Positions 1-64,000 of a DNA stretch of 64,000 bases are shown here, piece by piece; within the stretch, counting starts at the first letter, position 1; every line of letters begins with the position of its first letter. Under the pieces are notes generated by a model that saw nothing but the letters and a program-made list of their open reading frames with translations, was not told the origin of the DNA and did no database searches. Origin of the DNA: Amycolatopsis sp. WAC 01376 (GTDB lineage: Bacteria > Actinomycetota > Actinomycetes > Mycobacteriales > Pseudonocardiaceae); NCBI RefSeq assembly GCF_003947415.1, contig NZ_QHKL01000001.1, positions 744,001 to 808,000 of the forward strand. Direction: 5' to 3'. The position numbers and the translations under genes were made by a program.

Positions 1-1834
1 ACGTGCGCACGCCGACGATCATCACCGTCAGGGTCAGGATCGGCGGCTGCTGCGACGCCTTGGCGATCAGCCAGCCCGAAAGCGCGGTCAGCGCGACCCC
101 GGCGAGCAAGGCGGCGGCGCCGAGCAGCGCCCCGCCGAAGAACCTGGGGTGCAGCAGGTCGCGCCAGGGCAGCGGCTTGGTCGCCCGCGCCTCTTCCACG
201 ACTCCGGCTTCCGCCCGCACGTCGGTCGACATGTCGACACCGGACGGGCGTTCGTGTGCGGCGATGATCGCGGCGGCACCGTCGTCGACGGCTTCGCGGA
301 CCGCGGTCATGACCAGCCCGGCGTTGACCTCGTCGAGGTGGGCGGTGGGTTCGTCGAGCAGGAGCAGCCACGCGCCCGACCGGATCCGCACCAAGGCCCG
401 CGCCACCGCGACGCGCTGCCGTTGTCCCTGCGACAGCTTCGAAACCGGTCTTCCGGCCAGTCCGGCCAGTCCGAGTTCGCCGAGGATGTCGTCGGCGCCG
501 ACCTCCTCGCGAACCGTGCCCCCGCCGAACACCGGCGACTGAGGCACCCAGGCGACGTTCTCGCGCCACTTCTCCAGATCTGCGTCAGCGAGGTCGGTAC
601 CGCCGACGGTGATCGTCCCGTCGTGGGCCTGCACGAAGCCGAGCAGCGTGGCGAGCGTCGTCGATTTGCCACCGCCGCTCGGCGCGCGCAGCCAGGTGAT
701 CTCACCGGGCCGGACGCTGAACGTTTCGCCGTCGGGCGCGAATCCGCCGCGCCTCGCGACGCGTAGCCCGCCGACATGGACCTCGCCCTTCGTCGGTGTC
801 GCGGAACCGTTGGGCGGCAAGGGCTCCGCGAGCACGTCCGCGACCCGGCGCACGGCCTCGACGCCGTCTTCGCTGGCGTGGAACGCGGCACCGACCGCGC
901 GCAGCGGCTGGTAGCACTCCGGCACGAGGATCAGCACGCCGAGCCCGACGGCCAGCGGCAGTTCGCCGGAGACCAGCCGGACGCCGATGACGACCGCGAC
1001 CAGCGCGACCGAAAGCGTCGCGATCAGTTCCAGCGCGAACGCCGACGCGAACGCGACCTTCAACGTTTTGAGCGTCGTGCGGCGATGCCGTTCGGAGATC
1101 TTCCGCACCGTCTCGGCCTGCGCTTCGGCGCGGCGGAACGCGCTGAGGATCGGCAGCGCGCGGACGAGTTCCAGCAGATGTCCTGACAGCCGTTGTTCGG
1201 CGTCCGCGGCTTCGGCGACCCGCTCGGCGGTGTGCTTGCCGATGAGGATCGCGAACAGCGGAACCAGTGGCACGGTGATCACGACGAGCAAGGCCGACGG
1301 CCAGTCGGCGAACAGGATCGCGGCGCCGGCGGCGAGCGGCACGATCGCGGCGGTGACCAGCGCCGGGAGATACTGGGTGAAGTAGGCGTCGAGCGCGTCG
1401 AGTCCCTTGGTGGTCAACGACGTCAGCTCGCCGTGACCGCGGCGCGCGATCCACTCCGGGCCGAGTTTCAAGGCGTGGTCGAGGGCCTTCGCGCGCAATT
1501 CCTCCTTCGCGCGGGCGGCCGCGCGAACGGAAACGATCCGCACCGCCCAGCCGGTCAACGCGCGCCCGGCGACGAGCGCGAGCAGCGCGGCCAGCTGGGC
1601 GGTGCGGTCCCCCGGTGTTCCGCGGACGACCGCGGAGAGGACGTCGGCCAGCAGGAACGCCTGCCCCACCAGCAAGATCGCGTTGACGAAGGAGAGAATC
1701 CCACTGAGGATCAACGCCCGGCGCGCCGCACTCGAAAGTGGAGCCAGCGCGCCGAGCGGACCCTTCCCCGGTCGCGCTGGGTCCATTGTGGACTCCGTGG
1801 CGGAAAGGGTGTCGCGGCCGGGAAGTTCGGTCAT
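1..1834 (-). CDS. cydDC: CydDC fusion: cytochrome bd assembly ABC exporter (3' end outside window)
   Basis: This gene reads leftward off the window edge, so its C-terminal part is missing; 611 codons are present. The first ~555 form a complete CydD half: hydrophobic segments, then an ABC ATPase with Walker A PSGGGKST (near residue 390), signature LSQGQRQR (near 468) and Walker B LLLLDEPTAHLD. The frame then continues without a stop into a second membrane domain (ALSGWLIAKASQQPP) like the start of CydC. In E. coli CydD and CydC are separate proteins that form a heterodimeric exporter needed to assemble bd oxidase; here they appear to be one chain. The ATG overlaps the cydB stop as ATGA, so translation is probably coupled. 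The fusion is seen directly; the function is inferred from family and neighbours. Confidence 0.88.
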   Translation of the reverse strand, partial: MTELPGRDTLSATESTMDPARPGKGPLGALAPLSSAARRALILSGILSFVNAILLVGQAFLLADVLSAVVRGTPGDRTAQLAALLALVAGRALTGWAVRIVSVRAAARAKEELRAKALDHALKLGPEWIARRGHGELTSLTTKGLDALDAYFTQYLPALVTAAIVPLAAGAAILFADWPSALLVVITVPLVPLFAILIGKHTAERVAEAADAEQRLSGHLLELVRALPILSAFRRAEAQAETVRKISERHRRTTLKTLKVAFASAFALELIATLSVALVAVVIGVRLVSGELPLAVGLGVLILVPECYQPLRAVGAAFHASEDGVEAVRRVADVLAEPLPPNGSATPTKGEVHVGGLRVARRGGFAPDGETFSVRPGEITWLRAPSGGGKSTTLATLLGFVQAHDGTITVGGTDLADADLEKWRENVAWVPQSPVFGGGTVREEVGADDILGELGLAGLAGRPVSKLSQGQRQRVAVARALVRIRSGAWLLLLDEPTAHLDEVNAGLVMTAVREAVDDGAAAIIAAHERPSGVDMSTDVRAEAGVVEEARATKPLPWRDLLHPRFFGGALLGAAALLAGVALTALSGWLIAKASQQPPILTLTVMIVGVRT

Positions 1835-2838
1835 GGTGCGTGCACCGGTGGGATGTGCCGGGTGCCGATGCGCTTGCGGAACACCCAGTACGTCCAGCTC
1901 TGATAGATCAGGACGGCGGGCGCGCCGAACAGCGCGACCCAGGTCATCACGGTCAACGTGTACGGGCTCGACGCCTCTCCCGCGATCGTCAACGTGTTCG
2001 CCGGGTCCACAGTGGACGGAAGGACGTTCGGGTACAGCGCCACGAAGATCGCGACGGCGGAAGCCGCGATGACCCCGCCGAGCGCGGCGAACGCCTGCCC
2101 TTCGCGGCCCGCGCGGACCCGGAACCACGCGACGACGGCCGCGAGGACGGCGACGCCGACGAGGAGCAGCGTCCACAGGTCGCCCGAGCGCAGTTGCACG
2201 AGGACGAGGAACGCGAGCAACGGCAGCAACGCGACCGGGAGGAGGCGGGTGGCCAGGTTCCGCGCCCTGTGACGGAGGTCGCCTTCGGTCTTGAGCGCGA
2301 GGAACGCGGCGCCGTGGACCAGCGAGAACCCGACGACCGCGAGCGCGCCGAGCAGGGTATCGAGGCGGACGGCGGCGAACGCGCCGCCGACCCGATCGCC
2401 GTCGGCGTCGAGCGGGAGGCCGAGGACGGTGGTCGCGAGGAGCAGGCCGACGCCGAACGGCGGGATCCACGAGCCGATCCCGATGACGCGGTCCCAGTTG
2501 CGGCGCCAGCGATCCGAGTCGACCTTGCCGCGGTATTCGAACGCGACGCCGCGGCCGATGAGGGCGAGCAGGACCACCAGAAGCGGGAGATACGCGGCCG
2601 AGAACAGCGACGCGTACCAGCCGGGGAACGCGGCGAACATCGCGCCGCCGGCGACGATCAGCCAGACCTCGTTGCCGTCCCAGACCGGGCCGATCGTGTT
2701 CACCATGACGCGGCGCTCGGTGTTGTCCTTCGCGAGGACCGGCATGAGCATGCCGACGCCGAAGTCGAAGCCTTCGAGGAAGAGGTAGCCGAGCCAGAAC
2801 AGGGCGATGACGCAGAACCAGATCGTTTCGAGGGTCAT
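1831..2838 (-). CDS. cydB: Cytochrome d ubiquinol oxidase subunit II (CydB)
   Basis: A 335-residue integral membrane protein with a typical CydB N-terminus (TIWFCVIALFWLGYLFLEGF, where GFDFGVG follows) and the internal motif GPVWDGNEVWL. It is the second subunit of the bd-type quinol oxidase, a high-affinity terminal oxidase that reduces O2 to water without pumping protons. I chose the ATG at 2838 because it starts exactly at the family N-terminus and has GGGAG just upstream; the frame stays open to 3087 but that stretch is repeat sequence. It ends overlapping cydDC by four bases. A 372-bp repeat-bearing gap separates it from cydA upstream. Confidence 0.95.
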   Translation of the reverse strand: MTLETIWFCVIALFWLGYLFLEGFDFGVGMLMPVLAKDNTERRVMVNTIGPVWDGNEVWLIVAGGAMFAAFPGWYASLFSAAYLPLLVVLLALIGRGVAFEYRGKVDSDRWRRNWDRVIGIGSWIPPFGVGLLLATTVLGLPLDADGDRVGGAFAAVRLDTLLGALAVVGFSLVHGAAFLALKTEGDLRHRARNLATRLLPVALLPLLAFLVLVQLRSGDLWTLLLVGVAVLAAVVAWFRVRAGREGQAFAALGGVIAASAVAIFVALYPNVLPSTVDPANTLTIAGEASSPYTLTVMTWVALFGAPAVLIYQSWTYWVFRKRIGTRHIPPVHAP

Positions 2839-2865
2839 CGGGTGCTCCCTGCTGCTGGGGGTTGA

Positions 2866-3032
2866 AGGACGCTTTCGCCGCGTGCGACGCGGCGAAGGTG
2901 GCCTTCGGTGCGTGCGACGCGGCGAAGGGCCCCTTCGGCCCGCTGCCCGGCCGCGTGTCCCGCCGGCGGCGTGCAGCGCGTCGCGAAAGCCACTTTCGGG
3001 ACGCTCAGCGTCGCGAACGTGGCTTTCGCGAC
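2866..3032. repeat. GAAGG/CCTTC-type hairpin cluster inside the cyd operon
   Basis: The 372-bp gap between cydA and cydB (2839-3210) holds no credible gene. It contains repeated units around GCGTGCGACGCGGCGAAGG and a 14-bp inverted repeat GTCGCGAAAGCCAC (2980-2993) with its complement at 3019-3032; a smaller palindrome GACGCTCAGCGTC sits between the arms. The GAAGG/CCTTC cores match the hairpin family found elsewhere in the window. On the cyd transcript they would fold strongly and might act as an attenuator or as an RNA-stability barrier between cydA and cydB. Confidence 0.6.
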
Positions 3033-3210
3033 CCTCCCCGTTCCGCGCGAGACCCCCCACGCACCCCGGTCGCCCTGAGTTATCCACAACCGGTCGAGTT
3101 GTCCACAGATCGGCTGTGGGTAACCCACCCGAGCGATACCCCCGATACGCTGGGTGCGGGGCCGTCCCCCGGGAAGGGCGGGGGGCTGGGTAGGTGAGCT
3201 CAAGAGGAGA

Positions 3211-4722
3211 TCAGTAGGCGAAGGCCAGCGCGTCGTCATCGCTGTCACCGCCTTCGGGGTCGCCGTTCTTGCTGGTCGAGGCCGGTTTCTCGGGTGGCAT
3301 GACGGCGTCGACGCCGCCGCGGACGTACTTGCGCATCAGGAACACTTCGACGACGCCGAGCACCGCGTAGACGGTCGTCAGAGCGATCAGCGACGTCCAC
3401 ACCTCGCCTGTGGACAACTTCGAGACCGCTTGCGCGGTGAACATCCACACGCCGTCGACACCGGTCGGATTCGGCACCACCACGAACGGCTGACGGCCCA
3501 TCTCGGTGAAGATCCAGCCGGCGCTGTTGCCGATGAACGGGGTCGCGATGCCGCCGAGCACGAGCCACGGGAACCACCGCTGCCCGGGGATCCGCCCGCG
3601 CCGGGTCAGCCACAGCGCGAGCAGGCCGATCCCGGCCGACATCGCGCCGAAGCCGATCATCGCGCGGAAGCCCCAGTAGGTCACCGGCAGGTTGGGCACG
3701 TAGTCGATCGGCTTGCCCGCGAGCGAACCGAGCTGCGGGTCGTCCGGATAGTTCGTGCCGTACTTCGCCTGGTATTCGGTGATCAGGTTCTCCACGCCCT
3801 TGACCTCGGTCGAGAAGTCGTTGTGCGCCAAGAACGAGAGCAGGGCGGGCACGTTGAACGTCTTGACGTCCTCGCAGTTCGCGTTCCGGACGTCCCCGAT
3901 CGCGATGATCGAGAAGCTCGCCGGTTTCTCCGTGTGGCACAACGCTTCCGCCGAAGCCATCTTCATCGGCTGCTGCTCGAACATCAGCTTGCCCTGCATG
4001 TCACCGGTGATCGCGAGTACCGCGAACGCCACCACGCCGGTCCAGCCGCCGAGACGCAACGACGAACGCCACACCGAGCGGTGCTCGTCGTCCTCCGAAC
4101 GCTTGCGCCACAGCTGCCAGCCCGCCACGCCGACCAGGAACGCCGCCGCCACCGAGAAGGCGCCCGCCAGCGTGTGCGGGATCGCGGCCAGCGCGGTGTT
4201 GTTCGTCAGCACCGCCCAGATCGAGTTCATCGTCGGCTTCCCGTCGACGAACTCGACCCCGACCGGATGCTGCATCCACGAGTTCGCCGCGAGGATGAAG
4301 TACGCGGAAGCCACGGTCGCCAGCGAGTACGCCCACGCGCACGCCAGGTGGACCTTCTTCGGCAGCTTGTCCCAGCCGAAGATCCACAGCCCCAGGAAGG
4401 TCGACTCGACGAAGAACGCGACGAGCCCTTCCATCGCCAGCGGCGCACCGAACACGTCACCGACGAACCGCGAGTACGCGCTCCAGTTCATCCCGAACTG
4501 GAACTCCTGCACGATGCCGGTGACCACGCCCATCGCGAAGTTGACCAGCAGGAGTTTCCCCCAGAACTTGGTCATCTTCAGGTAGCGCCGATCACCTGTC
4601 CGTACCCAGGCCGTCTGCATCCCGGCGACCAGGACGGAAAGCCCGATGGTCAGCGGGACCATCAGGAAGTGATAGACGGTGGTTATGCCGAACTGCCACC
4701 TAGCGAGATCGAGAACCTCCAC
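3211..4722 (-). CDS. cydA: Cytochrome d ubiquinol oxidase subunit I (CydA)
   Basis: A 503-residue quinol-oxidising subunit of the bd oxidase. His18 in TTVYHFLMVPLTIG is the expected haem b595 ligand. The quinol-loop signature QPMKMASAEAL carries the conserved Lys and Glu, and GWIFTEMGRQPFVV is the family motif after the Q loop. The length fits the short-Q-loop type. The start is a GTG at 4722, giving MEVLDLARWQFG, which matches the family start. It is first in the cydA-cydB-cydDC order, transcribed leftward, about 80 bp from the S41 peptidase gene. The C-terminal tail is acidic. Confidence 0.96.
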   Translation of the reverse strand: MEVLDLARWQFGITTVYHFLMVPLTIGLSVLVAGMQTAWVRTGDRRYLKMTKFWGKLLLVNFAMGVVTGIVQEFQFGMNWSAYSRFVGDVFGAPLAMEGLVAFFVESTFLGLWIFGWDKLPKKVHLACAWAYSLATVASAYFILAANSWMQHPVGVEFVDGKPTMNSIWAVLTNNTALAAIPHTLAGAFSVAAAFLVGVAGWQLWRKRSEDDEHRSVWRSSLRLGGWTGVVAFAVLAITGDMQGKLMFEQQPMKMASAEALCHTEKPASFSIIAIGDVRNANCEDVKTFNVPALLSFLAHNDFSTEVKGVENLITEYQAKYGTNYPDDPQLGSLAGKPIDYVPNLPVTYWGFRAMIGFGAMSAGIGLLALWLTRRGRIPGQRWFPWLVLGGIATPFIGNSAGWIFTEMGRQPFVVVPNPTGVDGVWMFTAQAVSKLSTGEVWTSLIALTTVYAVLGVVEVFLMRKYVRGGVDAVMPPEKPASTSKNGDPEGGDSDDDALAFAY

Positions 4723-4803
4723 GCCTCAAGCCTGCTCACCCGGGGGTGCGCCCGCCAGTTCAAGTGGTCCCGTTCTCGCCGGGACGTAGGTCCCGCGCCC
4801 TGG

Positions 4804-5757
4804 TCAGCCGAGTCCGGCGAGTGTGAGTCGTGCCTCGTCGGCGATCTGCCGCCGCACGCCCGAATCCCCCAGTGCCAGCACGTGGGCCAGCGCCAACGCG
4901 TACGCGGTGTCGAAAGCGGCCTCGACGCCGACGGCGATGTCGGGCCGGACGCCGACGCCTTCCCAGTTGGTTCCCGTGACCGGGTTCACGGCCCGTCCAC
5001 CCGGGACGGTGACATCCAGATGGGTGTCCACTTTGTACTGTCGCCGCGGGTTCGCCCCGCCACCGGTGACCGCGCCGACCGTTTTCGCGCGCCCCAGTTG
5101 CTGCAACGAGTAGCTCAGATCCTCTGCACCGGAGAACGTGGTCGGCCCGGTCAGCACCCACACCGGCTTGTCCGCGCCGAACTTGCGGCCCGGTACGTAC
5201 GGCAGCGTCCAGAACTGGTTGGTCACGTCACCGTCGCGCAAATAGATACTGTTGAAATGCGTCGGCTCGTCGACCAGGTAGCTGATCAGCAGCGCGACCG
5301 CCATCGGATCCCCGCCCCGGTTCTCCCGGACGTCGAGGATCAGCGCGTCGGTGGTCGCGAGCAGCGTCATCGCGGCGGCCAGCGCCTCACCGGCGATGTC
5401 CGGCCCGTAGAACAGCTTGGTCTCCAGGTAGCCGACGTTCCCGGCCAGCCGTCGCGCCGACGCGATGCCGTGGCCGTTCAGTTCCGCCTCGCGCCGGAAC
5501 TGCTCCGGATCGAACGACTCCCCGTCAATCTCGGGCAGCGGGTCGACGTGATGCCGTAGCCGCAGGTGTTTGTCCCCGTTGACCGATTGCAGGTCCTGGG
5601 TGACCGCGACGGCGAACGCCTGATCGTCGAGCCCCGCGTACGCGCCGTCACCCAGCCTCGCCCGCAGGAGCACCGTCAGCTTTTCGGCGACGTCGGGGAA
5701 CACGTAGTGGTCCTTCAGCCGCTTGCACACGTCTTCGATCCGCGCTCTTCCGTCCAT
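4804..5757 (-). CDS. S41-family (tail-specific/IRBP-like) serine peptidase
   Basis: A 317-residue protein with the peptidase S41 core. ALILDVRENRGGDP is the carboxylate-binding strand, VLTGPTTFSGAEDLSY supplies the likely nucleophile Ser, and GAVTGGGANP follows as in IRBP-like members. The N-terminal ~80 residues resemble the small helical domain seen before this core. There is no signal peptide and no PDZ domain, so it may act in the cytoplasm on peptides or unfolded tails. The ATG at 5757 has GGGAG very close to it, so a slightly later start is possible. It lies divergent from the GDT1-type gene and upstream of cydA, without an obvious functional link. Confidence 0.78.
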   Translation of the reverse strand: MDGRARIEDVCKRLKDHYVFPDVAEKLTVLLRARLGDGAYAGLDDQAFAVAVTQDLQSVNGDKHLRLRHHVDPLPEIDGESFDPEQFRREAELNGHGIASARRLAGNVGYLETKLFYGPDIAGEALAAAMTLLATTDALILDVRENRGGDPMAVALLISYLVDEPTHFNSIYLRDGDVTNQFWTLPYVPGRKFGADKPVWVLTGPTTFSGAEDLSYSLQQLGRAKTVGAVTGGGANPRRQYKVDTHLDVTVPGGRAVNPVTGTNWEGVGVRPDIAVGVEAAFDTAYALALAHVLALGDSGVRRQIADEARLTLAGLG

Positions 5758-5793
5758 GCTCCCGGACGCTACCAGCGAAGCCTGAAAAAAGAA

Positions 5794-5807
5794 TTCGGTT
5801 CACCGAA
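5794..5807. promoter_or_regulatory. Palindrome TTCGGT-TC-ACCGAA between divergent genes
   Basis: A perfect 6-bp inverted repeat with a 2-bp centre lies in the 176-bp divergent region, 37 bp upstream of the S41 gene and 127 bp upstream of the GDT1-family gene. The flanks are AT-richer than the surroundings. It could be an operator for a dimeric repressor; no regulator gene is adjacent. Confidence 0.3.
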
Positions 5808-5933
5808 AACTCAATTCCGCCCCGCCATGAAAAACAATTCGCCCGCACATGCCGTCCGATTCGGAAAAGCCATCAGCTTGCCTTTCTCTGAATCGCCCCT
5901 TTATCGTTGCAGTGAAAGGGGTGAAGAACCATC

Positions 5934-6533
5934 ATGTCTAGCTCGATGCTGGCGCTGATCAGCGCGTTCGGCCTGGTACTCGCGGTGGAACTGCCGGACA
6001 AGACCCTCGTCGCCACCCTGGTTCTCACCACCCGTTTCCGCGCGTGGCCGGTATTCGCCGGGGTCACCGCCGCATTCGCCGTGCAATGCGCGATCGCCGC
6101 CACCTTCGGCAGTGTGCTCACTTTGCTGCCGGAGACGCTGGTGGCCGTGATCGTCGCCGCGATGTTCGGTATCGGCGCTTTCATGCTCCTTCGTGAAGGG
6201 TTCAAGCCAGGCAAGGACGGCGGCGAGGACGCGTCGCGTTCCGGGCCGAGCCCCGCGACCTTCTTCCGCTCCGCGCTGACGTCGTTCGGCGTGCTGTTCG
6301 CCGCCGAGTGGGGCGACGCTTCCCAGCTCGCGACGGCCAGCCTGACCGCCCGCTTCGGCAACCCGTTCGCGGTCGCGCTCGGCTCCTTCGTCGCGTTGGT
6401 CGCCGTCGCCGGGCTCGCCGTCTTCATCGGCGCGAAGGTGCGGAGCCGCATCCGCCCGAAGCTCATCCAGCGCGTCGCGGGCTTCGTCTTCGCCGGGTTC
6501 TCCCTGTTCGCGCTGGCCCAGCTCGCGTTCTGA
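5934..6533 (+). CDS. TMEM165/GDT1-family cation transporter
   Basis: A 199-residue membrane protein with two homologous halves, the hallmark of the GDT1/UPF0016 family of Mn2+/Ca2+ antiporters. The half-site motifs are VELPDKTLVA (near residue 19) and AEWGDASQLATA (near 125), each followed by hydrophobic helices; the first has Pro where the canonical E-x-G-D motif has Gly. Bacterial members such as MneA/MntX-type exporters protect against excess Mn. The start ATG is preceded by AAAGGGG at a good distance. I see no yybP-ykoY manganese riboswitch in the leader. Cation specificity cannot be read from the sequence. Confidence 0.85.
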   Translation: MSSSMLALISAFGLVLAVELPDKTLVATLVLTTRFRAWPVFAGVTAAFAVQCAIAATFGSVLTLLPETLVAVIVAAMFGIGAFMLLREGFKPGKDGGEDASRSGPSPATFFRSALTSFGVLFAAEWGDASQLATASLTARFGNPFAVALGSFVALVAVAGLAVFIGAKVRSRIRPKLIQRVAGFVFAGFSLFALAQLAF

Positions 6534-6621
6534 GGCGCACGGGGTTTTCACAGGTTCGCCGGGTAACCTTTCGGAAACGAAAAGGTGAACACCCGCCCCG
6601 ACGTGCCTGGAGAAACCGGTC

Positions 6622-7293
6622 GTGACCTCCCCGAAGATCCTCGCGGCCCGTGCCGTCTCCCCCGTGCACGGCAGGCTCGCGATCTTCGGCATGGCCGTCG
6701 CCGTCGCCATCTCGATCGACCTGCATCTGCGGCTGTCCGGCCAGGTCAGCCCGATCTGGCAGACGCTGTCCGAGTACGTCTACGGCTATCTCTCGCCCGG
6801 TTCGACGGCGGCGCCGCTGTTCGGCGCGATGTGCCTGGCGCTGGGGTTCGGGTCGCTCGCGCTGCTCGGCGGCATCGCGAAGGCGCATCGCAGCGGCTAC
6901 GCGTCCGTTCTCGTCCTGCTCGGCGTGTGGTGTGCCGGGCTGTTCGTCCTCGCGCTCGTGCCCGTCGACCCCGAGGGACAGGCCCGTTCGCTGGCCGGGC
7001 AGATCCACAACTACGCCGCGCTGGCGGCCTTCCTCGCGCTTCCCGCCGCCGCCTGGCTGCTGACCCGTCCCGGCCGGGCGCGCTGCCCCTGGGAGCCGCG
7101 CCGCACGACGATCCGGCGGCTTTCGGTGGCCAGCTTCGCCGCGGTGATGATCGTGCTCGGCGGCTTCGTCTGGACGATGCTCACCGGGCCGTCACAGCAG
7201 GAGGTGACGCTCGGCCTGTTCGAGCGGCTGCTGTTCGCGGTGGACCTCGCCCTGCTGGCGACCATGGTGCGCCCGCTGCTCAGCCACCGCTGA
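6622..7293 (+). CDS. DUF998 integral membrane protein
   Basis: A 223-residue protein with about six hydrophobic helices and the DUF998 signature around WQTLSEYVYG near residue 50. The family has no established function. The GTG start gives a short N-terminal tail before the first helix. It follows the GDT1-type gene by 88 bp, which includes a stretch without a strong hairpin, so co-transcription is possible. It ends 4 bp before the stop of the convergent IclR gene. Confidence 0.72.
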   Translation: MTSPKILAARAVSPVHGRLAIFGMAVAVAISIDLHLRLSGQVSPIWQTLSEYVYGYLSPGSTAAPLFGAMCLALGFGSLALLGGIAKAHRSGYASVLVLLGVWCAGLFVLALVPVDPEGQARSLAGQIHNYAALAAFLALPAAAWLLTRPGRARCPWEPRRTTIRRLSVASFAAVMIVLGGFVWTMLTGPSQQEVTLGLFERLLFAVDLALLATMVRPLLSHR

Positions 7294-7297
7294 CGCG

Positions 7298-7936
7298 CTA
7301 CTCGGGCTGCTTCAGCACCTCGGCCAGCCGGACGGCGGCCGCGACGACCGCCGGGCCCACGACGGAGGCGTCGAGCGGCTCCAGCGACACGACGCCGAGG
7401 CTGGCCTTCAAGCCCGGCACCCCGCGCACGGGCGCGGCGACCCCGGACGCGCCGGCCTCCAGTTCACCGGACGAGGTGACCCAGCCTTCGCCGCCGGGGC
7501 GCAGGGTGATCGCCTTGCCCGCGGCACCGGCGGACAGTGGATGGCGGGTGCCGACGCGGTAGGCCACGTGGAAGCTCGTCCACGACGGCTCGACGACCGC
7601 GACGGCCTGCGCCTGGTCCCCCTGCGCGACCGACAGATGCGCGGTCGCGCCGACCTTCTCCGCCAGTTCGCGCAGGACCGGCCTTGCCGCCTCGCGCAGC
7701 TGCGGGAGGACCTGTCCGGCGAGCCGGAGCAGGCCGACACCCAGCCGCACCTTGTTGCCGTCGCGCCACACCAGACCCCGCTCGGACAGCGGGACGAGCA
7801 GCCGGTAGACGGCGGCCCGGCTCGCGCCGATGGCGACGGCGAGTTCGGAGATCGTCGCCGCCTCGCCACCCGCGTCCGCCACCGCCTGCAGCAACGCGAG
7901 CCCTCTGTCCAGGGTCAGCGACCCCTCCCGAGTCAC
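7298..7936 (-). CDS. IclR-family transcriptional regulator
   Basis: A 212-residue protein. The N-terminal winged HTH (TISELAVAIGASRAAVYRLL, residues ~28-47) is followed by an IclR effector domain that is shorter than usual (whole family ~250 residues). Conserved pieces include VGTRHPLSAGAAGKA, typical of the ligand-binding pocket. IclR proteins often control aromatic catabolism. Its position near homogentisate dioxygenase suggests it regulates that pathway, although 208 bp separate it from the next gene. The start is a GTG at 7936. Confidence 0.85.
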   Translation of the reverse strand: MTREGSLTLDRGLALLQAVADAGGEAATISELAVAIGASRAAVYRLLVPLSERGLVWRDGNKVRLGVGLLRLAGQVLPQLREAARPVLRELAEKVGATAHLSVAQGDQAQAVAVVEPSWTSFHVAYRVGTRHPLSAGAAGKAITLRPGGEGWVTSSGELEAGASGVAAPVRGVPGLKASLGVVSLEPLDASVVGPAVVAAAVRLAEVLKQPE

Positions 7937-8144
7937 AGCCGACTCGCCCCAACCCCACGCGCCCCAGCCTCACGCAACCGAGGCTCACGCGACCAAAGGT
8001 CCCTTGATCCCTTGAAGTCGCGCCTTTTGGCCGAAGGCCCCGCTATCGCGATGACAGGGCGCCCTCCAAGCACAGGCGACCTTCTACGGCCACCAGCGCC
8101 CTGGCAGCGCGAGAGCGGCAGCGCGATAGACAACACCGCGATAT

Positions 8145-9038
8145 TCACAAGAGTCCGAGTTCTCCGAGGTCGGCGACGGGCTCGTCGAACGACGCTGCCG
8201 CGTACGAAGCGAAGAGCCCGCGAACGGCCTTCGCGGCAGGCTCCGACATGCCCTTGGCCTCGGCGGCCAGTGCGGCGCCGTCGGTCGATTCGAGCGCGGC
8301 ACGCACGTCACCGCCCGAGAGGCACCGCGCGGACGCGACGATCAGGTTCAGGAACCCGTGGTGGGTGAAGCCGCTCTTCTCCTCGGTGTGCCGGACGGCG
8401 CGATGGAGGCTGTTCGTCGCCTTGAACGACGCCCCGGTCGCGCCGCTGACCACCGCGAGGAAGTCGGCGACCTCGTCGACGCTGGGGAAGTTCTCGCCCG
8501 CCTTGCCGCCGCAGCGGATCTTCGGCCAGCTGCCGTGCTCGATCACCTTCCGCACGCCGTCCAGCCAGCCGACGCCGCGGCGCGGCTCGACCACGCGGAT
8601 GACGTCCTCGGGCACGAATTCGGAGACGCGCTCCAGCCAGACCTCGTCGACGTCCGACGGCGCCGGCATCTCCACCATCCGCAGCGCGAGGATCTCGCTG
8701 CGCGATTCGACGATGGAGATCGCCTTCGGGACCCCGCCGAGGCCGGTGTCGATGATCAGCGACAGCGGCAGCGGTTCCTTGGGTTTGATCTTGATGAGTT
8801 CGGTGATGAGCTCGGGCAGCCTCGACGCCTGGCACAGGAACACACCGAGGATGCCGGAGTGTTCACCGGCCCTCGACGCGAAGTACGCACGCAGCGCTTC
8901 GGGCATGGACGCCTCGCCGGGCGGGAACAACGCCGAGTCGTCGACGAGCCGCGCGAACAGGGGAGGGATTCCTCGGGGGCCGGGTGGCGTGAGTTCCACA
9001 GCGCTTGACACGACTGACACGCTAGTAGCGTACGACAT
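8145..9038 (-). CDS. Conserved protein of unknown function next to hmgA
   Basis: A 297-residue soluble protein of no family I can name. The N-terminal segment PPLFARLVDDSALFPPG, the internal KIRCGGKAGENFPSVDEVADF, and SGFTHHGFLNLIVASARC look conserved rather than random, and coding bias is strong. It is divergent from homogentisate dioxygenase with a 46-bp gap. Start assignment is uncertain: the ATG at 9038 has no clear ribosome-binding site, and a GTG at 9000 (giving VELTPPG) is an alternative. I see no signal peptide or membrane segment. Context suggests a role tied to homogentisate or tyrosine breakdown, which is inference only. Confidence 0.7.
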   Translation of the reverse strand: MSYATSVSVVSSAVELTPPGPRGIPPLFARLVDDSALFPPGEASMPEALRAYFASRAGEHSGILGVFLCQASRLPELITELIKIKPKEPLPLSLIIDTGLGGVPKAISIVESRSEILALRMVEMPAPSDVDEVWLERVSEFVPEDVIRVVEPRRGVGWLDGVRKVIEHGSWPKIRCGGKAGENFPSVDEVADFLAVVSGATGASFKATNSLHRAVRHTEEKSGFTHHGFLNLIVASARCLSGGDVRAALESTDGAALAAEAKGMSEPAAKAVRGLFASYAAASFDEPVADLGELGLL

Positions 9039-9084
9039 CAGGACAAAATCGTTCGCACAACGGACACGTTCCGGGGAGATTCCG

Positions 9085-10254
9085 ATGCCTTACTACCGGC
9101 AGGTAGGCGAGATCCCGCACAAGCGCCACACCGCGTTCCGCAAGCCCGACGGGGGCCTGTACGCCGAGGAGCTGATGGGTGTCGAGGGTTTCTCGGCGGA
9201 CTCGGCGCTGCTCTATCACCGCGGCCTGCCCACCGCGATCGTCGACGCCGTCGCGATCGAGGACGAACGCGGCCCGATCGCCCCGAACCACCCGCTCAAG
9301 CCCCGCGCCTTCAAGACCCACGACCTCAAGTTCGGCGACGCGGACGCGGTCACCGACCGGCGGCGGCTGTTCGGCAACGCCGACGTCACCATCGGCTTCG
9401 TGCACGCGACGCGCCCTTCGCCGCTGTACCGCAACGCGGCAGGCGACGAACTCTTCTACGTCCAGGGCGGCAGCGCGACCGTCGAGACGATCTACGGCTC
9501 GCTGGAGGTCGGTGACGGCGACTACCTCGTCATCCCGACGTCGTGCACCTATCGCGTGCTTCCGCACGAAGAGGTCAAGCTGCTGACCATCGAGGCGCGC
9601 GGCCACATCGGCCCGCCGAAGCGGTACCTGTCGGCGAAGGGCCAGTTCCTGGAGCACTCGCCGTACTGCGAACGCGACATCCGCGGCCCGTCCGAGCCGC
9701 TGGTCGTCGACGGCACCGACGTCGAGGTCCTCGTGCGGCACCGCGCGGGGCTGACCCGCTACACCTACGCGACCCACCCGTTCGACGTCGTCGGCTGGGA
9801 CGGCTGCCTGTACCCGTGGGTGTTCAACATCGACGACTTCGAGCCGATCACCGGCCGCGTGCACCAGCCGCCGCCCGTGCACCAGACGTTCGAGGGGCCG
9901 AACTTCGTGGTCTGCTCGTTCTGCCCGCGCAAGGTCGACTACCACCCCGAGTCGATCCCGGTGCCGTACAACCACGCGAACGTCGACTCCGACGAGCTGA
10001 TGTTCTACGTCCGCGGGAACTACGAGGCGCGCAAGGGCTCCGGGATCGAGGTCGGCTCGCTTTCGCTGCACCCGTCGGGTTTCACGCACGGGCCGCAGCC
10101 CGGCGCGGCGGAGGCGTCGATCGGCGCCCAGTTCTTCGACGAGACCGCGGTCATGGTGGACACCTTCGCGCCGCTGGAACTCGGCGAAGCGGCCGACGCG
10201 TCGGAGGACCCGGGCTACGCGTGGACCTGGTCCGGACGCGGCCCCGGGGCTTAG
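9085..10254 (+). CDS. hmgA: Homogentisate 1,2-dioxygenase
   Basis: A 389-residue non-haem Fe(II) dioxygenase that opens the ring of homogentisate to maleylacetoacetate in tyrosine and phenylalanine catabolism. The N-terminus YYRQVGEIPHKRHTAFRKPD is the bacterial family start. The C-terminal cupin carries the iron-binding region: NHANVDSDELMFYVRGNYE, then LSLHPSGFTHGPQPG, which contain the expected His/Glu ligands. The ATG at 9085 has GGGGAG 5 bp upstream. The 46-bp divergent gap must hold both promoters; TTGACA at 9005 is a possible -35 element inside the neighbouring gene's 5' end. Later pathway genes are not in this window. Confidence 0.93.
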   Translation: MPYYRQVGEIPHKRHTAFRKPDGGLYAEELMGVEGFSADSALLYHRGLPTAIVDAVAIEDERGPIAPNHPLKPRAFKTHDLKFGDADAVTDRRRLFGNADVTIGFVHATRPSPLYRNAAGDELFYVQGGSATVETIYGSLEVGDGDYLVIPTSCTYRVLPHEEVKLLTIEARGHIGPPKRYLSAKGQFLEHSPYCERDIRGPSEPLVVDGTDVEVLVRHRAGLTRYTYATHPFDVVGWDGCLYPWVFNIDDFEPITGRVHQPPPVHQTFEGPNFVVCSFCPRKVDYHPESIPVPYNHANVDSDELMFYVRGNYEARKGSGIEVGSLSLHPSGFTHGPQPGAAEASIGAQFFDETAVMVDTFAPLELGEAADASEDPGYAWTWSGRGPGA

Positions 10255-10259
10255 TAACA

Positions 10260-10336
10260 CCGCATTTAGTCCTCTGAATGCGGTATTCGAAGACAGGCGC
10301 GAGCTGGTGCCCACGCATTTAGAGGACTAAATGCGG
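10260..10336. repeat. CGCATTT-GTCCTCT family inverted repeat, copy 1
   Basis: CCGCATTTAGTCCTCT at 10260-10275 has a perfect 16-bp inverted complement at 10321-10336, five bases after the hmgA stop. Each arm can also fold on itself: CCGCATT/AATGCGG in the left arm, CGCATTTAG/CTAAATGCG in the right. The same core recurs at 20320-20369. It could act as a terminator for hmgA, but it lacks a U tract. Confidence 0.7.
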
Positions 10337-10441
10337 CAGGTTGGCGGGATAAGTACCGCCACGGCCGCAACGGTTCGGCAACGCGACCCCAGGCGGGGTG
10401 AAACCTCCGGATAATCGGTGTCCCCACCGCTGGAGGTCTTC

Positions 10442-12259
10442 ATGGTCGTGAAACCCGGGCAATCCCGAGGCGGCCGGAAGGTCCTGGCGTTCGTGGCCGC
10501 GGCGGTGGTCGCCATCGGCCTGATCATCGGCTTGCGCGCGCTCACGAGCGATTCCGGCGAGGAGGCCGCGGAAGCGAAGTGCACGACGGGTGACGCGGTC
10601 AAGCTGCAGGTGTCGTCGTCGCCGGAGAAGGCAGGCGTCGTCACCGAGATCGCCAAGGGCTACAGCGGCCGCACGGTGGCCGGACGCTGCGTCGACGTGC
10701 TCGTGCAGTCGAAGTCGTCCGGAACCGCGATGCAGGCGCTGTCCCGCGGCTGGAACGAAGCGGTGGACGGCCCGCGGCCGGACGTCTGGACGCCCGCGGC
10801 GTCCGGCTGGGTGAACCTGCTTCGCCAGAACCTCACCGGCACCGATCACCCCGCTTTGGTGCCCGAGGGCGATCCGGAATCGGTCGCGAACGCGCCGCTG
10901 GTCGTCGCCATGCCGAAACCGATGGCCGAAGCGCTCGGCTGGCCAGGCAAGGGCATCGGCTGGAAGGATCTCGCCGCGCTCGCCACGGATCCGCAGGGCT
11001 GGGCGAAGTACGGCCACCCGGAATGGGGGAAGTTCCGGCTGGGGAAGACGAATCCGAACATCTCGACCTCCGGCCTCAACGCCACCATCGGCGCCTACTA
11101 CGCGGCGACGGGCACGTCTTCGGACCTCACCGCGAACGCGCTCGCGAAGCCGGAGGCGCGGACGTTCGTGCAGAACGTCGAGCAGGCCATCGTCCACTAC
11201 GGCGACAACACGCTGACGTTCCTGACGAACCTGCAGAAGGCCGACGACCGCGGCGCCGCGATGTCGTACATCTCGGCGGTGACGGTCGAGGAGAACTCGC
11301 TCGTCGGCTACAACCAGGGCAATCCCACCAACGACCCGGGGAAACGCGGGCAGCACGCGCCGCCGAAGGTGCCCCTCGTCGGCATCTACCCGAGCGACGG
11401 CACGCTCAACTCCGATCACCCGTTCACCGTGCTGAACTGGGCCGACGATCTCCACAAGCAGGTCGCGGCGGACTTCCTCGCACATCTGCGCGGCGCCGAG
11501 GCGCAGCAGAAGTTCAGCGACATCGGCTTCCGCACGTTCGACGGGAAGCCCGGCTCGCAGACCACCACGGAGAACGGCGCCCAGCCGGACACGAAGCTCA
11601 ACCTGATCCGCCCGCCGAGCCCGCCGGTGCTGACCGAGGTGCTGAAATCGTGGAAGGACCTGCGGAAGAAGGCGAACGTACTGCTGGTCGTCGACGTCTC
11701 CGGCTCGATGGGCGACAGCGTCGGCGGCACGGGGAAGAACAAGATGGATCTCGCGAAACAGGCGGCCGTGGCGTCGTTGCCGCAGTTCAGCGACGCGGAC
11801 AAGGTCGGGCTGTGGATGTTCTCGACGAAACTGAGCGGCGACAAGGACTACGTCGAACTCCGGCCGGTGTCGCCGATCGGCGGTGAACCGGGCAGGCGGG
11901 AGCTCGCGTCGCGGCTGAACGGGCTGACCCCGCAGAACGGGACCGGGCTCTACGACTCGTCGCTCGCGGCCTACGAATTCATGAAGCAGCGGCTGGATCC
12001 GAACGCGATCAACGCCGTCGTCGTGCTCACCGACGGCCGGAACGAGGATCCAGGCGGCATCGATCTGCCGAACCTCGTCGGGCAGCTGCGGGCCGAGGGT
12101 GGTGGCGAAGCGGTGCGGATGTTCACCATCGCCTACGGCGCCGACGCCGACTTGGACGTGCTCAAGGAGATCGCCGAGACCACCCAGGGCGTCGGGTACG
12201 ACTCGTCCAAACCGGACTCGATCGACCAGGTCTTCACCGCCGTCATCTCGAATTTCTGA
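10442..12259 (+). CDS. Membrane-anchored solute-binding plus von Willebrand A domain protein
   Basis: A 605-residue protein with one N-terminal transmembrane anchor (residues ~13-33). It has an extracytoplasmic region resembling a type-2 periplasmic binding protein (about 50-390) and a C-terminal vWA domain. The vWA MIDAS motif is LLVVDVSGSMGDS (D-x-S-x-S), with a later VVLTDGRNED supplying the second metal-site Asp. The start ATG at 10442 follows CTGGAGGT. The combination suggests surface recognition with metal-dependent ligand binding; the substrate is unknown. It is followed 11 bp later by a coiled-coil membrane protein, probably co-transcribed. Confidence 0.82.
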   Translation: MVVKPGQSRGGRKVLAFVAAAVVAIGLIIGLRALTSDSGEEAAEAKCTTGDAVKLQVSSSPEKAGVVTEIAKGYSGRTVAGRCVDVLVQSKSSGTAMQALSRGWNEAVDGPRPDVWTPAASGWVNLLRQNLTGTDHPALVPEGDPESVANAPLVVAMPKPMAEALGWPGKGIGWKDLAALATDPQGWAKYGHPEWGKFRLGKTNPNISTSGLNATIGAYYAATGTSSDLTANALAKPEARTFVQNVEQAIVHYGDNTLTFLTNLQKADDRGAAMSYISAVTVEENSLVGYNQGNPTNDPGKRGQHAPPKVPLVGIYPSDGTLNSDHPFTVLNWADDLHKQVAADFLAHLRGAEAQQKFSDIGFRTFDGKPGSQTTTENGAQPDTKLNLIRPPSPPVLTEVLKSWKDLRKKANVLLVVDVSGSMGDSVGGTGKNKMDLAKQAAVASLPQFSDADKVGLWMFSTKLSGDKDYVELRPVSPIGGEPGRRELASRLNGLTPQNGTGLYDSSLAAYEFMKQRLDPNAINAVVVLTDGRNEDPGGIDLPNLVGQLRAEGGGEAVRMFTIAYGADADLDVLKEIAETTQGVGYDSSKPDSIDQVFTAVISNF

Positions 12260-12270
12260 GATCCTCGGAT

Positions 12271-13011
12271 ATGCGCTTCGTCCGTGAGTTGGGTGAGCCG
12301 TGGGGACTGCTCCTCGCGGCGACGTCGGCCGGTGCGGCCTGGGCGGTGCAGCTGCCGGTGCTCGCCGCGCTCGGCGTCGGCGTGACCGTGCTCGCCGCCC
12401 GCGCCGGGGTCGCCGCCGTCACGCGGCCGAAACCGGAGCCCGAACCCGAAGAGCGGGCTCTGCCCGACGTCGAGCCGGGCTCACCGGAGGCGGGCTGGTT
12501 GCGGCGCGCGGAAGCCGCGGCCGAAGGATTCCGGTCGATCTCCGGCTCGCTCGACACCGGCCCGCTCGCCGACCGGGTGGCCGACATGGAACCGGTGGTG
12601 CGGGAAACCGTCGACACCCTTCGACGGCTGGCCGGCCGCACGTCCGCCACCGGGAAAGCGTTGGCACGCGTGGATCTCGGTGCGGTGTCGGCCGAGAAAG
12701 CCCGGCTGCGCAAGGAATTGAAGACCGCAGACGACGACATCCGCGGCGACCTGACCCAGTCGCTCGAGGCCGTGCAGGCACAGGAAGACGTGCACGCGCG
12801 GCTTTCGAGCGCGCAGCGGAAACTGCTGGCACAACTGCGATCAGGTGCGCTCGGACTCGACGGCCTGGTCGCCAGGGCGGCCGAACTTTCGGCCGCCACC
12901 GGCGATTCGCTGCTCGACACCACCACCATCGGCGAGTTGAGCGAGCAGCTGGAAGGGATCCGGCGGGGTGTCGTGGAGACCGAAGAGGCGACGCGACGCT
13001 CGCTCAGTTGA
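12271..13011 (+). CDS. Membrane protein with long coiled-coil domain, unknown function
   Basis: A 246-residue protein. Two short hydrophobic segments lie at the N-terminus (about 12-50), followed by a Pro/Glu-rich linker (KPEPEPEE) and ~170 residues rich in Ala, Leu, Glu and Arg with heptad spacing. I do not recognise a named family. Its 11-bp spacing after the vWA protein indicates one operon, so the two may form a surface or membrane-associated complex. A strong 19-bp hairpin follows its stop and probably ends the transcript. Confidence 0.68.
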   Translation: MRFVRELGEPWGLLLAATSAGAAWAVQLPVLAALGVGVTVLAARAGVAAVTRPKPEPEPEERALPDVEPGSPEAGWLRRAEAAAEGFRSISGSLDTGPLADRVADMEPVVRETVDTLRRLAGRTSATGKALARVDLGAVSAEKARLRKELKTADDDIRGDLTQSLEAVQAQEDVHARLSSAQRKLLAQLRSGALGLDGLVARAAELSAATGDSLLDTTTIGELSEQLEGIRRGVVETEEATRRSLS

Positions 13012-13030
13012 GACGTCCTGTCAGGTGGTC

Positions 13031-13087
13031 GGTCCGTGAGGGCCTCCTTCACTACCTTCAGGGTAGGCAAGGAGGCCCTCACGGACC
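13031..13087. repeat. GAGGGCCTCCTT hairpin (terminator-like, GAAGG/CCTTC family)
   Basis: A perfect 19-bp stem (13031-13049 with 13069-13087) whose arms begin GGTCCGTGAGGGCC. The 19-base loop carries a second small stem, CTACC/GGTAG. It sits 19 bp after the coiled-coil gene and faces the stop of the convergent membrane-protein gene, so it is well placed as a bidirectional terminator. Its arms are nearly the same sequence as the 23455 element. Confidence 0.75.
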
Positions 13088-13153
13088 GGTTAGCGTTTCT
13101 TCGTCCGACACGACAACTTTTCGTTACACCTCAACGAGAACCCGAAACGCCAC

Positions 13154-14161
13154 TCACGACCCGAACTTGACCTGACCGAAAACCGCGTGACCGGGCACTC
13201 CGGCCTTCGCCATCTTCCCGGCCACCGGCACGCCGAGCACCCACAGCCGTCCGGTCGCGGCGATGTTCGCGGCCAGGGACGGATCGGACCCGGCGGCCTG
13301 GACGGTGACCTCGCGACCGCCGGGCAGGACCGTCCGGCCCTTCAGCGTCACCATGCCGAAGAGGTTGACCGACGCCGGTCCGGAAATGACGGCGAGTTCG
13401 GTCCACCGCGGTTCGGGTGACGGCCTGGCGACCACGAGTGCCGTGATGCCGAGCCCGATCGTCGCGAGACCACAGAGGACGGCGAGAACCCGCGTGTTCG
13501 GCACGATGAGGCTGTCACGGTCCGGGAAGTCGAACGAGACCCAGAGCGCGAAAGCACCCGCCACCACCGTGATCCCGGCGCCGAGCAGGTAGTACGAAGC
13601 CAGCAGCCGTCGTTGCAGGGTGAGCATCCGTCCCGGCGTGACCGGCTCGGCCACCAGCGGCGCCGAACCCTTCACCGGGGCGTCCCGGAACACGCCGCGC
13701 CGGGGGCCGATGACACCCGGCAGCAGGACGAACGGGCCGAGCACCCACAGCCGCCGCTGCGCCGCGAGTTGCGCGCGGAGCGGGGCGGGCAGCCGGACGG
13801 CCAGCCACCGGCCGTCGAGCGGGACGCTCACGCGAGAACCGGCGACGACGGCGCCGTCCAGCCCGCTCACCAGGCGGAACGGCTTGGCGCTGAGCTTCCG
13901 CATCGGCGAGGATCCGGCGAAGACGTGGTAGCCGAAGTAGAGCGAAACCGGTGTCATGAAGCAGAGCAGGAAGGTGGGCGCGGCGATTCCGTACCGTCCC
14001 GACACCGCCATGAGGACGCCCAGCACCACGAGCACCCCGGCCGCGACCGACGTCGTGCCGAGGGTCGTGGTGAGGCGGTCGAGAAGGGGTCGCAGGACCG
14101 GCATGTTCGACGCCGGAATCCCTTCGGGTGGTTCGAGCACCCGGATTCTGTGGTCTTCCAC
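13154..14161 (-). CDS. Conserved membrane protein, unknown function
   Basis: A 335-residue protein with two pairs of predicted transmembrane helices (near residues 37-80 and 190-245) and two soluble parts, the last of which ends the protein (about 250-335). No catalytic motif or known domain is evident. The ATG at 14161 gives a ~35-residue cytoplasmic N-terminus. It is divergent from the DUF2470 gene; the shared 94-bp region contains an iron box, so iron control of this gene is possible but unproven. Confidence 0.65.
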   Translation of the reverse strand: MEDHRIRVLEPPEGIPASNMPVLRPLLDRLTTTLGTTSVAAGVLVVLGVLMAVSGRYGIAAPTFLLCFMTPVSLYFGYHVFAGSSPMRKLSAKPFRLVSGLDGAVVAGSRVSVPLDGRWLAVRLPAPLRAQLAAQRRLWVLGPFVLLPGVIGPRRGVFRDAPVKGSAPLVAEPVTPGRMLTLQRRLLASYYLLGAGITVVAGAFALWVSFDFPDRDSLIVPNTRVLAVLCGLATIGLGITALVVARPSPEPRWTELAVISGPASVNLFGMVTLKGRTVLPGGREVTVQAAGSDPSLAANIAATGRLWVLGVPVAGKMAKAGVPGHAVFGQVKFGS

Positions 14162-14222
14162 CTGGTCAACGTATACGGATGCGGTGAGACGTGATCCAGA
14201 CTACTTCCACTCCGCCGCCAGA

Positions 14223-14241
14223 TCAGGTTAGGCTCACCTAA
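14223..14241. promoter_or_regulatory. IdeR/DtxR-type iron box
   Basis: TCAGGTTAGGCTCACCTAA matches the DtxR/IdeR consensus TTAGGTTAGGCTAACCTAA at 17 of 19 positions and contains a perfect GTTAGG...CCTAAC dyad. It lies 14 bp upstream of the GTG of the DUF2470 gene, where a repressor would block the promoter or early transcription. It predicts induction of that gene under iron starvation. Confidence 0.8.
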
Positions 14242-14255
14242 CTAGGAGGTGAGCC

Positions 14256-15047
14256 GTGACCACACCGACGTCCATTCGCCGCCCGCCGGCGCCGAACCCC
14301 GCGGAACGCGCGAAGACGATCGCCACCCGCAACGGCCCGGCGACATTGATGCCGACCGCCGAACAGCGTGACCGGCCAGGACCGTACGGCCGCGTGATCC
14401 CCGAGCTGCATCACGTGCACACGAGCGGCAGCGTCAGCATCCTGCTGCCGGACGAGCATCCCCTGGTCAAACGCGCGCACGAGGCCCAGCGCGGCGAGCT
14501 CGCGGTGATGGTCGAACTGACCGATCAGGCACCGGTCGACCTGCGCGAACCCATCCGCGGGCTGTTGTGGATCACGGGCTGGCTCCGCCCGCTCTCCGAG
14601 GTCTCGGCCCGCGCCCGCGCCGTCTCCATCGCGGAAACCCGGCCGGATGAGCGGCTGCTCGACGTCGGACACGGTCTGACGCTGCTGCGCCTGACCCCGG
14701 CGTCGCTGGTGCTCGCCGACGCCGAGGGCACGCATTCGCTCCGGCCGCATATGTTCAGCGCCGCGCCGCCGGACCCGTTCCACGACTACGAGGCCGCGTG
14801 GCTGCGGCATCTCGAGACCGACCACGCCGACGTCGTCCAGCAGCTCGCCAAGCACGTGCCCGCCGAACTGCGCGGCGGCTGGATCCGGCCGCTCGGGCTG
14901 GACCGCCACGGGCTGCGGCTGCGTGTCGAGGCCGACTCCGGCGACCACGACGTCCGGCTCGCGTTCTCGCGGCCGGTCGAAGGACCGCAGCAGTTGAGCG
15001 GCGAGATCCGCCGTCTCGTCGGCTGCCCGTTCTTTCCGGAAGGCTAG
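14256..15047 (+). CDS. DUF2470-domain protein, probably iron-regulated
   Basis: A 263-residue protein. The C-terminal ~80 residues (DYEAAWLRHLETDHADVVQQ onward) match the DUF2470 domain found in haem-utilisation (HugZ-like) and related split-barrel proteins. The N-terminal part looks like a flavin/haem split-barrel-like domain (GSVSILLPDEHPLVKRAHEA). With the iron box directly upstream, a role in haem handling or iron acquisition is plausible. The GTG start has GGAGGTGAG upstream, the strongest ribosome-binding site in this segment. Its TAG stop shares the CTAG palindrome with the stop of the convergent PPOX gene. Confidence 0.75.
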   Translation: MTTPTSIRRPPAPNPAERAKTIATRNGPATLMPTAEQRDRPGPYGRVIPELHHVHTSGSVSILLPDEHPLVKRAHEAQRGELAVMVELTDQAPVDLREPIRGLLWITGWLRPLSEVSARARAVSIAETRPDERLLDVGHGLTLLRLTPASLVLADAEGTHSLRPHMFSAAPPDPFHDYEAAWLRHLETDHADVVQQLAKHVPAELRGGWIRPLGLDRHGLRLRVEADSGDHDVRLAFSRPVEGPQQLSGEIRRLVGCPFFPEG

Positions 15048-15505
15048 GCCAGTTCCGGCGGGAAACCGCCCTTGGCGATCGGACCCCACGATTCGATGGT
15101 GACGCGGATGATGCTCTTGCCCTGCTTCACCATCGCTTCGCGGTATTCGTCCCAGTCCGGGTGTTCGCCGGAGATCGCGCGGAAGTAGTCGACCAGCGGC
15201 TCGACCGAGTCGGGGAGGTCGAGCACCTCGGCGGTGCCGTTCAGCTGGACCCACTGGTCGTTCCACTCGTCGGAAAGGACGCAGGCGGACACCTTCGGCT
15301 CGCGTCGCACGTTCACGACTTTCGCGCGCTTCGGGTACGTGGAGATGACCAGACGGCCTTCGGCGTCGACACCGCAGGTCACCGGGGAAAGCTGGGGGCC
15401 GCCGTCGGCCTTCGTGGTCATCAGGATGGCGCGGTGGCGGGTGGACAGGAAGTCGACGAGCGCGGCGCGGTCGACGGTTTCGTTGGTCGCGATGCTCCTT
15501 GGCAT
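15044..15505 (-). CDS. PPOX-class, probably F420-dependent, oxidoreductase
   Basis: A 153-residue split-barrel protein. Motifs of the actinobacterial PPOX/FDOR family are present: RHRAILMTTKADGGPQLSPV near the N-terminus, GRLVISTYPKRAKVVNVRRE, and the C-terminal WDEYREAMVKQGKSIIRV. Such enzymes use F420 or flavin to reduce small molecules; the substrate is unknown. I chose the ATG at 15505, since the frame upstream is only the shadow of the next gene. It converges on the DUF2470 gene, the two stop codons overlapping at CTAG. Confidence 0.82.
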   Translation of the reverse strand: MPRSIATNETVDRAALVDFLSTRHRAILMTTKADGGPQLSPVTCGVDAEGRLVISTYPKRAKVVNVRREPKVSACVLSDEWNDQWVQLNGTAEVLDLPDSVEPLVDYFRAISGEHPDWDEYREAMVKQGKSIIRVTIESWGPIAKGGFPPELA

Positions 15506-15580
15506 GACCCGACGGTAGCTCGCGGACGTGTCTCCGACAGCGCGGCAGCGCGCGGCGATCAACACGGTAACGTGCGGTCG

Positions 15581-16378
15581 ATGAGCTGGCTGCGTCCCGA
15601 ACGCCCGGCGCTGCCGGAATTCGTGGAAGATCCGGCGCGCCGCCGCGCGATCGTCATCGAACTGGCCGTCGTCTTCGGCATCACCCTCGGCCTGTCCGGG
15701 CTGCGCAGCCTGCTGTCCCTTGTGGACTCGCTGCTGCAGCCGGTGCCGCTGGCACAGCAGCAGGCCCAGCTGAACGTCCCCCAGGCGACACTGAGCCTGG
15801 TCGACCTGCTCAAGCAGCTCCTGAGCGCCGGTCAGCTGGTCGGCTGGGGTGCGCTCGGGCTGTACCTGCTGTGGCGTGGCGGGATGAAGCTCGCGGAGAT
15901 CGGACTCGACAGAAAACGTCCCGGGCGCGACATCGTGCACGGGCTGCTGCTCGCCGCGGTGATCGGGATTCCGGGACTGGGGCTGTACTTCCTCTCCTAC
16001 GGCCTCGGGTTCAGCCTGTCGGTGCAACCGTCCACTTTGGGCGAAACGTGGTGGCGTCCGATCACGCTCACGTTGTCGGCCTTCGGCAACGCGTTCGCCG
16101 AAGAGGTGCTCGTCGTCGCCTACTTGCTGACCAGGCTGCGCCAGCTCGGATGGCGTGAGAACACCTCGCTGGTCGCGTCTTCGGTGCTTCGCGGGTCGTA
16201 TCACCTGTATCAGGGTTTCGGCGGTTTCGTCGGCAACGTCGTGATGGGCCTGGTGTTCGGCAGGCTGTGGCAGAAGACGAACCGGCTGTGGCCGCTGATC
16301 GCCGCGCACACCGCGCTGGATTTCGTTTCCTTCGTCGGATACGCGCTGCTCAAAGGGCGAGTTTCCTGGCTTCCCTAG
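15581..16378 (+). CDS. CPBP-family intramembrane metalloprotease (Rce1-like)
   Basis: A 265-residue protein with about seven hydrophobic helices. The CPBP motifs are visible: paired Glu in NAFAEEVLVVAYLLTRLRQL, His in LRGSYHLYQGF, and His/Asp in IAAHTALDFVSF. The Arg of the canonical EExxxR motif is displaced, a variation common in actinobacterial members as I recall. Family members cleave or process membrane proteins and some confer bacteriocin immunity. It precedes arginine deiminase by 13 bp and may be co-transcribed with it. Confidence 0.8.
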   Translation: MSWLRPERPALPEFVEDPARRRAIVIELAVVFGITLGLSGLRSLLSLVDSLLQPVPLAQQQAQLNVPQATLSLVDLLKQLLSAGQLVGWGALGLYLLWRGGMKLAEIGLDRKRPGRDIVHGLLLAAVIGIPGLGLYFLSYGLGFSLSVQPSTLGETWWRPITLTLSAFGNAFAEEVLVVAYLLTRLRQLGWRENTSLVASSVLRGSYHLYQGFGGFVGNVVMGLVFGRLWQKTNRLWPLIAAHTALDFVSFVGYALLKGRVSWLP

Positions 16379-16391
16379 TTAGGGTGAACCA

Positions 16392-17603
16392 GTGATTGAC
16401 GAGACGACTCCACCCCGAGTTGACAGCGAAGTCGGCCCCCTGCGTGCGGTGCTCCTGCACAGGCCCGGCAACGAGCTCAAAAGGCTCACGCCTCGCAACA
16501 ACGACCAGCTCCTGTTCGATTCCATCCCCTGGGTGGACCGCGCGCAGGAGGAGCACGACGCGTTCGCCGAGGTGCTGCGCGGCCGCGGTGTCGAGGTGCT
16601 GCTGCTGGCCGACGCGCTGCGCACGGCGCTGGCCGACACCCGCGCCCACGCGGCCGGGGTGCACGCGGCGGTCGACGAGCGGCGGCTCGGGCCCGATCTG
16701 GCCGATTCGCTCCGTTCCCATCTGTCGAGCGTCTCGCCGGCGGTGCTGGCCGAGGCCCTGATGGCGGGGATGACCTTCGAGGAACTGCCCGCCGCCGAGG
16801 GCGCCTCACTGGTCCGGCTGATGAACCATCCGAACGACTTCGCCGTCGATCCGCTGCCGAACCTGCTGTTCACCCGTGACTCGTCGGCGTGGATCGGCGA
16901 CCGGGTCGCGGTCTCCTCGCTCACCATGCCCGCCCGTGTCCGCGAGACCGCGGTGCTGGACCTGATCTACGCCTACCACCCGTGGTTCCGTCACGCGTCC
17001 CGTGCGTACGGCGCGCATTCGGCGCCGATCGAAGGCGGCGACGTCATGCTGCTCTCGCCCGGTGTCCTGGCCATCGGCGTCGGTGAGCGGACGACGGCCG
17101 CGGGCGCGGAGTCGCTGGCGCGGTCGGTGTTCGCCGACGGGATCGCGCACACTGTGCTCGCCGTCCCGATCCAGCAGACCCGCGCGACGATGCATCTGGA
17201 CACCGTCTGCACGATGGTCGCGGCCGACGCCGTGGTCATGTATCCGCTTTCCCGTGATTCGCTGACCGCGTTCACCATGCGGCCGACCGACGACGGTTCC
17301 GTGAAGGTCGAAGGACCTGCCCCATTCCTCACGGCGGCCGCCGAAGCAATGGAAATCGAACGGCTTCGCGTCATCGACACCGGGCTCGATCCGGTCACCG
17401 CGGAACGCGAGCAATGGGACGACGGGAACAACACCCTCGCCCTCGCACCCGGTGTCGTCGTCGGGTACGAACGTAATGTGGAAACCAACGCACGCCTGGA
17501 GGAAGCCGGGATCGAGGTACTCGCGATCACCGGCTCCGAGCTGGGCTCCGGCCGCGGCGGGCCACGCTGCATGTCGTGCCCGATCCGGCGCGAAAGCATC
17601 TGA
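16392..17603 (+). CDS. arcA: Arginine deiminase
   Basis: A 403-residue enzyme that converts arginine to citrulline and ammonia. Family motifs run throughout: [40 protein letters not shown], a catalytic His in [10 protein letters not shown], and [14 protein letters not shown]. The catalytic cysteine is probably Cys393 in [10 protein letters not shown] near the C-terminus. The GTG at 16392 is the family start. No ornithine carbamoyltransferase or carbamate kinase lies beside it, so it may serve arginine catabolism or acid/ammonia balance rather than a complete ATP-yielding arc operon. Confidence 0.93.
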
Positions 17604-17613
17604 AACAGAAATA

Positions 17614-17661
17614 AAGTAAGCCTTCCCTAATTGATTTCGATTAATTAGGGAAGGCTTACTT
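17614..17661. terminator. Strong stem-loop after arcA whose arms are iron-box-like
   Basis: A perfect 19-bp stem (17614-17632 paired with 17643-17661) with a 10-base loop begins 11 bp after the arcA stop. It is AT-richer than its surroundings and can terminate arcA transcription. Each arm also resembles a DtxR/IdeR site, so one element may combine terminator and operator. Confidence 0.7.
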
Positions 17662-17698
17662 AATTGAGGTGAACCTAGTGTCGGTAATGGTAACCTAA
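17645..17698 (+). promoter_or_regulatory. Clustered IdeR-type boxes upstream of ferritin
   Basis: Three 19-base matches to TTAGGTTAGGCTAACCTAA lie in tandem: TTAGGGAAGGCTTACTTAA at 17645 (15/19), one at 17660 (13/19, core AGGTGAACCTAG) and one at 17680 (14/19, core GGTAACCTAA). A fourth, inverted, match occupies the left arm of the preceding hairpin (17612-17630, 14/19). They end about 60 bp before the ferritin start. In mycobacteria multiple IdeR boxes upstream of bfrB mediate iron-dependent activation; the same arrangement is likely here. Confidence 0.65.
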
Positions 17699-17759
17699 TA
17701 GGGGGTACATCACCAGGCATAAGTGGAAATCGAATAGGCGATGACGTATCTTTGTACGC

Positions 17760-18311
17760 ATGGCCCTCATCAAGAAGCAACCGCGCTCGAAGTTCTATGA
17801 ACTGCTGCAGGCGCAGATCCACAACGAGTTCAACGCCTCCCAGCAGTACATCGCGCTGGCGGTCTGGTTCGACGCCGAGGACCTGCCGCAGCTCGCGAAG
17901 CACTTCTACAAGCAGTCCGTCGAGGAGCGGAACCACGCGATGGCGCTGATCCAGTACATGCTGGACACCGACCACCACGTGGAGATCCCCGGCACCGGCG
18001 ACGTGCGCAACACCTTCTCCGACGTCACCGAGCTCATCGAGCTCGCGCTGCAGCAGGAGAAGGACGTCGCGACCGACATCCAGCAGCTGGCCAAGGCCGC
18101 CCGCGCCGAAGAGGACTACATCGGCGAGCAGTTCACGCAGTGGTTCCTCAAGGAGCAGGTCGAAGAGATCTCCCAGATGTCCACGCTGCTCAACATCGTC
18201 AAACGCGCGAACGGCAACCTGTTCGAGGTGGAGAACCACCTGCACCGCGAATCCATCGGAGACGGCGGCGCCGACTCGGGGATGCCCCCGGTCGCCGGCG
18301 GCGCGCTCTGA
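17760..18311 (+). CDS. Ferritin (BfrB-type iron-storage protein)
   Basis: A 183-residue four-helix ferritin that oxidises Fe(II) and stores it as a mineral core in a 24-mer. Ferroxidase ligands are visible: Glu and Tyr in QIHNEFNASQQYIALAVWF, the E-x-x-H pair in SVEERNHAMALIQY, and Glu/Gln in the later helices (TQWFLKEQVEEI). It resembles mycobacterial BfrB rather than haem bacterioferritin, because no Met haem ligand is apparent. No strong Shine-Dalgarno precedes the ATG. Clustered iron boxes upstream imply IdeR control, and a clear terminator follows. Confidence 0.92.
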   Translation: MALIKKQPRSKFYELLQAQIHNEFNASQQYIALAVWFDAEDLPQLAKHFYKQSVEERNHAMALIQYMLDTDHHVEIPGTGDVRNTFSDVTELIELALQQEKDVATDIQQLAKAARAEEDYIGEQFTQWFLKEQVEEISQMSTLLNIVKRANGNLFEVENHLHRESIGDGGADSGMPPVAGGAL

Positions 18312-18335
18312 CGCACTGACGCTCTCCCACCACAA

Positions 18336-18377
18336 GGAAAACCCGGGCTCTCCCCCTTGGAGCAGCCCGGGTTTTCC
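18336..18377. terminator. Rho-independent-type terminator after ferritin
   Basis: GGAAAACCCGGGCT at 18336-18349 pairs perfectly over 14 bp with 18364-18377 around a 14-base loop. It lies between the ferritin stop and the stop of the convergent gene, with A and T runs on both sides, so it can terminate in both directions. Confidence 0.85.
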
Positions 18378-18392
18378 CGTTTCGCGGATGCC

Positions 18393-19238
18393 TCAGCTGA
18401 ACTGGCACTCCTGGTTGATGCTGGTCAGCAGGATACTGACGGCCGCCCCGTCGTTGGACACGAAGATCCGGTACGCGCTGACCGCGCTGGCCGGGGCCAC
18501 GTAGGCGCTGCCGTCCTTGGTGGTGCCGGGATACGCGGCGAGGATGTCCGCCTCGGTCGAACCGACGCCGATCCCCTCCGGGGTGTGCACCGTGCCCGCC
18601 GGGTTGATGACGGTGATCCCGTCGCCCTCGGTCAGCGACACCGACGTCGGCCCCGGAACGGCCGCTCCCTCCGCGTAGCCGTAGGTGCAGGCGCCCCGGA
18701 CTTCCCTCGCCCGCAGCGGACCGGCGGTGGCCTCCGCCTCGGACTCGCTCATCCCGAGCCGGAGCTTGCCGAAGCCGACAGCGGTCAGGAGCGCGCCGGA
18801 AGTCACCTTGCCCTGCGTCGGCGGCTTCGTGGCGGCAGTGCTCTTCGGCGGCTTGACAGGCCCGTCGGAGGCCGTCGACGTCACAGGCGCGGACGCCTGG
18901 CTCGTCGGTGCCGCCGGCGAGGACACCGGCGGCTGTGGACTCGCCGGTCCGGGCTGCGCCGAACTCGACGAGGCCGCCGCCCCCATGGTGAGCTGGTCAC
19001 CGCCGGGGAAGGCCGCGCCGTTGTCCTTGTCGTGGATCGTGAAGATCGCGAGCCCGCCGCCCAGCATGACCACCGCGGCGGCCATCCCGCTCGTCGTCTG
19101 CATCAACTGGCGGCGGCGACGGCGACGACGGGCGCCCGCGACGATCGTCTCGGGATTCAGCGTGGAGCCCACGCCCAACCGGTCATCCGAGAACAGGTCA
19201 CGCAGCTTCTGCTGCACGTCCTCTTCGGACATGTTCAT
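18393..19238 (-). CDS. Single-pass membrane protein partnered with a SigE-type sigma factor
   Basis: A 281-residue protein. It has a short acidic cytoplasmic N-terminus, an Arg-rich patch (GARRRRRRRQL), one transmembrane helix (~50-68), a Pro/Ser/Thr-rich linker, and a C-terminal globular domain (~150-281). That domain has repeated GxxxLGM/S-x-x-E elements (FGKLRLGMSESEAEATAG, then GIGVGSTEADILAAYPG) reminiscent of BLIP/OmlA-like folds. The gene overlaps the sigma factor stop as ATGA, and GGGAGGG precedes the chosen ATG at 19238. The arrangement suggests an anti-sigma factor or sensor for the upstream sigma, although no zinc-finger anti-sigma motif is present. Confidence 0.75.
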   Translation of the reverse strand: MNMSEEDVQQKLRDLFSDDRLGVGSTLNPETIVAGARRRRRRRQLMQTTSGMAAAVVMLGGGLAIFTIHDKDNGAAFPGGDQLTMGAAASSSSAQPGPASPQPPVSSPAAPTSQASAPVTSTASDGPVKPPKSTAATKPPTQGKVTSGALLTAVGFGKLRLGMSESEAEATAGPLRAREVRGACTYGYAEGAAVPGPTSVSLTEGDGITVINPAGTVHTPEGIGVGSTEADILAAYPGTTKDGSAYVAPASAVSAYRIFVSNDGAAVSILLTSINQECQFS

Positions 19239-19816
19239 CCCGCTTCCCTCCCTTCGTCCTTGGGCTCGAACAAGGCGAGCTTCGTACGCAACGAAGCGAT
19301 CGCCTTGCTCGCCTGGCTTTTGACGGTGCCCTGGCTGACCCCGAGCGAATCCGCGATCTCCGCTTCGGACAGCCCCTCGTAGTAACGCAGGACCATCACC
19401 GCGCGTTGCCTCGGCGGCAGCGCCCGTAACGCCTGCCACAGCGGCTCGTGTTCGAACGGGTCGGCCGGGCTGTACGGCTGGGTCTCCGGCAGGTCGGCGA
19501 CCAGGCTCTCGCGTTTGGTCCGGCGCCAGCGGCTGATGTGCGCGTTGGCCATCGAACGGCGGATGTAGGCCATCGGGTCGCCGGTCTTGTGCTGGACGTA
19601 CGACCAGCGGGAGCCGATCTTCTCCAGCACCGTCTGGACGAGGTCGGCGGCGTCGTGCGGATTCCCGGTGAGGGCGTGCCCGTACCTCAGCAGACCCGGC
19701 AGGCCGGCCCGCACGAAGTCGCCGAAGTCGGTGAGCTCACCCGGCACAGCACTCTCCCGGCTCTCGCCGGTCCACTGGACGTCCGTCTCCGGCATGACCG
19801 TCGCGGCTACGGTCAC
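19235..19816 (-). CDS. SigE-family ECF RNA polymerase sigma factor
   Basis: A 193-residue sigma-70-like factor. Region 2 is GLPGLLRYGHALTGNPHDAA with DLVQTVLEKI after it; region 4 is LPPRQRAVMVLRYYEGLSEA followed by an HTH (SLGVSQGTVKSQASKAIASL). I chose the GTG at 19816 because AGGAGG lies 8 bp upstream; the frame is open to 19993 but lacks a comparable start. It shares ATGA with the downstream membrane protein, which probably controls it. ECF factors of this group usually respond to envelope stress. Promoter targets cannot be inferred here. Confidence 0.88.
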   Translation of the reverse strand: MTVAATVMPETDVQWTGESRESAVPGELTDFGDFVRAGLPGLLRYGHALTGNPHDAADLVQTVLEKIGSRWSYVQHKTGDPMAYIRRSMANAHISRWRRTKRESLVADLPETQPYSPADPFEHEPLWQALRALPPRQRAVMVLRYYEGLSEAEIADSLGVSQGTVKSQASKAIASLRTKLALFEPKDEGREAG

Positions 19817-19952
19817 CGTATCGCCTCCTCCCGGGGTCACCTGGCCAGATTCGCCTGGCCCACCTCTCCCGAAACGCATGACCGCCCCCACAGGTTGTCT
19901 TCCGCCGCGAACCACTTCGAGAGACGCCCGCTCTCCTGAGGAGTTGCCTGCT

Positions 19953-20306
19953 TCAACGTCTCGACAGGGACTCGGGAATTCTGAACGAACCATCCTTCTG
20001 AACAGGGAATTCGTGTACGGCCACCACAGCGTTACGCGGTATCGGGCCGTAGACGTGCGGAAAGTGGATTCCGGCCGGATGCGGCGGGTCGCCGTCCTCC
20101 CAGACGACGGGCGCGCCGACGAGCGCCGGGTCGATCTCCAGCAGCACCAGGTCGGTGCGGCCGGGGAACACGGCGTTGGCCGGGATATGCGCCGTTCCGG
20201 GGTCCGAGCAGTGGATGAAGCCGTCGGAATCGAGCGACGCGGCGGTGTAGACGCCGCCCTCGGGCACCGCCGCCCACTCGGCTCGTCCGCAAATATGGAG
20301 GATCAC
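19953..20306 (-). CDS. DUF952-family protein
   Basis: A 117-residue protein matching DUF952: ILHICGRAEWAAVPEGGVYT at the N-terminus, SDGFIHCSDPG, and HPAGIHFPHVYGPIP near the end. The family is small, soluble and without known function; conserved His and Asp residues suggest an enzyme-like pocket. I prefer the GTG at 20306, which starts directly at the family VILHI and has GAGGA at proper spacing. An ATG at 20324 would place the start inside a palindromic repeat. Confidence 0.78.
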   Translation of the reverse strand: MILHICGRAEWAAVPEGGVYTAASLDSDGFIHCSDPGTAHIPANAVFPGRTDLVLLEIDPALVGAPVVWEDGDPPHPAGIHFPHVYGPIPRNAVVAVHEFPVQKDGSFRIPESLSRR

Positions 20307-20319
20307 GCGCCCATCCTCG

Positions 20320-20369
20320 CGCATTTCGTCCTCTGGATGCGGTCGTTCGCATCCAGAGGACGAAACGCG
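20320..20369. repeat. CGCATTT-GTCCTCT family inverted repeat, copy 2
   Basis: Two 22-base arms (20320-20341 and 20348-20369) pair at 21 of 22 positions around a 6-base loop. The core CGCATTTCGTCCTCT differs by one base from the 10260 copy. It lies between the end of the DUF5926 gene and the start of the DUF952 gene, both leftward, so it may terminate the former or insulate the latter. Confidence 0.75.
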
Positions 20370-20376
20370 GAGAGGG

Positions 20377-21261
20377 TCAGCGGATGGTGAGCTGGCGGCC
20401 GATCAGGCCGTCGCGCGAGCGGCGCTCGGCGGCGTTGAGCGGCTCGGTGTCGAGGGACTTCAGCGCGGCCTCGAGCCGGACGCCGAGCTGGTCCTTCGCG
20501 TCGGCCCACTCGCGGGCGTGTGCCTCGGTGTCGAGATCCCACACCGGGACGAGCAGGCCGTGCGCCCGGAAGGAACCGGCGTAACGCGAGCCCTCGCCGA
20601 GGCCCACCGCTCCGGCCGCGGACAGCCGCGCAAGCGCTTGCAGCAGCAGGTTCTCCGGTTCGGGGCGGACCCAGCGCAGGTGCGCCCTCTCGCCGGCGAG
20701 CACCCAGTACGCACCCGCGCCGAGACGTTCGGTCGGCATGATCGCCGCGTTCGCGCGCTCGAGCGACAACGCGACGTCACCGCTCGCGTCGGCGTCCTCG
20801 GGGAGCCACCAGGCGAAGTCGTTGTAGAGCGTGACGTCGAGTTCGGCGTTCACGTCGAGCAGATCCTGGAGCCGGGCCTTCTCGTCGGCGGTGGGCGGCG
20901 TCGTGGTGTCCGGCACGGACAGCACGTCACCCTCCTTGGCCTCCAGCACCCACCGCAGCGCGCGGCCGAGGTCGCGGCTGATGTCCGAGGACCGGGTCTG
21001 CACCTGCATGCCGATGTAGCGCTCGCCGTCGGACCGGACGAACGCGGCCGCCGCCATCGGCAGCACAGTGCCGAGGGTGACCTTCTCGCCGGAACCCGCC
21101 AGCGTGAGCGTCGCCGTCGCCGACGGGACGAACTCGCGCAGCGCGATCAGCTCGGTTTCCGCCGCGAGCCCCTCGAAGGGCTGGCCGACGAAGACGTCGC
21201 GCACCTTCGGCTTGCGATCCGAGGTCGTCTTGGGACCCTTCTTGCGCGAACCCTTGCCCAC
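20377..21261 (-). CDS. DUF5926-family protein
   Basis: A 294-residue soluble protein with a Lys/Arg-rich N-terminus (GKGSRKKGPKTTSDRKPK) and a body I recognise as the actinobacterial DUF5926 family (PFEGLAAETELIALREFVPS, YIGMQVQTRSSDISRDLGRA, LYNDFAWWLPEDADASGDVA). No biochemical function is established. The basic tail could bind nucleic acid. The ATG at 21261 is well supported by the conserved N-terminus. It is divergent from the His-rich peptide gene; the Zur-like box lies 166 bp upstream of its start, so it could share that control. Confidence 0.78.
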   Translation of the reverse strand: MGKGSRKKGPKTTSDRKPKVRDVFVGQPFEGLAAETELIALREFVPSATATLTLAGSGEKVTLGTVLPMAAAAFVRSDGERYIGMQVQTRSSDISRDLGRALRWVLEAKEGDVLSVPDTTTPPTADEKARLQDLLDVNAELDVTLYNDFAWWLPEDADASGDVALSLERANAAIMPTERLGAGAYWVLAGERAHLRWVRPEPENLLLQALARLSAAGAVGLGEGSRYAGSFRAHGLLVPVWDLDTEAHAREWADAKDQLGVRLEAALKSLDTEPLNAAERRSRDGLIGRQLTIR

Positions 21262-21426
21262 GTCAGCCTCCTCAAAGCTCGGTTCGGAACGCTATCGCGG
21301 GAAGGCACCCGCCCGGTAAGGCCCCCGGCGTTGGTGACCAAGACGGCGCGGACGACACCCGGCAGCCCGCCGGATCGACCGGATCGGCTGGCTTCAGCGG
21401 CCGTTCGGGTATCACGCAGACGTGAC

Positions 21427-21441
21427 TGAAAACGATTGTCA
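21427..21441. promoter_or_regulatory. Zur-type zinc box
   Basis: TGAAAACGATTGTCA matches the actinobacterial Zur consensus I remember, TGAAAATGATTTTCA, at 13 of 15 positions and is a dyad. It lies 110 bp upstream of the His-rich secreted peptide and 166 bp upstream of the divergent DUF5926 gene. A related Fur-type repressor site is the main alternative. Confidence 0.5.
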
Positions 21442-21551
21442 TCATTCGGACGATCTAACCGCGGGTGATCAGCCTGCCGTTTTCCCCTCACCGCAACGAA
21501 TACTCGATCACGGCGCCATCTCGGCGCCGTAGTGCGGAGAAGGGATCACAG

Positions 21552-21767
21552 ATGAGCACCTCGAAGCGCCGGGCCGCCTTGGCCGCGTTGCCCGTGGCAC
21601 TCGGGCTGATGCTGGCCGGGCCCGCGGTGGGCACGGCTTCGGCCGCGCCGCAGCCGGACAGAGCCGACCACGCCCGCCATTGCCTGCTGCTGTGCGTGGG
21701 CCACCACCACCACGGTCATCACCACCACGGCCTGCACCTGCACCTGGGGCTTTGGCTGCATCTGTAG
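21552..21767 (+). CDS. Small secreted histidine-rich peptide
   Basis: A 71-residue precursor. A Sec-type signal peptide (SKRR, hydrophobic core ALAALPVALGLMLAGPAVG, cleavage after TASA near residue 31) leaves a ~40-residue mature peptide with 13 histidines, including HHHHGHHHH (51-59) and LHLHLGLWLHL at the C-terminus, plus Cys44 and Cys48. The His clusters imply Zn, Ni or Cu binding outside the membrane. GAAGGGA precedes the ATG at 21552. The upstream Zur-like box suggests production under zinc limitation. A GC-rich hairpin follows the stop, separating it from the P450 gene. I know of no named family for it. Confidence 0.75.
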   Translation: MSTSKRRAALAALPVALGLMLAGPAVGTASAAPQPDRADHARHCLLLCVGHHHHGHHHHGLHLHLGLWLHL

Positions 21768-21773
21768 CTCCCG

Positions 21774-21803
21774 GCCGCGCCGGGGCGGACTCCCCGGCGC
21801 GGC
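21774..21803. terminator. GC-rich hairpin between the His-rich peptide and P450 genes
   Basis: GCCGCGCCGGGG (21774-21785) pairs perfectly with 21792-21803 around a 6-base loop, 6 bp after the peptide stop. There is no U tract, but high-GC actinobacterial terminators often lack one. It suggests that the peptide and P450 are separate transcripts. Confidence 0.6.
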
Positions 21804-21827
21804 GCCGGCCCGGGTTACAGTCGGCGG

Positions 21828-22997
21828 GTGTTCGACGTCGCCGACCCGGCCTTCCTCGGGAATCCGTACCCGTATTTCGCCGATCTCCGCGAGCACGGCG
21901 AAGTCCACCGGCACCACGGTCTCGGCATCGCCGTGGCGGTGTCGCACGCGGCGTCGGCCGCCGTCCTGCGGCATCGGGCGCTCGGCCGGATCTGGCAGGA
22001 CGCGCTGCCGGTGGAGCGGTTCGCGTCGTTCAACCTGCTGCACCGCAACTCGCTGCTGGAGAACGAGCCACCCGCCCACACGCGGCTGCGCCGGGTGATC
22101 GCGGGCGCGTTCGGACGCGGGCACGTCCAGCGCCTGCGGCCGATGGTCACCGAACTCGCCGACGGCATGGTCGACGGGCTCGCCGCCGAAATCGCCGAGA
22201 CCGGTTCCGCCGACCTGCTGGCGCATCTCGCGCAGCCGCTGCCGGTCGCGGTCATCGCGGAACTCCTGGGCGTCCCGGTCGAGGACGGGCCGCGCATGGT
22301 CACCTGGTCGAACCACATCGTGAAGATGTACGAGTACGGCCTCGCCGAAGAGAAGCGCGACGCCGCAGAAGCCGCTGCCGCGGAGTTCGTCGACTACCTG
22401 CGTGACGTCGCGAAGCAGCGTGCGGCCTCCCCTGGCGACGACATCGTCAGCGATCTCCTGCGCGGCGAACTCACCGAGGACGAACTGGTCGCGACCGCGG
22501 TCCTGCTGCTGATGGCCGGGCACGAGGCGACCGTGAACGTCATCGGGAACGGCGTCAACGCGCTGCTGACCCACCGCGACCAGTGGGAGCGGCTGGTGGC
22601 CTCGCCGGATCTGCTGGACCCGTGCGTCGAGGAGCTGATCCGCTTCGACGCGCCGCTCCAGCTCTTCGAGCGCACGGCGACCGCCGACGTCGAGATCGCC
22701 GGCTTCCGGGTTGCCGAGGGCGAGAAGATCGGCGCGCTCCTCGGCGCCGCCGCACGCGACCCGAAGGTGTTCGACCGGCCCGACACCCTCGACATCGGCC
22801 GCACCCCGAACGCGCACCTCGGCTTCGGCATGGGCATCCACTACTGCGTCGGCGCCCCGCTCGCGCGAGTGGAGATCGCGGCCGCGCTGTCCGCCCTCGC
22901 CTCGAAACTGCCGGGCTTGAAACTCGCCGAGACCCCGGAACGGCGGCCCGAGTTCGTGATCCGGGGGTTGCGCTCGCTGCCGGTCACCACGGGCTAG
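21828..22997 (+). CDS. Cytochrome P450
   Basis: A 389-residue soluble bacterial P450 that oxidises an unknown substrate using electrons from a ferredoxin. The I-helix motif AGHEAT is at 230-235, the ExxR motif at 269-272 (ELIR), and the haem-binding loop LGFGMGIHYCVGAPLAR has Cys340 as thiolate ligand. The Trp found in many heme loops is absent, as in many CYP105/107-like enzymes. No ferredoxin gene is adjacent. The GTG at 21828 gives the short N-terminus typical of the class. Its TAG overlaps the stop of the convergent monooxygenase within a CTAG palindrome. Confidence 0.92.
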   Translation: MFDVADPAFLGNPYPYFADLREHGEVHRHHGLGIAVAVSHAASAAVLRHRALGRIWQDALPVERFASFNLLHRNSLLENEPPAHTRLRRVIAGAFGRGHVQRLRPMVTELADGMVDGLAAEIAETGSADLLAHLAQPLPVAVIAELLGVPVEDGPRMVTWSNHIVKMYEYGLAEEKRDAAEAAAAEFVDYLRDVAKQRAASPGDDIVSDLLRGELTEDELVATAVLLLMAGHEATVNVIGNGVNALLTHRDQWERLVASPDLLDPCVEELIRFDAPLQLFERTATADVEIAGFRVAEGEKIGALLGAAARDPKVFDRPDTLDIGRTPNAHLGFGMGIHYCVGAPLARVEIAAALSALASKLPGLKLAETPERRPEFVIRGLRSLPVTTG

Positions 22998-23356
22998 GGG
23001 TACTCGACGACCACCTCGTAGAGCGCGGCGTTGGGGGTCGCGACCTCCGCGGCGCGTTCGGTCGACGCCTTGAACACCTGATTCTTGCCTGCCGCTTCCC
23101 AGGCTTCCTTGCTGTCGTAGTGCGTGACGTTGACGAGCTGGAAACGCGAATCCGGCAGCAGCGCCCGGTGGAGCTTGGCGTCACGGAAGCCGGGCGCGTC
23201 CCGCATCAGCTTCGCGCGCTCTCGCCACGTTTCGACGAACTCGTCCACCTGGTCGGCGGGGATCTCGAAGACATTGATGAAGGTGACGCCGTCGTCGGTC
23301 ATGATCGACAGTGTGGAACCTCCAGCGAACTGGAGGTCAACAGTGACCTGGCTCAC
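22994..23356 (-). CDS. Antibiotic biosynthesis monooxygenase (ABM)-family protein
   Basis: A small dimeric alpha-beta barrel protein of the ABM/DUF family: VTFINVFEIPADQVDEFVET, then LVNVTHYDSKEAWEAA, are family-like. Members are cofactor-free oxygenases or haem-degrading enzymes, and the exact role is unclear. The start is uncertain: GTG at 23356 gives 120 residues, while ATG at 23302 gives 102 and begins directly at the conserved domain. A perfect palindrome lies between the two candidates. It converges on the P450 gene with overlapping stops, which need not mean a shared pathway. Confidence 0.75.
   Translation of the reverse strand: MSQVTVDLQFAGGSTLSIMTDDGVTFINVFEIPADQVDEFVETWRERAKLMRDAPGFRDAKLHRALLPDSRFQLVNVTHYDSKEAWEAAGKNQVFKASTERAAEVATPNAALYEVVVEYP
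23318..23337. promoter_or_regulatory. Palindrome ACCTCCAG-4-CTGGAGGT at the ABM gene start
   Basis: An 8-bp perfect dyad. On the minus-strand RNA the loop is UUCG and the 3' arm contains GGAGG, so the hairpin could sequester a ribosome-binding site for the ATG at 23302. Equally it could be a DNA operator. The spacing from GGAGG to that ATG (16 bp) is longer than ideal. Confidence 0.35.
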
Positions 23357-23454
23357 CTCGCGACGTGTCCGTGAGGATCGTGAGTGGCAATGAGGGTTGG
23401 GGCCAAGGGCGGCTTAGATACCTACGTGGTTCCGGCTGCGGTTGGTACCGGCCC

Positions 23455-23513
23455 GAGTCCGTGAAGGCCTCCTTGAGGGACCCAGAGTCCCTCAAGGAGG
23501 CCTTCACGGACTC
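23455..23513. repeat. Perfect 27-bp GAAGGCCTCCTT hairpin
   Basis: Arms 23455-23481 and 23487-23513 are perfectly complementary over 27 bp around a 5-base loop; they begin GAGTCCGTGAAGGCC. This is the longest of three related elements that fill the 358-bp gap 23357-23714, which has no gene. The sequence is nearly the same as the 13031 element, showing a mobile or gene-converted family. Confidence 0.85.
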
Positions 23514-23561
23514 GGCATCGCACGTTGGCCCCACGTGCACCAGCGGTCACAGCGGCTGCGC

Positions 23562-23608
23562 GTGAAGGCCCCCTTCCCTCGGCTCAGCCGAGGAAACTCG
23601 ACCTTCAC
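23562..23608. repeat. Degenerate GAAGG/CCTTC hairpin
   Basis: GTGAAGG at 23562 pairs with CCTTCAC ending at 23608. The interior holds CCTCGGC-TCA-GCCGAGG. It resembles a decayed or rearranged copy of the 23455 element. Confidence 0.55.
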
Positions 23609-23623
23609 ACCTTGCCCAGTACA

Positions 23624-23668
23624 TGAAGGACCCCTTCACTGCGCCTAGCGCAAGGAAGGAGGCCTTCA
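23624..23668. repeat. Third GAAGG/CCTTC hairpin of the cluster
   Basis: TGAAGG-ACC-CCTTCA (23624-23638) is a small self-palindrome, and its left arm can also pair with CCTTCA at 23663-23668; TGCGCCTAGCGCA lies between. It is adjacent to the end of the leftward DUF4328 gene and could contribute to termination. Confidence 0.55.
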
Positions 23669-23714
23669 CGGACACGGGCGGGCAAAAGAACACTGGTACT
23701 GAGCTGAGGTTGCG

Positions 23715-24674
23715 TCAGCGCAGTGAAGAGGCCGGGCGTTCGCGCCGGTCCGGGTCCGGAGCCCCGTCCACCTTCAGCACGCGAAGCAGCCGAAGCCGCT
23801 TCTCCGCCACAGGCGCGAGCAGGCCGGACATGCGCTTCACGAGCAGCGCCGTCACCAGCCCCAGCCCGGCGGCGGCCAGATCGGTCAGCGCGACCAGCAC
23901 GACGCCGTCGGCCAGCGCCTGGACGCCGTCACGGAACCGCCAGACGATGACGAGCCCGAGCAGCAGCCAGTTGAGCATCCAGACGCCCCACCAGATCAGC
24001 ACGAGCCGCGACGGCTTCGGCCGCGTTTCCCGGGTCCGGCGCAGGACGGCGTGTTCGAGTTCGGCGACGATCGGCAGCACCATGATCAGGTTCACCACCG
24101 GCACCAGCGTGAACACCAGCACCTGCCACTGCCGCCTCGGCGGCACCTCGCCGGAGGCGTCCGCGGCGGCGCGCCTCGCCACGAGCAGCCACCACACGGT
24201 GAGCCCCGAAGGCAGCAGCGAAAGGATCGTCGTGAGCAGGCCGGTGGTGATCACGAAGCTGTCGGAGACCGAGACGACGGACGTCGACAACGCGGAGTCG
24301 CGGCTCTGCACGAGCAGGACGTAGCGCCAGATCTCCGACGCCGAGGCGGCGACGGCGAGGGCGGCGAAGGTCCACAGCACCGGCAGGAGGCTGCGCGTGA
24401 TCACCCGCAGCCGCTCCCCCGCGGTGACCTCGCCGGACGCCGTCCCGGGGACGGCGGTCGGGCGGCGCCAGACCAGGTTCGGGAAGCCCCACCTCGGCGG
24501 GACCGGGTACGACGGCGGGCCGGAGTAGCGCTCGGCCACGGGTTTGCGCCGCTGCGGCCAGGCACCGTGGGGCGGCGAAGCGACCCAGCGGACGCGATGG
24601 TGCGCCGGCTGCCGCATCGGCGCCGGGCGAACCGGCGGCACCGGGGTTCTCGGCGGGTAGTGGCCTGGCTGCAC
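23715..24674 (-). CDS. DUF4328 membrane protein
   Basis: A 319-residue protein with a Pro-rich cytoplasmic N-terminus (~90 residues) and about six transmembrane helices. The region from SEIWRYVLLVQSRDSALS through PRRQWQVLVFTLVPVVNLIM to RLVLIWWGVWMLNWLLLG matches DUF4328. No function is known. I chose the GTG at 24674, two bases after the stop of the rhodanese gene, although no clear Shine-Dalgarno is visible; coupling to the rhodanese gene is likely. Three hairpins follow its stop. Confidence 0.75.
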   Translation of the reverse strand: MQPGHYPPRTPVPPVRPAPMRQPAHHRVRWVASPPHGAWPQRRKPVAERYSGPPSYPVPPRWGFPNLVWRRPTAVPGTASGEVTAGERLRVITRSLLPVLWTFAALAVAASASEIWRYVLLVQSRDSALSTSVVSVSDSFVITTGLLTTILSLLPSGLTVWWLLVARRAAADASGEVPPRRQWQVLVFTLVPVVNLIMVLPIVAELEHAVLRRTRETRPKPSRLVLIWWGVWMLNWLLLGLVIVWRFRDGVQALADGVVLVALTDLAAAGLGLVTALLVKRMSGLLAPVAEKRLRLLRVLKVDGAPDPDRRERPASSLR

Positions 24675-24676
24675 GG

Positions 24677-25027
24677 TTACAGCACTTCGGGTTCGACGCC
24701 GGGATGCTCGCCGACCATCGGGCGCCCCTCCTGCCTCCAGGAGCCCATCCCGCCGGCGACGTTCACCGCGTCCCAGCCGCTCGCGTTGAGCCACGCGGCG
24801 GCGCGAGCGGACCGGCCGCCGCTGCGGCAGATCACGTAGACCGGCTGGTCGTCGGGCAGCTCGTCGAGTTCGCCGACGCGCGCGGGCAGTTCACCCATCG
24901 GGATGTGCTTGGCTCCCGGCGCGTGTCCGGCGGCCCACTCGTCGTCCTCGCGGACGTCGAGCAGCGCGACGCCGTCCTTCGGCAGGTCACGGACGGCGAC
25001 GGTCGGGATGTCAGCAGGGCTCACCAC
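24677..25027 (-). CDS. Single-domain rhodanese-like sulfurtransferase
   Basis: A 116-residue rhodanese domain. The active-site loop is CRSGGRS with Cys67; LLDVREDDEWAAGHAPGAKH and INxxxGGM-type NVAGGMGSWRQEG are family landmarks. Such proteins pass sulfane sulfur between donors and acceptors such as cyanide or thioredoxin, in the cytoplasm. It sits between the acetate-type symporter and the DUF4328 gene, with a 47-bp gap and a 2-bp gap respectively. No partner in sulfur metabolism is visible. Confidence 0.9.
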   Translation of the reverse strand: MVSPADIPTVAVRDLPKDGVALLDVREDDEWAAGHAPGAKHIPMGELPARVGELDELPDDQPVYVICRSGGRSARAAAWLNASGWDAVNVAGGMGSWRQEGRPMVGEHPGVEPEVL

Positions 25028-25074
25028 GCTGCCATCCTCGCATCCCGTCCCGTTGCGCGCGCGTGAAGAGGCAC

Positions 25075-26706
25075 TCAGTGCCGCACGGCCTTTTCGGCGC
25101 CGACGCCGGTGAGCGAGCGGACCTCCATCTCGGCGTACTTCTTCTGGTTGTGCTCCTTGGACAGCACGGTGCCGAGCCAGCCGAGGAAGAACGCGACCGG
25201 AATGGACACGATGCCGGGGTTGTCGAGCGGGAACCAGTGGAAGTCGACGCCCTGGATCATCGAGGCGCTCTTCCCGGTTTTCGCGTCGACGGGTTTACCC
25301 GAGACCGCGGGTGAGAAGACGATCAGGATGACGCACACGCTCAGCCCGCCGTAGATGCTCCACAGCGCGCCCTGGGTGTTGAACCGCTTCCAGAACAGCG
25401 AGTACAGGATCGTCGGCAGATTCGCCGACGCCGCCACCGCGAACGCGAGCGCCACCAGGAACGCCACGTTCTGGTTCTTCGCGAGGATCCCGCCGACGAT
25501 CGCGACCGCCCCGATCACCAGCGCGGTGATGCGCGCGACGCGGACTTCGCTGTCCGGGGCGGTCTTGCCCTTCTTGATCACGTTGGCGTAGACGTCGTGC
25601 GCGAACGACGCCGACGCCGTGATCGTCAGGCCCGCGACCACCGCCAGGATCGTCGCGAACGCCACCGCGGCGATGAACCCGAGCAGCACCGGGCCGCCCA
25701 GTTCGAGTGCCAGCAGCGGGGCCGCCGAGTTGGTCGTGCCCGGCGCCTTCGCGATCACGTCCGGGCCGACGAGCGCGCCCGCGCCGTAGCCGAGCACCAG
25801 TGTGAACAGGTAGAAGATGCCGATCAGCGCGATCGCCCAGACCACCGAACGGCGCGCGTCCTTCGCCGTCGGCACCGTGTAGAAGCGCATGAGCACGTGC
25901 GGCAGGCCCGCGGTGCCGAGGACGAGCGCGATGCCCAGCGACAGGAAGTCGAGCTTCGTCGTGCCGGTCTTCCCGTACTGCTTGCCCGGCCCGAGCAGCG
26001 CCTCACCGGTCTGGCCACCCTTGTCGACGGCGGCCTGGAACAGGCTGGAGAGGTTGAAGCCGTACTTTCCGAGCACCCACAACGTCATCGCGAACGTGCC
26101 CGCGATGAGCAGGACGGCCTTGATGATCTGGACCCAGGTGGTGCCCTTCATCCCGCCGATCAGCACGTACAGGATCATGATCACGCCGACGACGGCGATC
26201 ACCAGGTCCTGGCCGAGGTTCCCCTCGATGCCGAGCAGCAGGTTCACCAGGCCGCCCGCCCCCGCCATCTGCGCGAGCAGGTAGAAGAACGAGACGGCGA
26301 GCGTGGAGATCGCGGCCGCGGCGCGGACCGGGCGCTGTTTCATCCGGAACGCCAGCACGTCGCCCATGGTGAACTTGCCGGTGTTGCGCAGCAGTTCCGC
26401 GACCAGCAGCAACGCCACCAGCCAGGCGACGAGGAAACCGATCGAGTAGAGGAATCCGTCGTAGCCGTTGATCGCGATCGCACCGGCGATACCCAGGAAC
26501 GACGCCGCGGAAAGATAGTCGCCCGAGATCGCGATCCCGTTCTGCGGTCCGGTGAACGCGCGCCCCGCGGCGTAGTAGTCGGAGGCGGTCTTCGTATTCC
26601 GGCTCGCCCGGAAAACGATCACGAGTGTGATCGCGACGAAGATCGCGAAAATGGTGATGTTGAGCGCCGGATTGCTCCCCTGTACGCCCGCTGCCAGCGT
26701 ATTCAC
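25075..26706 (-). CDS. Sodium:solute symporter, ActP-like (acetate/monocarboxylate)
   Basis: A 543-residue SSS-family transporter with ~13 helices. The N-terminal SDYYAAGRAFTGPQNGIAIS and GDYLSAASFLGIAGAIA match the cation/acetate symporter subgroup (ActP, MctC). It is preceded by a DUF485 protein whose stop overlaps this GTG as GTGA, the standard DUF485-ActP pairing. The probable substrates are acetate, propionate or pyruvate taken up with Na+. The LytTR regulator upstream could control it. Confidence 0.9.
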   Translation of the reverse strand: MNTLAAGVQGSNPALNITIFAIFVAITLVIVFRASRNTKTASDYYAAGRAFTGPQNGIAISGDYLSAASFLGIAGAIAINGYDGFLYSIGFLVAWLVALLLVAELLRNTGKFTMGDVLAFRMKQRPVRAAAAISTLAVSFFYLLAQMAGAGGLVNLLLGIEGNLGQDLVIAVVGVIMILYVLIGGMKGTTWVQIIKAVLLIAGTFAMTLWVLGKYGFNLSSLFQAAVDKGGQTGEALLGPGKQYGKTGTTKLDFLSLGIALVLGTAGLPHVLMRFYTVPTAKDARRSVVWAIALIGIFYLFTLVLGYGAGALVGPDVIAKAPGTTNSAAPLLALELGGPVLLGFIAAVAFATILAVVAGLTITASASFAHDVYANVIKKGKTAPDSEVRVARITALVIGAVAIVGGILAKNQNVAFLVALAFAVAASANLPTILYSLFWKRFNTQGALWSIYGGLSVCVILIVFSPAVSGKPVDAKTGKSASMIQGVDFHWFPLDNPGIVSIPVAFFLGWLGTVLSKEHNQKKYAEMEVRSLTGVGAEKAVRH

Positions 26707-27047
26707 CGTTCGGCCCCTTCGACCTCATGCCGGATCTTGTCGGCGAGCGGATCGAGTTTGCGGTTCGCGTAGCGGACGTACAACCCGGTGATCACGAAGG
26801 TGGACACGAACTGCAACAGGCCGAAGACCAGGCCGACGTTGATGTTGCCGAAGAGCTTGGTGCTCATGAACCCGGTCGCGTAGTCGGCGAGGAGCACGTA
26901 GAGCAGATACCAGAGAAGGAACAGGGCCGAGACCGGGAAAACGAATACCCGGAGCCGTCGTCGCAGCTCGGTGAATTCCGGGCTCGCCTGCACCTTTTCC
27001 CAGTCGGAATCCGGATCGGACCCGAAGTCTTGATCGGTATCGCTCAC
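26703..27047 (-). CDS. DUF485-family small membrane protein
   Basis: A 114-residue protein with two transmembrane helices (VFPVSALFLLWYLLYVLLAD and GLVFGLLQFVSTFVITGLYV) around a conserved linker that carries ATGFMSTKLFGNIN, typical of DUF485. Members accompany acetate-type symporters and are thought to assist them. The GTG at 27047 has GGGAGG at correct spacing; the alternative ATG further upstream lacks one. It is translationally coupled to the symporter. A weak hairpin (27103-27129) lies upstream. Confidence 0.88.
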   Translation of the reverse strand: MSDTDQDFGSDPDSDWEKVQASPEFTELRRRLRVFVFPVSALFLLWYLLYVLLADYATGFMSTKLFGNINVGLVFGLLQFVSTFVITGLYVRYANRKLDPLADKIRHEVEGAER

Positions 27048-27187
27048 GTCGGACCTCCCACCTGCCGCAACCATTCGGTGATTTCGTTGTCACGAAAGAT
27101 CATGCCCCTCATGGGGCCCGAGAGGGGCAATCCATTTGAGTGAACGGTACGACTCTGTGTAGAGGTTCGCGACTCGAAAGAGTGACG

Positions 27188-28987
27188 CTACTTCCGGTGG
27201 CGGCCTTTACCGGTCTTCTGTGTCTTCGCTGTGTCCTCCCCGGCCTGGCCGAACCGGGCGACCGCGCGATCGCGCATGAAGCCGAGCGGATCGGGCGCGT
27301 GCAGCCGCAGCATCACGCCGTGGACGTCGTCCGGCCGCCCGTATCCGGTCGCGCGGCTCACCACATAGGTCGTCAGGAACGCCGCGGGCACGGTGATCAG
27401 CGCGGGCTGGTTCGAGAACCACGGCGCCCAGCCGCCGGTGTACTTGCTGACGATGTTGACCACCAGCGCGGTCAGCACCAGCCCGCCGCCGACGAGCATC
27501 CCGGCCAGCGCGCCGGGCCAGCTGAGCTTCCGCCACCAGACCCCGAGCAGCAGCAACGGACTGAACGTCGACGCGGCCAGCGCGAACGACATCCCGACCG
27601 AAAGCGACAGGTCCTCCGAGGGCAGCAGCACCGCCAGCGCGAACGGGATCAGCGCCACGATCGCCGTCGCCACCCGGAAATCGCGGACGCGGCCGGGCAG
27701 GACGTCGGTGGACACGACCCCCGCCACGCTCACCAGCAGCCCGGACGAACTCGACAGGAACGCCGCGAACGCGCCGGCCGCGGTCACCGCGCCCAGGATC
27801 TGTCCCCAGAGTCCGGGTAGGACGGCGGACGGCAGCAGCAGGACGGCGGCGTCGGTCTTCCCGGTCACCAGCAGTTCCGGGACGTACATCCGGGACAGCG
27901 CGCCCAGCAGCGTCGGGAACAGGTAGAACAGCCCGAGCAGCAGCAGAACGTGCACCGTCGTGCGGCGCGCGGCCTTCCCGTCGGGGTTGGTGTAGAAGCG
28001 GACCAGGACGTGCGGCAGGCCCATGGTGCCGAGGAAGGTCGCGAGGATCAGCGAATAGACCTGCAGCAGATCGGTGAGACTGCCCGAACCCGGCCGCAGC
28101 CAGTCGCCGTTCGACGCGGGCGCGTCGCTGACCACCGGGACCGGCGTGCCCGCGGTGAACTTCAGCGTCGTGCCCTTGGCGACCTTGTGTCCGGCCTCCG
28201 GCGTCCACACCGCGAAACCGTTGGCACGCGCGCCTTCCACCTCCCCGTACGCCTCGAGCACGGTCACCGAGGTGACCTTCAGCGTGACGTCGGCCTGCAC
28301 CGAGACCGTGGTGTTCTCGAGGAACGTCGGCGGGGCGGGCTGTCCGAGCGGACGCGCGCTGCCCGGCGCGCCGGCGCCGAGGAACACGATGCACAGGATG
28401 AACGTCGGCACCGCGATGGCGAACAGTTTCAGCCAGTACTGGAAGGCCTGGACGACGGTGATGGCGCGCATCCCGCCCGCGATCACATTGAAGCCGACCA
28501 CGAAGGTGACCAGGAGCGCTCCGGCCCACACCGGCACCGGCAGGATGGTCGTCAACGTCAGCCCGGCGCCCTGCAGCTGCGGGACCATGTAAAGGATCCC
28601 GATGAACACCACGAACGCCGTCGAGACCCGGCGCAGCATCGTCGAACCCAGCCGCATCTCGACGAAGTCCGGCAGCGTGTAGGCGCCGGACCGCCGCAGC
28701 GGCGCGGCGACGAACAGCATCAGCGCGAGATAGCCCGCGGTGAACCCGATCGGGAACCACAGCGCGTCGGCGCCGTCCTTGAGCACGATGCCGGCGACAC
28801 CCATGAACGACGCGGCGGACAGGTACTCGCCGGAGATCGCGGCGGCGTTGCGCCGGGACCGCACGGTGCGCCGCGCGACGAGGAAGTCGTGCGTGCTGAC
28901 GGCCGACCTCGAGGAGCGATGCCCCAGGTAGAAGGTCAGGACCGCGACCAGCACGATGCCGGCCATGGCCCACGGATTCAGCTGCAC
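27188..28987 (-). CDS. Second sodium:solute symporter with an extracytoplasmic insert
   Basis: A 599-residue SSS-family transporter. The N-terminus SGEYLSAASFMGVAGIVLKD matches the family. Unlike its neighbour it has an insert of about 95 residues (VSVQADVTLKVTSVTVLEAY ... TPVPVVSDAPASNGDW) between helices, likely on the outer face. The C-terminal tail is basic (KTQKTGKGRHRK). Having two SSS genes in tandem suggests two related carboxylate substrates or affinities. The start is a GTG at 28987, 31 bp downstream of a small membrane protein that may play the DUF485 role. Confidence 0.86.
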   Translation of the reverse strand: MQLNPWAMAGIVLVAVLTFYLGHRSSRSAVSTHDFLVARRTVRSRRNAAAISGEYLSAASFMGVAGIVLKDGADALWFPIGFTAGYLALMLFVAAPLRRSGAYTLPDFVEMRLGSTMLRRVSTAFVVFIGILYMVPQLQGAGLTLTTILPVPVWAGALLVTFVVGFNVIAGGMRAITVVQAFQYWLKLFAIAVPTFILCIVFLGAGAPGSARPLGQPAPPTFLENTTVSVQADVTLKVTSVTVLEAYGEVEGARANGFAVWTPEAGHKVAKGTTLKFTAGTPVPVVSDAPASNGDWLRPGSGSLTDLLQVYSLILATFLGTMGLPHVLVRFYTNPDGKAARRTTVHVLLLLGLFYLFPTLLGALSRMYVPELLVTGKTDAAVLLLPSAVLPGLWGQILGAVTAAGAFAAFLSSSSGLLVSVAGVVSTDVLPGRVRDFRVATAIVALIPFALAVLLPSEDLSLSVGMSFALAASTFSPLLLLGVWWRKLSWPGALAGMLVGGGLVLTALVVNIVSKYTGGWAPWFSNQPALITVPAAFLTTYVVSRATGYGRPDDVHGVMLRLHAPDPLGFMRDRAVARFGQAGEDTAKTQKTGKGRHRK

Positions 28988-29018
28988 GGTGTGGATCCTC
29001 GCATGTGCAGCTCCGCGG

Positions 29019-29537
29019 TCAGTTCTCGATCATGTCGACGAAGTCGCGTTCGTGTCGTTCGGCGAGCCGGTTGTACCAGAGGCCGATGCCGAACAGGAAC
29101 GGGAACGGCGCCACCCCGAGGATCAGCCAGGGCAACGGAATGCCCACGACGACCACTCGCCCGAAGGACGGGATCAGATAGAACAGCACCGGAAGTGAAC
29201 ACAGCGTGACCATCACCAGCAGCGCCAGCAGGGAGGCCGTCCGCAGCTGGATCTTCACCAGATCCTTGATCAGGAGCTTGCCCCAGCTGGTCTGCTCTTC
29301 GAGTTCGACCCTGGCCCGCAGGGTGCTGGTGGCCTGTCGCGGATCGGCGAGGATCACCCGCTGCCGCTTGGGTTTCGCGTGATGTTCGGGTTTGGCCTGC
29401 TCGTGCTTCGGGCCGGAGGGCGCACCCGGCACGGGCTCGACGGCGGCGCCCTCGGGCGCCACCGGTTTCCTGCTCTTCCCCAGCGTCGGGTCCGGCTCGC
29501 GGACGCCGTTGACGCGGCGGTAGAAGTCGTCGGTCAC
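29019..29537 (-). CDS. Small two-helix membrane protein between LytTR regulator and symporter
   Basis: A 172-residue protein. The first ~95 residues are charged and Pro/Lys-rich. Two transmembrane helices follow (LLALLVMVTLCSLPVLFYLI and VVVVGIPLPWLILGVAPFPF), then RHERDFVDMIEN. I do not recognise a named family, but by position and topology it resembles a DUF485-like helper of the downstream symporter. Its GTG overlaps the LytTR stop as GTGA, so regulator, helper and transporter are one operon. Confidence 0.72.
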   Translation of the reverse strand: MTDDFYRRVNGVREPDPTLGKSRKPVAPEGAAVEPVPGAPSGPKHEQAKPEHHAKPKRQRVILADPRQATSTLRARVELEEQTSWGKLLIKDLVKIQLRTASLLALLVMVTLCSLPVLFYLIPSFGRVVVVGIPLPWLILGVAPFPFLFGIGLWYNRLAERHERDFVDMIEN

Positions 29538-30379
29538 GTCGACCGGTTGGCGCCGACCAGCCTGTCCTTGAGCGCGCGCGTGTGACGGCGGCTCACCGGC
29601 AGCACCTTCTCCTCGTTACCGATCACGACCTGGTAGCCGCCCTGGCCCATGCGCAGTTCGGTGATCAGCGGCAGCGAGACCAGGAACGACCGGTGGATCC
29701 GGACGAAACCCGCCTTCTCCCAGCGTTCCTCGAGCTGCGCGAGCGGGATGCGGACCAGGTGGCTGCCGTCGTTGGTGAACAATCGGGCGTAGTCACCCTG
29801 CGCCTCGACCCAGCGGACCGAAGACCGCGGGATCAGCTTCGTGGTGCCCGCGAGCTCGACGGGGATGACCTCGTCGTCGTTCTTGACCTGCCCCGGCCCG
29901 CCTTCGGCGCCGAACTTCGGCGCGGCGTTGGCGGCGAGTTTGTCGATCACGCGGGTGATCGCGCGGTCGAGACGATCCTGCTGGTACGGCTTGAGCACGT
30001 AGTCGAGCGCGCCGAGATCGAAGGCGTTGACCGCCTCTTCGGCATGCCCTGTCACGAACACCAGCGCGGGCGACGGGCGCAGCGCGGCGAACACGCGGGA
30101 CATCTCCATCCCGGACAAGCCGGGCATGTCGATGTCGGCGAACACCGCGTCCACGATCGGCAGGCCCCGCGACTTGCGGTCGGCCAGCCTCGGATCGTCC
30201 GCGGACAACAGGCGCAGCGCCTCCGAAGCGTCGATCGCCGGATAGACCAGGGCGACGTGCGGGCTGTTCCGGAGACAGTGGACGAGTTCGTCTAGCCCTT
30301 TGGGCTCATCGTCCACCGCCAGGACAATGAGCTTCCGGGTGTCATCGTGAGCACTCACAGTGAGACGCATCCTGCCCAT
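29534..30379 (-). CDS. LytTR-family response regulator
   Basis: A 281-residue two-component regulator. The receiver domain (residues ~16-140) has the acidic pair AVDDEP and the phosphoacceptor Asp82 in FADIDMPGLSG, followed by FVTGHAEEAVNAF. The LytTR DNA-binding domain (~175-278) contains VRWVEAQGDYARLFTNDGSH and FVRIHRSFLVSL. The ATG at 30379 has AAGGA 8 bp upstream. It leads an operon with two symporters. Its likely kinase, a LytS-type protein, is 2.6 kb away at 32975-34270. E. coli LytTR systems YpdAB and BtsSR control pyruvate-responsive transporters, a suggestive parallel. Confidence 0.9.
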   Translation of the reverse strand: MGRMRLTVSAHDDTRKLIVLAVDDEPKGLDELVHCLRNSPHVALVYPAIDASEALRLLSADDPRLADRKSRGLPIVDAVFADIDMPGLSGMEMSRVFAALRPSPALVFVTGHAEEAVNAFDLGALDYVLKPYQQDRLDRAITRVIDKLAANAAPKFGAEGGPGQVKNDDEVIPVELAGTTKLIPRSSVRWVEAQGDYARLFTNDGSHLVRIPLAQLEERWEKAGFVRIHRSFLVSLPLITELRMGQGGYQVVIGNEEKVLPVSRRHTRALKDRLVGANRST

Positions 30380-30425
30380 TGCCGCGTTCCTTGTCCAGCC
30401 CGCCGGCCGAAAGTCGAACGAAAAG

Positions 30426-30467
30426 GACGGCACCGGCACCCCCGCGCCCGGGGTGGCCGGTGCCGTC
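30426..30467. terminator. Terminator after the GH16 gene
   Basis: GACGGCACCGGC (30426-30437) pairs perfectly with 30456-30467, with ACCCC/GGGGT nested inside. It lies between the GH16 stop and the LytTR start, both leftward, and separates the two transcripts. Confidence 0.75.
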
Positions 30468-30514
30468 ATCTTCTCCGGTGACACGAACCGCCTCGCCGTG
30501 CCACACCTATCCCT

Positions 30515-31924
30515 TCACGGGGTGAAGGTGAACCAGTTGACGCTCACGAAATCGGCTGGCTGGCCGCTGGTGAAGGTCAAATAGACGTCGTGCTTCCCGG
30601 TGATGCCGCTGATGTTCGCGGGAACGGTCCGCCAGCTCTGCCAGCCGCCGGTGTTCGCGACGGCGAAGCTCCCGACAGGCGGGTTGGACCTGCTGTCGAG
30701 CCGGACTTCGACGAGGCCGCTCACGCCGCCCGCCGCACCGGACGCGACGCGCGCCTGGAACTGCCTGCCGGTCTGCGTCCCGAAGTCGATGCCCGGGTAC
30801 AGCGCCCAGTCCCCGTTGCCCGCGGGGCCGATGTTCTGGCCACCGCCGGGATCGGACGTGGCCTGTTTGGCGATCCCGGCCGCCTGGCTGTAGGACTCCG
30901 CCTGGATCTGGCTGTACGCGCTGCCGCCGCCGGGACTTCCCGTGGTCGTCGTCGGCGTGGTGGTCGTGGGCGTCGTGCCGCCGCCGCGGGTCAGGACGGT
31001 GACGTAGTCGACGAGCATCGGATGCCCCGGCACGATCCCCGGCCCCGGCGTGGTGGTGCCGGAGTTGTTGTTCGGGAACGCGCCGCCGATGGCGACGTTC
31101 AGCAGCACGAAGTAGCCCGCGTGGTTCGTCATGTTGGCCCACGTCGTGGCGTCGACCTGGTTCTGGCTGACGGAGTGGAACTGCTGGCCGTCCACCAGCC
31201 ACCGGAACACGTTGGGGCTGACGCTGGTGTCCCATTCGAAGGTGTAGGTGTGGAACGCGCTCTGGCAGCTCGCGCCGGGGCAAGTGCGGCTGCCGACGAG
31301 GCCGGTCGTCTCGTTGCACGGGCCACCGGGGTTGACGCCGCAGTGCAGCACGCCCCAGACGGTGTTGATGCCGTTGACGTTCTCCATGATGTCGAACTCG
31401 CCGACGGCGGGCCAGTTCCAGTAGTTGCCGCGATACGGCGAACCCAGCGCCCAGAACGCGGGCCAGTAACCGAGCGCGGCGGCGCCGGTGACGTTCGGCA
31501 TCTGGATACGGCCTTCGATCCGCAGCGCGCCGCCCGCGGGCGGTTTGAAGTTCGTGCGCTGCGTTTCGATCCGCGCCGAGGTCCAGTTGCCCGCGCCGTC
31601 ACGCTGCGGCGTGATCCGCAGGTTCCCGGAGCCGTCCTGGGCGAGGTTCGCGGGGTTCGCGGTGTAGTTCTGGATCTCGCCGGTGCCCCAGTTGCCGGGG
31701 CCACCGGGGTAGCCGTGGCCGGTGTCGATGAGCCAGTTCGCGCTCGACGGGAGCGAACCCGCGGCGCCGGTGAAGTCGTCGGTGAACACCGTGGTCCAGC
31801 CGGACGGCGGGGGCGGGACGGCGGCGGAAGCGGGCAGGGTCAGGGGGACCGTGATCAAAGCCGCGCCGGCGGTCGCGGCGAGCGCGATCTTCCAGCGGCT
31901 CGTTTGGGGAGAAGTAACGGACAT
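30515..31924 (-). CDS. Secreted GH16 beta-glucanase with CBM6-like domain
   Basis: A 469-residue secreted enzyme. A signal peptide ends near residue 34 (LPASA). The GH16 domain (~40-320) has the catalytic motif GEFDIMEN, with Glu176 as probable nucleophile, Asp178 and Glu181 as acid/base, as in beta-1,3(4)-glucanases. A Thr/Gly-rich linker (GGTTPTTTTPTTTTGSPGG) leads to a C-terminal beta-sandwich of the CBM6 type (about 335-469: SQIQAESYSQAAGIAKQ ... DVYLTFTSGQPADFVSVNWF). It probably degrades fungal or plant beta-1,3-glucans such as laminarin. It stands alone, with terminators on both sides. Confidence 0.92.
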   Translation of the reverse strand: MSVTSPQTSRWKIALAATAGAALITVPLTLPASAAVPPPPSGWTTVFTDDFTGAAGSLPSSANWLIDTGHGYPGGPGNWGTGEIQNYTANPANLAQDGSGNLRITPQRDGAGNWTSARIETQRTNFKPPAGGALRIEGRIQMPNVTGAAALGYWPAFWALGSPYRGNYWNWPAVGEFDIMENVNGINTVWGVLHCGVNPGGPCNETTGLVGSRTCPGASCQSAFHTYTFEWDTSVSPNVFRWLVDGQQFHSVSQNQVDATTWANMTNHAGYFVLLNVAIGGAFPNNNSGTTTPGPGIVPGHPMLVDYVTVLTRGGGTTPTTTTPTTTTGSPGGGSAYSQIQAESYSQAAGIAKQATSDPGGGQNIGPAGNGDWALYPGIDFGTQTGRQFQARVASGAAGGVSGLVEVRLDSRSNPPVGSFAVANTGGWQSWRTVPANISGITGKHDVYLTFTSGQPADFVSVNWFTFTP

Positions 31925-32050
31925 CGGACCTCCTCGTCAACGCTGTCGAGGTTTGTTGCCGTTCACAACAAAGCGGTATGTCCGATATGAGACCTGGTCT
32001 GAACCACTTACGCCTACCACCGTTCGGGTGAATCGCTCCCTACCGCAAAC

Positions 32051-32103
32051 GCAATGAAGGGGCCTTTCATTGCAAAATTTGCGATGAAAGGCCCCTTCAT
32101 TGC
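32051..32103. repeat. 26-bp GAAGGGGCCTTTC hairpin
   Basis: Two 26-base arms (32051-32076, 32078-32103) pair at 25 of 26 positions around a 1-base tip; each arm contains AATGAAGGGGCCTTTCAT. It ends 6 bp before the stop of the leftward sppA gene, so it is placed as its terminator. The core is the same as in the 57073 element. Confidence 0.8.
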
Positions 32104-32109
32104 ACGTGG

Positions 32110-32955
32110 TCAGAGGCCGAAGCGGCTCCAGGCGGCCTTGGACTGCACTGCGTCCAGCAGCGCGCTCGCCGCGGCGGGAGCGCCGATGCCGAGCCGCGCC
32201 AACAGTGGCTTCTTCGGTTCGGCGATCGCGATCTCGGCGTCCGGGTACCGCTCGGTGATCACCTGGCGAAGGCTGCCGACGCCGTCGATCAGACCGAGTT
32301 CGACCGCGCGGGCGCCCAGCCAGACGTCACCGGTGAACAGGTCCTCGGAGCCGGACAGCCGGTCGCCACGGCGTTCGGTGACCCAATCGACGAACAGTTC
32401 GTGGAGCTGTCCGTGCATCTTCTTCAGCCACTCGACGTCTTCCGGCTTCTCGGGGCTGAACGGGTCGAGCCGGGACTTGTTCGCGCCCGCGGTGTGCAGC
32501 CGCCGCTCGATGCCGAACCGTTCCAGCAGGCCGGTGAACCCGAACCCACCGCTGATCACGCCGATGGAGCCCACCATCGACGTCCGGTGCGCGTAGATCT
32601 CGTCGGCCGCGCAGGCCAGCCAGTACCCACCCGACGCGGCGACGTCCTCGGCGAAGGCCAGCACCGGCACGTTCTTCTCGTCGGCGAGCTGACGGATCCG
32701 CTCGGCGACCAGGCCGGACTGCGTTGGCGCGCCACCCGGCGAGTTGATCTGCAGCGCGACGGCCTTCAACCGCTCGTGCCCGAACGCGCGCGTCAGCGCC
32801 GATTCGATGGCGGCGAGGTTGATCGCGCCCCTGGCCAGCGGCGACGGGGTCGGCGTGATCACCCCGTGCAGCTTCACCACGGCGACGATGTCCTTGCGTT
32901 CACCCCGATCGCCGATCATGGGGAGACGGGAGGTCAGCTTGTCCGCAACGCTCAT
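32110..32955 (-). CDS. sppA: Signal peptide peptidase SppA-type S49 protease
   Basis: A 281-residue S49 protease with a Ser/Lys dyad: Ser108 in DVAASGGYWLAC and Lys160 in LHTAGANKSRLD. INSPGGAPTQSGLVAERIR supplies the oxyanion-hole glycines. It is a single-domain SppA of the size found in Gram-positive bacteria, but without an obvious transmembrane helix at the N-terminus, so it is either peripheral or cytosolic. It cleaves remnant signal peptides in the membrane or membrane-protein fragments. It ends at a strong hairpin and follows the histidine kinase gene by 19 bp. Confidence 0.88.
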   Translation of the reverse strand: MSVADKLTSRLPMIGDRGERKDIVAVVKLHGVITPTPSPLARGAINLAAIESALTRAFGHERLKAVALQINSPGGAPTQSGLVAERIRQLADEKNVPVLAFAEDVAASGGYWLACAADEIYAHRTSMVGSIGVISGGFGFTGLLERFGIERRLHTAGANKSRLDPFSPEKPEDVEWLKKMHGQLHELFVDWVTERRGDRLSGSEDLFTGDVWLGARAVELGLIDGVGSLRQVITERYPDAEIAIAEPKKPLLARLGIGAPAAASALLDAVQSKAAWSRFGL

Positions 32956-32974
32956 ACGGCCAGGTTACCGACGT

Positions 32975-34270
32975 TCACGACGGCAGCACGCCGCTGCGCG
33001 AACCGCTCACCCCGCTGGACTCGTTCGGGCCGCCCTGGGGCGGAACGGTGGCGCTGTCGGCGGAGAAGTCCGGCAGATTCGGCCGCACACCGGGCATGAA
33101 CTTCGGCACCCGCAGGGTCACCTTCATGCCGGCGCCGGGCGCCGTCTCGACCATGAGCGCGTAGTCGCGGCCGAACACCTGCTGCATCCGCTGGTTGATG
33201 TTGCCGAGGCCGACGTGCGCGCCCGTGCGGTGCTGGCTGCGGAGATCCGCGAGCTTCGCGGGCTCCATGCCGATGCCGTCGTCCTCGACACTGATCAGTG
33301 CCTCGGCGCCGTAGTCTTCGGCGATCACCGTGACGCAGCCGCCGGACGGCTTCGACGCGAGACCGTGTTTGACGGCGTTCTCCACCAGCGGCTGGATGAT
33401 CAGGAACGGGACGACCACCGAAAGCACCTCGGGCGCGATCTTCATCCGCACTTCGAGCCGTCCGCCGAAACGGGCGTTCTCGATGGTCAGGTACCGGTCG
33501 ATGTTCCGCAGTTCCTCGGCGAGCGAGGTGAACATGCCCGACGTCCGGAACGAGTAGCGCGTGAAGTCCGCGAAGTCCTGAAGCAGCTCTCGCGCTTCCT
33601 CCGGGTCCGTCCGGATCAGCGACGAGATGGTGTTGAGCGCGTTGTAGACGAAGTGCGGCGAGATCTGCGCGCGCAGCGCCTTGATCTCCGCCTGCTGGAG
33701 CTGGTTCTTCGATTCGTCGAGGCGGGCCAGCTCGAACTGGGTGCAGACGAACTGCGCGACCGCGTCGGCCATCTGCACCAGCCGCCCGCGGGTGCGCCCG
33801 ACGACCAGCAACGCGGCCTCGGTCTCGCCCTCGACGATCAGCGGCACGATCACCGCGGTCCGCATCCGGCAGGTGCCGCGGTGGTTGCACGGCATCTTGT
33901 CGTGCGCGACGACCTCGCGGCGGTGCTTGCGGATGGCGTTGCCGATGGCGTCGACGAGGTCGACGTAGTGGTCGTTGGCCTCGCCGTCCCAGGACAGCAG
34001 CGTGCCTTCGCTGTCGGTGATGCCGACGGCGACGCAGTCGAGCATCTCCAGCAGCTGGCTGGTGATCTTGTCGGCGACCTGCTCGTCGAGCCCCTCGCGG
34101 AGGTCCGGTGTCGCCTTCGACATCCGGTGGACGGCCTGCAGGACGGCGTTCTCCACGATGCTCGCGGGACGCCGCAGCTTGATCAACAGGACGACGACGA
34201 GGATCCCGAGCAGCAGTGCCACCCCCCAGGGGATGATCTGCGCGATTTCGAGCCCGGACACGGCGTCCAT
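32975..34270 (-). CDS. LytS-type sensor histidine kinase
   Basis: A 431-residue kinase. It has one N-terminal transmembrane helix (~12-31), a GAF-like sensory domain (~70-190) with an unusual Cys pair in MPCNHRGTCRMR (Cys128 and Cys134), and the His_kinase domain with phosphoacceptor His206 in AQISPHFVYNALNTISSLIR. An HATPase domain follows, with N box LVENAVKHGL and G box DDGIGM. This kinase family pairs with LytTR regulators, so the nearby LytTR protein is the likely partner. I chose ATG 34270; the frame upstream is not credible coding. The Cys pair could sense redox or bind metal. Confidence 0.88.
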   Translation of the reverse strand: MDAVSGLEIAQIIPWGVALLLGILVVVLLIKLRRPASIVENAVLQAVHRMSKATPDLREGLDEQVADKITSQLLEMLDCVAVGITDSEGTLLSWDGEANDHYVDLVDAIGNAIRKHRREVVAHDKMPCNHRGTCRMRTAVIVPLIVEGETEAALLVVGRTRGRLVQMADAVAQFVCTQFELARLDESKNQLQQAEIKALRAQISPHFVYNALNTISSLIRTDPEEARELLQDFADFTRYSFRTSGMFTSLAEELRNIDRYLTIENARFGGRLEVRMKIAPEVLSVVVPFLIIQPLVENAVKHGLASKPSGGCVTVIAEDYGAEALISVEDDGIGMEPAKLADLRSQHRTGAHVGLGNINQRMQQVFGRDYALMVETAPGAGMKVTLRVPKFMPGVRPNLPDFSADSATVPPQGGPNESSGVSGSRSGVLPS

Positions 34271-34439
34271 GCTCTGCGCTCGACCAACCGGGTGCAAGGC
34301 CTGCTCCCCACTTTCCGTTGAGTTGTGACAACCGAGGGTGGGGCCGACCCTACCCAAGACCCGGGCGCGGTCCCCATGGTCACTCCCCGTCGCGCGGGAA
34401 AGACTGTCCGCAGGCAATCGCTTCCGGGGGAGGAACACA

Positions 34440-35558
34440 ATGCGCGGATCGGGGAAGGTCGCGGCGGGGGTGCTGGCGGGGGTCCTGCTGGCGAGCGGGA
34501 CGGCGACCGCGCCGGGGGATCCGGTGCGCGCGGCCGTCGGCGATCTGGTCGGCGAAGGGGGTTTCCCGGGCGCGATCGTCCAGGTCCGGAACGGTGAGGC
34601 GGTCTCGCGCTTCGGCGCCGGGTACGCGAACCCGGCCACGCGCGAAGCCGCGGGGCCGCACCACCGGTTCCGGATCGCCAGCAACACCAAGTCCTTCGTC
34701 GCCGCGGTGGTGCTGCGGCTGGCGGGTGAAGGCGCGCTTTCGCTCGACGATCCGGTGGAGCGACGACTGCCCGGTGTCGTACGCGGGCCGGGCTACGAGC
34801 CCGAAAAGATCACGCTGCGCATGCTGCTGAACCACACGAGCGGCGTGCACGATCCGCTCGACCCGCACTTCTTCGACCCGTACCTCGTCCAGGGGAACCG
34901 GGCCCACATCATCACGCCGTCGGAGGTCATCCGGCGCTCGCTCGCCGACCGGCCCTCGTTCGCGCCGGGCACGGACGTGAAGTACTCGAACACCGGATAT
35001 CTGTTGCTGGGCAAGGTGATCGAGAAGGTCACCCGCAACGACGTCCGCGAGGAGATCCAGCGGCGGATCCTCGATCCGCTCGGCCTCGGCCACACGTACT
35101 TCCCGCTGTGGTCGCCGTTCCTGCGCGGTCCGCATCTGCACGGGTACGACATGAGCGGTGAGGACATGACCGTGTTCAGCCCTTCGTACGACTGGACCGC
35201 GGGCGCGATGGTCTCGACCGTCGACGACCTCGCGACGTTCCACCGCGCATTGCTGGCAGGACGGCTTTTGGAACCCGCGCAACAGGCCGAACTCAAGCGG
35301 CTCGTGCCGAACGACGAAGGCGGCGCGTACGGCGCGGGCGTCGAGACACTCGACGTAAAATGTCCCGACGGCGAGAAGAAGACGTTCTGGGGGAACACCG
35401 GCGCCGGGCCGGGGTTCTTCAGCGTCTCGATGAGCAACGCCGACGGCTCGAAACAGCTCGTGCTCGCGTTGAACGTGTACGACCTCGCCGCCGAACTGAA
35501 CGGCGGGCAGCGGGTGCCGAAGCCCCCGGCGGACGCGGTCAAGGCCGCCCTCTGCTGA
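34440..35558 (+). CDS. Secreted serine hydrolase, beta-lactamase/DD-carboxypeptidase class
   Basis: A 372-residue penicillin-recognising family protein with an N-terminal signal peptide (VAAGVLAGVLLASGTATA). The catalytic SxxK is SNTK, Ser81 and Lys84. The YxN motif is VKYSNTGY and the third motif HTG-like is WGNTGAGPG. It resembles R61-type D-alanyl-D-alanine carboxypeptidases and class C esterases, so it acts on peptidoglycan stems or small esters outside the cell. GGGGGAGG precedes the ATG at 34440. It is divergent from the LytS gene. No downstream partner is present. Confidence 0.87.
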   Translation: MRGSGKVAAGVLAGVLLASGTATAPGDPVRAAVGDLVGEGGFPGAIVQVRNGEAVSRFGAGYANPATREAAGPHHRFRIASNTKSFVAAVVLRLAGEGALSLDDPVERRLPGVVRGPGYEPEKITLRMLLNHTSGVHDPLDPHFFDPYLVQGNRAHIITPSEVIRRSLADRPSFAPGTDVKYSNTGYLLLGKVIEKVTRNDVREEIQRRILDPLGLGHTYFPLWSPFLRGPHLHGYDMSGEDMTVFSPSYDWTAGAMVSTVDDLATFHRALLAGRLLEPAQQAELKRLVPNDEGGAYGAGVETLDVKCPDGEKKTFWGNTGAGPGFFSVSMSNADGSKQLVLALNVYDLAAELNGGQRVPKPPADAVKAALC

Positions 35559-35588
35559 GGTGCAGTACGGGCGATGTCACGTGACTGC

Positions 35589-35629
35589 ACGGACGACACG
35601 CGTGACGGTCAGTCACGCGTGTCGTCCGT
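35589..35629. repeat. 18-bp perfect hairpin after the serine hydrolase
   Basis: ACGGACGACACGCGTGAC (35589-35606) pairs perfectly with 35612-35629 around a 5-base loop, 30 bp after the hydrolase stop. It could terminate the gene. The sequence is unlike the two repeat families in this window. Confidence 0.7.
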
Positions 35630-35713
35630 TCAATCACGCGAAACCGCCGCCCGCGCACCGGCAGTACGTACCTGAGCAACCCTTCGGCCCTAACCGTCCT
35701 CACCACTCAAGAG

Positions 35714-36577
35714 TCACTTGAGCAGGCGCGACATCCGCCGGTCCGCGAGGGGCTTCCCGCCGGTCTGGCAGGTGGGGCAGTACTGGAACGACTTGTCCGC
35801 GAACGAGATCTCGCGGATCGTGTCGCCGCAGACCGGACACGGCAACCCGGTCCGCGCGTGCACCCGCAGCCCGGACCGCTTCTCTCCCTTGAGCCGGGCC
35901 GCGGACTGGCCGACCGAACGCGTCACCGCGCTGGTCAGCACTTCGCGGATCGCTTCCGAAAGCCCGTCGAGCGCTCCTTCGGACAGCTTTCCGGTTGTCG
36001 CGTAAGGCGAAAGCTTCGCCATGTGCATGATCTCGTCGGAGTAGGCGTTGCCGATCCCGGCGATCAGCGACTGATCGGTCAGCGCCGTCTTCAGCCGTTC
36101 GGTGCGCCCGGCGAACAACTTCTCCAGTCCCGTGCGGTCCAGTGAAAGCGCGTCCGGCCCGAGCCGCGCGATGCTGGCGACCTCTTTCTCCGGGTCGCGC
36201 ACGATCCAGACCGCCAATCCCTTCTTCGTCCCGGCCTCGGTGAGGTCGAACCCAGGCCCGGCGGCCGCGTCGAGGTGGACGCGCAGCGAGATCGGCCCCT
36301 TGCCGGGTTTGAGCGGCGTCGGCGACAACGCGTCGGACCAGCGCAGCCAGCCCGCCCTCGCCAGATGGACGACCAGATGGAGATCCCCGGCGACGAGATC
36401 CAGATGCTTGCCGAAGCGGCCGGCCCCGGTGACCTCCCGGCCGTGCAGCTCCGTCCACGGCGGTGTCGCCGTCTTCAGCACACTGAGGGACGACACGTCG
36501 ACGCGGAAGACCGTCTTGCCCACCGCGTGTTCACGCAGGTGGTGAGCGAGCGCTTCGACCTCGGGTAACTCGGGCAT
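35714..36577 (-). CDS. Fpg/Nei-family DNA glycosylase
   Basis: A 287-residue base-excision-repair enzyme that removes oxidised bases and cuts the abasic site. The N-terminal PELPEVE supplies the catalytic Pro2 and Glu3. The helix-two-turn-helix is SLIAGIGNAYSDEIMHMA, and the C-terminal zinc finger has two CxxC pairs (CPVC and CPTC with EISFADKSFQY between). It may be Fpg (8-oxoG) or Nei (oxidised pyrimidines); actinobacteria carry several paralogues and I cannot choose. The ATG at 36577 fits because processing leaves Pro at the N-terminus. Confidence 0.93.
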   Translation of the reverse strand: MPELPEVEALAHHLREHAVGKTVFRVDVSSLSVLKTATPPWTELHGREVTGAGRFGKHLDLVAGDLHLVVHLARAGWLRWSDALSPTPLKPGKGPISLRVHLDAAAGPGFDLTEAGTKKGLAVWIVRDPEKEVASIARLGPDALSLDRTGLEKLFAGRTERLKTALTDQSLIAGIGNAYSDEIMHMAKLSPYATTGKLSEGALDGLSEAIREVLTSAVTRSVGQSAARLKGEKRSGLRVHARTGLPCPVCGDTIREISFADKSFQYCPTCQTGGKPLADRRMSRLLK

Positions 36578-36609
36578 GGCCCCAGTCTCGCGCGTTCAGG
36601 CCGCCGCGA

Positions 36610-37050
36610 CTACTCCACCGGGTGCAGCGGGCCGTCGAAATCCGGCAGCGAATGCTTCTGGATCGTCTTGCTGATCTTCGAAACCTCGCCGCGCACGGTG
36701 AACATGCCGCGGATGGTGCCCACCCAGCGCTCGGACGGCCTGTCGCCCGCGAGATCACCCTCGGTCTCGGCGACCACGGTCCACGGGCGGCGCAGGATCC
36801 ACCGCAACGGGAAGAACAACGCGACCAGCAGGAGCGCCAGCGGAACCCAGGACGGGATTCTCACGTCGGCGGGTGTCCACATGATGAGCACGATCGCGAG
36901 CAGCGCCGTCACGACGACCATCGCGATACCCGGGCCGTAGCTGCCGGCCACATCGTGCTCGAAGTCGTCCGCTGTCGCGGGAGCACGCCATTCCATCTGG
37001 GCTCGGACCACCCAGTCACGGCCGTCCTCGCCGTGCACCAGCCGGTTCAT
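36610..37050 (-). CDS. Two-helix membrane protein, unknown function
   Basis: A 146-residue protein. The N-terminal soluble part (DGRDWVVRAQMEWRAPATAD) is followed by two adjacent transmembrane helices (IAMVVVTALLAIVLIMW and VPLALLLVALFFPLRWIL) and a soluble C-terminus (VVAETEGDLAGDRPSERWVG). The pattern is common in Pseudonocardiales hypothetical proteins; I know no function. It is 32 bp upstream of the glycosylase gene on the same strand and may be co-transcribed. Confidence 0.7.
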   Translation of the reverse strand: MNRLVHGEDGRDWVVRAQMEWRAPATADDFEHDVAGSYGPGIAMVVVTALLAIVLIMWTPADVRIPSWVPLALLLVALFFPLRWILRRPWTVVAETEGDLAGDRPSERWVGTIRGMFTVRGEVSKISKTIQKHSLPDFDGPLHPVE

Positions 37051-37155
37051 TCAGTCGCCTCCCGCGCGGCCGCTCGCTCGTCGTGAGCGAGCTCCACCGT
37101 ACCGTGACGGCGGCCGGATTCGCGAGAGTTCGAAGGCGATATCCCCGCTCGGGCG

Positions 37156-38712
37156 TTATGGGCAGGTCGGGTAGTCGACGCCCGGTTCCGGATAGTGGGA
37201 AGTGGGTTTCACCGGGCTCTGCTCGTCTTCCGAGGGCGTCTCGGTCGTGCTCTCGGGGGTGCCGGTCGTCGGCGAAGAGGACCCTTCCGGGTCGGTCGTC
37301 GACTCCGGCGTGTTCGACTCCGAAGGCTGTGAGGGCTCGGTCGTCGAGTCCCGCGACGTCGTCGTGGTCGGGCTCAGCGACTCCTCGGTCGGATTCGATT
37401 CACCCGGCGGGATGTCGTCCCGCTTCGAAGTGGTCTGGTTCGAGCCGGTTCCCGGGCCCTCGTTCAGCGGCGTGGTCTCCTCCTGCGACGGAGTCTGCCC
37501 GGCCGGAGGCCGTACGACGTCACCGCCGCCGAGTTCCTTCCGCGACGTGCCCACGCCGGGCAGGCTCGGCATGTCGGCCACGCCGAGTTCGGCGTTCCGG
37601 TCGTTCGGGCCCAACCCGGTCTTGACCGGCTGGGCGCCCTTGCCGTGCATCTGGTCCTGGGCGACCCGCTGCGGCGGGAGCTCCACCGGTTGACCCTGCG
37701 CGGGCGGCGCGATCTGTGCCGGCAGCAGCGCCAGCTCGGGCAAGCCGCCTCCGGACAGGCCGACGGTGTGCGTCACGTCCGTGCCGAACACGGCCGGACC
37801 TGCGACGATCCCGACCGCGCCCGCGGCGGCCGTCGACGCCACCGCCAGGCCGACCTTCACCTTCGACCCGAGCAGAAGCCCCTTGATCGACGCGGCGAGC
37901 CCGGACAACGCCCCGCTCGCGTGGGCTCCCGCGGCCGCCGGCACCAGCAGGGCCACCACACCGGCGTGCGCCCGCAGCGACGAACAGACGTCACGCAGCT
38001 CGTCGTGTGTCGCCCGGCAGGACTGGCACCCGATCAGGTGGGTCTTGATCCGGCGGGCCTCGGCCCCGGTGACGCTGCCCGCGGTGAACCCGCCCAGCTT
38101 CTCCACCACCGACCGGCACGAATCCGGCCCGCGGCTCACCGACAGATGCGCCTGCAGGTACGCGGCCCGCAACCCCTGCCGCGCCCGCCTGGCCAACGCC
38201 GCCGTCGCGTTCGCGCTCAAGCCGAAATGCGGCGCGACCATGGCAGGCTGCTCACCCTCGACCTCGGTCTGCCACAGCACCGAACGCCACCGCTCGGGCA
38301 AACTCGTGAAAGCCGTCGTGATCAGCGAATGCTCGGCCGTACGGGCGTTCGTGTCCGCCCCCGCCCCGGCCCGGAAACTCAGCTCGTCGTCGCTCACCGG
38401 CACGTCACGACGCGCGCCATGCCATTCCCACGACACCCGGCGAGCCACCGTCAGCAGATAGGCCCGCACGTAATCCCGCGGCCCGGCACCCCGGCGCAAC
38501 GCCTGAAGCACCCGGAAGAAGGTCTCGGCCGTGATGTCCTCCGCCTCCGACCGATCGGAGGCAAGACTGCGCGCCAGCCGCCGCACCGCGGCGGCATGAC
38601 GTTCGAAAAGCTCCCCGAAGGCGGCGTCCTCCCCATCACGGAGACGCTGGAGCAATGCCTGCTCGTCGGATTCCGAGGCCGCCTGAAGCGGCACCGTGCC
38701 CTGCTCGGTCAT
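37156..38712 (-). CDS. ECF sigma factor fused to a zinc-finger, transmembrane and Ser/Thr-rich tail
   Basis: A 518-residue fusion. Residues 1-190 are an ECF sigma factor: region 2 (AFGELFERHAAAVRRLARSL, AEDITAETFFRVLQAL) and region 4 (SLPERWRSVLWQTEVEGEQP, HTH in FGLSANATAALARRARQGL). Residues ~195-240 resemble a zf-HC2 anti-sigma finger with His225, Cys229 and Cys232 (HxxxCxxC). A hydrophobic helix lies near 285-310. The last ~200 residues are Pro/Ser/Thr/Glu-rich and probably extracytoplasmic. Such membrane-tethered sigma factors must be released or cleaved to act; similar architectures are listed among ECF groups with C-terminal extensions. ATG 38712 has GGAGG upstream. Confidence 0.85.
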   Translation of the reverse strand: MTEQGTVPLQAASESDEQALLQRLRDGEDAAFGELFERHAAAVRRLARSLASDRSEAEDITAETFFRVLQALRRGAGPRDYVRAYLLTVARRVSWEWHGARRDVPVSDDELSFRAGAGADTNARTAEHSLITTAFTSLPERWRSVLWQTEVEGEQPAMVAPHFGLSANATAALARRARQGLRAAYLQAHLSVSRGPDSCRSVVEKLGGFTAGSVTGAEARRIKTHLIGCQSCRATHDELRDVCSSLRAHAGVVALLVPAAAGAHASGALSGLAASIKGLLLGSKVKVGLAVASTAAAGAVGIVAGPAVFGTDVTHTVGLSGGGLPELALLPAQIAPPAQGQPVELPPQRVAQDQMHGKGAQPVKTGLGPNDRNAELGVADMPSLPGVGTSRKELGGGDVVRPPAGQTPSQEETTPLNEGPGTGSNQTTSKRDDIPPGESNPTEESLSPTTTTSRDSTTEPSQPSESNTPESTTDPEGSSSPTTGTPESTTETPSEDEQSPVKPTSHYPEPGVDYPTCP

Positions 38713-38912
38713 CCGGCCAGGCACCTCCTCCCCGAAGGACTCACCATTCGGTCGAATGGGGACACCATACGGAGGTATGCAGCCGTCGTCACCCCTTGTA
38801 CGCCAGGTGTGACACCGAAGCACCTCCAGGGGTGGGTCGAAACGGCTACTGACGGTCGGTGTATGGTGTGTCCACACTGCTTCAAACGAGTGTTGAAGCG
38901 ATGCAGTGACAT

Positions 38913-38985
38913 GCGGATGTAGCGCAGCTGGTAGCGCATCACCTTGCCAAGGTGAGGGTCGCGGGTTCGAATCCCGTCATCCGCT
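38913..38985 (+). tRNA. tRNA-Gly (anticodon GCC)
   Basis: A complete 73-base cloverleaf: acceptor GCGGATG/CATCCGC, D arm GCGC/GCGC, anticodon loop TTGCCAA within TCACC/GGTGA, T loop TTCGAAT within GCGGG/CCCGT, discriminator T. The CCA end is not encoded. The GCC anticodon reads GGC and GGU, the major glycine codons in this high-GC genome. No other tRNA adjoins it. Confidence 0.96.
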
Positions 38986-39222
38986 CGCACGCGGGCACCG
39001 CGTGCGCAGGGAAAACCTGCGCCGCAGCGTACTCGCCACCATTCCCGGGGCTGAAGCCCCCGGAACCCCATGGTTCGTCCACCTCGCCTTTTCGGGTGAG
39101 TATGGGGGTACGTCGATACTTTCTTTAGCCCTTGTCGGGCGATCTTGACGGTTACTAAATGCTACAGGTCCGGTGAGCAGAGTCACACGACCGTAGTAAT
39201 TCGGATTTGCGCATATACGGGC

Positions 39223-39254
39223 GAGGGCGCACCGGTGAAAACCGGTGCGCCCTC
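39223..39254. terminator. GAAA-loop terminator before the GT-C gene stop
   Basis: GAGGGCGCACCGGT (39223-39236) pairs perfectly over 14 bp with 39241-39254 around a GAAA tetraloop. It sits 4 bp past the stop of the leftward glycosyltransferase and terminates it. The remaining region from 38986 to 39222 holds nothing I recognise apart from short AT-rich stretches. Confidence 0.85.
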
Positions 39255-39258
39255 GTGC

Positions 39259-41007
39259 TCAGGAGGGCGCGCAGGCCGGCTGCGGCCGATGCCAAAGGGT
39301 CACCAGCCGACCGTTCGGCAAGGCGTGCGTCGCGACCGGGCTGAACCCCGTGGCGGCGGCAGCGGCCGCCATCGCGGGTGGATCCACCTTCGGCAGGAAC
39401 TCGTTGTTCAAGCCGGTCGCGGTGAACAGCAAGCAGGCGGTGCTCGCGTCGCCGGAAATACTGTCTTGATACCTGGTCAGCCAGCGCTCGTAATCCGGCT
39501 GCGTGTTCCCCGCCTCGACCGGCCTGATCTGCGGCACGGCCACGCCGTAACCGAGCTTCCGGAGCACGGCCAGCTGAACCGTGTTGGTGTTGAAGATCAG
39601 GTCACGGAACCCGAAGGCCGTCACGCCGCGGATCGCGTTCCGGTCGACGATCTGCTGCGCCGCCCAGTCCGCGGCGACGATCCACTGCTTCGCGTCCTCC
39701 GCACTCACCGGCTCCGGAACATCGGTCTCGAGCCCGACCCCCGCGAACTTCTGCGAGGCACCTCGGCCGTCGGTGACGATCACCCGCCCGAACAACGGCA
39801 GCTCGGCCTCCCACAGCCGCGCGGTCGGCGCTCGCAGATCCAGCTGCGGGACCAGCGCCACCACGCTGATCACCGCGACCACGACCGGCAGCACCTTACG
39901 AAGCCGGTCATGCACGCGATAGAGCCCCCACAGCGCGACCAGCGTCATCGACGGGACCAGCGGGAGCGTGAACCCGTTGCCGGTGGTCTTGGACGTCACG
40001 AAGGCCATCGCACCCTCCGCCACGAGCACCGCGGGCGGGAACAGTGGCGACGCGACCATCGCTTTGATGGTCTCTTTCGCCTGCCCACCCTTCAGCTTGC
40101 GGATCGCGACGAAGATCGCCACGACGAGCCCGGCGCAGATGAAGAGGACGTGCGGCAAATACTGCTCAAGGGTCAGGAGCCGCAGCCGGTATGCCCAGGC
40201 CGCCGGGTTGAAGATCCCCGCCTCGGTCCCGTACTCGGCGGACTGCGGCCCATAGCCGAAGCCGGTCAGATAGCGGTAGACCTGCGCACCGTTGGGGATC
40301 AGCCAGATCGCGGCGACCGCGGCGGCGACAACCGCGGCGATTCCGAAACGCGTCAGGCTCTTCTTACGATCCGGTCCGAACACGGCCTGGAGGAAGGCAG
40401 CGAGTACGAGAGCGGGCACGAAGGCGATGATCATCGTCCTCGTCAGCGGCATCAGCCCGACGAAGGCACCGAAGGCGATCGTCGACTTAGTCTTCGTCAG
40501 CCCCTCGGACCTGATGAGGAAGTAAACGGCCGCCAGCGTCACCGCGGCCGCCGGCGCGCCGAAGTGGTACGCCCTCGCGTCGACGATCACGCCGGGCAGC
40601 GTGGCGACCAGCGCGGTGGCGAGCCACGCGAACGGCCGGCCCGCCACCCGGTTCGCCACCGCGTGCGTCAGCAAGACGATCGCCAGACCCGCCAGCATCG
40701 GCACGATGAAGGCGGCCACCACACTCGTCCCCGTCACGAAGAACTGCAACGACGTCAGCGCGGGAGTGACCGGAGCCTGGATTCCAGGTGCCTCGACGGC
40801 CTGGATCCAACCGAGGACTCCGTCGCGTACGGCCGCGTAGTGATCGTTGAGGGCCATGCCGATGTAGCCGGCCTCGTCGATTTCGAGGATCTGCCCCCGG
40901 CGATAGACGACGATCCACCGCAAGTTGACGGCGACCCACACGATCGCCACGCCGAGCAGTACCCATGTGTTCACCTGAACGCGGCGAATCCCCCTGGTCA
41001 AGACCAT
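39259..41007 (-). CDS. GT-C fold glycosyltransferase (ArnT/PMT-like, family 39)
   Basis: A 582-residue protein with about ten transmembrane helices and a C-terminal soluble domain (~430-582). The first extracytoplasmic loop has the acidic signature EIDEAGYIGMAL, the typical GT-C Asp/Glu site. It probably transfers a sugar from polyprenyl phosphate to a surface protein, lipid or polymer. I chose ATG 41007; the open frame extends upstream but lacks homologous-looking sequence. It is alone between a terminator and the YiaAB gene, both leftward. Confidence 0.75.
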   Translation of the reverse strand: MVLTRGIRRVQVNTWVLLGVAIVWVAVNLRWIVVYRRGQILEIDEAGYIGMALNDHYAAVRDGVLGWIQAVEAPGIQAPVTPALTSLQFFVTGTSVVAAFIVPMLAGLAIVLLTHAVANRVAGRPFAWLATALVATLPGVIVDARAYHFGAPAAAVTLAAVYFLIRSEGLTKTKSTIAFGAFVGLMPLTRTMIIAFVPALVLAAFLQAVFGPDRKKSLTRFGIAAVVAAAVAAIWLIPNGAQVYRYLTGFGYGPQSAEYGTEAGIFNPAAWAYRLRLLTLEQYLPHVLFICAGLVVAIFVAIRKLKGGQAKETIKAMVASPLFPPAVLVAEGAMAFVTSKTTGNGFTLPLVPSMTLVALWGLYRVHDRLRKVLPVVVAVISVVALVPQLDLRAPTARLWEAELPLFGRVIVTDGRGASQKFAGVGLETDVPEPVSAEDAKQWIVAADWAAQQIVDRNAIRGVTAFGFRDLIFNTNTVQLAVLRKLGYGVAVPQIRPVEAGNTQPDYERWLTRYQDSISGDASTACLLFTATGLNNEFLPKVDPPAMAAAAAATGFSPVATHALPNGRLVTLWHRPQPACAPS

Positions 41008-41038
41008 GCCCGAGAATCTAGTCGCGCCTCTGGGCAGG

Positions 41039-41332
41039 CTAGAGCGCGGGCGTTTTGAAGGGGTCGTGCTCGGCGAGGAGTTTGTCGACGCGGGCCTGGT
41101 CGACTCTGCTGACGACGGTGTTCTCGTCCTGCCGGTCACGGATGCACTTGGCGAGAGTGAACGCCGAAGTGGTCAGGAAGAGCATGCCGAGGGCGAGGAA
41201 GCCGCGGACCCAGCCGTCGACCGGCAGGTACCAGATGCCGATGACGACCGCGAGCAGCGCCAGGCCGAACGAGAGGGCGGCCTGGACGAAGAACGCGACG
41301 GTGGTGGGCGGCGCTGCGGAGGGTTTCGTCAT
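41039..41332 (-). CDS. YiaAB two-helix domain protein
   Basis: A 97-residue membrane protein of the YiaAB family: two helices (TVAFFVQAALSFGLALLAVV, GFLALGMLFLTTSAFTLAKC) followed by the family RDRQDE. The function is unknown. A short coding tail ends FKTPAL. The ATG at 41332 has no strong ribosome-binding site, and a GTG at 41341 is possible. It precedes the GT-C gene by 31 bp and may be co-transcribed. Confidence 0.8.
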   Translation of the reverse strand: MTKPSAAPPTTVAFFVQAALSFGLALLAVVIGIWYLPVDGWVRGFLALGMLFLTTSAFTLAKCIRDRQDENTVVSRVDQARVDKLLAEHDPFKTPAL

Positions 41333-41453
41333 GCGTACCACGGTCGCGCCGACGGCCCTCGGTGTCTTGAGTACGGCTACTCAAGAAGTATTGCGATTCA
41401 GTAAAACAGCCACCTCTTGTCGATCGGAAAATTCCGCCACACAGTTAGAGATT

Positions 41454-41768
41454 CTATTTTACGAACGACGCAATGTCGTCAAAAGCATCTTCAACTTGCC
41501 CGCCGAGCACGGGATCCTTCAACAGTTCACGCAATTTCGAAACTAGTTCATTCGACACTTCTCCGTGCAGGCGTGCAACATGCCCGACACAGGTGACCGC
41601 GAGTGCACGTATCTGAATATCCTTGCTCGAATTCAGGCATTCCAAAAGGAAGGCCTGTAGCCAGACCACGTCCGACTCGTTGAGAGTCAGTTCAAGCAAG
41701 GCTCTCGCACTTTCCAAGCCCCTTCCTGCGCGGACATCGGCAACTTTCAATTCCCGCCACTGCGACAA
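41454..41768 (-). CDS. Immunity protein for the RHS toxin (HEAT-like)
   Basis: A 104-residue, helix-rich protein beginning just 13 bp after the RHS stop. Only a TTG at 41768 is available as a start, with GGTGG upstream; an in-frame TGA lies eight codons before. Helical repeats with the pattern LLELTLNESDVVWLQAFLLE and IQIRALAVTCVGHVARLHGE suggest a small HEAT-type solenoid, a common immunity fold. The GC content of the gene is clearly lower than the window average, like the toxin tip beside it. Position and composition make it the cognate antidote; I cannot name its immunity family. Confidence 0.7.
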   Translation of the reverse strand: MSQWRELKVADVRAGRGLESARALLELTLNESDVVWLQAFLLECLNSSKDIQIRALAVTCVGHVARLHGEVSNELVSKLRELLKDPVLGGQVEDAFDDIASFVK

Positions 41769-41781
41769 ATCAGACCACCAA

Positions 41782-44700
41782 TCACCTACGGGGGTCGATC
41801 AAGCCTCGCTTGACCGCCTTACCCAAAGCCACAGCCGCTTTCGCCATCGCCGGAGCTCTGCCGACATCCGTGCGAACGTGACCATGGAAGTACTCATTCG
41901 TCCCTCCACCACCACAGTCGCACGGAACTTGACTGCCGTGCCTGTCGAGAATAACGGTCTGCCCGTCGCTCATACCAATACGCCGCGGGGAAGTCCCCTT
42001 GATCTGAACTGAATTATCGAGCGCCGCCTGGCCGTTTGACGGCTCAGTACTGACCACACCTTTTGAGCTTCCCCTGGAGGTCGAACCGTGCTTCGGGTTC
42101 TGCTCGTAGATACGGAGACCGCAGTTGTGAACCAGCAGCGAAGTGCCGCTACCGCCGACGTAGAAGGCGTGGATACCGTCGATCGTGAGGTCGTGGACGG
42201 GAGACACCTGCGTGAACTGCCGAACCGCGGTGACGACCGATGACCGACCATCCGGCGAGTGTAGGTGCTGACCAGGGACAAGGTCACCGATCGCTACCCA
42301 GTCATCGGCTTCCTCCACCCAGAAGAGATGCCAGTCCGTCGCCACGATGGTGTCCGAAACACCACCGGACTCGACGGTGATCTCGGTCCGTTCGTCCTCG
42401 TCGTCGTGCACGATGGTGCCGACGACGCGGCGCCGTTCCAGGCCGCCGGTCTCCGGGTCTGTCGTCTGTACTTCATCGCCGATCCGCACCTCCTCGATCG
42501 GCTTCGTCGTCCCGTCCGCCATCAAAACCTGCGTACCGGGGACAAAGCTGTTGCAGCCCGAATCACTGGCCGCGGCGGCACCACCCATGGCCGCGGCCGC
42601 GGCACCGACGACGCCATCACCTTCGCTGACGGCGACCACAACTTGGACCGCGTTCGCCGCCATCGCGGCGTCGGAGAGGATGCGCTCGGTATCGGCGATG
42701 ACCTTCTGAGCCTTCTCGACCTCACGCCCGAAAGTCGCTAGGGCACGCGCGCCCTTCCAGAAGCTCGCGACGATCTCGCCGACCTTCAGGATCTTGCCCC
42801 AGGGGATGAAGTTGAGAAGGGTGCTGATGCACGAGCCGACCGAGCCCTCGATACAGCCCATGATGTCGTCCCAGCCGATGAGACTTTTGATCAACTCACC
42901 GGCCGCGTCTATGAAGACGTCCCATTTGGACTTCTTCACGACGGCTTGCGCCTCTTTGTAGGACTTCTCGTTGTAGCCCCGTTTGGCCTTCTCCCGCTGC
43001 TCGGCCGCGTACTTCTTGCCCTGCGGTGACGACGGGGAGCTCGCCATGACCGTGCAACTCTTGCTGCTCTTGGCATTGCAGTAGTCGGCTTGTTCGGTGC
43101 CTTCGCGGCAGAACAGGCCGTCCTCACCCATGTGGAAGCAGGCCGACATGCCCGACGGATCCGTCATGGTCACCGGCGAGTTGTTCGCGTAGGCGTAGGG
43201 GTTCCACAGCTGCGGAACCGCCGGATCCAGGACCGGGTCGGTCTTGGTGAACCGGCCGAGCGCCGGGTCGTACTCGCGTGCGCCCAGGTGGGTCAGGCCG
43301 GTCGCGTCCTGGTAGCCGCCGACGAAACCGTGCTTGTCCGGCCAAGTGGACGGCGCCGGACCGCGTGGGTTGCCGAACGGGTCCATGTAGCGCTGAGTGG
43401 GTGTGAGCGTCCCCGCGGTGATGGCCAGGCCGTTCGTTCCGTGGAGATCACCGAGCATCCATTTGAGGGCGGAGCCACCGACTCGCACCGCGACCTGGAC
43501 CCCGCCGTGCTGGTAGAACCGGGTCGCCGAAACACCGGTCGTGCCGGTGGTGACGACCAGCTCGAGATCGCCGATCGACAACGTGGTGCCGGTCGGAGCG
43601 CGGGTGACGAGCCGGTTGCCGTCGGCGTCGTAGAGGTACTTGCTCTCCCCTGTCGGCGCCGTGACACCGGCGGTTCTTCCCTCGTGGTCGTAGCTGAACG
43701 TCTGGGTGTCGCCGCCGACGTTCCGCGTCAGCATCGAGCCGGCTTCGTCGTAGGTGTAGCCGCTCGTCGACGTGCCGTTCGGACCGCTCGTGTCCACTTT
43801 CTGCAGGGCATGTGGCTTGACGGCGGTCGGCCCTGCCGCCGGATAGGTGGAAGTACTCGTGACGTCGCCGGTCGGCTTGTGGTCGACCTCCTTCGTCCGG
43901 TTGCCGGTCTTGTCGAAGGAGTACGACTTCCAGTACGGGGCGGCGCCACCGAGCGCCGACGCCGACTTGGCCGTCGCGCAGTCAGCCGAGGCCGGAGTCC
44001 ATGCCTCGGTCAACCGCCGCTGATAGTCGTATTCGAAACACTGGGTGTCGGCCGGCGCCCCTGACGGGGTGTCCGAAATCTTCGTGACGTTGCCCGCCGG
44101 GTCGTAACCGTAGGTCCGGTTGGTCAGCTGCGATCCGACCTGCGTCGCCCGGTTGACGGTGGTCGTCTGCGGGCGCCGGGTGACCTCGTCGTAGGTCTGG
44201 GTCACGCCGACGTTCGCGGTGGATTTCTCCCCGTCGAACTGCATACGCGACATCTCGTTGAAAGAGGTGTAATCGGTCTTCGACACCAGGTTCGTGGTCG
44301 TGCCCGAAGAGTCGATCGCATACGTCGTCGACGGCAGCCCGAGCTCGTTGTACGTGTGCCGTACGTGTTCGAGCGGCAGGTTGCCCGCCTTCGGACTCAC
44401 CGTGGACGCGACAGCGCCCGTCGCCGTGTAGGCGGTGCTGAACTCATATGTCCCGGCCAAACCCTTTTCGACGGCTGGGACGTCGACGGCCTTCTTGGTC
44501 GGCCTGCCGTACTTGTCATAGGCCGCGACGCGAGTGACATACGCGTCCGCGCCCACCCACCGGGTCGACGAGACGGGCAGGCCGATCCCGTTGGGGACCG
44601 TGTCGTAGCTCCAGCTCGCCAGTTTGGTGCCGGTGGGCGAATCCGCGGTGGTCTGGGTCTTCCGTCCCAGCTTGTCATAGCTGTAGAAAGTGGCCTTGCC

Positions 44701-47700
44701 GCGCGAATCGGTGGTCGACGTCAGCTGTCCGCCGTCGTCGTAGGTGTAGGTCGATCTCCCCGCGTCCGGATCGGACTGCCAGACCTTGCGGCCGCGCAAG
44801 TCGTAGCCGGTCGACCAGACGTTGCCCGCCGCGTCGGCCATCGACGTCATGGCACCCGCGGCGTTGTACGTGTAGTTCGTGACGTCGGCCGGATTGGCCG
44901 CTCCCGGCGTGTACCCGTCGGTGTAGAGGAGCCGCTGGACGGTCTGCCCGTGCACGTCGGTCACCACGGTCTGCGGCGACGCGCCCCGCGGCGGAATGGT
45001 CGTGACCCGGTCGCCGCCATAGATGGTCGACGTCTGCCACTGCTTGACGCCCTTGGACATCAGGATCGACGCCGTCGCACGGGCCCGGCTGTCGTACTCC
45101 GTCACGGTCTGGTTCAGCACCGTGTTGTCCGCGACGGTCACCAGGTTCGCGACGGGCCCGGAAGCGTTGTTGAAGTACCCGTTGTTCGACTTGAACGGGA
45201 GTCCGCGCGAGTCGTAGACGGTGTCGCTGATGATCCGCCCGCCGCCGGACGCCGCGGACTGCGCCTGCCGCGTCCGCCCGAGACCGTCGTAGATCGCGTA
45301 CGACGTCGTGTACTCGCCGTTGTCCTGCAAGGCTTTCGTCGCCACCGTGGTGGGGACGGCGGTCGGTGACGTCGCCGCGTCGGTGTAGGCGAAGGTCGCC
45401 GTCGCCTTGTCGCCATCGAGCTTGCTGCGCCCTGGATTCCAGACCGCGGTCTTGCGCCCCAGAGCGTCGTAGGTGATGTCCGTGCGGACCTTGTTCACGT
45501 CGACCGAGAACACCGGGTTCCCCCGCGCCGGTTCCTTGGTGGTCGTCGAGACCCAGCCGAGGGGGTTCGTCACGGCGATTTCGGTGACCTGTCCTCCGGC
45601 GCTGTGCGTGTACGCGGTCTTCGTCACCGCGCCTGACACGTCGGTCGACAACGTCTCACGGCCATAGGCGTCGTACTCGTTCGTCGCGGTCGTCACGAAC
45701 TTCTTTCCCGCGGCGTCCCAAGCGCTCAGCGTGTCCGTGCGCGTGATGTCGCCCGCCGTCGGCGCGACGCCGGAGGCCTGCTTGTCATAAGAGACCTTGA
45801 CGTTGGTGATGACCGTGGACGCCGTAGCCGTACCCGAACAAACCCCGGCGAACATCACGACTTCACTCGACTTGTCGAACATCCCCGTAGCGGCGTTCGG
45901 GACATAGGTCGTCTTGGTGCACGTGTCGTCCGTGGCGACGCCGGTGTCGCCGAGGTCCTCCTGCTCGATGACGAGACCGTTGTCGTTGAACTTCTTGTTC
46001 ACCTGGTTGCGGCGATAGGTCTTGCCGTCGGACAGCAGGGTGCGTCCTCGCACGGTCGCGGTGTCCACCGAATGCGCCTTGAGCAGGCCGTCCGCGCTCG
46101 TCGCCGTCGGACCACGTACCCAGGGGTCGTTGATGGCGGAGTTGTCCACCGTCGTCGTGCCGGGAAGGTAGGTCCTGGACTCCCGGAGGAACCCTTGCAA
46201 GGGATCCTGATCGACGATCGTTCCCTTTTCGGAGTCCTCGACGGAGACCGTGCGTTTGCCGCCGTTCGGCAGGTGGTCGCCGTCCATCCCGCGCAGGTAC
46301 AACGACTCCGTCACCGTCTGGGTGGCGGACGGCTGGCCGATGGACGTCCGCACCACGCCGTAGCCACGCCATTGGCTCCAGGTCTTCCGCTCCTTTGGCG
46401 TGAACTGACCTTCGTCGTAGTGCCAGGCGGCGTCGCCGAGGTAGTCGTAATGCGTTTTGACCGCGACGCCACCGGCCGTCAGGTCTTCTTCGGAAATGTC
46501 CGTGACGACGTACTTGTGGAACCAGTCGAGGACCGGGTCCTTCGCCGCCGGCGGACTCCAGAACGACGCGTAGCACCGCATCGTGTCGGTCTCGGGTGAC
46601 GCGGGCATGCGTGTCCCCGCGACGCAATCAGGGCCGGAGTAGGCGACACCGATCCGCCCGCCGGTCTCGGTCCTGATCTCGTTGACCCGGTAGCGGGTGA
46701 TCGGGGAGTACTTGTCGGCGACCGTGTCGACCCGGTTCGCGAACATGAATCCGCCGAACGTCGTGGCGGGGCGGGTGATGCTTCCGACGCCGCCCTTCCC
46801 GGTGTGGGTGACCGAGGAGAGCCACAGCGCGGACGGCGAGGCGTCTCCGGTGCCGGGGAACGTGTGTGCCAGGTTCCAGACGTCGACATCGGTCTGCGTG
46901 CCCGCGTTGTTGTACTGGGTCCGGACCGTGGTCAGCCGTTTGCGGGTGAAGAACGCCGGTGACCCGTAGTCGCAGGGTTTGTCCTTCGCGCAGATCTGTT
47001 CGAACGGGACGTCCGGCCAAGAGGCGGCGGTCGTCGCATTCAGCTGCTCGGGAGCACAGGTGACCGCTCCCGACGGGAGGCAGCGCTCCGCGGTTTCGAA
47101 GACGACCTGGTTCGTGGGCGCGGAACCGTAGACACTGCCGTCCTTCAGGCGCAGGCCGTACTCGATCCGCAGGGGGTATCCGCCCGCGGTGTACTCGGTT
47201 CCGTTCGTCGTGACGTTCTGGTTGAGCCCGTAGTAGTTCGTCTCCGGCTGGTAGTAGTACGTGCTGGCGTTCCCGTGCGGATCCACCACGTAGTCCAGGT
47301 TCCAGCGCCAGGGCTGCCGGCAGGACGAGCCTGCGAAGTTGTTCGGCTTGTAGCAGGCTTCGCCGTCGTTGTTGCCGAACACCGGGACCGTCCAGGTGGA
47401 CTGGGTCTCGGGTTTGCCGGAAGACCAGCCCGGTGGGCGGTTGAGCCCCAGGAAGTACTGGGTTCCGTCGCCGGTGGTGACCTTCCAGTGCTGGCCGTCC
47501 TGGGCGTTGTTGGCGGCACCGCCGAGCAGTTCGATCTTGGAACCGTCGTCGTTCTTCGGCCGCCACTGATTCGTCCCGGCGAGTTTGATCAGGTCCGTCG
47601 ACTTGCCGCCGAGGACGAGGGTCGCGTTGTCGATCCCCCAGCACTGGTCACCGGTCTTGGTCTGCCCGTTGTTGCCGCCGAGGTCCTCGCTGCACGGCAG

Positions 47701-48669
47701 GTAGTTACGGACCACGTAACCGCCCGGCGTGAAGTCCCATCCGTCGCCGACCCAGGACGCCTGGTTGTTGGTCGCGGAAGTCAGGCCGTCGACACCGCTG
47801 GACGAGTACGAAAGCGCGAGGCTCGGCACCGCGCCACTCGGAGCGGACGGGGCCGGGAACGGATAGTTGTAGGAGAAGCTCCCGGAAGACCCGCCGCTGG
47901 ACCAGGACCCGGCCGCGGACAACGGCTGGGCGGACACGTTCCCGGCGGAGCCGCTCGCGGCCGCCGTCACCGCGAAGACCCGGGGCGCGGCACCGGCGAG
48001 AGCGACATCGGCCGAGACTTGCCGCGTCTTGCCGTTGTTCACCGTCCCGGCAACCGGGGTCTTCGTCCGGCACTCGGCCTTCGCCGGTGTCACCAGCGCG
48101 CATCCCGGCAGCTCCACCAGTTGCAACCGATCGGCCCAGCCACCGCCATAGGCGCTCCCGAACGCCCGGTAGTCCACCGCGACGTTCACCGGCTCGGCGC
48201 CAACGCCCGTGTCGGTCACGGAGAGCACCACACCGTGGAGTCCGAGTGCCTCACTGGCCTTCTGGTCCGCGACACGAACGCGGACCTTCGGCGCCTTTTT
48301 GGCGGCGGCGGTGTCCTTCGCCCGCGCCCAGCCGACCTTCACCGGAGTGCCGTTCGCGGCGTTCTGGGCGCCGAGCCCCTGCGGCTGACGGCCGGCGAGC
48401 ACTTCGACCTCGGATTCCGCCGCTCCCGGCCAGACCGGCGGAGTCACCTTCGCGTCGGCCAACACCGGCGGCGGCGACGGCGGGGCGACAAGCGGTGTCA
48501 CCGGGACGCTCTGGTCCTTCTGGCCCGGACCGAGCGACCAGCCCGGCGCGTTCGCCTTGTTTTCGAGTGCGATCGCCGCGCCACCGGACGCGAGCATGAT
48601 CGCGGTCACGGCCAACGCGGTGACGCGGGAAAACCGGCCGATGCGGGTCCAGCGGGTGTCTCTACGCAT
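41782..48669 (-). CDS. RHS-repeat polymorphic toxin with HINT domain and C-terminal toxin tip
   Basis: A 2295-residue secreted polymorphic toxin. After a signal peptide (ALAVTAIMLASGGAAIALE) comes a SpvB/TcdB-like N-terminal part (SYNYPFPAPSAPSGAVPSL ... SSSGVDGL). Dozens of YD repeats follow (such as YTYDDGGQLTSTTDSRGKAT), then the RHS core ending REYDPALGRFTKTDPVLDP. Next is a HINT domain (residues ~2039-2183, bases 42121-42555) with start CNSFVPGTQV, block-B TDWH and terminal HNC, which should autocleave. The last 112 residues (41785-42120) are the toxin: EQNPKHGSTSRGS, STEPSNGQAALDNSV, TSPRRIGMSDGQ and EYFHGHVRTD resemble, from memory, polymorphic toxin type 24. The tip is lower in GC than the rest. 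Confidence 0.92.
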   Translation of the reverse strand: MRRDTRWTRIGRFSRVTALAVTAIMLASGGAAIALENKANAPGWSLGPGQKDQSVPVTPLVAPPSPPPVLADAKVTPPVWPGAAESEVEVLAGRQPQGLGAQNAANGTPVKVGWARAKDTAAAKKAPKVRVRVADQKASEALGLHGVVLSVTDTGVGAEPVNVAVDYRAFGSAYGGGWADRLQLVELPGCALVTPAKAECRTKTPVAGTVNNGKTRQVSADVALAGAAPRVFAVTAAASGSAGNVSAQPLSAAGSWSSGGSSGSFSYNYPFPAPSAPSGAVPSLALSYSSSGVDGLTSATNNQASWVGDGWDFTPGGYVVRNYLPCSEDLGGNNGQTKTGDQCWGIDNATLVLGGKSTDLIKLAGTNQWRPKNDDGSKIELLGGAANNAQDGQHWKVTTGDGTQYFLGLNRPPGWSSGKPETQSTWTVPVFGNNDGEACYKPNNFAGSSCRQPWRWNLDYVVDPHGNASTYYYQPETNYYGLNQNVTTNGTEYTAGGYPLRIEYGLRLKDGSVYGSAPTNQVVFETAERCLPSGAVTCAPEQLNATTAASWPDVPFEQICAKDKPCDYGSPAFFTRKRLTTVRTQYNNAGTQTDVDVWNLAHTFPGTGDASPSALWLSSVTHTGKGGVGSITRPATTFGGFMFANRVDTVADKYSPITRYRVNEIRTETGGRIGVAYSGPDCVAGTRMPASPETDTMRCYASFWSPPAAKDPVLDWFHKYVVTDISEEDLTAGGVAVKTHYDYLGDAAWHYDEGQFTPKERKTWSQWRGYGVVRTSIGQPSATQTVTESLYLRGMDGDHLPNGGKRTVSVEDSEKGTIVDQDPLQGFLRESRTYLPGTTTVDNSAINDPWVRGPTATSADGLLKAHSVDTATVRGRTLLSDGKTYRRNQVNKKFNDNGLVIEQEDLGDTGVATDDTCTKTTYVPNAATGMFDKSSEVVMFAGVCSGTATASTVITNVKVSYDKQASGVAPTAGDITRTDTLSAWDAAGKKFVTTATNEYDAYGRETLSTDVSGAVTKTAYTHSAGGQVTEIAVTNPLGWVSTTTKEPARGNPVFSVDVNKVRTDITYDALGRKTAVWNPGRSKLDGDKATATFAYTDAATSPTAVPTTVATKALQDNGEYTTSYAIYDGLGRTRQAQSAASGGGRIISDTVYDSRGLPFKSNNGYFNNASGPVANLVTVADNTVLNQTVTEYDSRARATASILMSKGVKQWQTSTIYGGDRVTTIPPRGASPQTVVTDVHGQTVQRLLYTDGYTPGAANPADVTNYTYNAAGAMTSMADAAGNVWSTGYDLRGRKVWQSDPDAGRSTYTYDDGGQLTSTTDSRGKATFYSYDKLGRKTQTTADSPTGTKLASWSYDTVPNGIGLPVSSTRWVGADAYVTRVAAYDKYGRPTKKAVDVPAVEKGLAGTYEFSTAYTATGAVASTVSPKAGNLPLEHVRHTYNELGLPSTTYAIDSSGTTTNLVSKTDYTSFNEMSRMQFDGEKSTANVGVTQTYDEVTRRPQTTTVNRATQVGSQLTNRTYGYDPAGNVTKISDTPSGAPADTQCFEYDYQRRLTEAWTPASADCATAKSASALGGAAPYWKSYSFDKTGNRTKEVDHKPTGDVTSTSTYPAAGPTAVKPHALQKVDTSGPNGTSTSGYTYDEAGSMLTRNVGGDTQTFSYDHEGRTAGVTAPTGESKYLYDADGNRLVTRAPTGTTLSIGDLELVVTTGTTGVSATRFYQHGGVQVAVRVGGSALKWMLGDLHGTNGLAITAGTLTPTQRYMDPFGNPRGPAPSTWPDKHGFVGGYQDATGLTHLGAREYDPALGRFTKTDPVLDPAVPQLWNPYAYANNSPVTMTDPSGMSACFHMGEDGLFCREGTEQADYCNAKSSKSCTVMASSPSSPQGKKYAAEQREKAKRGYNEKSYKEAQAVVKKSKWDVFIDAAGELIKSLIGWDDIMGCIEGSVGSCISTLLNFIPWGKILKVGEIVASFWKGARALATFGREVEKAQKVIADTERILSDAAMAANAVQVVVAVSEGDGVVGAAAAAMGGAAAASDSGCNSFVPGTQVLMADGTTKPIEEVRIGDEVQTTDPETGGLERRRVVGTIVHDDEDERTEITVESGGVSDTIVATDWHLFWVEEADDWVAIGDLVPGQHLHSPDGRSSVVTAVRQFTQVSPVHDLTIDGIHAFYVGGSGTSLLVHNCGLRIYEQNPKHGSTSRGSSKGVVSTEPSNGQAALDNSVQIKGTSPRRIGMSDGQTVILDRHGSQVPCDCGGGGTNEYFHGHVRTDVGRAPAMAKAAVALGKAVKRGLIDPRR

Positions 48670-48717
48670 GACGAAGCCTGCCCAGGGTTCAGATGGAGCG
48701 TCTGCCTAGCCGGAGAA

Positions 48718-51700
48718 TCAGGGGTGGTCGAGGATCATGTCCGCGGCGATCCGCTGCGCGTCCAGCACACCGGTGTAGACGCGAACTCCGCGGACATCGC
48801 CGTACCAGAAGTCGGATTTGAGGCCAGTCCACACACCCCGGCCGATGAACAAGCTCGCGATATCACTGTTGCCGCTCCAGCCGACGACACCGGTCTGGCA
48901 CACGGGCTGGAACTGCCTCTCGTCGGTCTCCGCGTAGAGGCACGCGACATCGGAAACCGCATCGTAGGTTCCGGTCAAGTGCGTCCAAGTGTTCTCGTCG
49001 ATGCTTTCCGACGTGACATCGACCGCCGGAGTCGGCTGCCCGGCGACGGCCGACGGTGAAGTCGTCAACCAACTCCACTTGCCGTGCCAATTGCCGGAGG
49101 CGTCTTTGGACGGCCTGTAACCCAAAAGGAAAGGCGAGAACTTCGGGTCGTTCAAGGCAACGGCGGCTCGAGTGGCGTCGTCTCCACCCACGCCGTTCGA
49201 AGGACTGCGTAGCTTGGCGTCTTGGACATCCTCCGGAGTCCACTTGTGCCTCACCCAAGCTTCCACCGTGAAACTCCGGTCGGCGCGAAGTGCGGGCGGA
49301 CGCGGACTCTCGATCTCCCCACTCCAGGACTTGTCGAACTTCGCGACGTTGACGCCGTTGTCGTTGACCATGGCCGCGCCACCCGAGACGACACCGGCCG
49401 CGCCGGTGACTCCATCAGTGGTGCCGCCGTCGAGCTGGTAGTTCGCCCGGAGCACAGCGGTGTTGGCGAGACCGGCGGTTTCGGCGGCGGGCAGCGCCCG
49501 ATCCCAGACCTGGACCTGGTCGATGCTGCCCTTGAAGTAGGGCGACGGCTGGCCTTGCCACCGCACCTGCCCGACGGAGAAGCCATTAGTCGCGGTCCAA
49601 GTGGTCCCTGCGGGAATGGCCGTCTGCCCTTCGAGAACACCGTTCACATAGATCAGCACTTTGGCCGTGGAAGAGTCATAGACGCCGGTCAAATGTGTCC
49701 AGACACCCACCTGCGGGATGCTGGTGGAGGACGCCCACCGATACCTGTCCCCATCGTCGTCGGCGGCCGAAAGCCCCATGATCCACCGGTTCACGTCCGG
49801 GGAGTAGCGCAACTGGAAAGCGCTGGAGCGGATGCCATCTTGTCCGGCCACGACGTAGTAACCGTTGGCATCGGCCAGCTTCACCCACGCCGAAACGGTG
49901 AAGTTCTGCGCGGTGTCGATCACCGGTGTTTTCGTCTGCCCGTATCCGGGTCCGTCGCTGACGAAAGCCTGTCCGGACGACTGTCCGACCTTGCTCTCCG
50001 TGGCGGATTGCCCGGCGGAGTCGCTGTAGCCGGTCGCGAACCCCGAGCCGGGAGCGAAGGTGAGCGCACCGTCGTTTCCGGTCACGTCCACCGTGCTGCT
50101 CTCGAACGCGTACTCACGGATAGCCGACAGACCCGTCGGGACGCCGTTGTTCCCGTGCAACGAAGCGACTTCCGCTGTGGTCAGCGCCCGGTCGAGGATC
50201 GCGACCTCGTCGAGCTTCCCGGAATACAGGTAGGTCCGTACGCCCCCGGACTTCCCGCCCCCCACGACCAGCGGTCCCGCTCCACCGGCGCCGGTGGCAC
50301 CGACAGTGGCCTGTGGTTGTCCATTGACGTAGAGCGTCGCCGTTTTCGCCGTAGCGTCGTAGACGCCCGTCAGGTGTGTCCACACCCCTTCCACCGAAGG
50401 GGCCGCGGAAAAGGCGGAACTCTGCGCCGAGTCGGCGATACTGAACGCCCATTTCCCGGATTCGTGATACTGCAAGGCGAAACCGCTGCCTTGCGCGCCG
50501 TCCTGCGACAGCACGACCCGCCTGCTGTTCAGCCCGGCCGGGTTTACCCAAGCGGAAACCGAGAAAGACTTCGTCGTGTCCACCACTCGCGCACCGGTCG
50601 CGAAGTAGTCGCCCGCCTGGCCCGACAGAACCGCGCCCTCCGCGATCTTCCCCTCGGCGAACGTTCCCTTGCCTTCACCGACATACCGCAGACCGGTCGC
50701 TTGAGAAGCGCCGTTTCCTTCGAACTGCCATGAGGCGAGAGGAGCTGTCACGTCCCGGACGCTGAAGTTGTAGTCGACCCTGGTCGACGGTGTCTTCGCC
50801 CGGTTGCACGACCAGACACTCAGGACGTGCGTCCCCTTCGTCTGCGGGGCGATCGCGACGGTCGCGGGCCCGCTGTACGCGGCGGGTTTCACGGTTCCGG
50901 GCTCGGTCCCGTTGCAGGTGGGCGGCGCGGTGTTGTCCAGCTTCCACACGTAGCTTCCGACCGAGGTCGGAGTGTTGGCCACCGCGAAGGTGAAGTCACC
51001 TGCCCGGCCGGGGCCACCTCCGAAGGTGCCACTCGGATACGTCTGGGACGACACCGATGGCGCGGCGGGAGCGGACAACTGCACCTCGACCTCACACTGG
51101 GCCGCCCAACTGGTTTCGCGGCCATCGGTGACATGAGCGTCGAAGGAGTAGAGCCCGTCCGCGTTCATCGATGCGGTGGACAGAGTGGCCTGAGCATTGC
51201 GATTGGCGACGTTCGAGTCGCTCAAGACATTGTCGACACCTGCCTCACGGCCGTCCCACGCGTAGTTCCCGGTGCTGACCCAGCCCTTGTAGACACGGAA
51301 CCCGGTGTAAAGCATGCCGCCGTCCGGGTCCTGGACGTTCGCCTTGACCACGTAGCCCGTGCTGGTGCGACCGAGCACCGGACGAGTCCATGGCTTGCCC
51401 GGCGCGGGCGGGCCACACGGAAACGTCGAAGTCCCGTTGACGATGGCGAGGTTGGCCGGCGCGTTCGGACGCGAGTTGTAGGTGACCGAGAACCCGACCT
51501 GGGTGGAGTACCTCTTCCAGGTTTTCTGGTCGTTCTCGTTGGGCGAGACGATGCCGAAGGTGAAGGTCGGCCCGCCGACGTCCACCAGGCTCCGGATGGT
51601 CGGGAGGATGTCGAACCCGACGTTGGTCGGGCAGCCCCTCACCTCTCCGAGCCAGTTGCCCAGTGCCGGGCCGCTCCCGAACTTCAACCCTGGAACAATC

Positions 51701-52905
51701 GGATTGGTCAGCACCACGTTGTTGGAGGCGCTGCAGTCATTCGGGTTGGTCACCGCCAGGTTGAGTTGCGCGCTGTAGATCAGCTTCCCGGCCAGGCCAC
51801 CGAGGTTCATTTCCACGAAGGAGCGCGCGGTGACGAGGTTTCCCGCGCAGCTCGAGTTGGAGTCGTAGACGTACCCGGCCTTGAGCTGGTCGCCCGAGTC
51901 CCATGCCGCCTCGCCCGGCGTCTTCGAAGCACCGCAGGCGTGCTGGACCAGGTAGTGGTTGCGACCGCAGTTGGCGCAGTAGTTCGTCTGCCAGGTGGGG
52001 TCGACGTAAACCGGGTACGCGGCGTTCGCCAGCAGGTCGGCGTCGGGGGTGAGGAGCAGCGCCTTACCCGAGATCTCGGTCGCGACCTTGGCCTGGCGCC
52101 CGCCCGCCGCGGGACCGCGGACGAAATCCACCGAGCCGGGTTCGACGCCCGACGAATCCCACATCAAGGGCGCCTTGGCCAGGAAGACGTCGGCCCCCTT
52201 GGTGTCCTTGACCCGCAGAGCGCCGTCGGCGTCCTTCGTGACCTGGCCGTTCTTCACCGGGAGGCCGAGCTTGATCTTCGCGATGGCCGGGTTCTTCGCC
52301 GCCTCCGGCGTCTTGATCACGACGACCTCGTGGACCTTGTCCACGTCCACCTCGACCTTGAGGTCGATCCCGGGAAGGACCTCGGGGTAGGTGGCCGTGG
52401 CACCCGAAACCACCGGTCGAGGAAGCGCGCCCGGCCAATCGAGACCCACCGAAGTGCCGTTGGCGCTCAACTGCACCAGAGGCGAGCCCCCCGCGGTCTG
52501 GACATCGCCTCGCCGTCCGGCGGACAGCGAGATGTCGGCCATCGCGGCCTTCGGCGACAGTGCCCCGTTCGGGTCGGGGCTCAGCGTCGAGTCCGCGGGC
52601 ACCCAGTCACCGTCACGAGGGACCCGGACCGGACGGGTGTTCTGCGTCCGCGTCAGGGAGCCGTCCGGGTTGGCGACGGTCTCCGACCGCTCGGAGGTCA
52701 GGTCGTCGATCCGGACCTTCTTCCGGCCCTCCTTGGCGAACTTCGTCGCGGACGCGGTGTCGGGAGCGGAATTCGGTACCGCCGACGGCGCTGGGGAAGC
52801 GGCTTCCACCGGAAATGCGAAAGCCGTGGCCGGGAGCACCCCGAAAGCCACGGCCAACACGACGACGACGACACCGAGACGCGATCTCAGGCACGACGAT
52901 CTCAC
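48718..52905 (-). CDS. Large secreted LamG-domain protein upstream of the RHS toxin
   Basis: A 1395-residue secreted protein with a signal peptide (VVVVVLAVAFGVLPATAFA). Its N-terminal part (~60-700) has the segments seen in actinobacterial RHS partners, including repeated Cys-containing stretches (TNYCANCGRNHYLVQHACGA). Three concanavalin-A/LamG-like domains follow (about 740-940, 955-1165, 1170-1390), each with WTHLTGVYD or WTHLTGTYD and an ending such as LDEVAILDRALTTAEVASL. LamG folds bind glycans or proteins, so it may target or anchor the toxin. The GTG at 52905 has GAGGGGGA upstream. It ends 48 bp before the RHS start. Confidence 0.88.
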   Translation of the reverse strand: MRSSCLRSRLGVVVVVLAVAFGVLPATAFAFPVEAASPAPSAVPNSAPDTASATKFAKEGRKKVRIDDLTSERSETVANPDGSLTRTQNTRPVRVPRDGDWVPADSTLSPDPNGALSPKAAMADISLSAGRRGDVQTAGGSPLVQLSANGTSVGLDWPGALPRPVVSGATATYPEVLPGIDLKVEVDVDKVHEVVVIKTPEAAKNPAIAKIKLGLPVKNGQVTKDADGALRVKDTKGADVFLAKAPLMWDSSGVEPGSVDFVRGPAAGGRQAKVATEISGKALLLTPDADLLANAAYPVYVDPTWQTNYCANCGRNHYLVQHACGASKTPGEAAWDSGDQLKAGYVYDSNSSCAGNLVTARSFVEMNLGGLAGKLIYSAQLNLAVTNPNDCSASNNVVLTNPIVPGLKFGSGPALGNWLGEVRGCPTNVGFDILPTIRSLVDVGGPTFTFGIVSPNENDQKTWKRYSTQVGFSVTYNSRPNAPANLAIVNGTSTFPCGPPAPGKPWTRPVLGRTSTGYVVKANVQDPDGGMLYTGFRVYKGWVSTGNYAWDGREAGVDNVLSDSNVANRNAQATLSTASMNADGLYSFDAHVTDGRETSWAAQCEVEVQLSAPAAPSVSSQTYPSGTFGGGPGRAGDFTFAVANTPTSVGSYVWKLDNTAPPTCNGTEPGTVKPAAYSGPATVAIAPQTKGTHVLSVWSCNRAKTPSTRVDYNFSVRDVTAPLASWQFEGNGASQATGLRYVGEGKGTFAEGKIAEGAVLSGQAGDYFATGARVVDTTKSFSVSAWVNPAGLNSRRVVLSQDGAQGSGFALQYHESGKWAFSIADSAQSSAFSAAPSVEGVWTHLTGVYDATAKTATLYVNGQPQATVGATGAGGAGPLVVGGGKSGGVRTYLYSGKLDEVAILDRALTTAEVASLHGNNGVPTGLSAIREYAFESSTVDVTGNDGALTFAPGSGFATGYSDSAGQSATESKVGQSSGQAFVSDGPGYGQTKTPVIDTAQNFTVSAWVKLADANGYYVVAGQDGIRSSAFQLRYSPDVNRWIMGLSAADDDGDRYRWASSTSIPQVGVWTHLTGVYDSSTAKVLIYVNGVLEGQTAIPAGTTWTATNGFSVGQVRWQGQPSPYFKGSIDQVQVWDRALPAAETAGLANTAVLRANYQLDGGTTDGVTGAAGVVSGGAAMVNDNGVNVAKFDKSWSGEIESPRPPALRADRSFTVEAWVRHKWTPEDVQDAKLRSPSNGVGGDDATRAAVALNDPKFSPFLLGYRPSKDASGNWHGKWSWLTTSPSAVAGQPTPAVDVTSESIDENTWTHLTGTYDAVSDVACLYAETDERQFQPVCQTGVVGWSGNSDIASLFIGRGVWTGLKSDFWYGDVRGVRVYTGVLDAQRIAADMILDHP

Positions 52906-53032
52906 GGCTGTTCCCCCTCGTTCCGCGGGGATGTGCCGCCCGCGCCCTGATGAACTCTGTCCTATTCGGACGGGCGGGAAAAGCAGCCGAACAGCCTAAT
53001 TCGATCATCAACGAAAAGCGCAGGCAGACGGC

Positions 53033-53434
53033 TCAGATCTCGTAGCCGTCCAGCACGGTCGGCGCGACCGGGGACAGGTGCTCGTCGCCGCGTTCGGTGA
53101 CCAGGCCCCGGGCCATCCGGTACACCTTGAATTCGTTGTCATTCTCGGGATCTTGGTCGTCCCAGACGTGCAGGAGGCCGTAGGAGCCGGGGGCGAGGTC
53201 GCCGACGCGGGTGAACAGGTCCACCAGCTCGGGCGCGATCGCCGTGCCGTGCTTGTCCATCCCGCCCAGGTGCAGCACCGGCACCCCGGCGGCCCAGCGC
53301 AGGTCGAGCAGATCGGCGTCGCCGAAGTCGCGGACGGCGCGGTGCACCCGCTCGACGATCCGCTCGAGCAGCGCCGCGTCGTCGTCACCGGAAGGGCTCG
53401 CTTGGATGGTCACCCACCCGTGGTATTCGAACAC
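53033..53434 (-). CDS. Imm7-like immunity protein
   Basis: A 133-residue protein starting VFEYHGWVTIQAS, which I associate with immunity protein family 7, and containing LDLRWAAGVPVLHLGGMDKH and YGLLHVWDDQDPENDNEFKV. The preferred start is GTG 53434, where the conserved FEYHGW begins; the longer open frame upstream is a shadow. It has no adjacent matching toxin tip, so it would be an orphan immunity gene protecting against toxins of other strains. It lies upstream of the LamG-RHS locus on the same strand. Confidence 0.7.
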   Translation of the reverse strand: MFEYHGWVTIQASPSGDDDAALLERIVERVHRAVRDFGDADLLDLRWAAGVPVLHLGGMDKHGTAIAPELVDLFTRVGDLAPGSYGLLHVWDDQDPENDNEFKVYRMARGLVTERGDEHLSPVAPTVLDGYEI

Positions 53435-53472
53435 CCGCCTGAGTTTAGGCAGGTCCGCCCGCCGGACGGTGG

Positions 53473-54012
53473 TCAGCCCGCCATCGCGGCCGGTGTCCCG
53501 TTGCGCCGGAGCTCGTTCTTGAAGACGCGTTCGCCGTGCTTCTCGAAGGCGGGCACCAGCTTCTCGCCGTAGACGCACAAGGTCCGTTCCCACGGATGCC
53601 CGAGCGTGCCGAAGCGGAAGTCGTTCGCCAGGAAGAGGTGGTAGTCGGTGCGCGGGAACACCGGGACCGGCCACGGGTCGAGCGCGGCGTGCCGATGCGG
53701 GTAGAAGCGGTACGACTGGTGCTGCCAGTGCAGCACCCATACCCACTCGTCCTCGGCGACGCAGTCCTTCAGCGCCGAGAGGGCGACACGGGCGACGTCG
53801 TTCTGCTCGACGGCGTACGGGCCCAGCCGGAATTCGGCCGACGAGCGGTCGAGTCCCCCTGGCGCGAGATCCCACGCGACGGAGGGAGCGGGTTCACGGA
53901 AACCGGGCCAGGCGTGCGCGTAGGTGCTCGGCCAGAACGCGAGCTTGTCGTAGACCCAGTACCAGGCGGGCTCATCTGCGACCCTGGAGATGGCTTCCCA
54001 AGCGTTGTTCAC
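53473..54012 (-). CDS. DUF2716-like protein (putative immunity)
   Basis: A 179-residue soluble, Trp- and Tyr-rich protein: WYWVYDKLAFWPSTYAHAW near the N-terminus and HPWERTLCVYGEKLVPAFEK near the C-terminus resemble DUF2716. Families of this type often behave as orphan immunity genes within polymorphic-toxin loci, and it precedes an Imm7-like gene by 38 bp. Enzyme motifs are not evident. The start ATG is at 54012. The function is inferred only from the neighbourhood. Confidence 0.65.
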   Translation of the reverse strand: MNNAWEAISRVADEPAWYWVYDKLAFWPSTYAHAWPGFREPAPSVAWDLAPGGLDRSSAEFRLGPYAVEQNDVARVALSALKDCVAEDEWVWVLHWQHQSYRFYPHRHAALDPWPVPVFPRTDYHLFLANDFRFGTLGHPWERTLCVYGEKLVPAFEKHGERVFKNELRRNGTPAAMAG

Positions 54013-54161
54013 GAGCGACCCTCGGTGGTTCGGCCGATTAAGACTGGGAAAGCTTCGTGTTCAGGGCCCAAGTTGTCCAGCTCGTGGGCATACTCCGCGA
54101 AATTGTCACCTGATCAGGTGTCTTGCGCCGTCGCCGGAACCGTGAGAATGACGGTGCGTGA

Positions 54162-54192
54162 ACGGCGGACCCGCGGAAGGCGGGCCCGCCGT
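54162..54192. terminator. Hairpin after the SOS-boxed gene
   Basis: ACGGCGG (54162-54168) with CCCG (54170-54173) pairs with CGGG (54181-54184) and CCGCCGT (54186-54192), one mismatch. It lies 8 bp past the stop of the leftward gene at 54200 and probably terminates it. Confidence 0.65.
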
Positions 54193-54199
54193 CGTTCGC

Positions 54200-54808
54200 T
54201 CACGCGGCCGCCTCCCAAAGGCTCATGAAGGCCGAGGCCTCACTCCGTACCCACGGCCGCACCTTGTCGCGATCGCGCGGCGACAGCGCGAACTCCTTCG
54301 AACGCCGGACGTCGACCACGAGCGGCCGTCCGCCAGGCCGCAGGTCGTCCATGGTCTGTTCGAGCAGCCACAGCACCATCTGCGCGGCATCCCGGCTCAA
54401 CGGCTCCTCCTTGAAGTAGAGCCAGGTGACGTAGACGGGGCCGTCGCCTTTGCGCAGGCCGAGATGCGGGTTGATGCCCACCTCGAGTGACCCGAGCCGC
54501 CATCGTGACCGGCCGACCTCGGCCAGCCGCAGGTCACGCCGCCCGACGTAACGCAGCCAGCCGTTGGCGATGTCGGTGTAGTGCGGCCGCGTGCGCTCGT
54601 CCGCGTTCTCGACCAGCGCCCGCAGTACCTCGCGATCCCGCCCGGAGATCCGTCCGGCACGGATCGCGTTCGCGGCGCGGAGGTAGAAGTTGAACCCGCC
54701 CCTGGCCGGGTCCTCGTACTGACGGCGCCAGCGCCGGACGAACGAGGAACGCGAAGGACCCGAGCTCGTGCTGTACCCCACGAACGTGGGCAGGGTAATG
54801 TAGGCCAT
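54200..54808 (-). CDS. Unknown protein behind a LexA-like box
   Basis: A 202-residue soluble protein, rich in Arg and Trp (SFVRRWRRQYEDPARGGFNF, RPHYTDIANGWLRYVGRRDL, VYVTWLYFKEEPLSRDAAQM). I do not recognise the family. It has no membrane segments. The ATG at 54808 is chosen because the LexA-like site centres ~55 bp upstream, leaving room for a promoter. A role in DNA damage response, prophage-like control or toxin release would fit such regulation, but nothing in the protein proves it. Confidence 0.6.
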   Translation of the reverse strand: MAYITLPTFVGYSTSSGPSRSSFVRRWRRQYEDPARGGFNFYLRAANAIRAGRISGRDREVLRALVENADERTRPHYTDIANGWLRYVGRRDLRLAEVGRSRWRLGSLEVGINPHLGLRKGDGPVYVTWLYFKEEPLSRDAAQMVLWLLEQTMDDLRPGGRPLVVDVRRSKEFALSPRDRDKVRPWVRSEASAFMSLWEAAA

Positions 54809-54853
54809 CCGTGTCTGCCTTTCGCCGCTGTTCCTGCTGTACAACACCCATTT

Positions 54854-54869
54854 TAGAACACATGTACGA
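54854..54869. promoter_or_regulatory. LexA/SOS-box-like site
   Basis: TAGAACACATGTACGA matches the actinobacterial SOS consensus TCGAAC-N4-GTTCGA at 10 of 12 defined positions, with the core GAACACATGT intact. It lies 46 bp upstream of the start at 54808, where LexA would repress. Confidence 0.55.
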
Positions 54870-54876
54870 CAGAAAA

Positions 54877-54922
54877 CGGCGCCTTACGGGTGACTTCCGG
54901 GGAAGTCGCCCGTAAGGCGCCG
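54877..54922. terminator. 22-bp stem-loop after the small HTH gene
   Basis: Arms 54877-54898 and 54901-54922 pair at 22 positions including one G-T wobble, around a 2-base loop; they contain CGGCGCCTTACGGG. It lies 54 bp past the stop of the leftward 54-residue HTH gene and directly upstream of the LexA-like box, and so isolates the two genes. Confidence 0.75.
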
Positions 54923-54975
54923 ATCACAGCTCGCCGCCCCGGCTCCGACTACGCAGGCCGGAGGCGCTACAGCCC

Positions 54976-55140
54976 CTAGCCGTCTTCAAGCGCCGCGTCG
55001 CCGCCGCGCTCGTACTTCACGACCCACTTGCGGACTTCCGACGCAGGGACGCCGACCTCGCGCGCCACCTGCTCCTCGGTCGCCTCCTTGGCGAGCAGCC
55101 GTTTAACCTCACGCGACTTGCGCCACCTGGGAATTCCCAT
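54976..55140 (-). CDS. 54-residue helix-turn-helix protein
   Basis: A very small basic protein. The segment KEATEEQVAREVGVPASEVR, followed by KWVVKYERGG, has the pattern of a transposase-type or Xre-type HTH with recognition helix near ASEVRKWV. ATG 55140 has AAGGGG ~12 bp upstream. It could be a free regulator or the remnant N-terminus of an IS3-type transposase; no transposase catalytic part follows. A 22-bp hairpin ends it. Confidence 0.6.
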   Translation of the reverse strand: MGIPRWRKSREVKRLLAKEATEEQVAREVGVPASEVRKWVVKYERGGDAALEDG

Positions 55141-55212
55141 ATTTGCGATCCGCCCCTTACCTTTTCGTCAACACTTATTCGCATTGAATTTGACGATATA
55201 AATTGAAAGGGC

Positions 55213-55274
55213 GAACAGGTTCAGGTAGACTCCTTTTTGGAGAGTCGTGTGGAACTGCGTTTATGAACCTGCTC
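55213..55274. other. Structured AT-richer element upstream of the small HTH gene
   Basis: CAGGTTCA (55216-55223) pairs with TGAACCTG (55264-55271), enclosing GACTCC-TTTTT-GGAG-AGTC, a second stem with a 2-base bulge. The element lies in the otherwise empty stretch 55141-55285, upstream of the HTH gene, and could be a 5' leader structure or an attachment remnant. I found no known RNA family. Confidence 0.35.
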
Positions 55275-55285
55275 GTCCTCCACTG

Positions 55286-55318
55286 CGCCGGGCGAGGACT
55301 GGTACTCCTCGCCCGGCG
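55286..55318. terminator. Terminator after the ParB-like gene
   Basis: CGCCGGGCGAGGA (55286-55298) pairs perfectly over 13 bp with 55306-55318 around a 7-base loop, 6 bp past the ParB-like stop. Confidence 0.85.
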
Positions 55319-55324
55319 TCCAGC

Positions 55325-56191
55325 TTATCCAGAAGCAGGCTTGGGCAGCATCTCACCCTTCCGAAACGCAAGAACTTGTCGCGCCTCTCCGCGCAGCCAG
55401 CCGTTATAAGCCTTCAAGTAAATTCCGATCTGCTCCCTGGCATCCATCCGCCTCCGGCCGCCTTGAGCGCGCACATTCATGAAGAAGTTTCGGAAACGAA
55501 GCCGCTGGTCAGTCTCGTCCAGGTTTGCGCCCTTGATAATGCCACTGAACCATTCACTCTGGTCCAATTCCGGCGCAGCCCTGCGCGTCACATATATAGC
55601 CGTTGCACAGGCCGACGTGATGATCCCGACCGACGCGGATACGGGCCGTGCGCGCCGAATGCACTCAAGCATGGCCGGATGCCGTTGATACAGCTCCATA
55701 ACTTGATCATTGGTAATCCTGGACCGAGGCCCGCTCCAACCCGCTCCACCAGGAAGAGTGTCGTACAGATGCAGACAACGAAGGGCGGCGGCGAGATTCA
55801 GCACGTCGGGTGCGCCGATCGTCCTCAACGTGTCGGCAGCACTGCGACGCTTCCCCGTGTCTACAACGCTGAAGGTGGATCGGTCGACACCCCGCACCAC
55901 CAGCATCAACACCGACACGCCCGACCTCACGACGGCCGCCAGACGGTGTTGCCCGTCAAGCAGTACACCGTCGATGTCGATCGCGATGCCCTGGTGACTT
56001 AGCTGCCACTCCCCTCGTTTCATCGCCTGCGCATACAGCTCCACCGTGTCGCGATCGAGTTTTCTGTTTCCTTCGTTCCAGCGGAGGATCTCGGTCGCGA
56101 TCTTTGGGTCGATGAGCTGGACCTGGGGAACTACCCCGCTCGAGCTCCGATCCTCTGACAACAGCTCGACCATGTCTCTGACATCAGTCAC
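55325..56191 (-). CDS. ParB/Srx-like nuclease-fold protein
   Basis: A 288-residue protein with a ParB N-terminal-like core: NRKLDRDTVELYAQAMKRGE, IDGVLLDGQHRLAAVVRSGV and STFSVVDTGKRRSAADTL. These match the ParB/sulfiredoxin superfamily seen in actinobacterial phages, plasmids and integrative elements, where GQHR is the nucleotide-binding motif. The remainder is helical. I chose GTG 56191, with GAGG ~10 bp upstream. It is followed by a terminator and lies in AT-richer flanks, suggesting acquisition. A role in partition, DNA modification or regulation cannot be chosen. Confidence 0.75.
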   Translation of the reverse strand: MTDVRDMVELLSEDRSSSGVVPQVQLIDPKIATEILRWNEGNRKLDRDTVELYAQAMKRGEWQLSHQGIAIDIDGVLLDGQHRLAAVVRSGVSVLMLVVRGVDRSTFSVVDTGKRRSAADTLRTIGAPDVLNLAAALRCLHLYDTLPGGAGWSGPRSRITNDQVMELYQRHPAMLECIRRARPVSASVGIITSACATAIYVTRRAAPELDQSEWFSGIIKGANLDETDQRLRFRNFFMNVRAQGGRRRMDAREQIGIYLKAYNGWLRGEARQVLAFRKGEMLPKPASG

Positions 56192-56506
56192 GTCATTCAC
56201 ACCTCTTGCACTTCTGACAACCACCCTGCGAGCACAAGGCAGCGAAACAGTACAAGAACCGAAATAAGCCCTGGCCGGGAGCAAGCTCAAGGCCATCTCT
56301 CAATCACTCCATTGGGTTAAATATCTCTGGCGTGCGGGCCTACTAATGAAATCGGCCTACACGAATAACCTTTACCCGATAAGGCCAGGTCACGAGCCTG
56401 AAATAGAGGGATTCGCGAGTGAAATTTCGAGGACCTTGAGGTCCCTACACGACATACCCGGACAGGTGACAAAGACTGGGCATGCCTTCACGTCAGAGGA
56501 GTGCCA
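56192..56506. other. Gene-free AT-richer gap upstream of the ParB-like gene
   Basis: This 315-bp region is less GC-rich than the window and contains no credible reading frame. It must hold the ParB-like promoter at its left end. A small dyad, AGGACC-TTGA-GGTCC, lies near 56430-56445. I see no att-like direct repeat or tRNA fragment. Confidence 0.5.
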
Positions 56507-57001
56507 TCACGACGGAGGCCAAGGACCTTCGAGCAGCTCGGCCGATTCCTCGAGGATCGGCACCTCGCAGACGTCCCTCGGGGTGAGGTCGGTCGGGATC
56601 CAGTTCTCGAGCATCGCCGACCAGCGCGTGATGCCCCGCAGGGACGGCGGGGAGCCGAGCAGCGCGCCGACCTCGCTGATCAGCGCGCCACCGGCCGCGG
56701 GCGAGAGGCGCCCGTCGACCATCGCGGTGAGCCAGCCGTGGATCAGCGCCCAGCGGGCGGCCGTCGGATCGGCGGGCAGTTCGAGGCCCAGTTCGTCGAC
56801 GACCTGGCCGAACGCCTTGTCGACGGCGGCCTCGGCGTAGGACTCCATCCCGGCGAGCAGGGCGAGGGACGGGGTGTCGAGTCCGGCGACGATCGCGTCC
56901 AGACCGGCCTCGACCAGGTGGGAAGTGCGGACGTCACGGCCGGCGAGCCTGCCGATGGCCAGCTCGCGCAGCGCGCCGCGACACTCGTCGATTTCCGTCA
57001 T
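56507..57001 (-). CDS. Soluble alpha-helical protein, unknown function
   Basis: A 164-residue protein, helical and acidic: VEAGLDAIVAGLDTPSLALL, ESYAEAAVDKAFGQVVDELG, WALIHGWLTAMVDGRLSPAA. I know the type as a conserved actinobacterial hypothetical but no domain name. Coding bias and the ATG at 57001 are convincing. It lies divergent from the Gln-rich membrane protein genes with the 57073 hairpin between. Confidence 0.65.
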   Translation of the reverse strand: MTEIDECRGALRELAIGRLAGRDVRTSHLVEAGLDAIVAGLDTPSLALLAGMESYAEAAVDKAFGQVVDELGLELPADPTAARWALIHGWLTAMVDGRLSPAAGGALISEVGALLGSPPSLRGITRWSAMLENWIPTDLTPRDVCEVPILEESAELLEGPWPPS

Positions 57002-57072
57002 CCGGCACTTCCCACATCAGCCACCGTACCGGCGGGACCGGCCATCCGCGCCTGACCAGCCGAAAGAGGGAC

Positions 57073-57145
57073 GAAGGGGCCTTTCCCCTCATCTCTCGCG
57101 GCGAAGGGCGCTTTCACCTCGTGCCATACGGGGAAAGGCCCCTTC
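57073..57145. repeat. GAAGGGGCCTTTCCCC inverted repeat
   Basis: GAAGGGGCCTTTCCCC (57073-57088) has a perfect 16-bp complement at 57130-57145; between them lies another GAAGGGCGCTTTC-type unit. It shares its core with the 32051 hairpin. It lies in the promoter region between divergent genes, so here it cannot be a simple terminator of either. Confidence 0.75.
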
Positions 57146-57268
57146 ACGGCGCGCAAGATCAGTGCTGGACCAGGCGGTAAGTGGACGCAAGAATGGGGAA
57201 AGACCACATCAACCACCCATAAGGGTGCATGCAACACTGGCTGCCCACACCCGGCGGCAGGGGGCTAA

Positions 57269-58414
57269 ATGAGCTGGCAAGACGAGCTTCGACAGCTGGA
57301 CGTCGAGCTGGCCGCGGGTCGCGTCGGGCACGCCGAACACCGCCGTAAGCGTGACGAGCTCCTGGCAGAGGCCTCCGGCGGGACGATGCCGTCCCCGGTC
57401 CCCTCGCCACTACGACGTCCGGGCGGGGCGTGGCACAGCACCAATCCCGCCGCACGGCCGGTCGAGCCGCCCGCCACCGTCCAGCAGCAGCAGCCGTTCC
57501 AACAGCAGCAGCCGTTCCAACAGACCCAGCCGGTGTACACGCCCGTCGAGCAGCCGGAGAAGAAGGCGGGCATCCCGCGGATCGCGGACCACAAGACCAC
57601 CGCGCCCTCGCCCGCCGACATCAATCCGACGGTCTACCTGCGTGCCACCCCGCCGCCCGCCAGGAACCAGCCGTCGACTCGCGAGCTGAACCGGCCGCTT
57701 CCGCCGCTGGCGCCCGAGCCCGGCCCACGCCATCAGGCGCCGGCCGAGGATTACGCGGTGGTCGGCAAACGCAAGCCGACGTGGCTGTTCATCGGCGCCG
57801 GGGTGCTGGTGGTGCTGGCGTTGATCATCGGCGGAACGCTGTGGCTGGGCTCGTCCCAGCCCTCGAACGTCGCCGAGCAGCCGCCGGCGCAGAGCGTGGC
57901 CCAGCCGCCGAACGGTCTCGCGCCGTCGGGTCAGCCCGACAGTGCCCAGACGCCGTTGGAGGATCGGCTCCCCGCGCTGCCGGGGACACCGTCGAAGGAC
58001 AACTCGACGATGTCGGTCGCGAAGGGTGTCGAGCTCAGCCTCTATTCGAAGGCCGCGGGCGACTACCTCGCTTCGAAGAACGTCGCTTCCGTCACCTACA
58101 AGGGTTCGAACGAGGGCACGAACAGTTACCTCGTCCTGGTGATCCCGGCGAACGACGCGAAGGACGCGGCTTCGATCGTGAAGTACTTCCGGGAGAACTC
58201 GATCGACGCGGGACTGCGCGAGCAGCGCGTCGGCGATCGGCTCGCCCTCGTCGGCGCGAACCAGAACGGTCAGCTCAGCGGCATCGGTTACGTCTCCGGG
58301 ACGATGGCCGTCACGACGTGGGTCTCGCAGCCGCTCGGCGGCGACCCGCAGGCGCTCGACACCCGTCTGGAGCAGACGCTGACCTCGTTGGACACCGTTC
58401 TCCCGGCGGGCTGA
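57269..58414 (+). CDS. Gln/Pro-rich single-pass membrane protein with SHOCT-like N-terminus (paralogue 1)
   Basis: A 381-residue protein. Residues 1-35 (SWQDELRQLDVELAAGRVGH, then EHRRKRDELL) form a short helical hairpin like a SHOCT motif. A Gln/Pro-rich cytoplasmic region follows, with the direct repeat QQQQPFQQQQPFQQ (~70-90), then one transmembrane helix (~171-195). The extracytoplasmic C-terminal domain (~240-381: VAKGVELSLYSKAAGDYLAS ... TTWVSQPLGGDPQALD) is unfamiliar. AGGGGG precedes ATG 57269. It is paralogous to the next gene and may help organise the envelope enzymes encoded downstream. Confidence 0.75.
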   Translation: MSWQDELRQLDVELAAGRVGHAEHRRKRDELLAEASGGTMPSPVPSPLRRPGGAWHSTNPAARPVEPPATVQQQQPFQQQQPFQQTQPVYTPVEQPEKKAGIPRIADHKTTAPSPADINPTVYLRATPPPARNQPSTRELNRPLPPLAPEPGPRHQAPAEDYAVVGKRKPTWLFIGAGVLVVLALIIGGTLWLGSSQPSNVAEQPPAQSVAQPPNGLAPSGQPDSAQTPLEDRLPALPGTPSKDNSTMSVAKGVELSLYSKAAGDYLASKNVASVTYKGSNEGTNSYLVLVIPANDAKDAASIVKYFRENSIDAGLREQRVGDRLALVGANQNGQLSGIGYVSGTMAVTTWVSQPLGGDPQALDTRLEQTLTSLDTVLPAG

Positions 58415-58560
58415 GAAACGCAGGTCGCGGGGAGATCACGATTCGACCCGCGGGGGCGCGGCCAGTCCGGGCAGTGCAGAATGTGCGAGGTCACCGCAGT
58501 GGTGGTATCGCGACGGCCGGGAGCGTTCCTCCCGGCGGGAATCGGATAAGGGGGCCGGTG

Positions 58561-59889
58561 GTGTCCTGGCAGGAAGAGCTGCGCAATCTGGACGAAGAGC
58601 TCGCATCTGGACGGCTCTCCGCCGATGATTACCGGCTCCGCCGTGACCAGGTGCTGTCCTCGGCGGTCGCGTACGGCGACCCCGCGCAGCAGCAGGTCCA
58701 GCAGCCCGGCCAACAGCCGCAGCAGCCGTTCCAGCAGCCGCCCGCGCCGCCTCAGCAGCAGGCGCCGCAGCAGACCGGTCAGCCCAGCGCCGACTCGACG
58801 CAGATCATCGCGCCGGTGAACCAGCCGCAGCAGAACGGCGGCGAAGGCGAGCGCACCCAGGTCGTCCCGAACTGGCAGCAACAGCAGTCCGATCCGAACC
58901 GCACCCAGGTCGTGCCGCCGGTGGCGTCACCGCCGGGCGGTTTCCCCCAGCAGGGCCAGCAGGCGTCCCCGGCCGGTGGCTTCCCGCAGCAGGGTCATGC
59001 CTCGCCCGCGGGCGGTTTCCCGCAGCAGCAACAACAGCCGCAGCACGGTTACCAGCAGCCGCAGCAGCAGGGCTGGACCGACAACGACGCCAGCCCGCCG
59101 TGGGGTGGTTCGGACTTCCCGCCGATCTCGCCGGTCGGCAGCACGGAGTGGGTCAAGCAGGGCCCGGAGCTGTTCGAAGACAAGCCCAAGGGCAAGGGCG
59201 GCAAGATCGCGATCATCGCGATCGTCGCCGTCCTGGTTCTCGCCGGTCTGGGTGTCGGCGGTTACTTCGCCTTCTCCGGTGGCGGTGACACCCCGCCGGA
59301 TCCGACGGCCGCGCCGCAGTCGTCCCAGCCGCAGCCCGCCCCGCCGTCGTCGACCAAGCCGAAGACGCCCGAAGAGCTGCTGTTCGAGAAGATCCCGGAG
59401 CAGTCCGGTGAAGAGGACCCGAAGAGCGGCGCGATCCCCGTTGCCCAGCTCGCCGAGCTCGCCGGCTTGGAGAAGGCCGAGGCGGATCTGGTGATCGCCG
59501 CCGGGGTCAAGCAGGTCGCGTACCGGGGCTCGCAGAAGCAGCCGGACGAGACCGGGCCGCAGCCGGCGAAGATCTCGGTCACGGTCATCCCGCTGACCAG
59601 CCCCGGTGCCGCCGGTGACCTGGTCAAGCAGCTGCGCCAGTACCAGACGACCAACGGATTCGTGCAGATCACCGAGCCGCTGCCGGGGATGCCGCCGAAG
59701 CTGAACTTCCAGAAGAAGATCGACGGCGACAAGGGTTCCTACCGCGGCACCTGGATCAGCGGCAACAACATCGTCCGCGTCGACATCCTGCAGAACCCGC
59801 TCGGCGGGGAAGAGGGCGAGAAGGCGTTGAGCGGCACGTACCAGCGTGCGGTGAAGAAGACGCTGGAAAACTACGCCGTCACCAGCTGA
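58561..59889 (+). CDS. Gln/Pro-rich single-pass membrane protein with SHOCT-like N-terminus (paralogue 2)
   Basis: A 442-residue protein with the same plan as its upstream paralogue. The N-terminus is SWQEELRNLDEELASGRLSA with DDYRLRRDQVL, then a ~170-residue Gln/Pro/Gly-rich region with repeats of PAGGFPQQ, one transmembrane helix (KIAIIAIVAVLVLAGLGVGG, ~217-236), and an extracytoplasmic domain (~290-442). I chose GTG 58561 over the adjacent GTG 58558 because GGGGG is then at correct spacing. The methyltransferase gene starts 3 bp after its stop, so the two are surely co-transcribed. Confidence 0.78.
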   Translation: MSWQEELRNLDEELASGRLSADDYRLRRDQVLSSAVAYGDPAQQQVQQPGQQPQQPFQQPPAPPQQQAPQQTGQPSADSTQIIAPVNQPQQNGGEGERTQVVPNWQQQQSDPNRTQVVPPVASPPGGFPQQGQQASPAGGFPQQGHASPAGGFPQQQQQPQHGYQQPQQQGWTDNDASPPWGGSDFPPISPVGSTEWVKQGPELFEDKPKGKGGKIAIIAIVAVLVLAGLGVGGYFAFSGGGDTPPDPTAAPQSSQPQPAPPSSTKPKTPEELLFEKIPEQSGEEDPKSGAIPVAQLAELAGLEKAEADLVIAAGVKQVAYRGSQKQPDETGPQPAKISVTVIPLTSPGAAGDLVKQLRQYQTTNGFVQITEPLPGMPPKLNFQKKIDGDKGSYRGTWISGNNIVRVDILQNPLGGEEGEKALSGTYQRAVKKTLENYAVTS

Positions 59890-59892
59890 GAA

Positions 59893-61236
59893 ATGACCGC
59901 CGAGACGGCACGGCTGCTCACCACCCTGCTTTCCCTGGCCGAGGACACCGGTTCGTTGTCCGACGAGCTGCACTTCGCCGGCCGGGACGCCGCCGAGCGT
60001 GCTCCGCTCGACCACGGTGCCGCGAACGTCCTCCGGGCGCTCGTGGTGCCGAAGGCGGCGAGGGTGCTGGAGGTCGGTGCCGGTTTCGGTGGTCTGACGC
60101 GGTATTTGGGTGAGGTCTCGGAGACGGTGCACGCCGTCGAGGCCGACCCGGTCCGCGCGGCCGCGGTGCGGTTCCGCACCCGTGACCTCACCACCGTGAC
60201 GGTGCACGATCGGCCGCCCGCCGACGGCTACGACCTCGTCGTCGTCCAGCAGCCGTACGCGACGCGAAGCCTGCTGGACTCGGTTCGCGAACGGCTGTCG
60301 CCGCTGGGCGCCGTCGTGGTGCTGACGGCTTCGCGCGGTGTCGCCAAGACGCTGGCGGCGGCAGGCCTCGAAGTCCAGCGTGAGCTGCTCTGTTCCCCCG
60401 GTCACGAGGTCGCCCGCGCCGTGCGCGGCACGCAGATCGACACCGAACTACCCCGGCTGTCCGCGGCGATCGCCGGTGGTCCCGCCAACGGACTCGCCCT
60501 GCTCTGCGGTCCCGGCGCCGCCGCGCTCTGGCCCCCGTACCGGCTCGCGACCTACTTCAACACCTCCGAACGCGCCGCGTTCGCCTGCACGCGCGCCGAC
60601 GTCGTGCGCACCGGGGACGGTGCCGAGGTCCGCCGCACGCCGCTGGTCCCGTCGCCGCCGGTGGCCGGGATCTCGGTCGGACCGTGCGCGGACAACGTGT
60701 ACGACGCCCCGACGATGGTCGAAGTCCTGTTCGACGAGCCGGAACGGGTCGCGGAGCTGCTCACCGGCTGGCGGGATCTCGTCCGCGCGGAGGCCTCGCG
60801 CGGGGTCGAGGCGTTGTGGGATCTGGTGCCGCACAACGTCCTTGTCGACGGCGAGACGCTGCGCCCGATCGACCTCGAGTGGCGGAACGAAGGCGCCGGC
60901 GTGCCCGAGGTGATCGAACGCGGAGTGCTCGTGCTGGCCGACAAACTCGCCGACGCGGGCTGGCCCGGGGCGGCGGAGGGCGGGTCGATGCGCGACCTGG
61001 CGGGCTGGCTCGGTGTGCTGATCGGGCTCCATCCCTCCTTTGTGGACAGTGCGGTGGCGCGTGAGGTCGCCTTCTCGACGATCGCCTCGTGCGGCACCGC
61101 GCACGGCACGGACGAGGTGCGGGTGGCGATCGACGGGATTTGGCGAACGCGCCTGGCGAGAACCGTCCACGAGTACCGTTCACCCAAGGTCGGCGCCGGT
61201 GTGGCGGCGAACGAAGACGAGGTAGCGAAGCGATGA
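59893..61236 (+). CDS. SAM-dependent methyltransferase fused to a kinase-like domain
   Basis: A 447-residue protein. The N-terminal class I methyltransferase has motif I VLEVGAGFGGLTRYL (residues 58-72) and motif II HAVEADPVR. The C-terminal part (~210-430) carries an aminoglycoside-phosphotransferase-like signature: Asp310 and Asn315 in WDLVPHNVLVDG (D-x4-N) and Asp327 in PIDLEW, matching the catalytic Asp, Asn and metal-binding Asp of that fold. WbdD of E. coli O9a joins a methyltransferase and kinase to cap a growing O-polysaccharide; this protein has the same two activities in the same order. The gene sits 3 bp after paralogue 2 and overlaps the GT4 start as ATGA. Confidence 0.78.
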   Translation: MTAETARLLTTLLSLAEDTGSLSDELHFAGRDAAERAPLDHGAANVLRALVVPKAARVLEVGAGFGGLTRYLGEVSETVHAVEADPVRAAAVRFRTRDLTTVTVHDRPPADGYDLVVVQQPYATRSLLDSVRERLSPLGAVVVLTASRGVAKTLAAAGLEVQRELLCSPGHEVARAVRGTQIDTELPRLSAAIAGGPANGLALLCGPGAAALWPPYRLATYFNTSERAAFACTRADVVRTGDGAEVRRTPLVPSPPVAGISVGPCADNVYDAPTMVEVLFDEPERVAELLTGWRDLVRAEASRGVEALWDLVPHNVLVDGETLRPIDLEWRNEGAGVPEVIERGVLVLADKLADAGWPGAAEGGSMRDLAGWLGVLIGLHPSFVDSAVAREVAFSTIASCGTAHGTDEVRVAIDGIWRTRLARTVHEYRSPKVGAGVAANEDEVAKR

Positions 61237-63134
61237 CGAGCCTGCATACCGCCGGCATCCTGACCCCGGCCCTGCCGGTCGGGCACATGTTCGAGCTCCG
61301 GGGCTGGACGACCGGCATCAGCCGGATCGGTGAGATGTCCGTGACCATCGCGGACGTCGAGGCGAACCTGTTCCCCGAGCCGTGCCCGGGCGCGCCCGAA
61401 GGCACCTTCGGCTGGCGCGCGGTCCCGGGTTCCTGGGTTCCGGCGGGCACGCAGGACATCGTCGTCACCGGTCCGGACGAGCGTGTGCTGAACCAGGCGA
61501 CCGTCCACGTCGGAACGTTGCCGGGCGAAGAACCGCTGTGGCTGGGCGAACTCGAAGCGCCGAAGCAGGGCAAGGTCAGCGAAGGACACGTCGTCTACGT
61601 GACGGGGTGGGCGTTGCTACAGGGCCGCGCGCCGAGCCTGATCGAGGTCATGGTCGAGGGCGGCGGCACGGTCAGCGCGCGCACCCGCCTGCCGCGCAAG
61701 GACGTCCCCAAGGAATTCCCCGGATTCGACGACGCCGCGGTGAGCGGCTTCGAGGCCTGGGTGCCTGTCGATCTCCCGTACGGCGAAGAGCGGACGCTGT
61801 CGCTTCGCGTCCGGTACCGCACCGAAGGCGTCGGCGAGGTCGTGTCGGCGAAGCGCACTTTCACGCTTCGCAACCCCGTCGCGGACTTGGACGACGCCGA
61901 ACTCGCCGACGAGCTGGCCGGGGATACCGCCCGCGCGATGGCGCGCGTGAATATCCCGACCGACCCGAAGCATGTGCTGGTGTTCACGCACAGCCTCGGC
62001 GTCGGCGGCGGGCAGCTGTGGCTGCAGGAACTGCTGAGCCGGATAGTGACCGATCACGGCTGGCAGGTCAGCCTGGTGAGTGAAACCGACGGCCCGCTGC
62101 GCGCGGACTGCCACGAACTCGGCATCCCCGTGCACGTCACGACGCACTACCGGAACCAGACGGTGCCCGCCTACGAAGGCCACGTCGCCGAGCTGGCGCG
62201 CTTCGCGAAGTGCTCTGGAGCGGGCGTCGCGCTCGTCAACACTCTCGGCGGCTTCGTCGGTGCGGACGCGGCGAAGCGCGCCGGGATGCCGACAGCGTGG
62301 GTCATCCACGAAAGCTTCTCGCTGCCCGCGTTCGCCTACCAGAACTGGGGCCCGGTGAAACCGCCCGCCGCGGTGTGGCGACGCTGGGAAAGCACCCTCG
62401 CCGAGGTCGACAGGCTGCTGTTCGTCGCGGACGCGACGCGCGAGATGTTCCTCCCGTACAGCAAGCCGGAGCGGTGCCGGACGGTCCGCTACGGCACGCC
62501 GATGCACAAGTTCGGCGGCCGGACACGGTCGGAGACGCGGCGGCAGGCGCGCAACATGCTCGGCTACTCGCCCGACGACATCGTGCTGGTCAACATCGGC
62601 ATCGCGGAAGCCCGCAAGGGGCAGGCGCCGCTGATCTCGGCGATGGAGCGGATCCACAAGGTCCACCCCGAGGCGAAGCTGTCGATCGTCGGCCTCCACC
62701 CCTCGCCGTACGGGCTGGCGATGGAGGAGTCCGTCGAGCGCGCCGGGCTGGAGGAATCGGTCAGCCTCGTGCCGATCCAGCCGGATCCGCTGCGCTGGCT
62801 CCAGGCCGCGGACATCTTCGTGAACAGCTCCGACATCGAGTCACTGCCGCGGTCGATCCTCGAAGCCGTCTGCTGTGGCGTCCCCGTCGCGGCGACCGAC
62901 GTGTTCGGCGCGCGGGAGATGATCGTCGACGGCGAGACCGGCTGGCTGTTCGAGACCAACGACGTCGACGCGCTGACGGCGGCGCTGCTGCGCGCGCTCG
63001 GCACGTCGGCCACGCGCCGCCGTGAGATGGCGAAGGCCGCGCACGAGAAACTGCTGCCGTGGCTCGACCCGGCGGGCTACGCGCGCGAGTACTCCGAAAT
63101 CCTGACCGAACTGAGTGGGGGCGTTCATGTCTGA
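61233..63134 (+). CDS. GT4 glycosyltransferase with N-terminal beta-sandwich domains
   Basis: A 633-residue protein. Residues 1-215 look like two beta-sandwich/Ig-like domains (GWTTGISRIGEMSVTIADVE; VVYVTGWALLQGRAPSLIEV). A GT-B glycosyltransferase of family 4 follows: GVGGGQLWLQELLSRI at the N-lobe, VNIGIAEARKGQAPLISAME, and the nucleotide-sugar site FVNSSDIESLPRSILEAVCC with GVPVAATDVFGAREMI. The donor and acceptor are unknown, but the added domains suggest direct recognition of a polymer. ATG 61233 overlaps the methyltransferase stop (ATGA), and the stop overlaps the next gene by 8 bases. The operon is tightly coupled. Confidence 0.87.
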   Translation: MTSLHTAGILTPALPVGHMFELRGWTTGISRIGEMSVTIADVEANLFPEPCPGAPEGTFGWRAVPGSWVPAGTQDIVVTGPDERVLNQATVHVGTLPGEEPLWLGELEAPKQGKVSEGHVVYVTGWALLQGRAPSLIEVMVEGGGTVSARTRLPRKDVPKEFPGFDDAAVSGFEAWVPVDLPYGEERTLSLRVRYRTEGVGEVVSAKRTFTLRNPVADLDDAELADELAGDTARAMARVNIPTDPKHVLVFTHSLGVGGGQLWLQELLSRIVTDHGWQVSLVSETDGPLRADCHELGIPVHVTTHYRNQTVPAYEGHVAELARFAKCSGAGVALVNTLGGFVGADAAKRAGMPTAWVIHESFSLPAFAYQNWGPVKPPAAVWRRWESTLAEVDRLLFVADATREMFLPYSKPERCRTVRYGTPMHKFGGRTRSETRRQARNMLGYSPDDIVLVNIGIAEARKGQAPLISAMERIHKVHPEAKLSIVGLHPSPYGLAMEESVERAGLEESVSLVPIQPDPLRWLQAADIFVNSSDIESLPRSILEAVCCGVPVAATDVFGAREMIVDGETGWLFETNDVDALTAALLRALGTSATRRREMAKAAHEKLLPWLDPAGYAREYSEILTELSGGVHV

Positions 63135-63666
63135 CACCGACATTCCCGGCCGTGTCCAGGCCGAGCTGACCCGGCTCCGTGCCGAGCGGCAGGTCTTCAC
63201 CGCCGAGCAGGACCGGCTGAAGGCGAAGCTGGCCGACACCGAACACGAGTTGCGTGAGGCCATCGCCGCCTCGCCGGACGAAGGCGAGTCCGCCGAGGTG
63301 CACCAGAGGCTGGCCACACAGCAGGAAGAACTCGATGTCGCGAAGGCGCGTTCGCAGGCGCTGGAGGCCGAGGTCCTGCTCGCCCACCAGCAGCGTGACT
63401 CGCTGCGCGCGGAGCTGAAGACCTGCCGCGAGGAGCGGGACAAGCTGCGGCTCGCGCTGCTCGACGCCGAACTCGTGGTGTCGGCGGGCGTCGTCGACGC
63501 GGACGTCCTGCCCGGTGGCGAGCCGTCGGCCGACCGGCAGCGGCTGCTCAACGCCGAACGTCTCGCCGCCGAGATGGCCAGGGAACTCGACGCCACGCGC
63601 CGCACCGTCAGCTGGCGGGTCACCGCGCCGCTGCGGGTCGTGCGGAAGAAGATGGACCGGTCGTGA
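63127..63666 (+). CDS. Coiled-coil protein in the glycan operon
   Basis: A 179-residue protein that is almost entirely a coiled coil. Heptad-patterned segments such as AELTRLRAERQVFTAEQDRL, HQRLATQQEELDVAKARSQA and LRAELKTCREERDKLRLALL run to ~residue 130. The C-terminus (LDATRRTVSWRVTAPLRVVR) matches a tail often seen on glycosyltransferase-associated coiled coils. It could scaffold or space the glycosyltransferase and methyltransferase-kinase. The ATG at 63127 overlaps the GT4 gene by 8 bases, and its stop overlaps the next gene as GTGA. Confidence 0.78.
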   Translation: MSDTDIPGRVQAELTRLRAERQVFTAEQDRLKAKLADTEHELREAIAASPDEGESAEVHQRLATQQEELDVAKARSQALEAEVLLAHQQRDSLRAELKTCREERDKLRLALLDAELVVSAGVVDADVLPGGEPSADRQRLLNAERLAAEMARELDATRRTVSWRVTAPLRVVRKKMDRS

Positions 63667-64000
63667 CCGAACTCTGCTTCGTCTCCGCCGAGGGCGGTTC
63701 CGCCTTCATGGAGGAACTGCTGGAGGTGGTCGCCGACGCCGTGCGCACCGCGGGCGGCAAGGCCAGCACCGCGATCGGCAAGTTCCCCGACGCCGGGAAC
63801 GACACGGTGTACGTCGTCGTCCCCCACGAGTATTTCGTGACCGTCCCGGACGCCGAATTCCCGACCGCCGCGCAATGCCGCCGCACCATCGGATTCTGCG
63901 TGGAGCACCCAGGCACGGCAACCTTCGAACGCAACGCCGAACTGCTGTCGATCCTGGGCGGCGCCGTCGACATCAACACCGATTCGACCGCCGAACTGCG
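63663..64000 (+). CDS. Putative glycosyltransferase, N-terminal part (cut by window end)
   Basis: The first 112 codons of a gene running off the right edge. The start TELCFVSAEGGSAFMEELLE, an alternating beta-alpha pattern, and VYVVVPHEYFVTVP with RTIGFCVEHPGTATFE, look like the N-terminal Rossmann lobe of a GT-B-like glycosyltransferase. No catalytic region is available to confirm it. The GTG at 63663 overlaps the coiled-coil stop as GTGA, so it is part of the same operon. Confidence 0.5.
   Translation, partial: MTELCFVSAEGGSAFMEELLEVVADAVRTAGGKASTAIGKFPDAGNDTVYVVVPHEYFVTVPDAEFPTAAQCRRTIGFCVEHPGTATFERNAELLSILGGAVDINTDSTAEL

Follow-up and report, generated by a model that had tools for sequence, protein, structure and literature searches.

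A predicted glycan-chain terminator of the O7 ORF6 type with a separate coiled-coil protein in Amycolatopsis

The window, by which we mean the whole 64,000-nucleotide stretch analysed, comes from Amycolatopsis sp. WAC 01376, a soil actinomycete of a genus known for antibiotics. At its right-hand end lies a tight operon encoding a methyltransferase-kinase (MTK), a beta-sandwich-GT4 glycosyltransferase, a free coiled-coil protein and c4, another glycosyltransferase whose gene runs past the window end. A gap of 3 bases separates MTK from the gene upstream, and from MTK onward successive genes overlap by 4, 8 and 4 bases, which confirms the overlapping-gene operon of MTK, GT4 and free coil that a sequence-only reading of this DNA had described. 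The features are as follows.

57269..58414, + strand: c0a, 381 aa, Gln/Pro-rich, locus marker gene, with one membrane-spanning stretch (judged by eye)
58558..59889, + strand: c0b, 443 aa, paralogue of c0a, ending 3 bases before MTK
59893..61236, + strand: MTK, methyltransferase-kinase, predicted chain terminator, 447 aa, ATG start
59893..60447, + strand: MTK methyltransferase domain, residues 1-185; G62, G64 and E83 retained, O7-type pocket tyrosines gone
60475..61167, + strand: MTK kinase-like domain, residues 195-425, by alignment of O7 ORF6 type; D310, N315, D327, E329, W330
61233..63134, + strand: GT4 glycosyltransferase, 633 aa, predicted polymerase component; PF00534
61233..61952, + strand: beta-sandwich-like N-terminal region of GT4, roughly residues 1-240; fold named by eye
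63127..63666, + strand: free coiled-coil protein, 179 aa, predicted ruler or scaffold subunit
63148..63480, + strand: coiled-coil part, residues 8-118, with a break near residues 48-55
63610..63636, + strand: SWRVTAPLR motif close to the C-terminus of the coiled-coil protein
63663..64000, + strand: start of c4, glycosyltransferase-like, 589 aa in full at L004:7663-9432; PF13524

Pfam recognised PF00534 in the GT4 protein (residues 440-604, E 2.5e-28) and PF13524 in c4 (E 4.8e-9); in MTK it gave methyltransferase matches at sub-threshold level only and no match in the kinase part, and in the coiled-coil protein generic coiled-coil matches alone, all sub-threshold. Genes in stretches beyond the window were called by our own codon-usage script, trained on five window genes, in place of a standard gene finder. 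The sequence-only reading had asked whether the gene order is conserved and had staked its proposal on conservation of the coil gene beside MTK, and both held: GT4, coil and c4 lay beside MTK in all 40 loci, at MTK identities as low as 35% (with c4 truncated at a contig or locus end in L007 and L014), with the order MTK-GT4-coil-c4 on one strand in 37, and a c0 membrane-protein gene stood at most 15 bases upstream of MTK in all 40. Matches were found in 79 of 249 genomes, of which 23 were taken as MTK genes, the rest being generic methyltransferases or G281 (L132), whose match we treated as a lanthionine-synthetase kinase; in the other survey 30 of 80 genomes matched and 28 were counted. Over 296 genomes of the class the full profile matched 84 at E 1e-10, nearly all of them short methyltransferase matches, and over 396 genomes of the phylum the kinase profile matched two, the source genome included. 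The tree was built from 18 of the 40 split proteins.

Profile comparison (hhalign) places the MTK kinase domain with the type of Klebsiella pneumoniae O7 ORF6, a proven methyltransferase-kinase terminator whose kinase is killed by mutating the catalytic Asp D441 (Kelly et al., PMC11231755). The domain matched fused actinobacterial proteins at 98% probability (E 8e-14, 199 columns) and two O7-type proteins, from P. asturiensis and C. braakii, at 97% (E 5e-11, 217 columns). Four control comparisons gave 0.2-0.8%, and the WbdD kinase gave 1.3% (E 0.04, 33 columns overlapping the motif); WbdD entered as a single sequence, a weaker test than profile against profile. In alignments O7 ORF6 was represented by the P. 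asturiensis relative as stand-in; this protein has all six of the published O7 ORF6 SAM-contact residues (Y28, Y66, G91, G93, E112 and Y158; PMC11231755) at identical numbering, and its D443, to which window D310 aligns, is two residues off the published D441. By blastp the sister protein L080 matched it at E 1.5e-57 over residues 23-500 of 533. Both the P. asturiensis and C. braakii relatives sit after ABC-transporter permease and ATPase genes, and Citrobacter DNA used as query gave no match to an O7-type gene in E. coli genomes.

Wider searches with MTK returned little beyond this. Against PDB sequences, the single sequence had only methyltransferases among the five chains listed, and the full profile only methyltransferases in the best 60 of 209 chains; the kinase profile, at E up to 10, gave four weak chains (E 0.44-0.70), none significant and none WbdD, one of them the Corramycin phosphotransferase, aligned at the DLxPxN...DxEx motif. 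By blastp, MTK residues 283-329 matched a RamC-like lanthionine synthetase (E 7.9e-6, 51% over 47 aa) within a stretch of that protein, residues 256-382, that Pfam assigns to Pkinase at E 3.5e-6, a score below the Pfam cut-off. AlphaFold models of MTK had a mean pLDDT of 36.6 from the single sequence and 42.1 with 10 close sequences, both too poor in the kinase part.

The D310-x4-N315 and D327 residues named by the sequence-only reading are present (D310 codon at 60820-60822) and, with E329 and W330, are invariant in 50 of the 50 actinobacterial sequences counted (40 split and 10 fused, the latter all fitting the kinase motif pattern), a count made without Nonomuraea L119, in whose kinase part the D/N motif is not visible by eye, and L127. 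That reading also held that lack of an ATP-binding Lys would tell against it, and the Lys is literally lacking: the position is Arg247 in the window MTK, and Arg in all 17 window-clade proteins, in 36 of the 40 split proteins and in all 10 fused ones. The Pseudomonas O7-type relative likewise has Arg there (the Citrobacter relative has Lys), so Arg247 does not mark the window MTK as dead. The N-lobe of the kinase-like domain is shortened, and no alphaC segment is recognisable in the alignment. In the methyltransferase domain the counterparts of the O7 SAM contacts are kept at G62, G64 and E83, Y66 is replaced by Ala, and the Y28 and Y158 positions are missing, as they are from all 17 window-clade proteins; Tyr occupied each of the Y28, Y66 and Y158 positions in 6 of the 12 split proteins of 504-542 aa and, respectively, in 6, 8 and 5 of the 10 fused proteins. 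Judged by these residues the methyltransferase pocket of the window clade is eroded. Nonetheless, dN/dS of 0.15-0.45 across both MTK domains (seven pairs) indicates that both are under purifying selection, and these ratios, the recurrence of the gene set in 40 of 40 loci and the 50 of 50 invariant residues together argue that the operon is more than chance.

The free coiled-coil protein claimed for the window passed a heptad-coverage test, with 9 of 300 shuffles scoring as high, as did 11 of 11 coil proteins at no more than 15 of 300; it did not pass a cruder Fourier test on a single register, in which 613 of 2000 shuffles scored as high, and three of the seven other coil proteins reached failed that test as well. 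By a best-single-window measure L081 was not significant (76 of 300 shuffles). The motif T[VIL]SW[RK]VTAPLR occurs in 40 of 40 coiled-coil proteins, and the coil measured 99-116 residues in 23 of the 40, a pattern-based measurement outside which the window clade's 17 fall.

Sister genera of the Pseudonocardiaceae have instead a single methyltransferase-kinase-coil-beta-sandwich-GT2 polypeptide (L120-L126, L129-L131) of the same family as MTK. All 10 fused loci have c0 matches and none a c4 match; a GT2 domain, in place of GT4, was found in the five of five c0-linked fused proteins scanned (L120, L121, L122, L124 and L130), and the fused coil beat its shuffles in all seven tested of the 10. The beta-sandwich part of the GT4 protein matched the corresponding fused-protein domain (hhalign 89.5%, E 2e-6, 89 columns), with a profile made from 3 of 11 GT4 proteins, the pattern having missed the others; hhalign shows no relationship between the glycosyltransferase modules of the split and fused forms, and no significant sequence similarity between the free and fused coils (15.5%). 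In genus g21 fused and split forms occupy the same chromosomal site, with 15 left and 15 right flanking genes in common. The coil gene's presence in 40 of 40 loci, the fused form in sister genera and the shared site in g21 thus leave the split claimed by the sequence-only reading well supported.

That reading had also put the system forward as its best candidate for an undescribed one. The kind of system is already described, since the kinase domain is of the O7 ORF6 type; the novelty lies in the split and in the actinobacterial host. In the literature searched we found no actinobacterial methyltransferase-kinase terminator, although the 2019 Glycobiology terminator survey (Mann et al.) might describe some. 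O7 ORF6 and MTK share a methyltransferase followed by an atypical kinase with an aligned catalytic Asp, and the O7 machine likewise has a coiled coil, an Ig-like domain and glycosyltransferases, there in one polypeptide with two GT2 modules and in an ABC-transporter-dependent O-antigen pathway (PMC11231755). In the window, by contrast, coil, beta-sandwich and GT4 are off MTK, which, its coil lying outside the polypeptide, is a variant of the O7 ORF6-type terminator and not a plain member; nor was an adjacent ABC exporter found. The Wzt_C carbohydrate-binding domain (PF14524) was not matched anywhere in the genome at E 0.01, in a search that matched 3 of 14 control genomes, and of 23 ABC2_membrane matches in the genome the nearest on the contig is about 82 kb away and none is adjacent, which leaves the usual exporter that reads the cap without an evident counterpart. 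By description, rather than alignment, MTK also resembles the Legionella Lcin_0519 family, with kinase and methyltransferase, unrecognisable alphaC, common coiled coil and glycan-gene neighbours; the taxa named in the parts of that report used here are Proteobacteria, and catalytic residues are typical there (PMC9758233), against mostly Arg for Lys here.

We think it rather probable that the operon encodes a split terminator of the O7 type that caps a glycan, with the coil spacing the terminator from the polymerase. The locus would build a glycan of the cell surface or cell wall, on the membrane's cytoplasmic face, with GT4 and c4 lengthening the chain; MTK would phosphorylate its non-reducing end, stopping extension, and may also methylate the terminal phosphate. 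The free coil would hold terminator and polymerase at a set distance at the membrane, so that only sufficiently long chains would be capped, and sister genera would have the same kinds of parts joined in one polypeptide. Kinase activity, capping, coil-MTK binding and control of chain length by the coil are what we infer from the genes. The model for such a machine is WbdD of E. coli O9a (a copy in E. coli HS lies at L114:17967-20093), in which kinase and methyltransferase end the chain, the coil, within the same polypeptide, measures it, phosphorylation by itself is enough for termination, and the ABC transporter recognises the cap through a carbohydrate-binding module (CBM) (PMC3482155).

The term "WbdD-like" in the sequence-only reading, if taken as kinship, we reject on sequence, the hhalign probability for WbdD being 1.3% against 97% for the O7 type. 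That MTK is a true WbdD orthologue with its coiled coil split off is therefore extremely improbable, even though the order methyltransferase-kinase(-coil) is shared, the D-x4-N and downstream Asp resemble WbdD D351, N356 and D369 (PMC3482155) and S-W-R-x-T follows the coil in both; Kelly et al. moreover describe the kinase domains of O7 ORF6 and WbdD as unlike in sequence and structure (PMC11231755). We also doubt, less strongly than for WbdD orthology, that the window-clade MTK is a pseudo-enzyme retained as a structural partner: the eroded pocket, Arg for Lys and shortened N-lobe would suit one, against which stand the five kinase catalytic-site residues invariant in 50 sequences, the purifying selection on both domains and the family model of Lcin_0519, which also does without alphaC (PMC9758233).

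A less remote alternative, though still unlikely, is that MTK adds internal decorations to the glycan, or acts on a lipid or protein instead, the coil being a mere glycosyltransferase scaffold. Many loci carry additional methyltransferase genes or domains (of the 40 MTKs, 11 are longer than 600 aa, a second methyltransferase domain is present in both of those scanned, L065 and L076, and a separate methyltransferase gene cluster, c21, occurs in six loci), and their frequency suggests varied decoration; the CBM-bearing exporter subunit was not found in the genome, and G070 retains GT4-coil-c4 without MTK. Yet in G070, the only genome read with the coil gene but no MTK, the coil protein is much shorter, about 125 aa against 179, as expected if coil length serves termination (n=1), and among characterised types the closest relative is a terminator (PMC11231755).

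If termination by the split O7-type machine is right, chain-length control through end-capping would extend to actinobacteria. In the K. pneumoniae O-antigen systems that Kelly et al. discussed in 2024 the terminator always lies distally on its own coiled coil (PMC11231755); a separate coil would allow tests of the ruler model by swapping or shortening one small protein with both enzymes intact. More tentatively, and with rather less than even confidence, we propose a Gram-positive termination machine with a free, exchangeable ruler, possibly a phosphate-only cap and no CBM-bearing Wzt, in a serotype-like Pseudonocardiaceae locus where fused, split and unrelated cassettes swap between conserved flanks. 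A search for the fused form in other Amycolatopsis at E 1e-10 matched 15 of 80 genomes, none with that form: nine were split-form and the rest only frames of 245-363 aa. Among genomes of the genus lacking MTK (52, with the flank sought in 12), 10 sites were read; other glycosyltransferase cassettes were found there, and every one of the 10 has two c0 relatives. To judge from its gene content the site looks like a serotype locus, which suggests a hypervariable glycan locus in Amycolatopsis.

MTK, the 447-aa methyltransferase-kinase-like protein predicted to be a chain terminator, lies at the right-hand end of the window (positions 744001-808000 of contig C11, in a genome of 9.07 Mb); judged by the MTK protein, the closest named relatives are nine Amycolatopsis species. 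The genes concerned, in window coordinates unless stated, are:

57269-58414, plus strand, c0a, membrane protein
58558-59889, plus strand, c0b, paralogous membrane protein
59893-61236, plus strand, MTK
61233-63134, plus strand, GT4
63127-63666, plus strand, coiled-coil protein
63663 onward, plus strand, c4, glycosyltransferase-like (whole protein 589 aa, at L004:7663-9432)

The last four are joined by overlaps of 4, 8 and 4 bases respectively, read directly, so the overlapping MTK-GT4-coil operon described in the sequence-only reading stands. Pfam found a clear family-4 glycosyltransferase in the GT4 protein and PF13524 in c4, but only generic matches for the coil protein and sub-threshold methyltransferase matches for MTK, whose second half had none. 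The tandem c0 proteins (57269-59889) matched no Pfam family above threshold; they mark the locus whatever cassette is present.

Protein searches matched 30 of 80 genomes in a genus sample, 28 of these being MTK genes. In the family sample of 249 genomes 79 matched; 23 were counted as MTK (11 already in the genus set) and the rest, mostly short methyltransferase matches, were left uncounted. All loci of the combined 40 distinct MTK genomes were read. Each has a c0 gene immediately 5' of MTK, and GT4, coil and c4 within 4 kb of MTK; the order MTK-GT4-coil-c4 is kept on one strand in 37, the other three (L072-L074) having the GT4-coil-c4 block on the opposite strand. The most divergent copies still share 35% (MTK), 49% (GT4), 39% (coil) and 56% (c4) identity with the window proteins. 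The earlier suggestion that the ruler would be a separate subunit thus describes a real split, the coil being its own gene in 40/40 loci and a fused counterpart occurring in other genera.

That counterpart is one large gene adjoining c0 (10 loci), whose 1133-1229-aa protein comprises methyltransferase, D-x4-N...[IVL]DxEW kinase, coil, beta-sandwich and GT2 parts; PF00535 was found in 5/5 scanned (L120, L121, L122, L124, L130), L127, likewise scanned, is of different build and matches GT2 only weakly. Of the 249 family genomes, 26 carry a relative of nearly full length and 2 others a partial one; the remaining 5 matches are split-form genomes. In a tree of 18 split, 10 fused, 1 other and 2 outgroup sequences, split and fused proteins form two distinct groups, each set off by a branch with 100/100 support. 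Between the two forms, a match was obtained for the beta-sandwich that precedes GT4 (89.5%, E 2e-6), and none for the glycosyltransferase modules or, by sequence, for the free and fused coils (15.5%).

The sequence-only reading had called MTK WbdD-like, after the E. coli O9a terminator; an alternative model is ORF6 of Klebsiella pneumoniae O7, described (PMC11231755) as a methyltransferase-kinase that adds methyl-phosphate to terminal rhamnose, with an Ig-like domain, coiled coil and two GT2 modules in the same protein. By tblastn, plasmids yielded proteins of 1457 aa from Pseudomonas asturiensis and 649 aa from Citrobacter braakii, each encoded directly after the permease and ATPase genes of an ABC transporter, as well as a shorter match from Nonomuraea. 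The P. asturiensis protein has the O7 ORF6 SAM-contact residues at identical numbers (Tyr28, Tyr66, Gly91, Gly93, Glu112, Tyr158), and its Asp443 corresponds to O7 ORF6 Asp441, whose alteration (D441A) abolished kinase activity (PMC11231755). In profile comparisons the window-type kinase domain matched the two proteobacterial proteins with 97% probability (E 5e-11) and the fused actinobacterial proteins with 98% (E 8e-14), but E. coli HS WbdD with only 1.3%; controls run against c4 and GT4, four in all, reached 0.2-0.8%. A further, independent match links residues 283-329 of MTK to the Pkinase domain of a RamC-like lanthionine synthetase (E 7.9e-6). By these matches MTK is a relative of O7-type terminators, and the MTK system is a variant of that type rather than of WbdD. 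O7 ORF6 orthologues named in that account come from alpha- and gammaproteobacteria and cyanobacteria, and its kinase is said there to resemble AmiN weakly (PMC11231755). The Legionella Lcin_0519 family, kinase-methyltransferases without an alphaC helix, fits MTK by description only (PMC9758233). A Nonomuraea gerenzanensis protein (L119:9707-11353), adjoined by a GT2 gene, has methyltransferase likeness and, by eye, a kinase part without D-x4-N and a coil-like C-terminus; it is perhaps a form that has lost its kinase.

The D310-x4-N315 and D327 residues reported earlier as intact are, with E329 and W330, invariant across 40 split and 10 fused sequences. At the position of the ATP-binding Lys, MTK has Arg247, and Arg stands there in 36/40 split and 10/10 fused sequences; of the two proteobacterial proteins, the P. 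asturiensis one has Arg and the C. braakii one Lys. Arg in place of Lys has also been proposed for the Legionella kinase Lani_1194 (PMC9758233). In the methyltransferase of the window clade, the Tyr28 and Tyr158 positions are missing from 17/17 proteins and Tyr66 is replaced by Val, Ala or Thr, while G62 (17/17), G64 (16/17) and E83 (17/17) are kept. Both MTK domains are constrained (dN/dS 0.15-0.45 over seven pairs; GT4 0.06-0.28), so the loss of the pocket is not simple decay. MTK exceeds 600 aa in 11/40 loci (L065, L066, L075-L079, L083, L179-L181); both long proteins scanned (L065, L076) have a second, C-terminal methyltransferase domain that scores better than the first, as if replacing an eroded one. 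In six loci MTK and GT4 are separated by a further gene (cluster c21), which encodes a methyltransferase in the single case scanned.

The most likely mechanism, and one we consider moderately probable, is that phosphorylation by MTK would end the glycan chain while the free coiled coil would act as ruler or scaffold. By analogy with WbdD, where phosphorylation by itself terminates the chain (PMC3482155), a phosphate-only cap made by the MTK locus is possible. Heptad coverage exceeded shuffles in 11/11 coil proteins tested (at most 15/300 shuffles as high); the window protein and 3/7 others did not pass a single-register Fourier test. All 40 coil proteins have T[VIL]SW[RK]VTAPLR near the C-terminus; WbdD has SRSWRMT after its coil, a likeness noted by eye. 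As regards an exporter, the genome yielded no Wzt_C domain and 23 ABC2_membrane matches, none on the contig closer to the cassette than ~82 kb.

The cassette occupies a site with exchangeable contents. In one genus (g21) the fused gene (genome G231) and the split cassette (G290) occupy the same place, between 15 common left genes (56-94% identical) and 15 right genes (79-96%), many of which also flank the window cassette. Among 52 Amycolatopsis genomes without MTK, the site was sought in 12 and read in 10; all ten have two c0 relatives but other cassettes, namely two GT4-type proteins with an AlgX-like protein (three), a methyltransferase-GT2-GT4 protein with an AlgX-like protein (six), or c0, GT4, a short coil protein (~125 aa) and c4 (G070; L215:10699-17111). 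Domains were scanned in 2/3 and 3/6 sites of the first two kinds, the others being grouped by blastp at 74-100% identity. In G070, tblastn found no significant MTK remnant (best E 0.023), and the coil is ~50 residues shorter, as would be expected, in this single case, if coil length mattered for termination. Acyl_transf_3 and AlgX-like proteins are recurring neighbours. Overall the site looks like a serotype-like glycan locus, and we infer a surface glycan as its product.

Nearby in the window are an Imm7 immunity-like protein (53033-53434, minus strand; E 4e-53), a DUF2716 protein (53473-54012, minus strand) and, adjoining them, a 1395-aa protein with three Laminin_G_3 stretches (48718-52905); relatives of the Imm7-like and/or DUF2716 proteins also lie near some alternative cassettes (L209, L210, L211, L214). 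About 11 kb from the cassette is a polymorphic-toxin-like 2295-aa RHS-repeat protein with a pretoxin Hint domain (41782-48669, minus strand; PF05593, PF07591).
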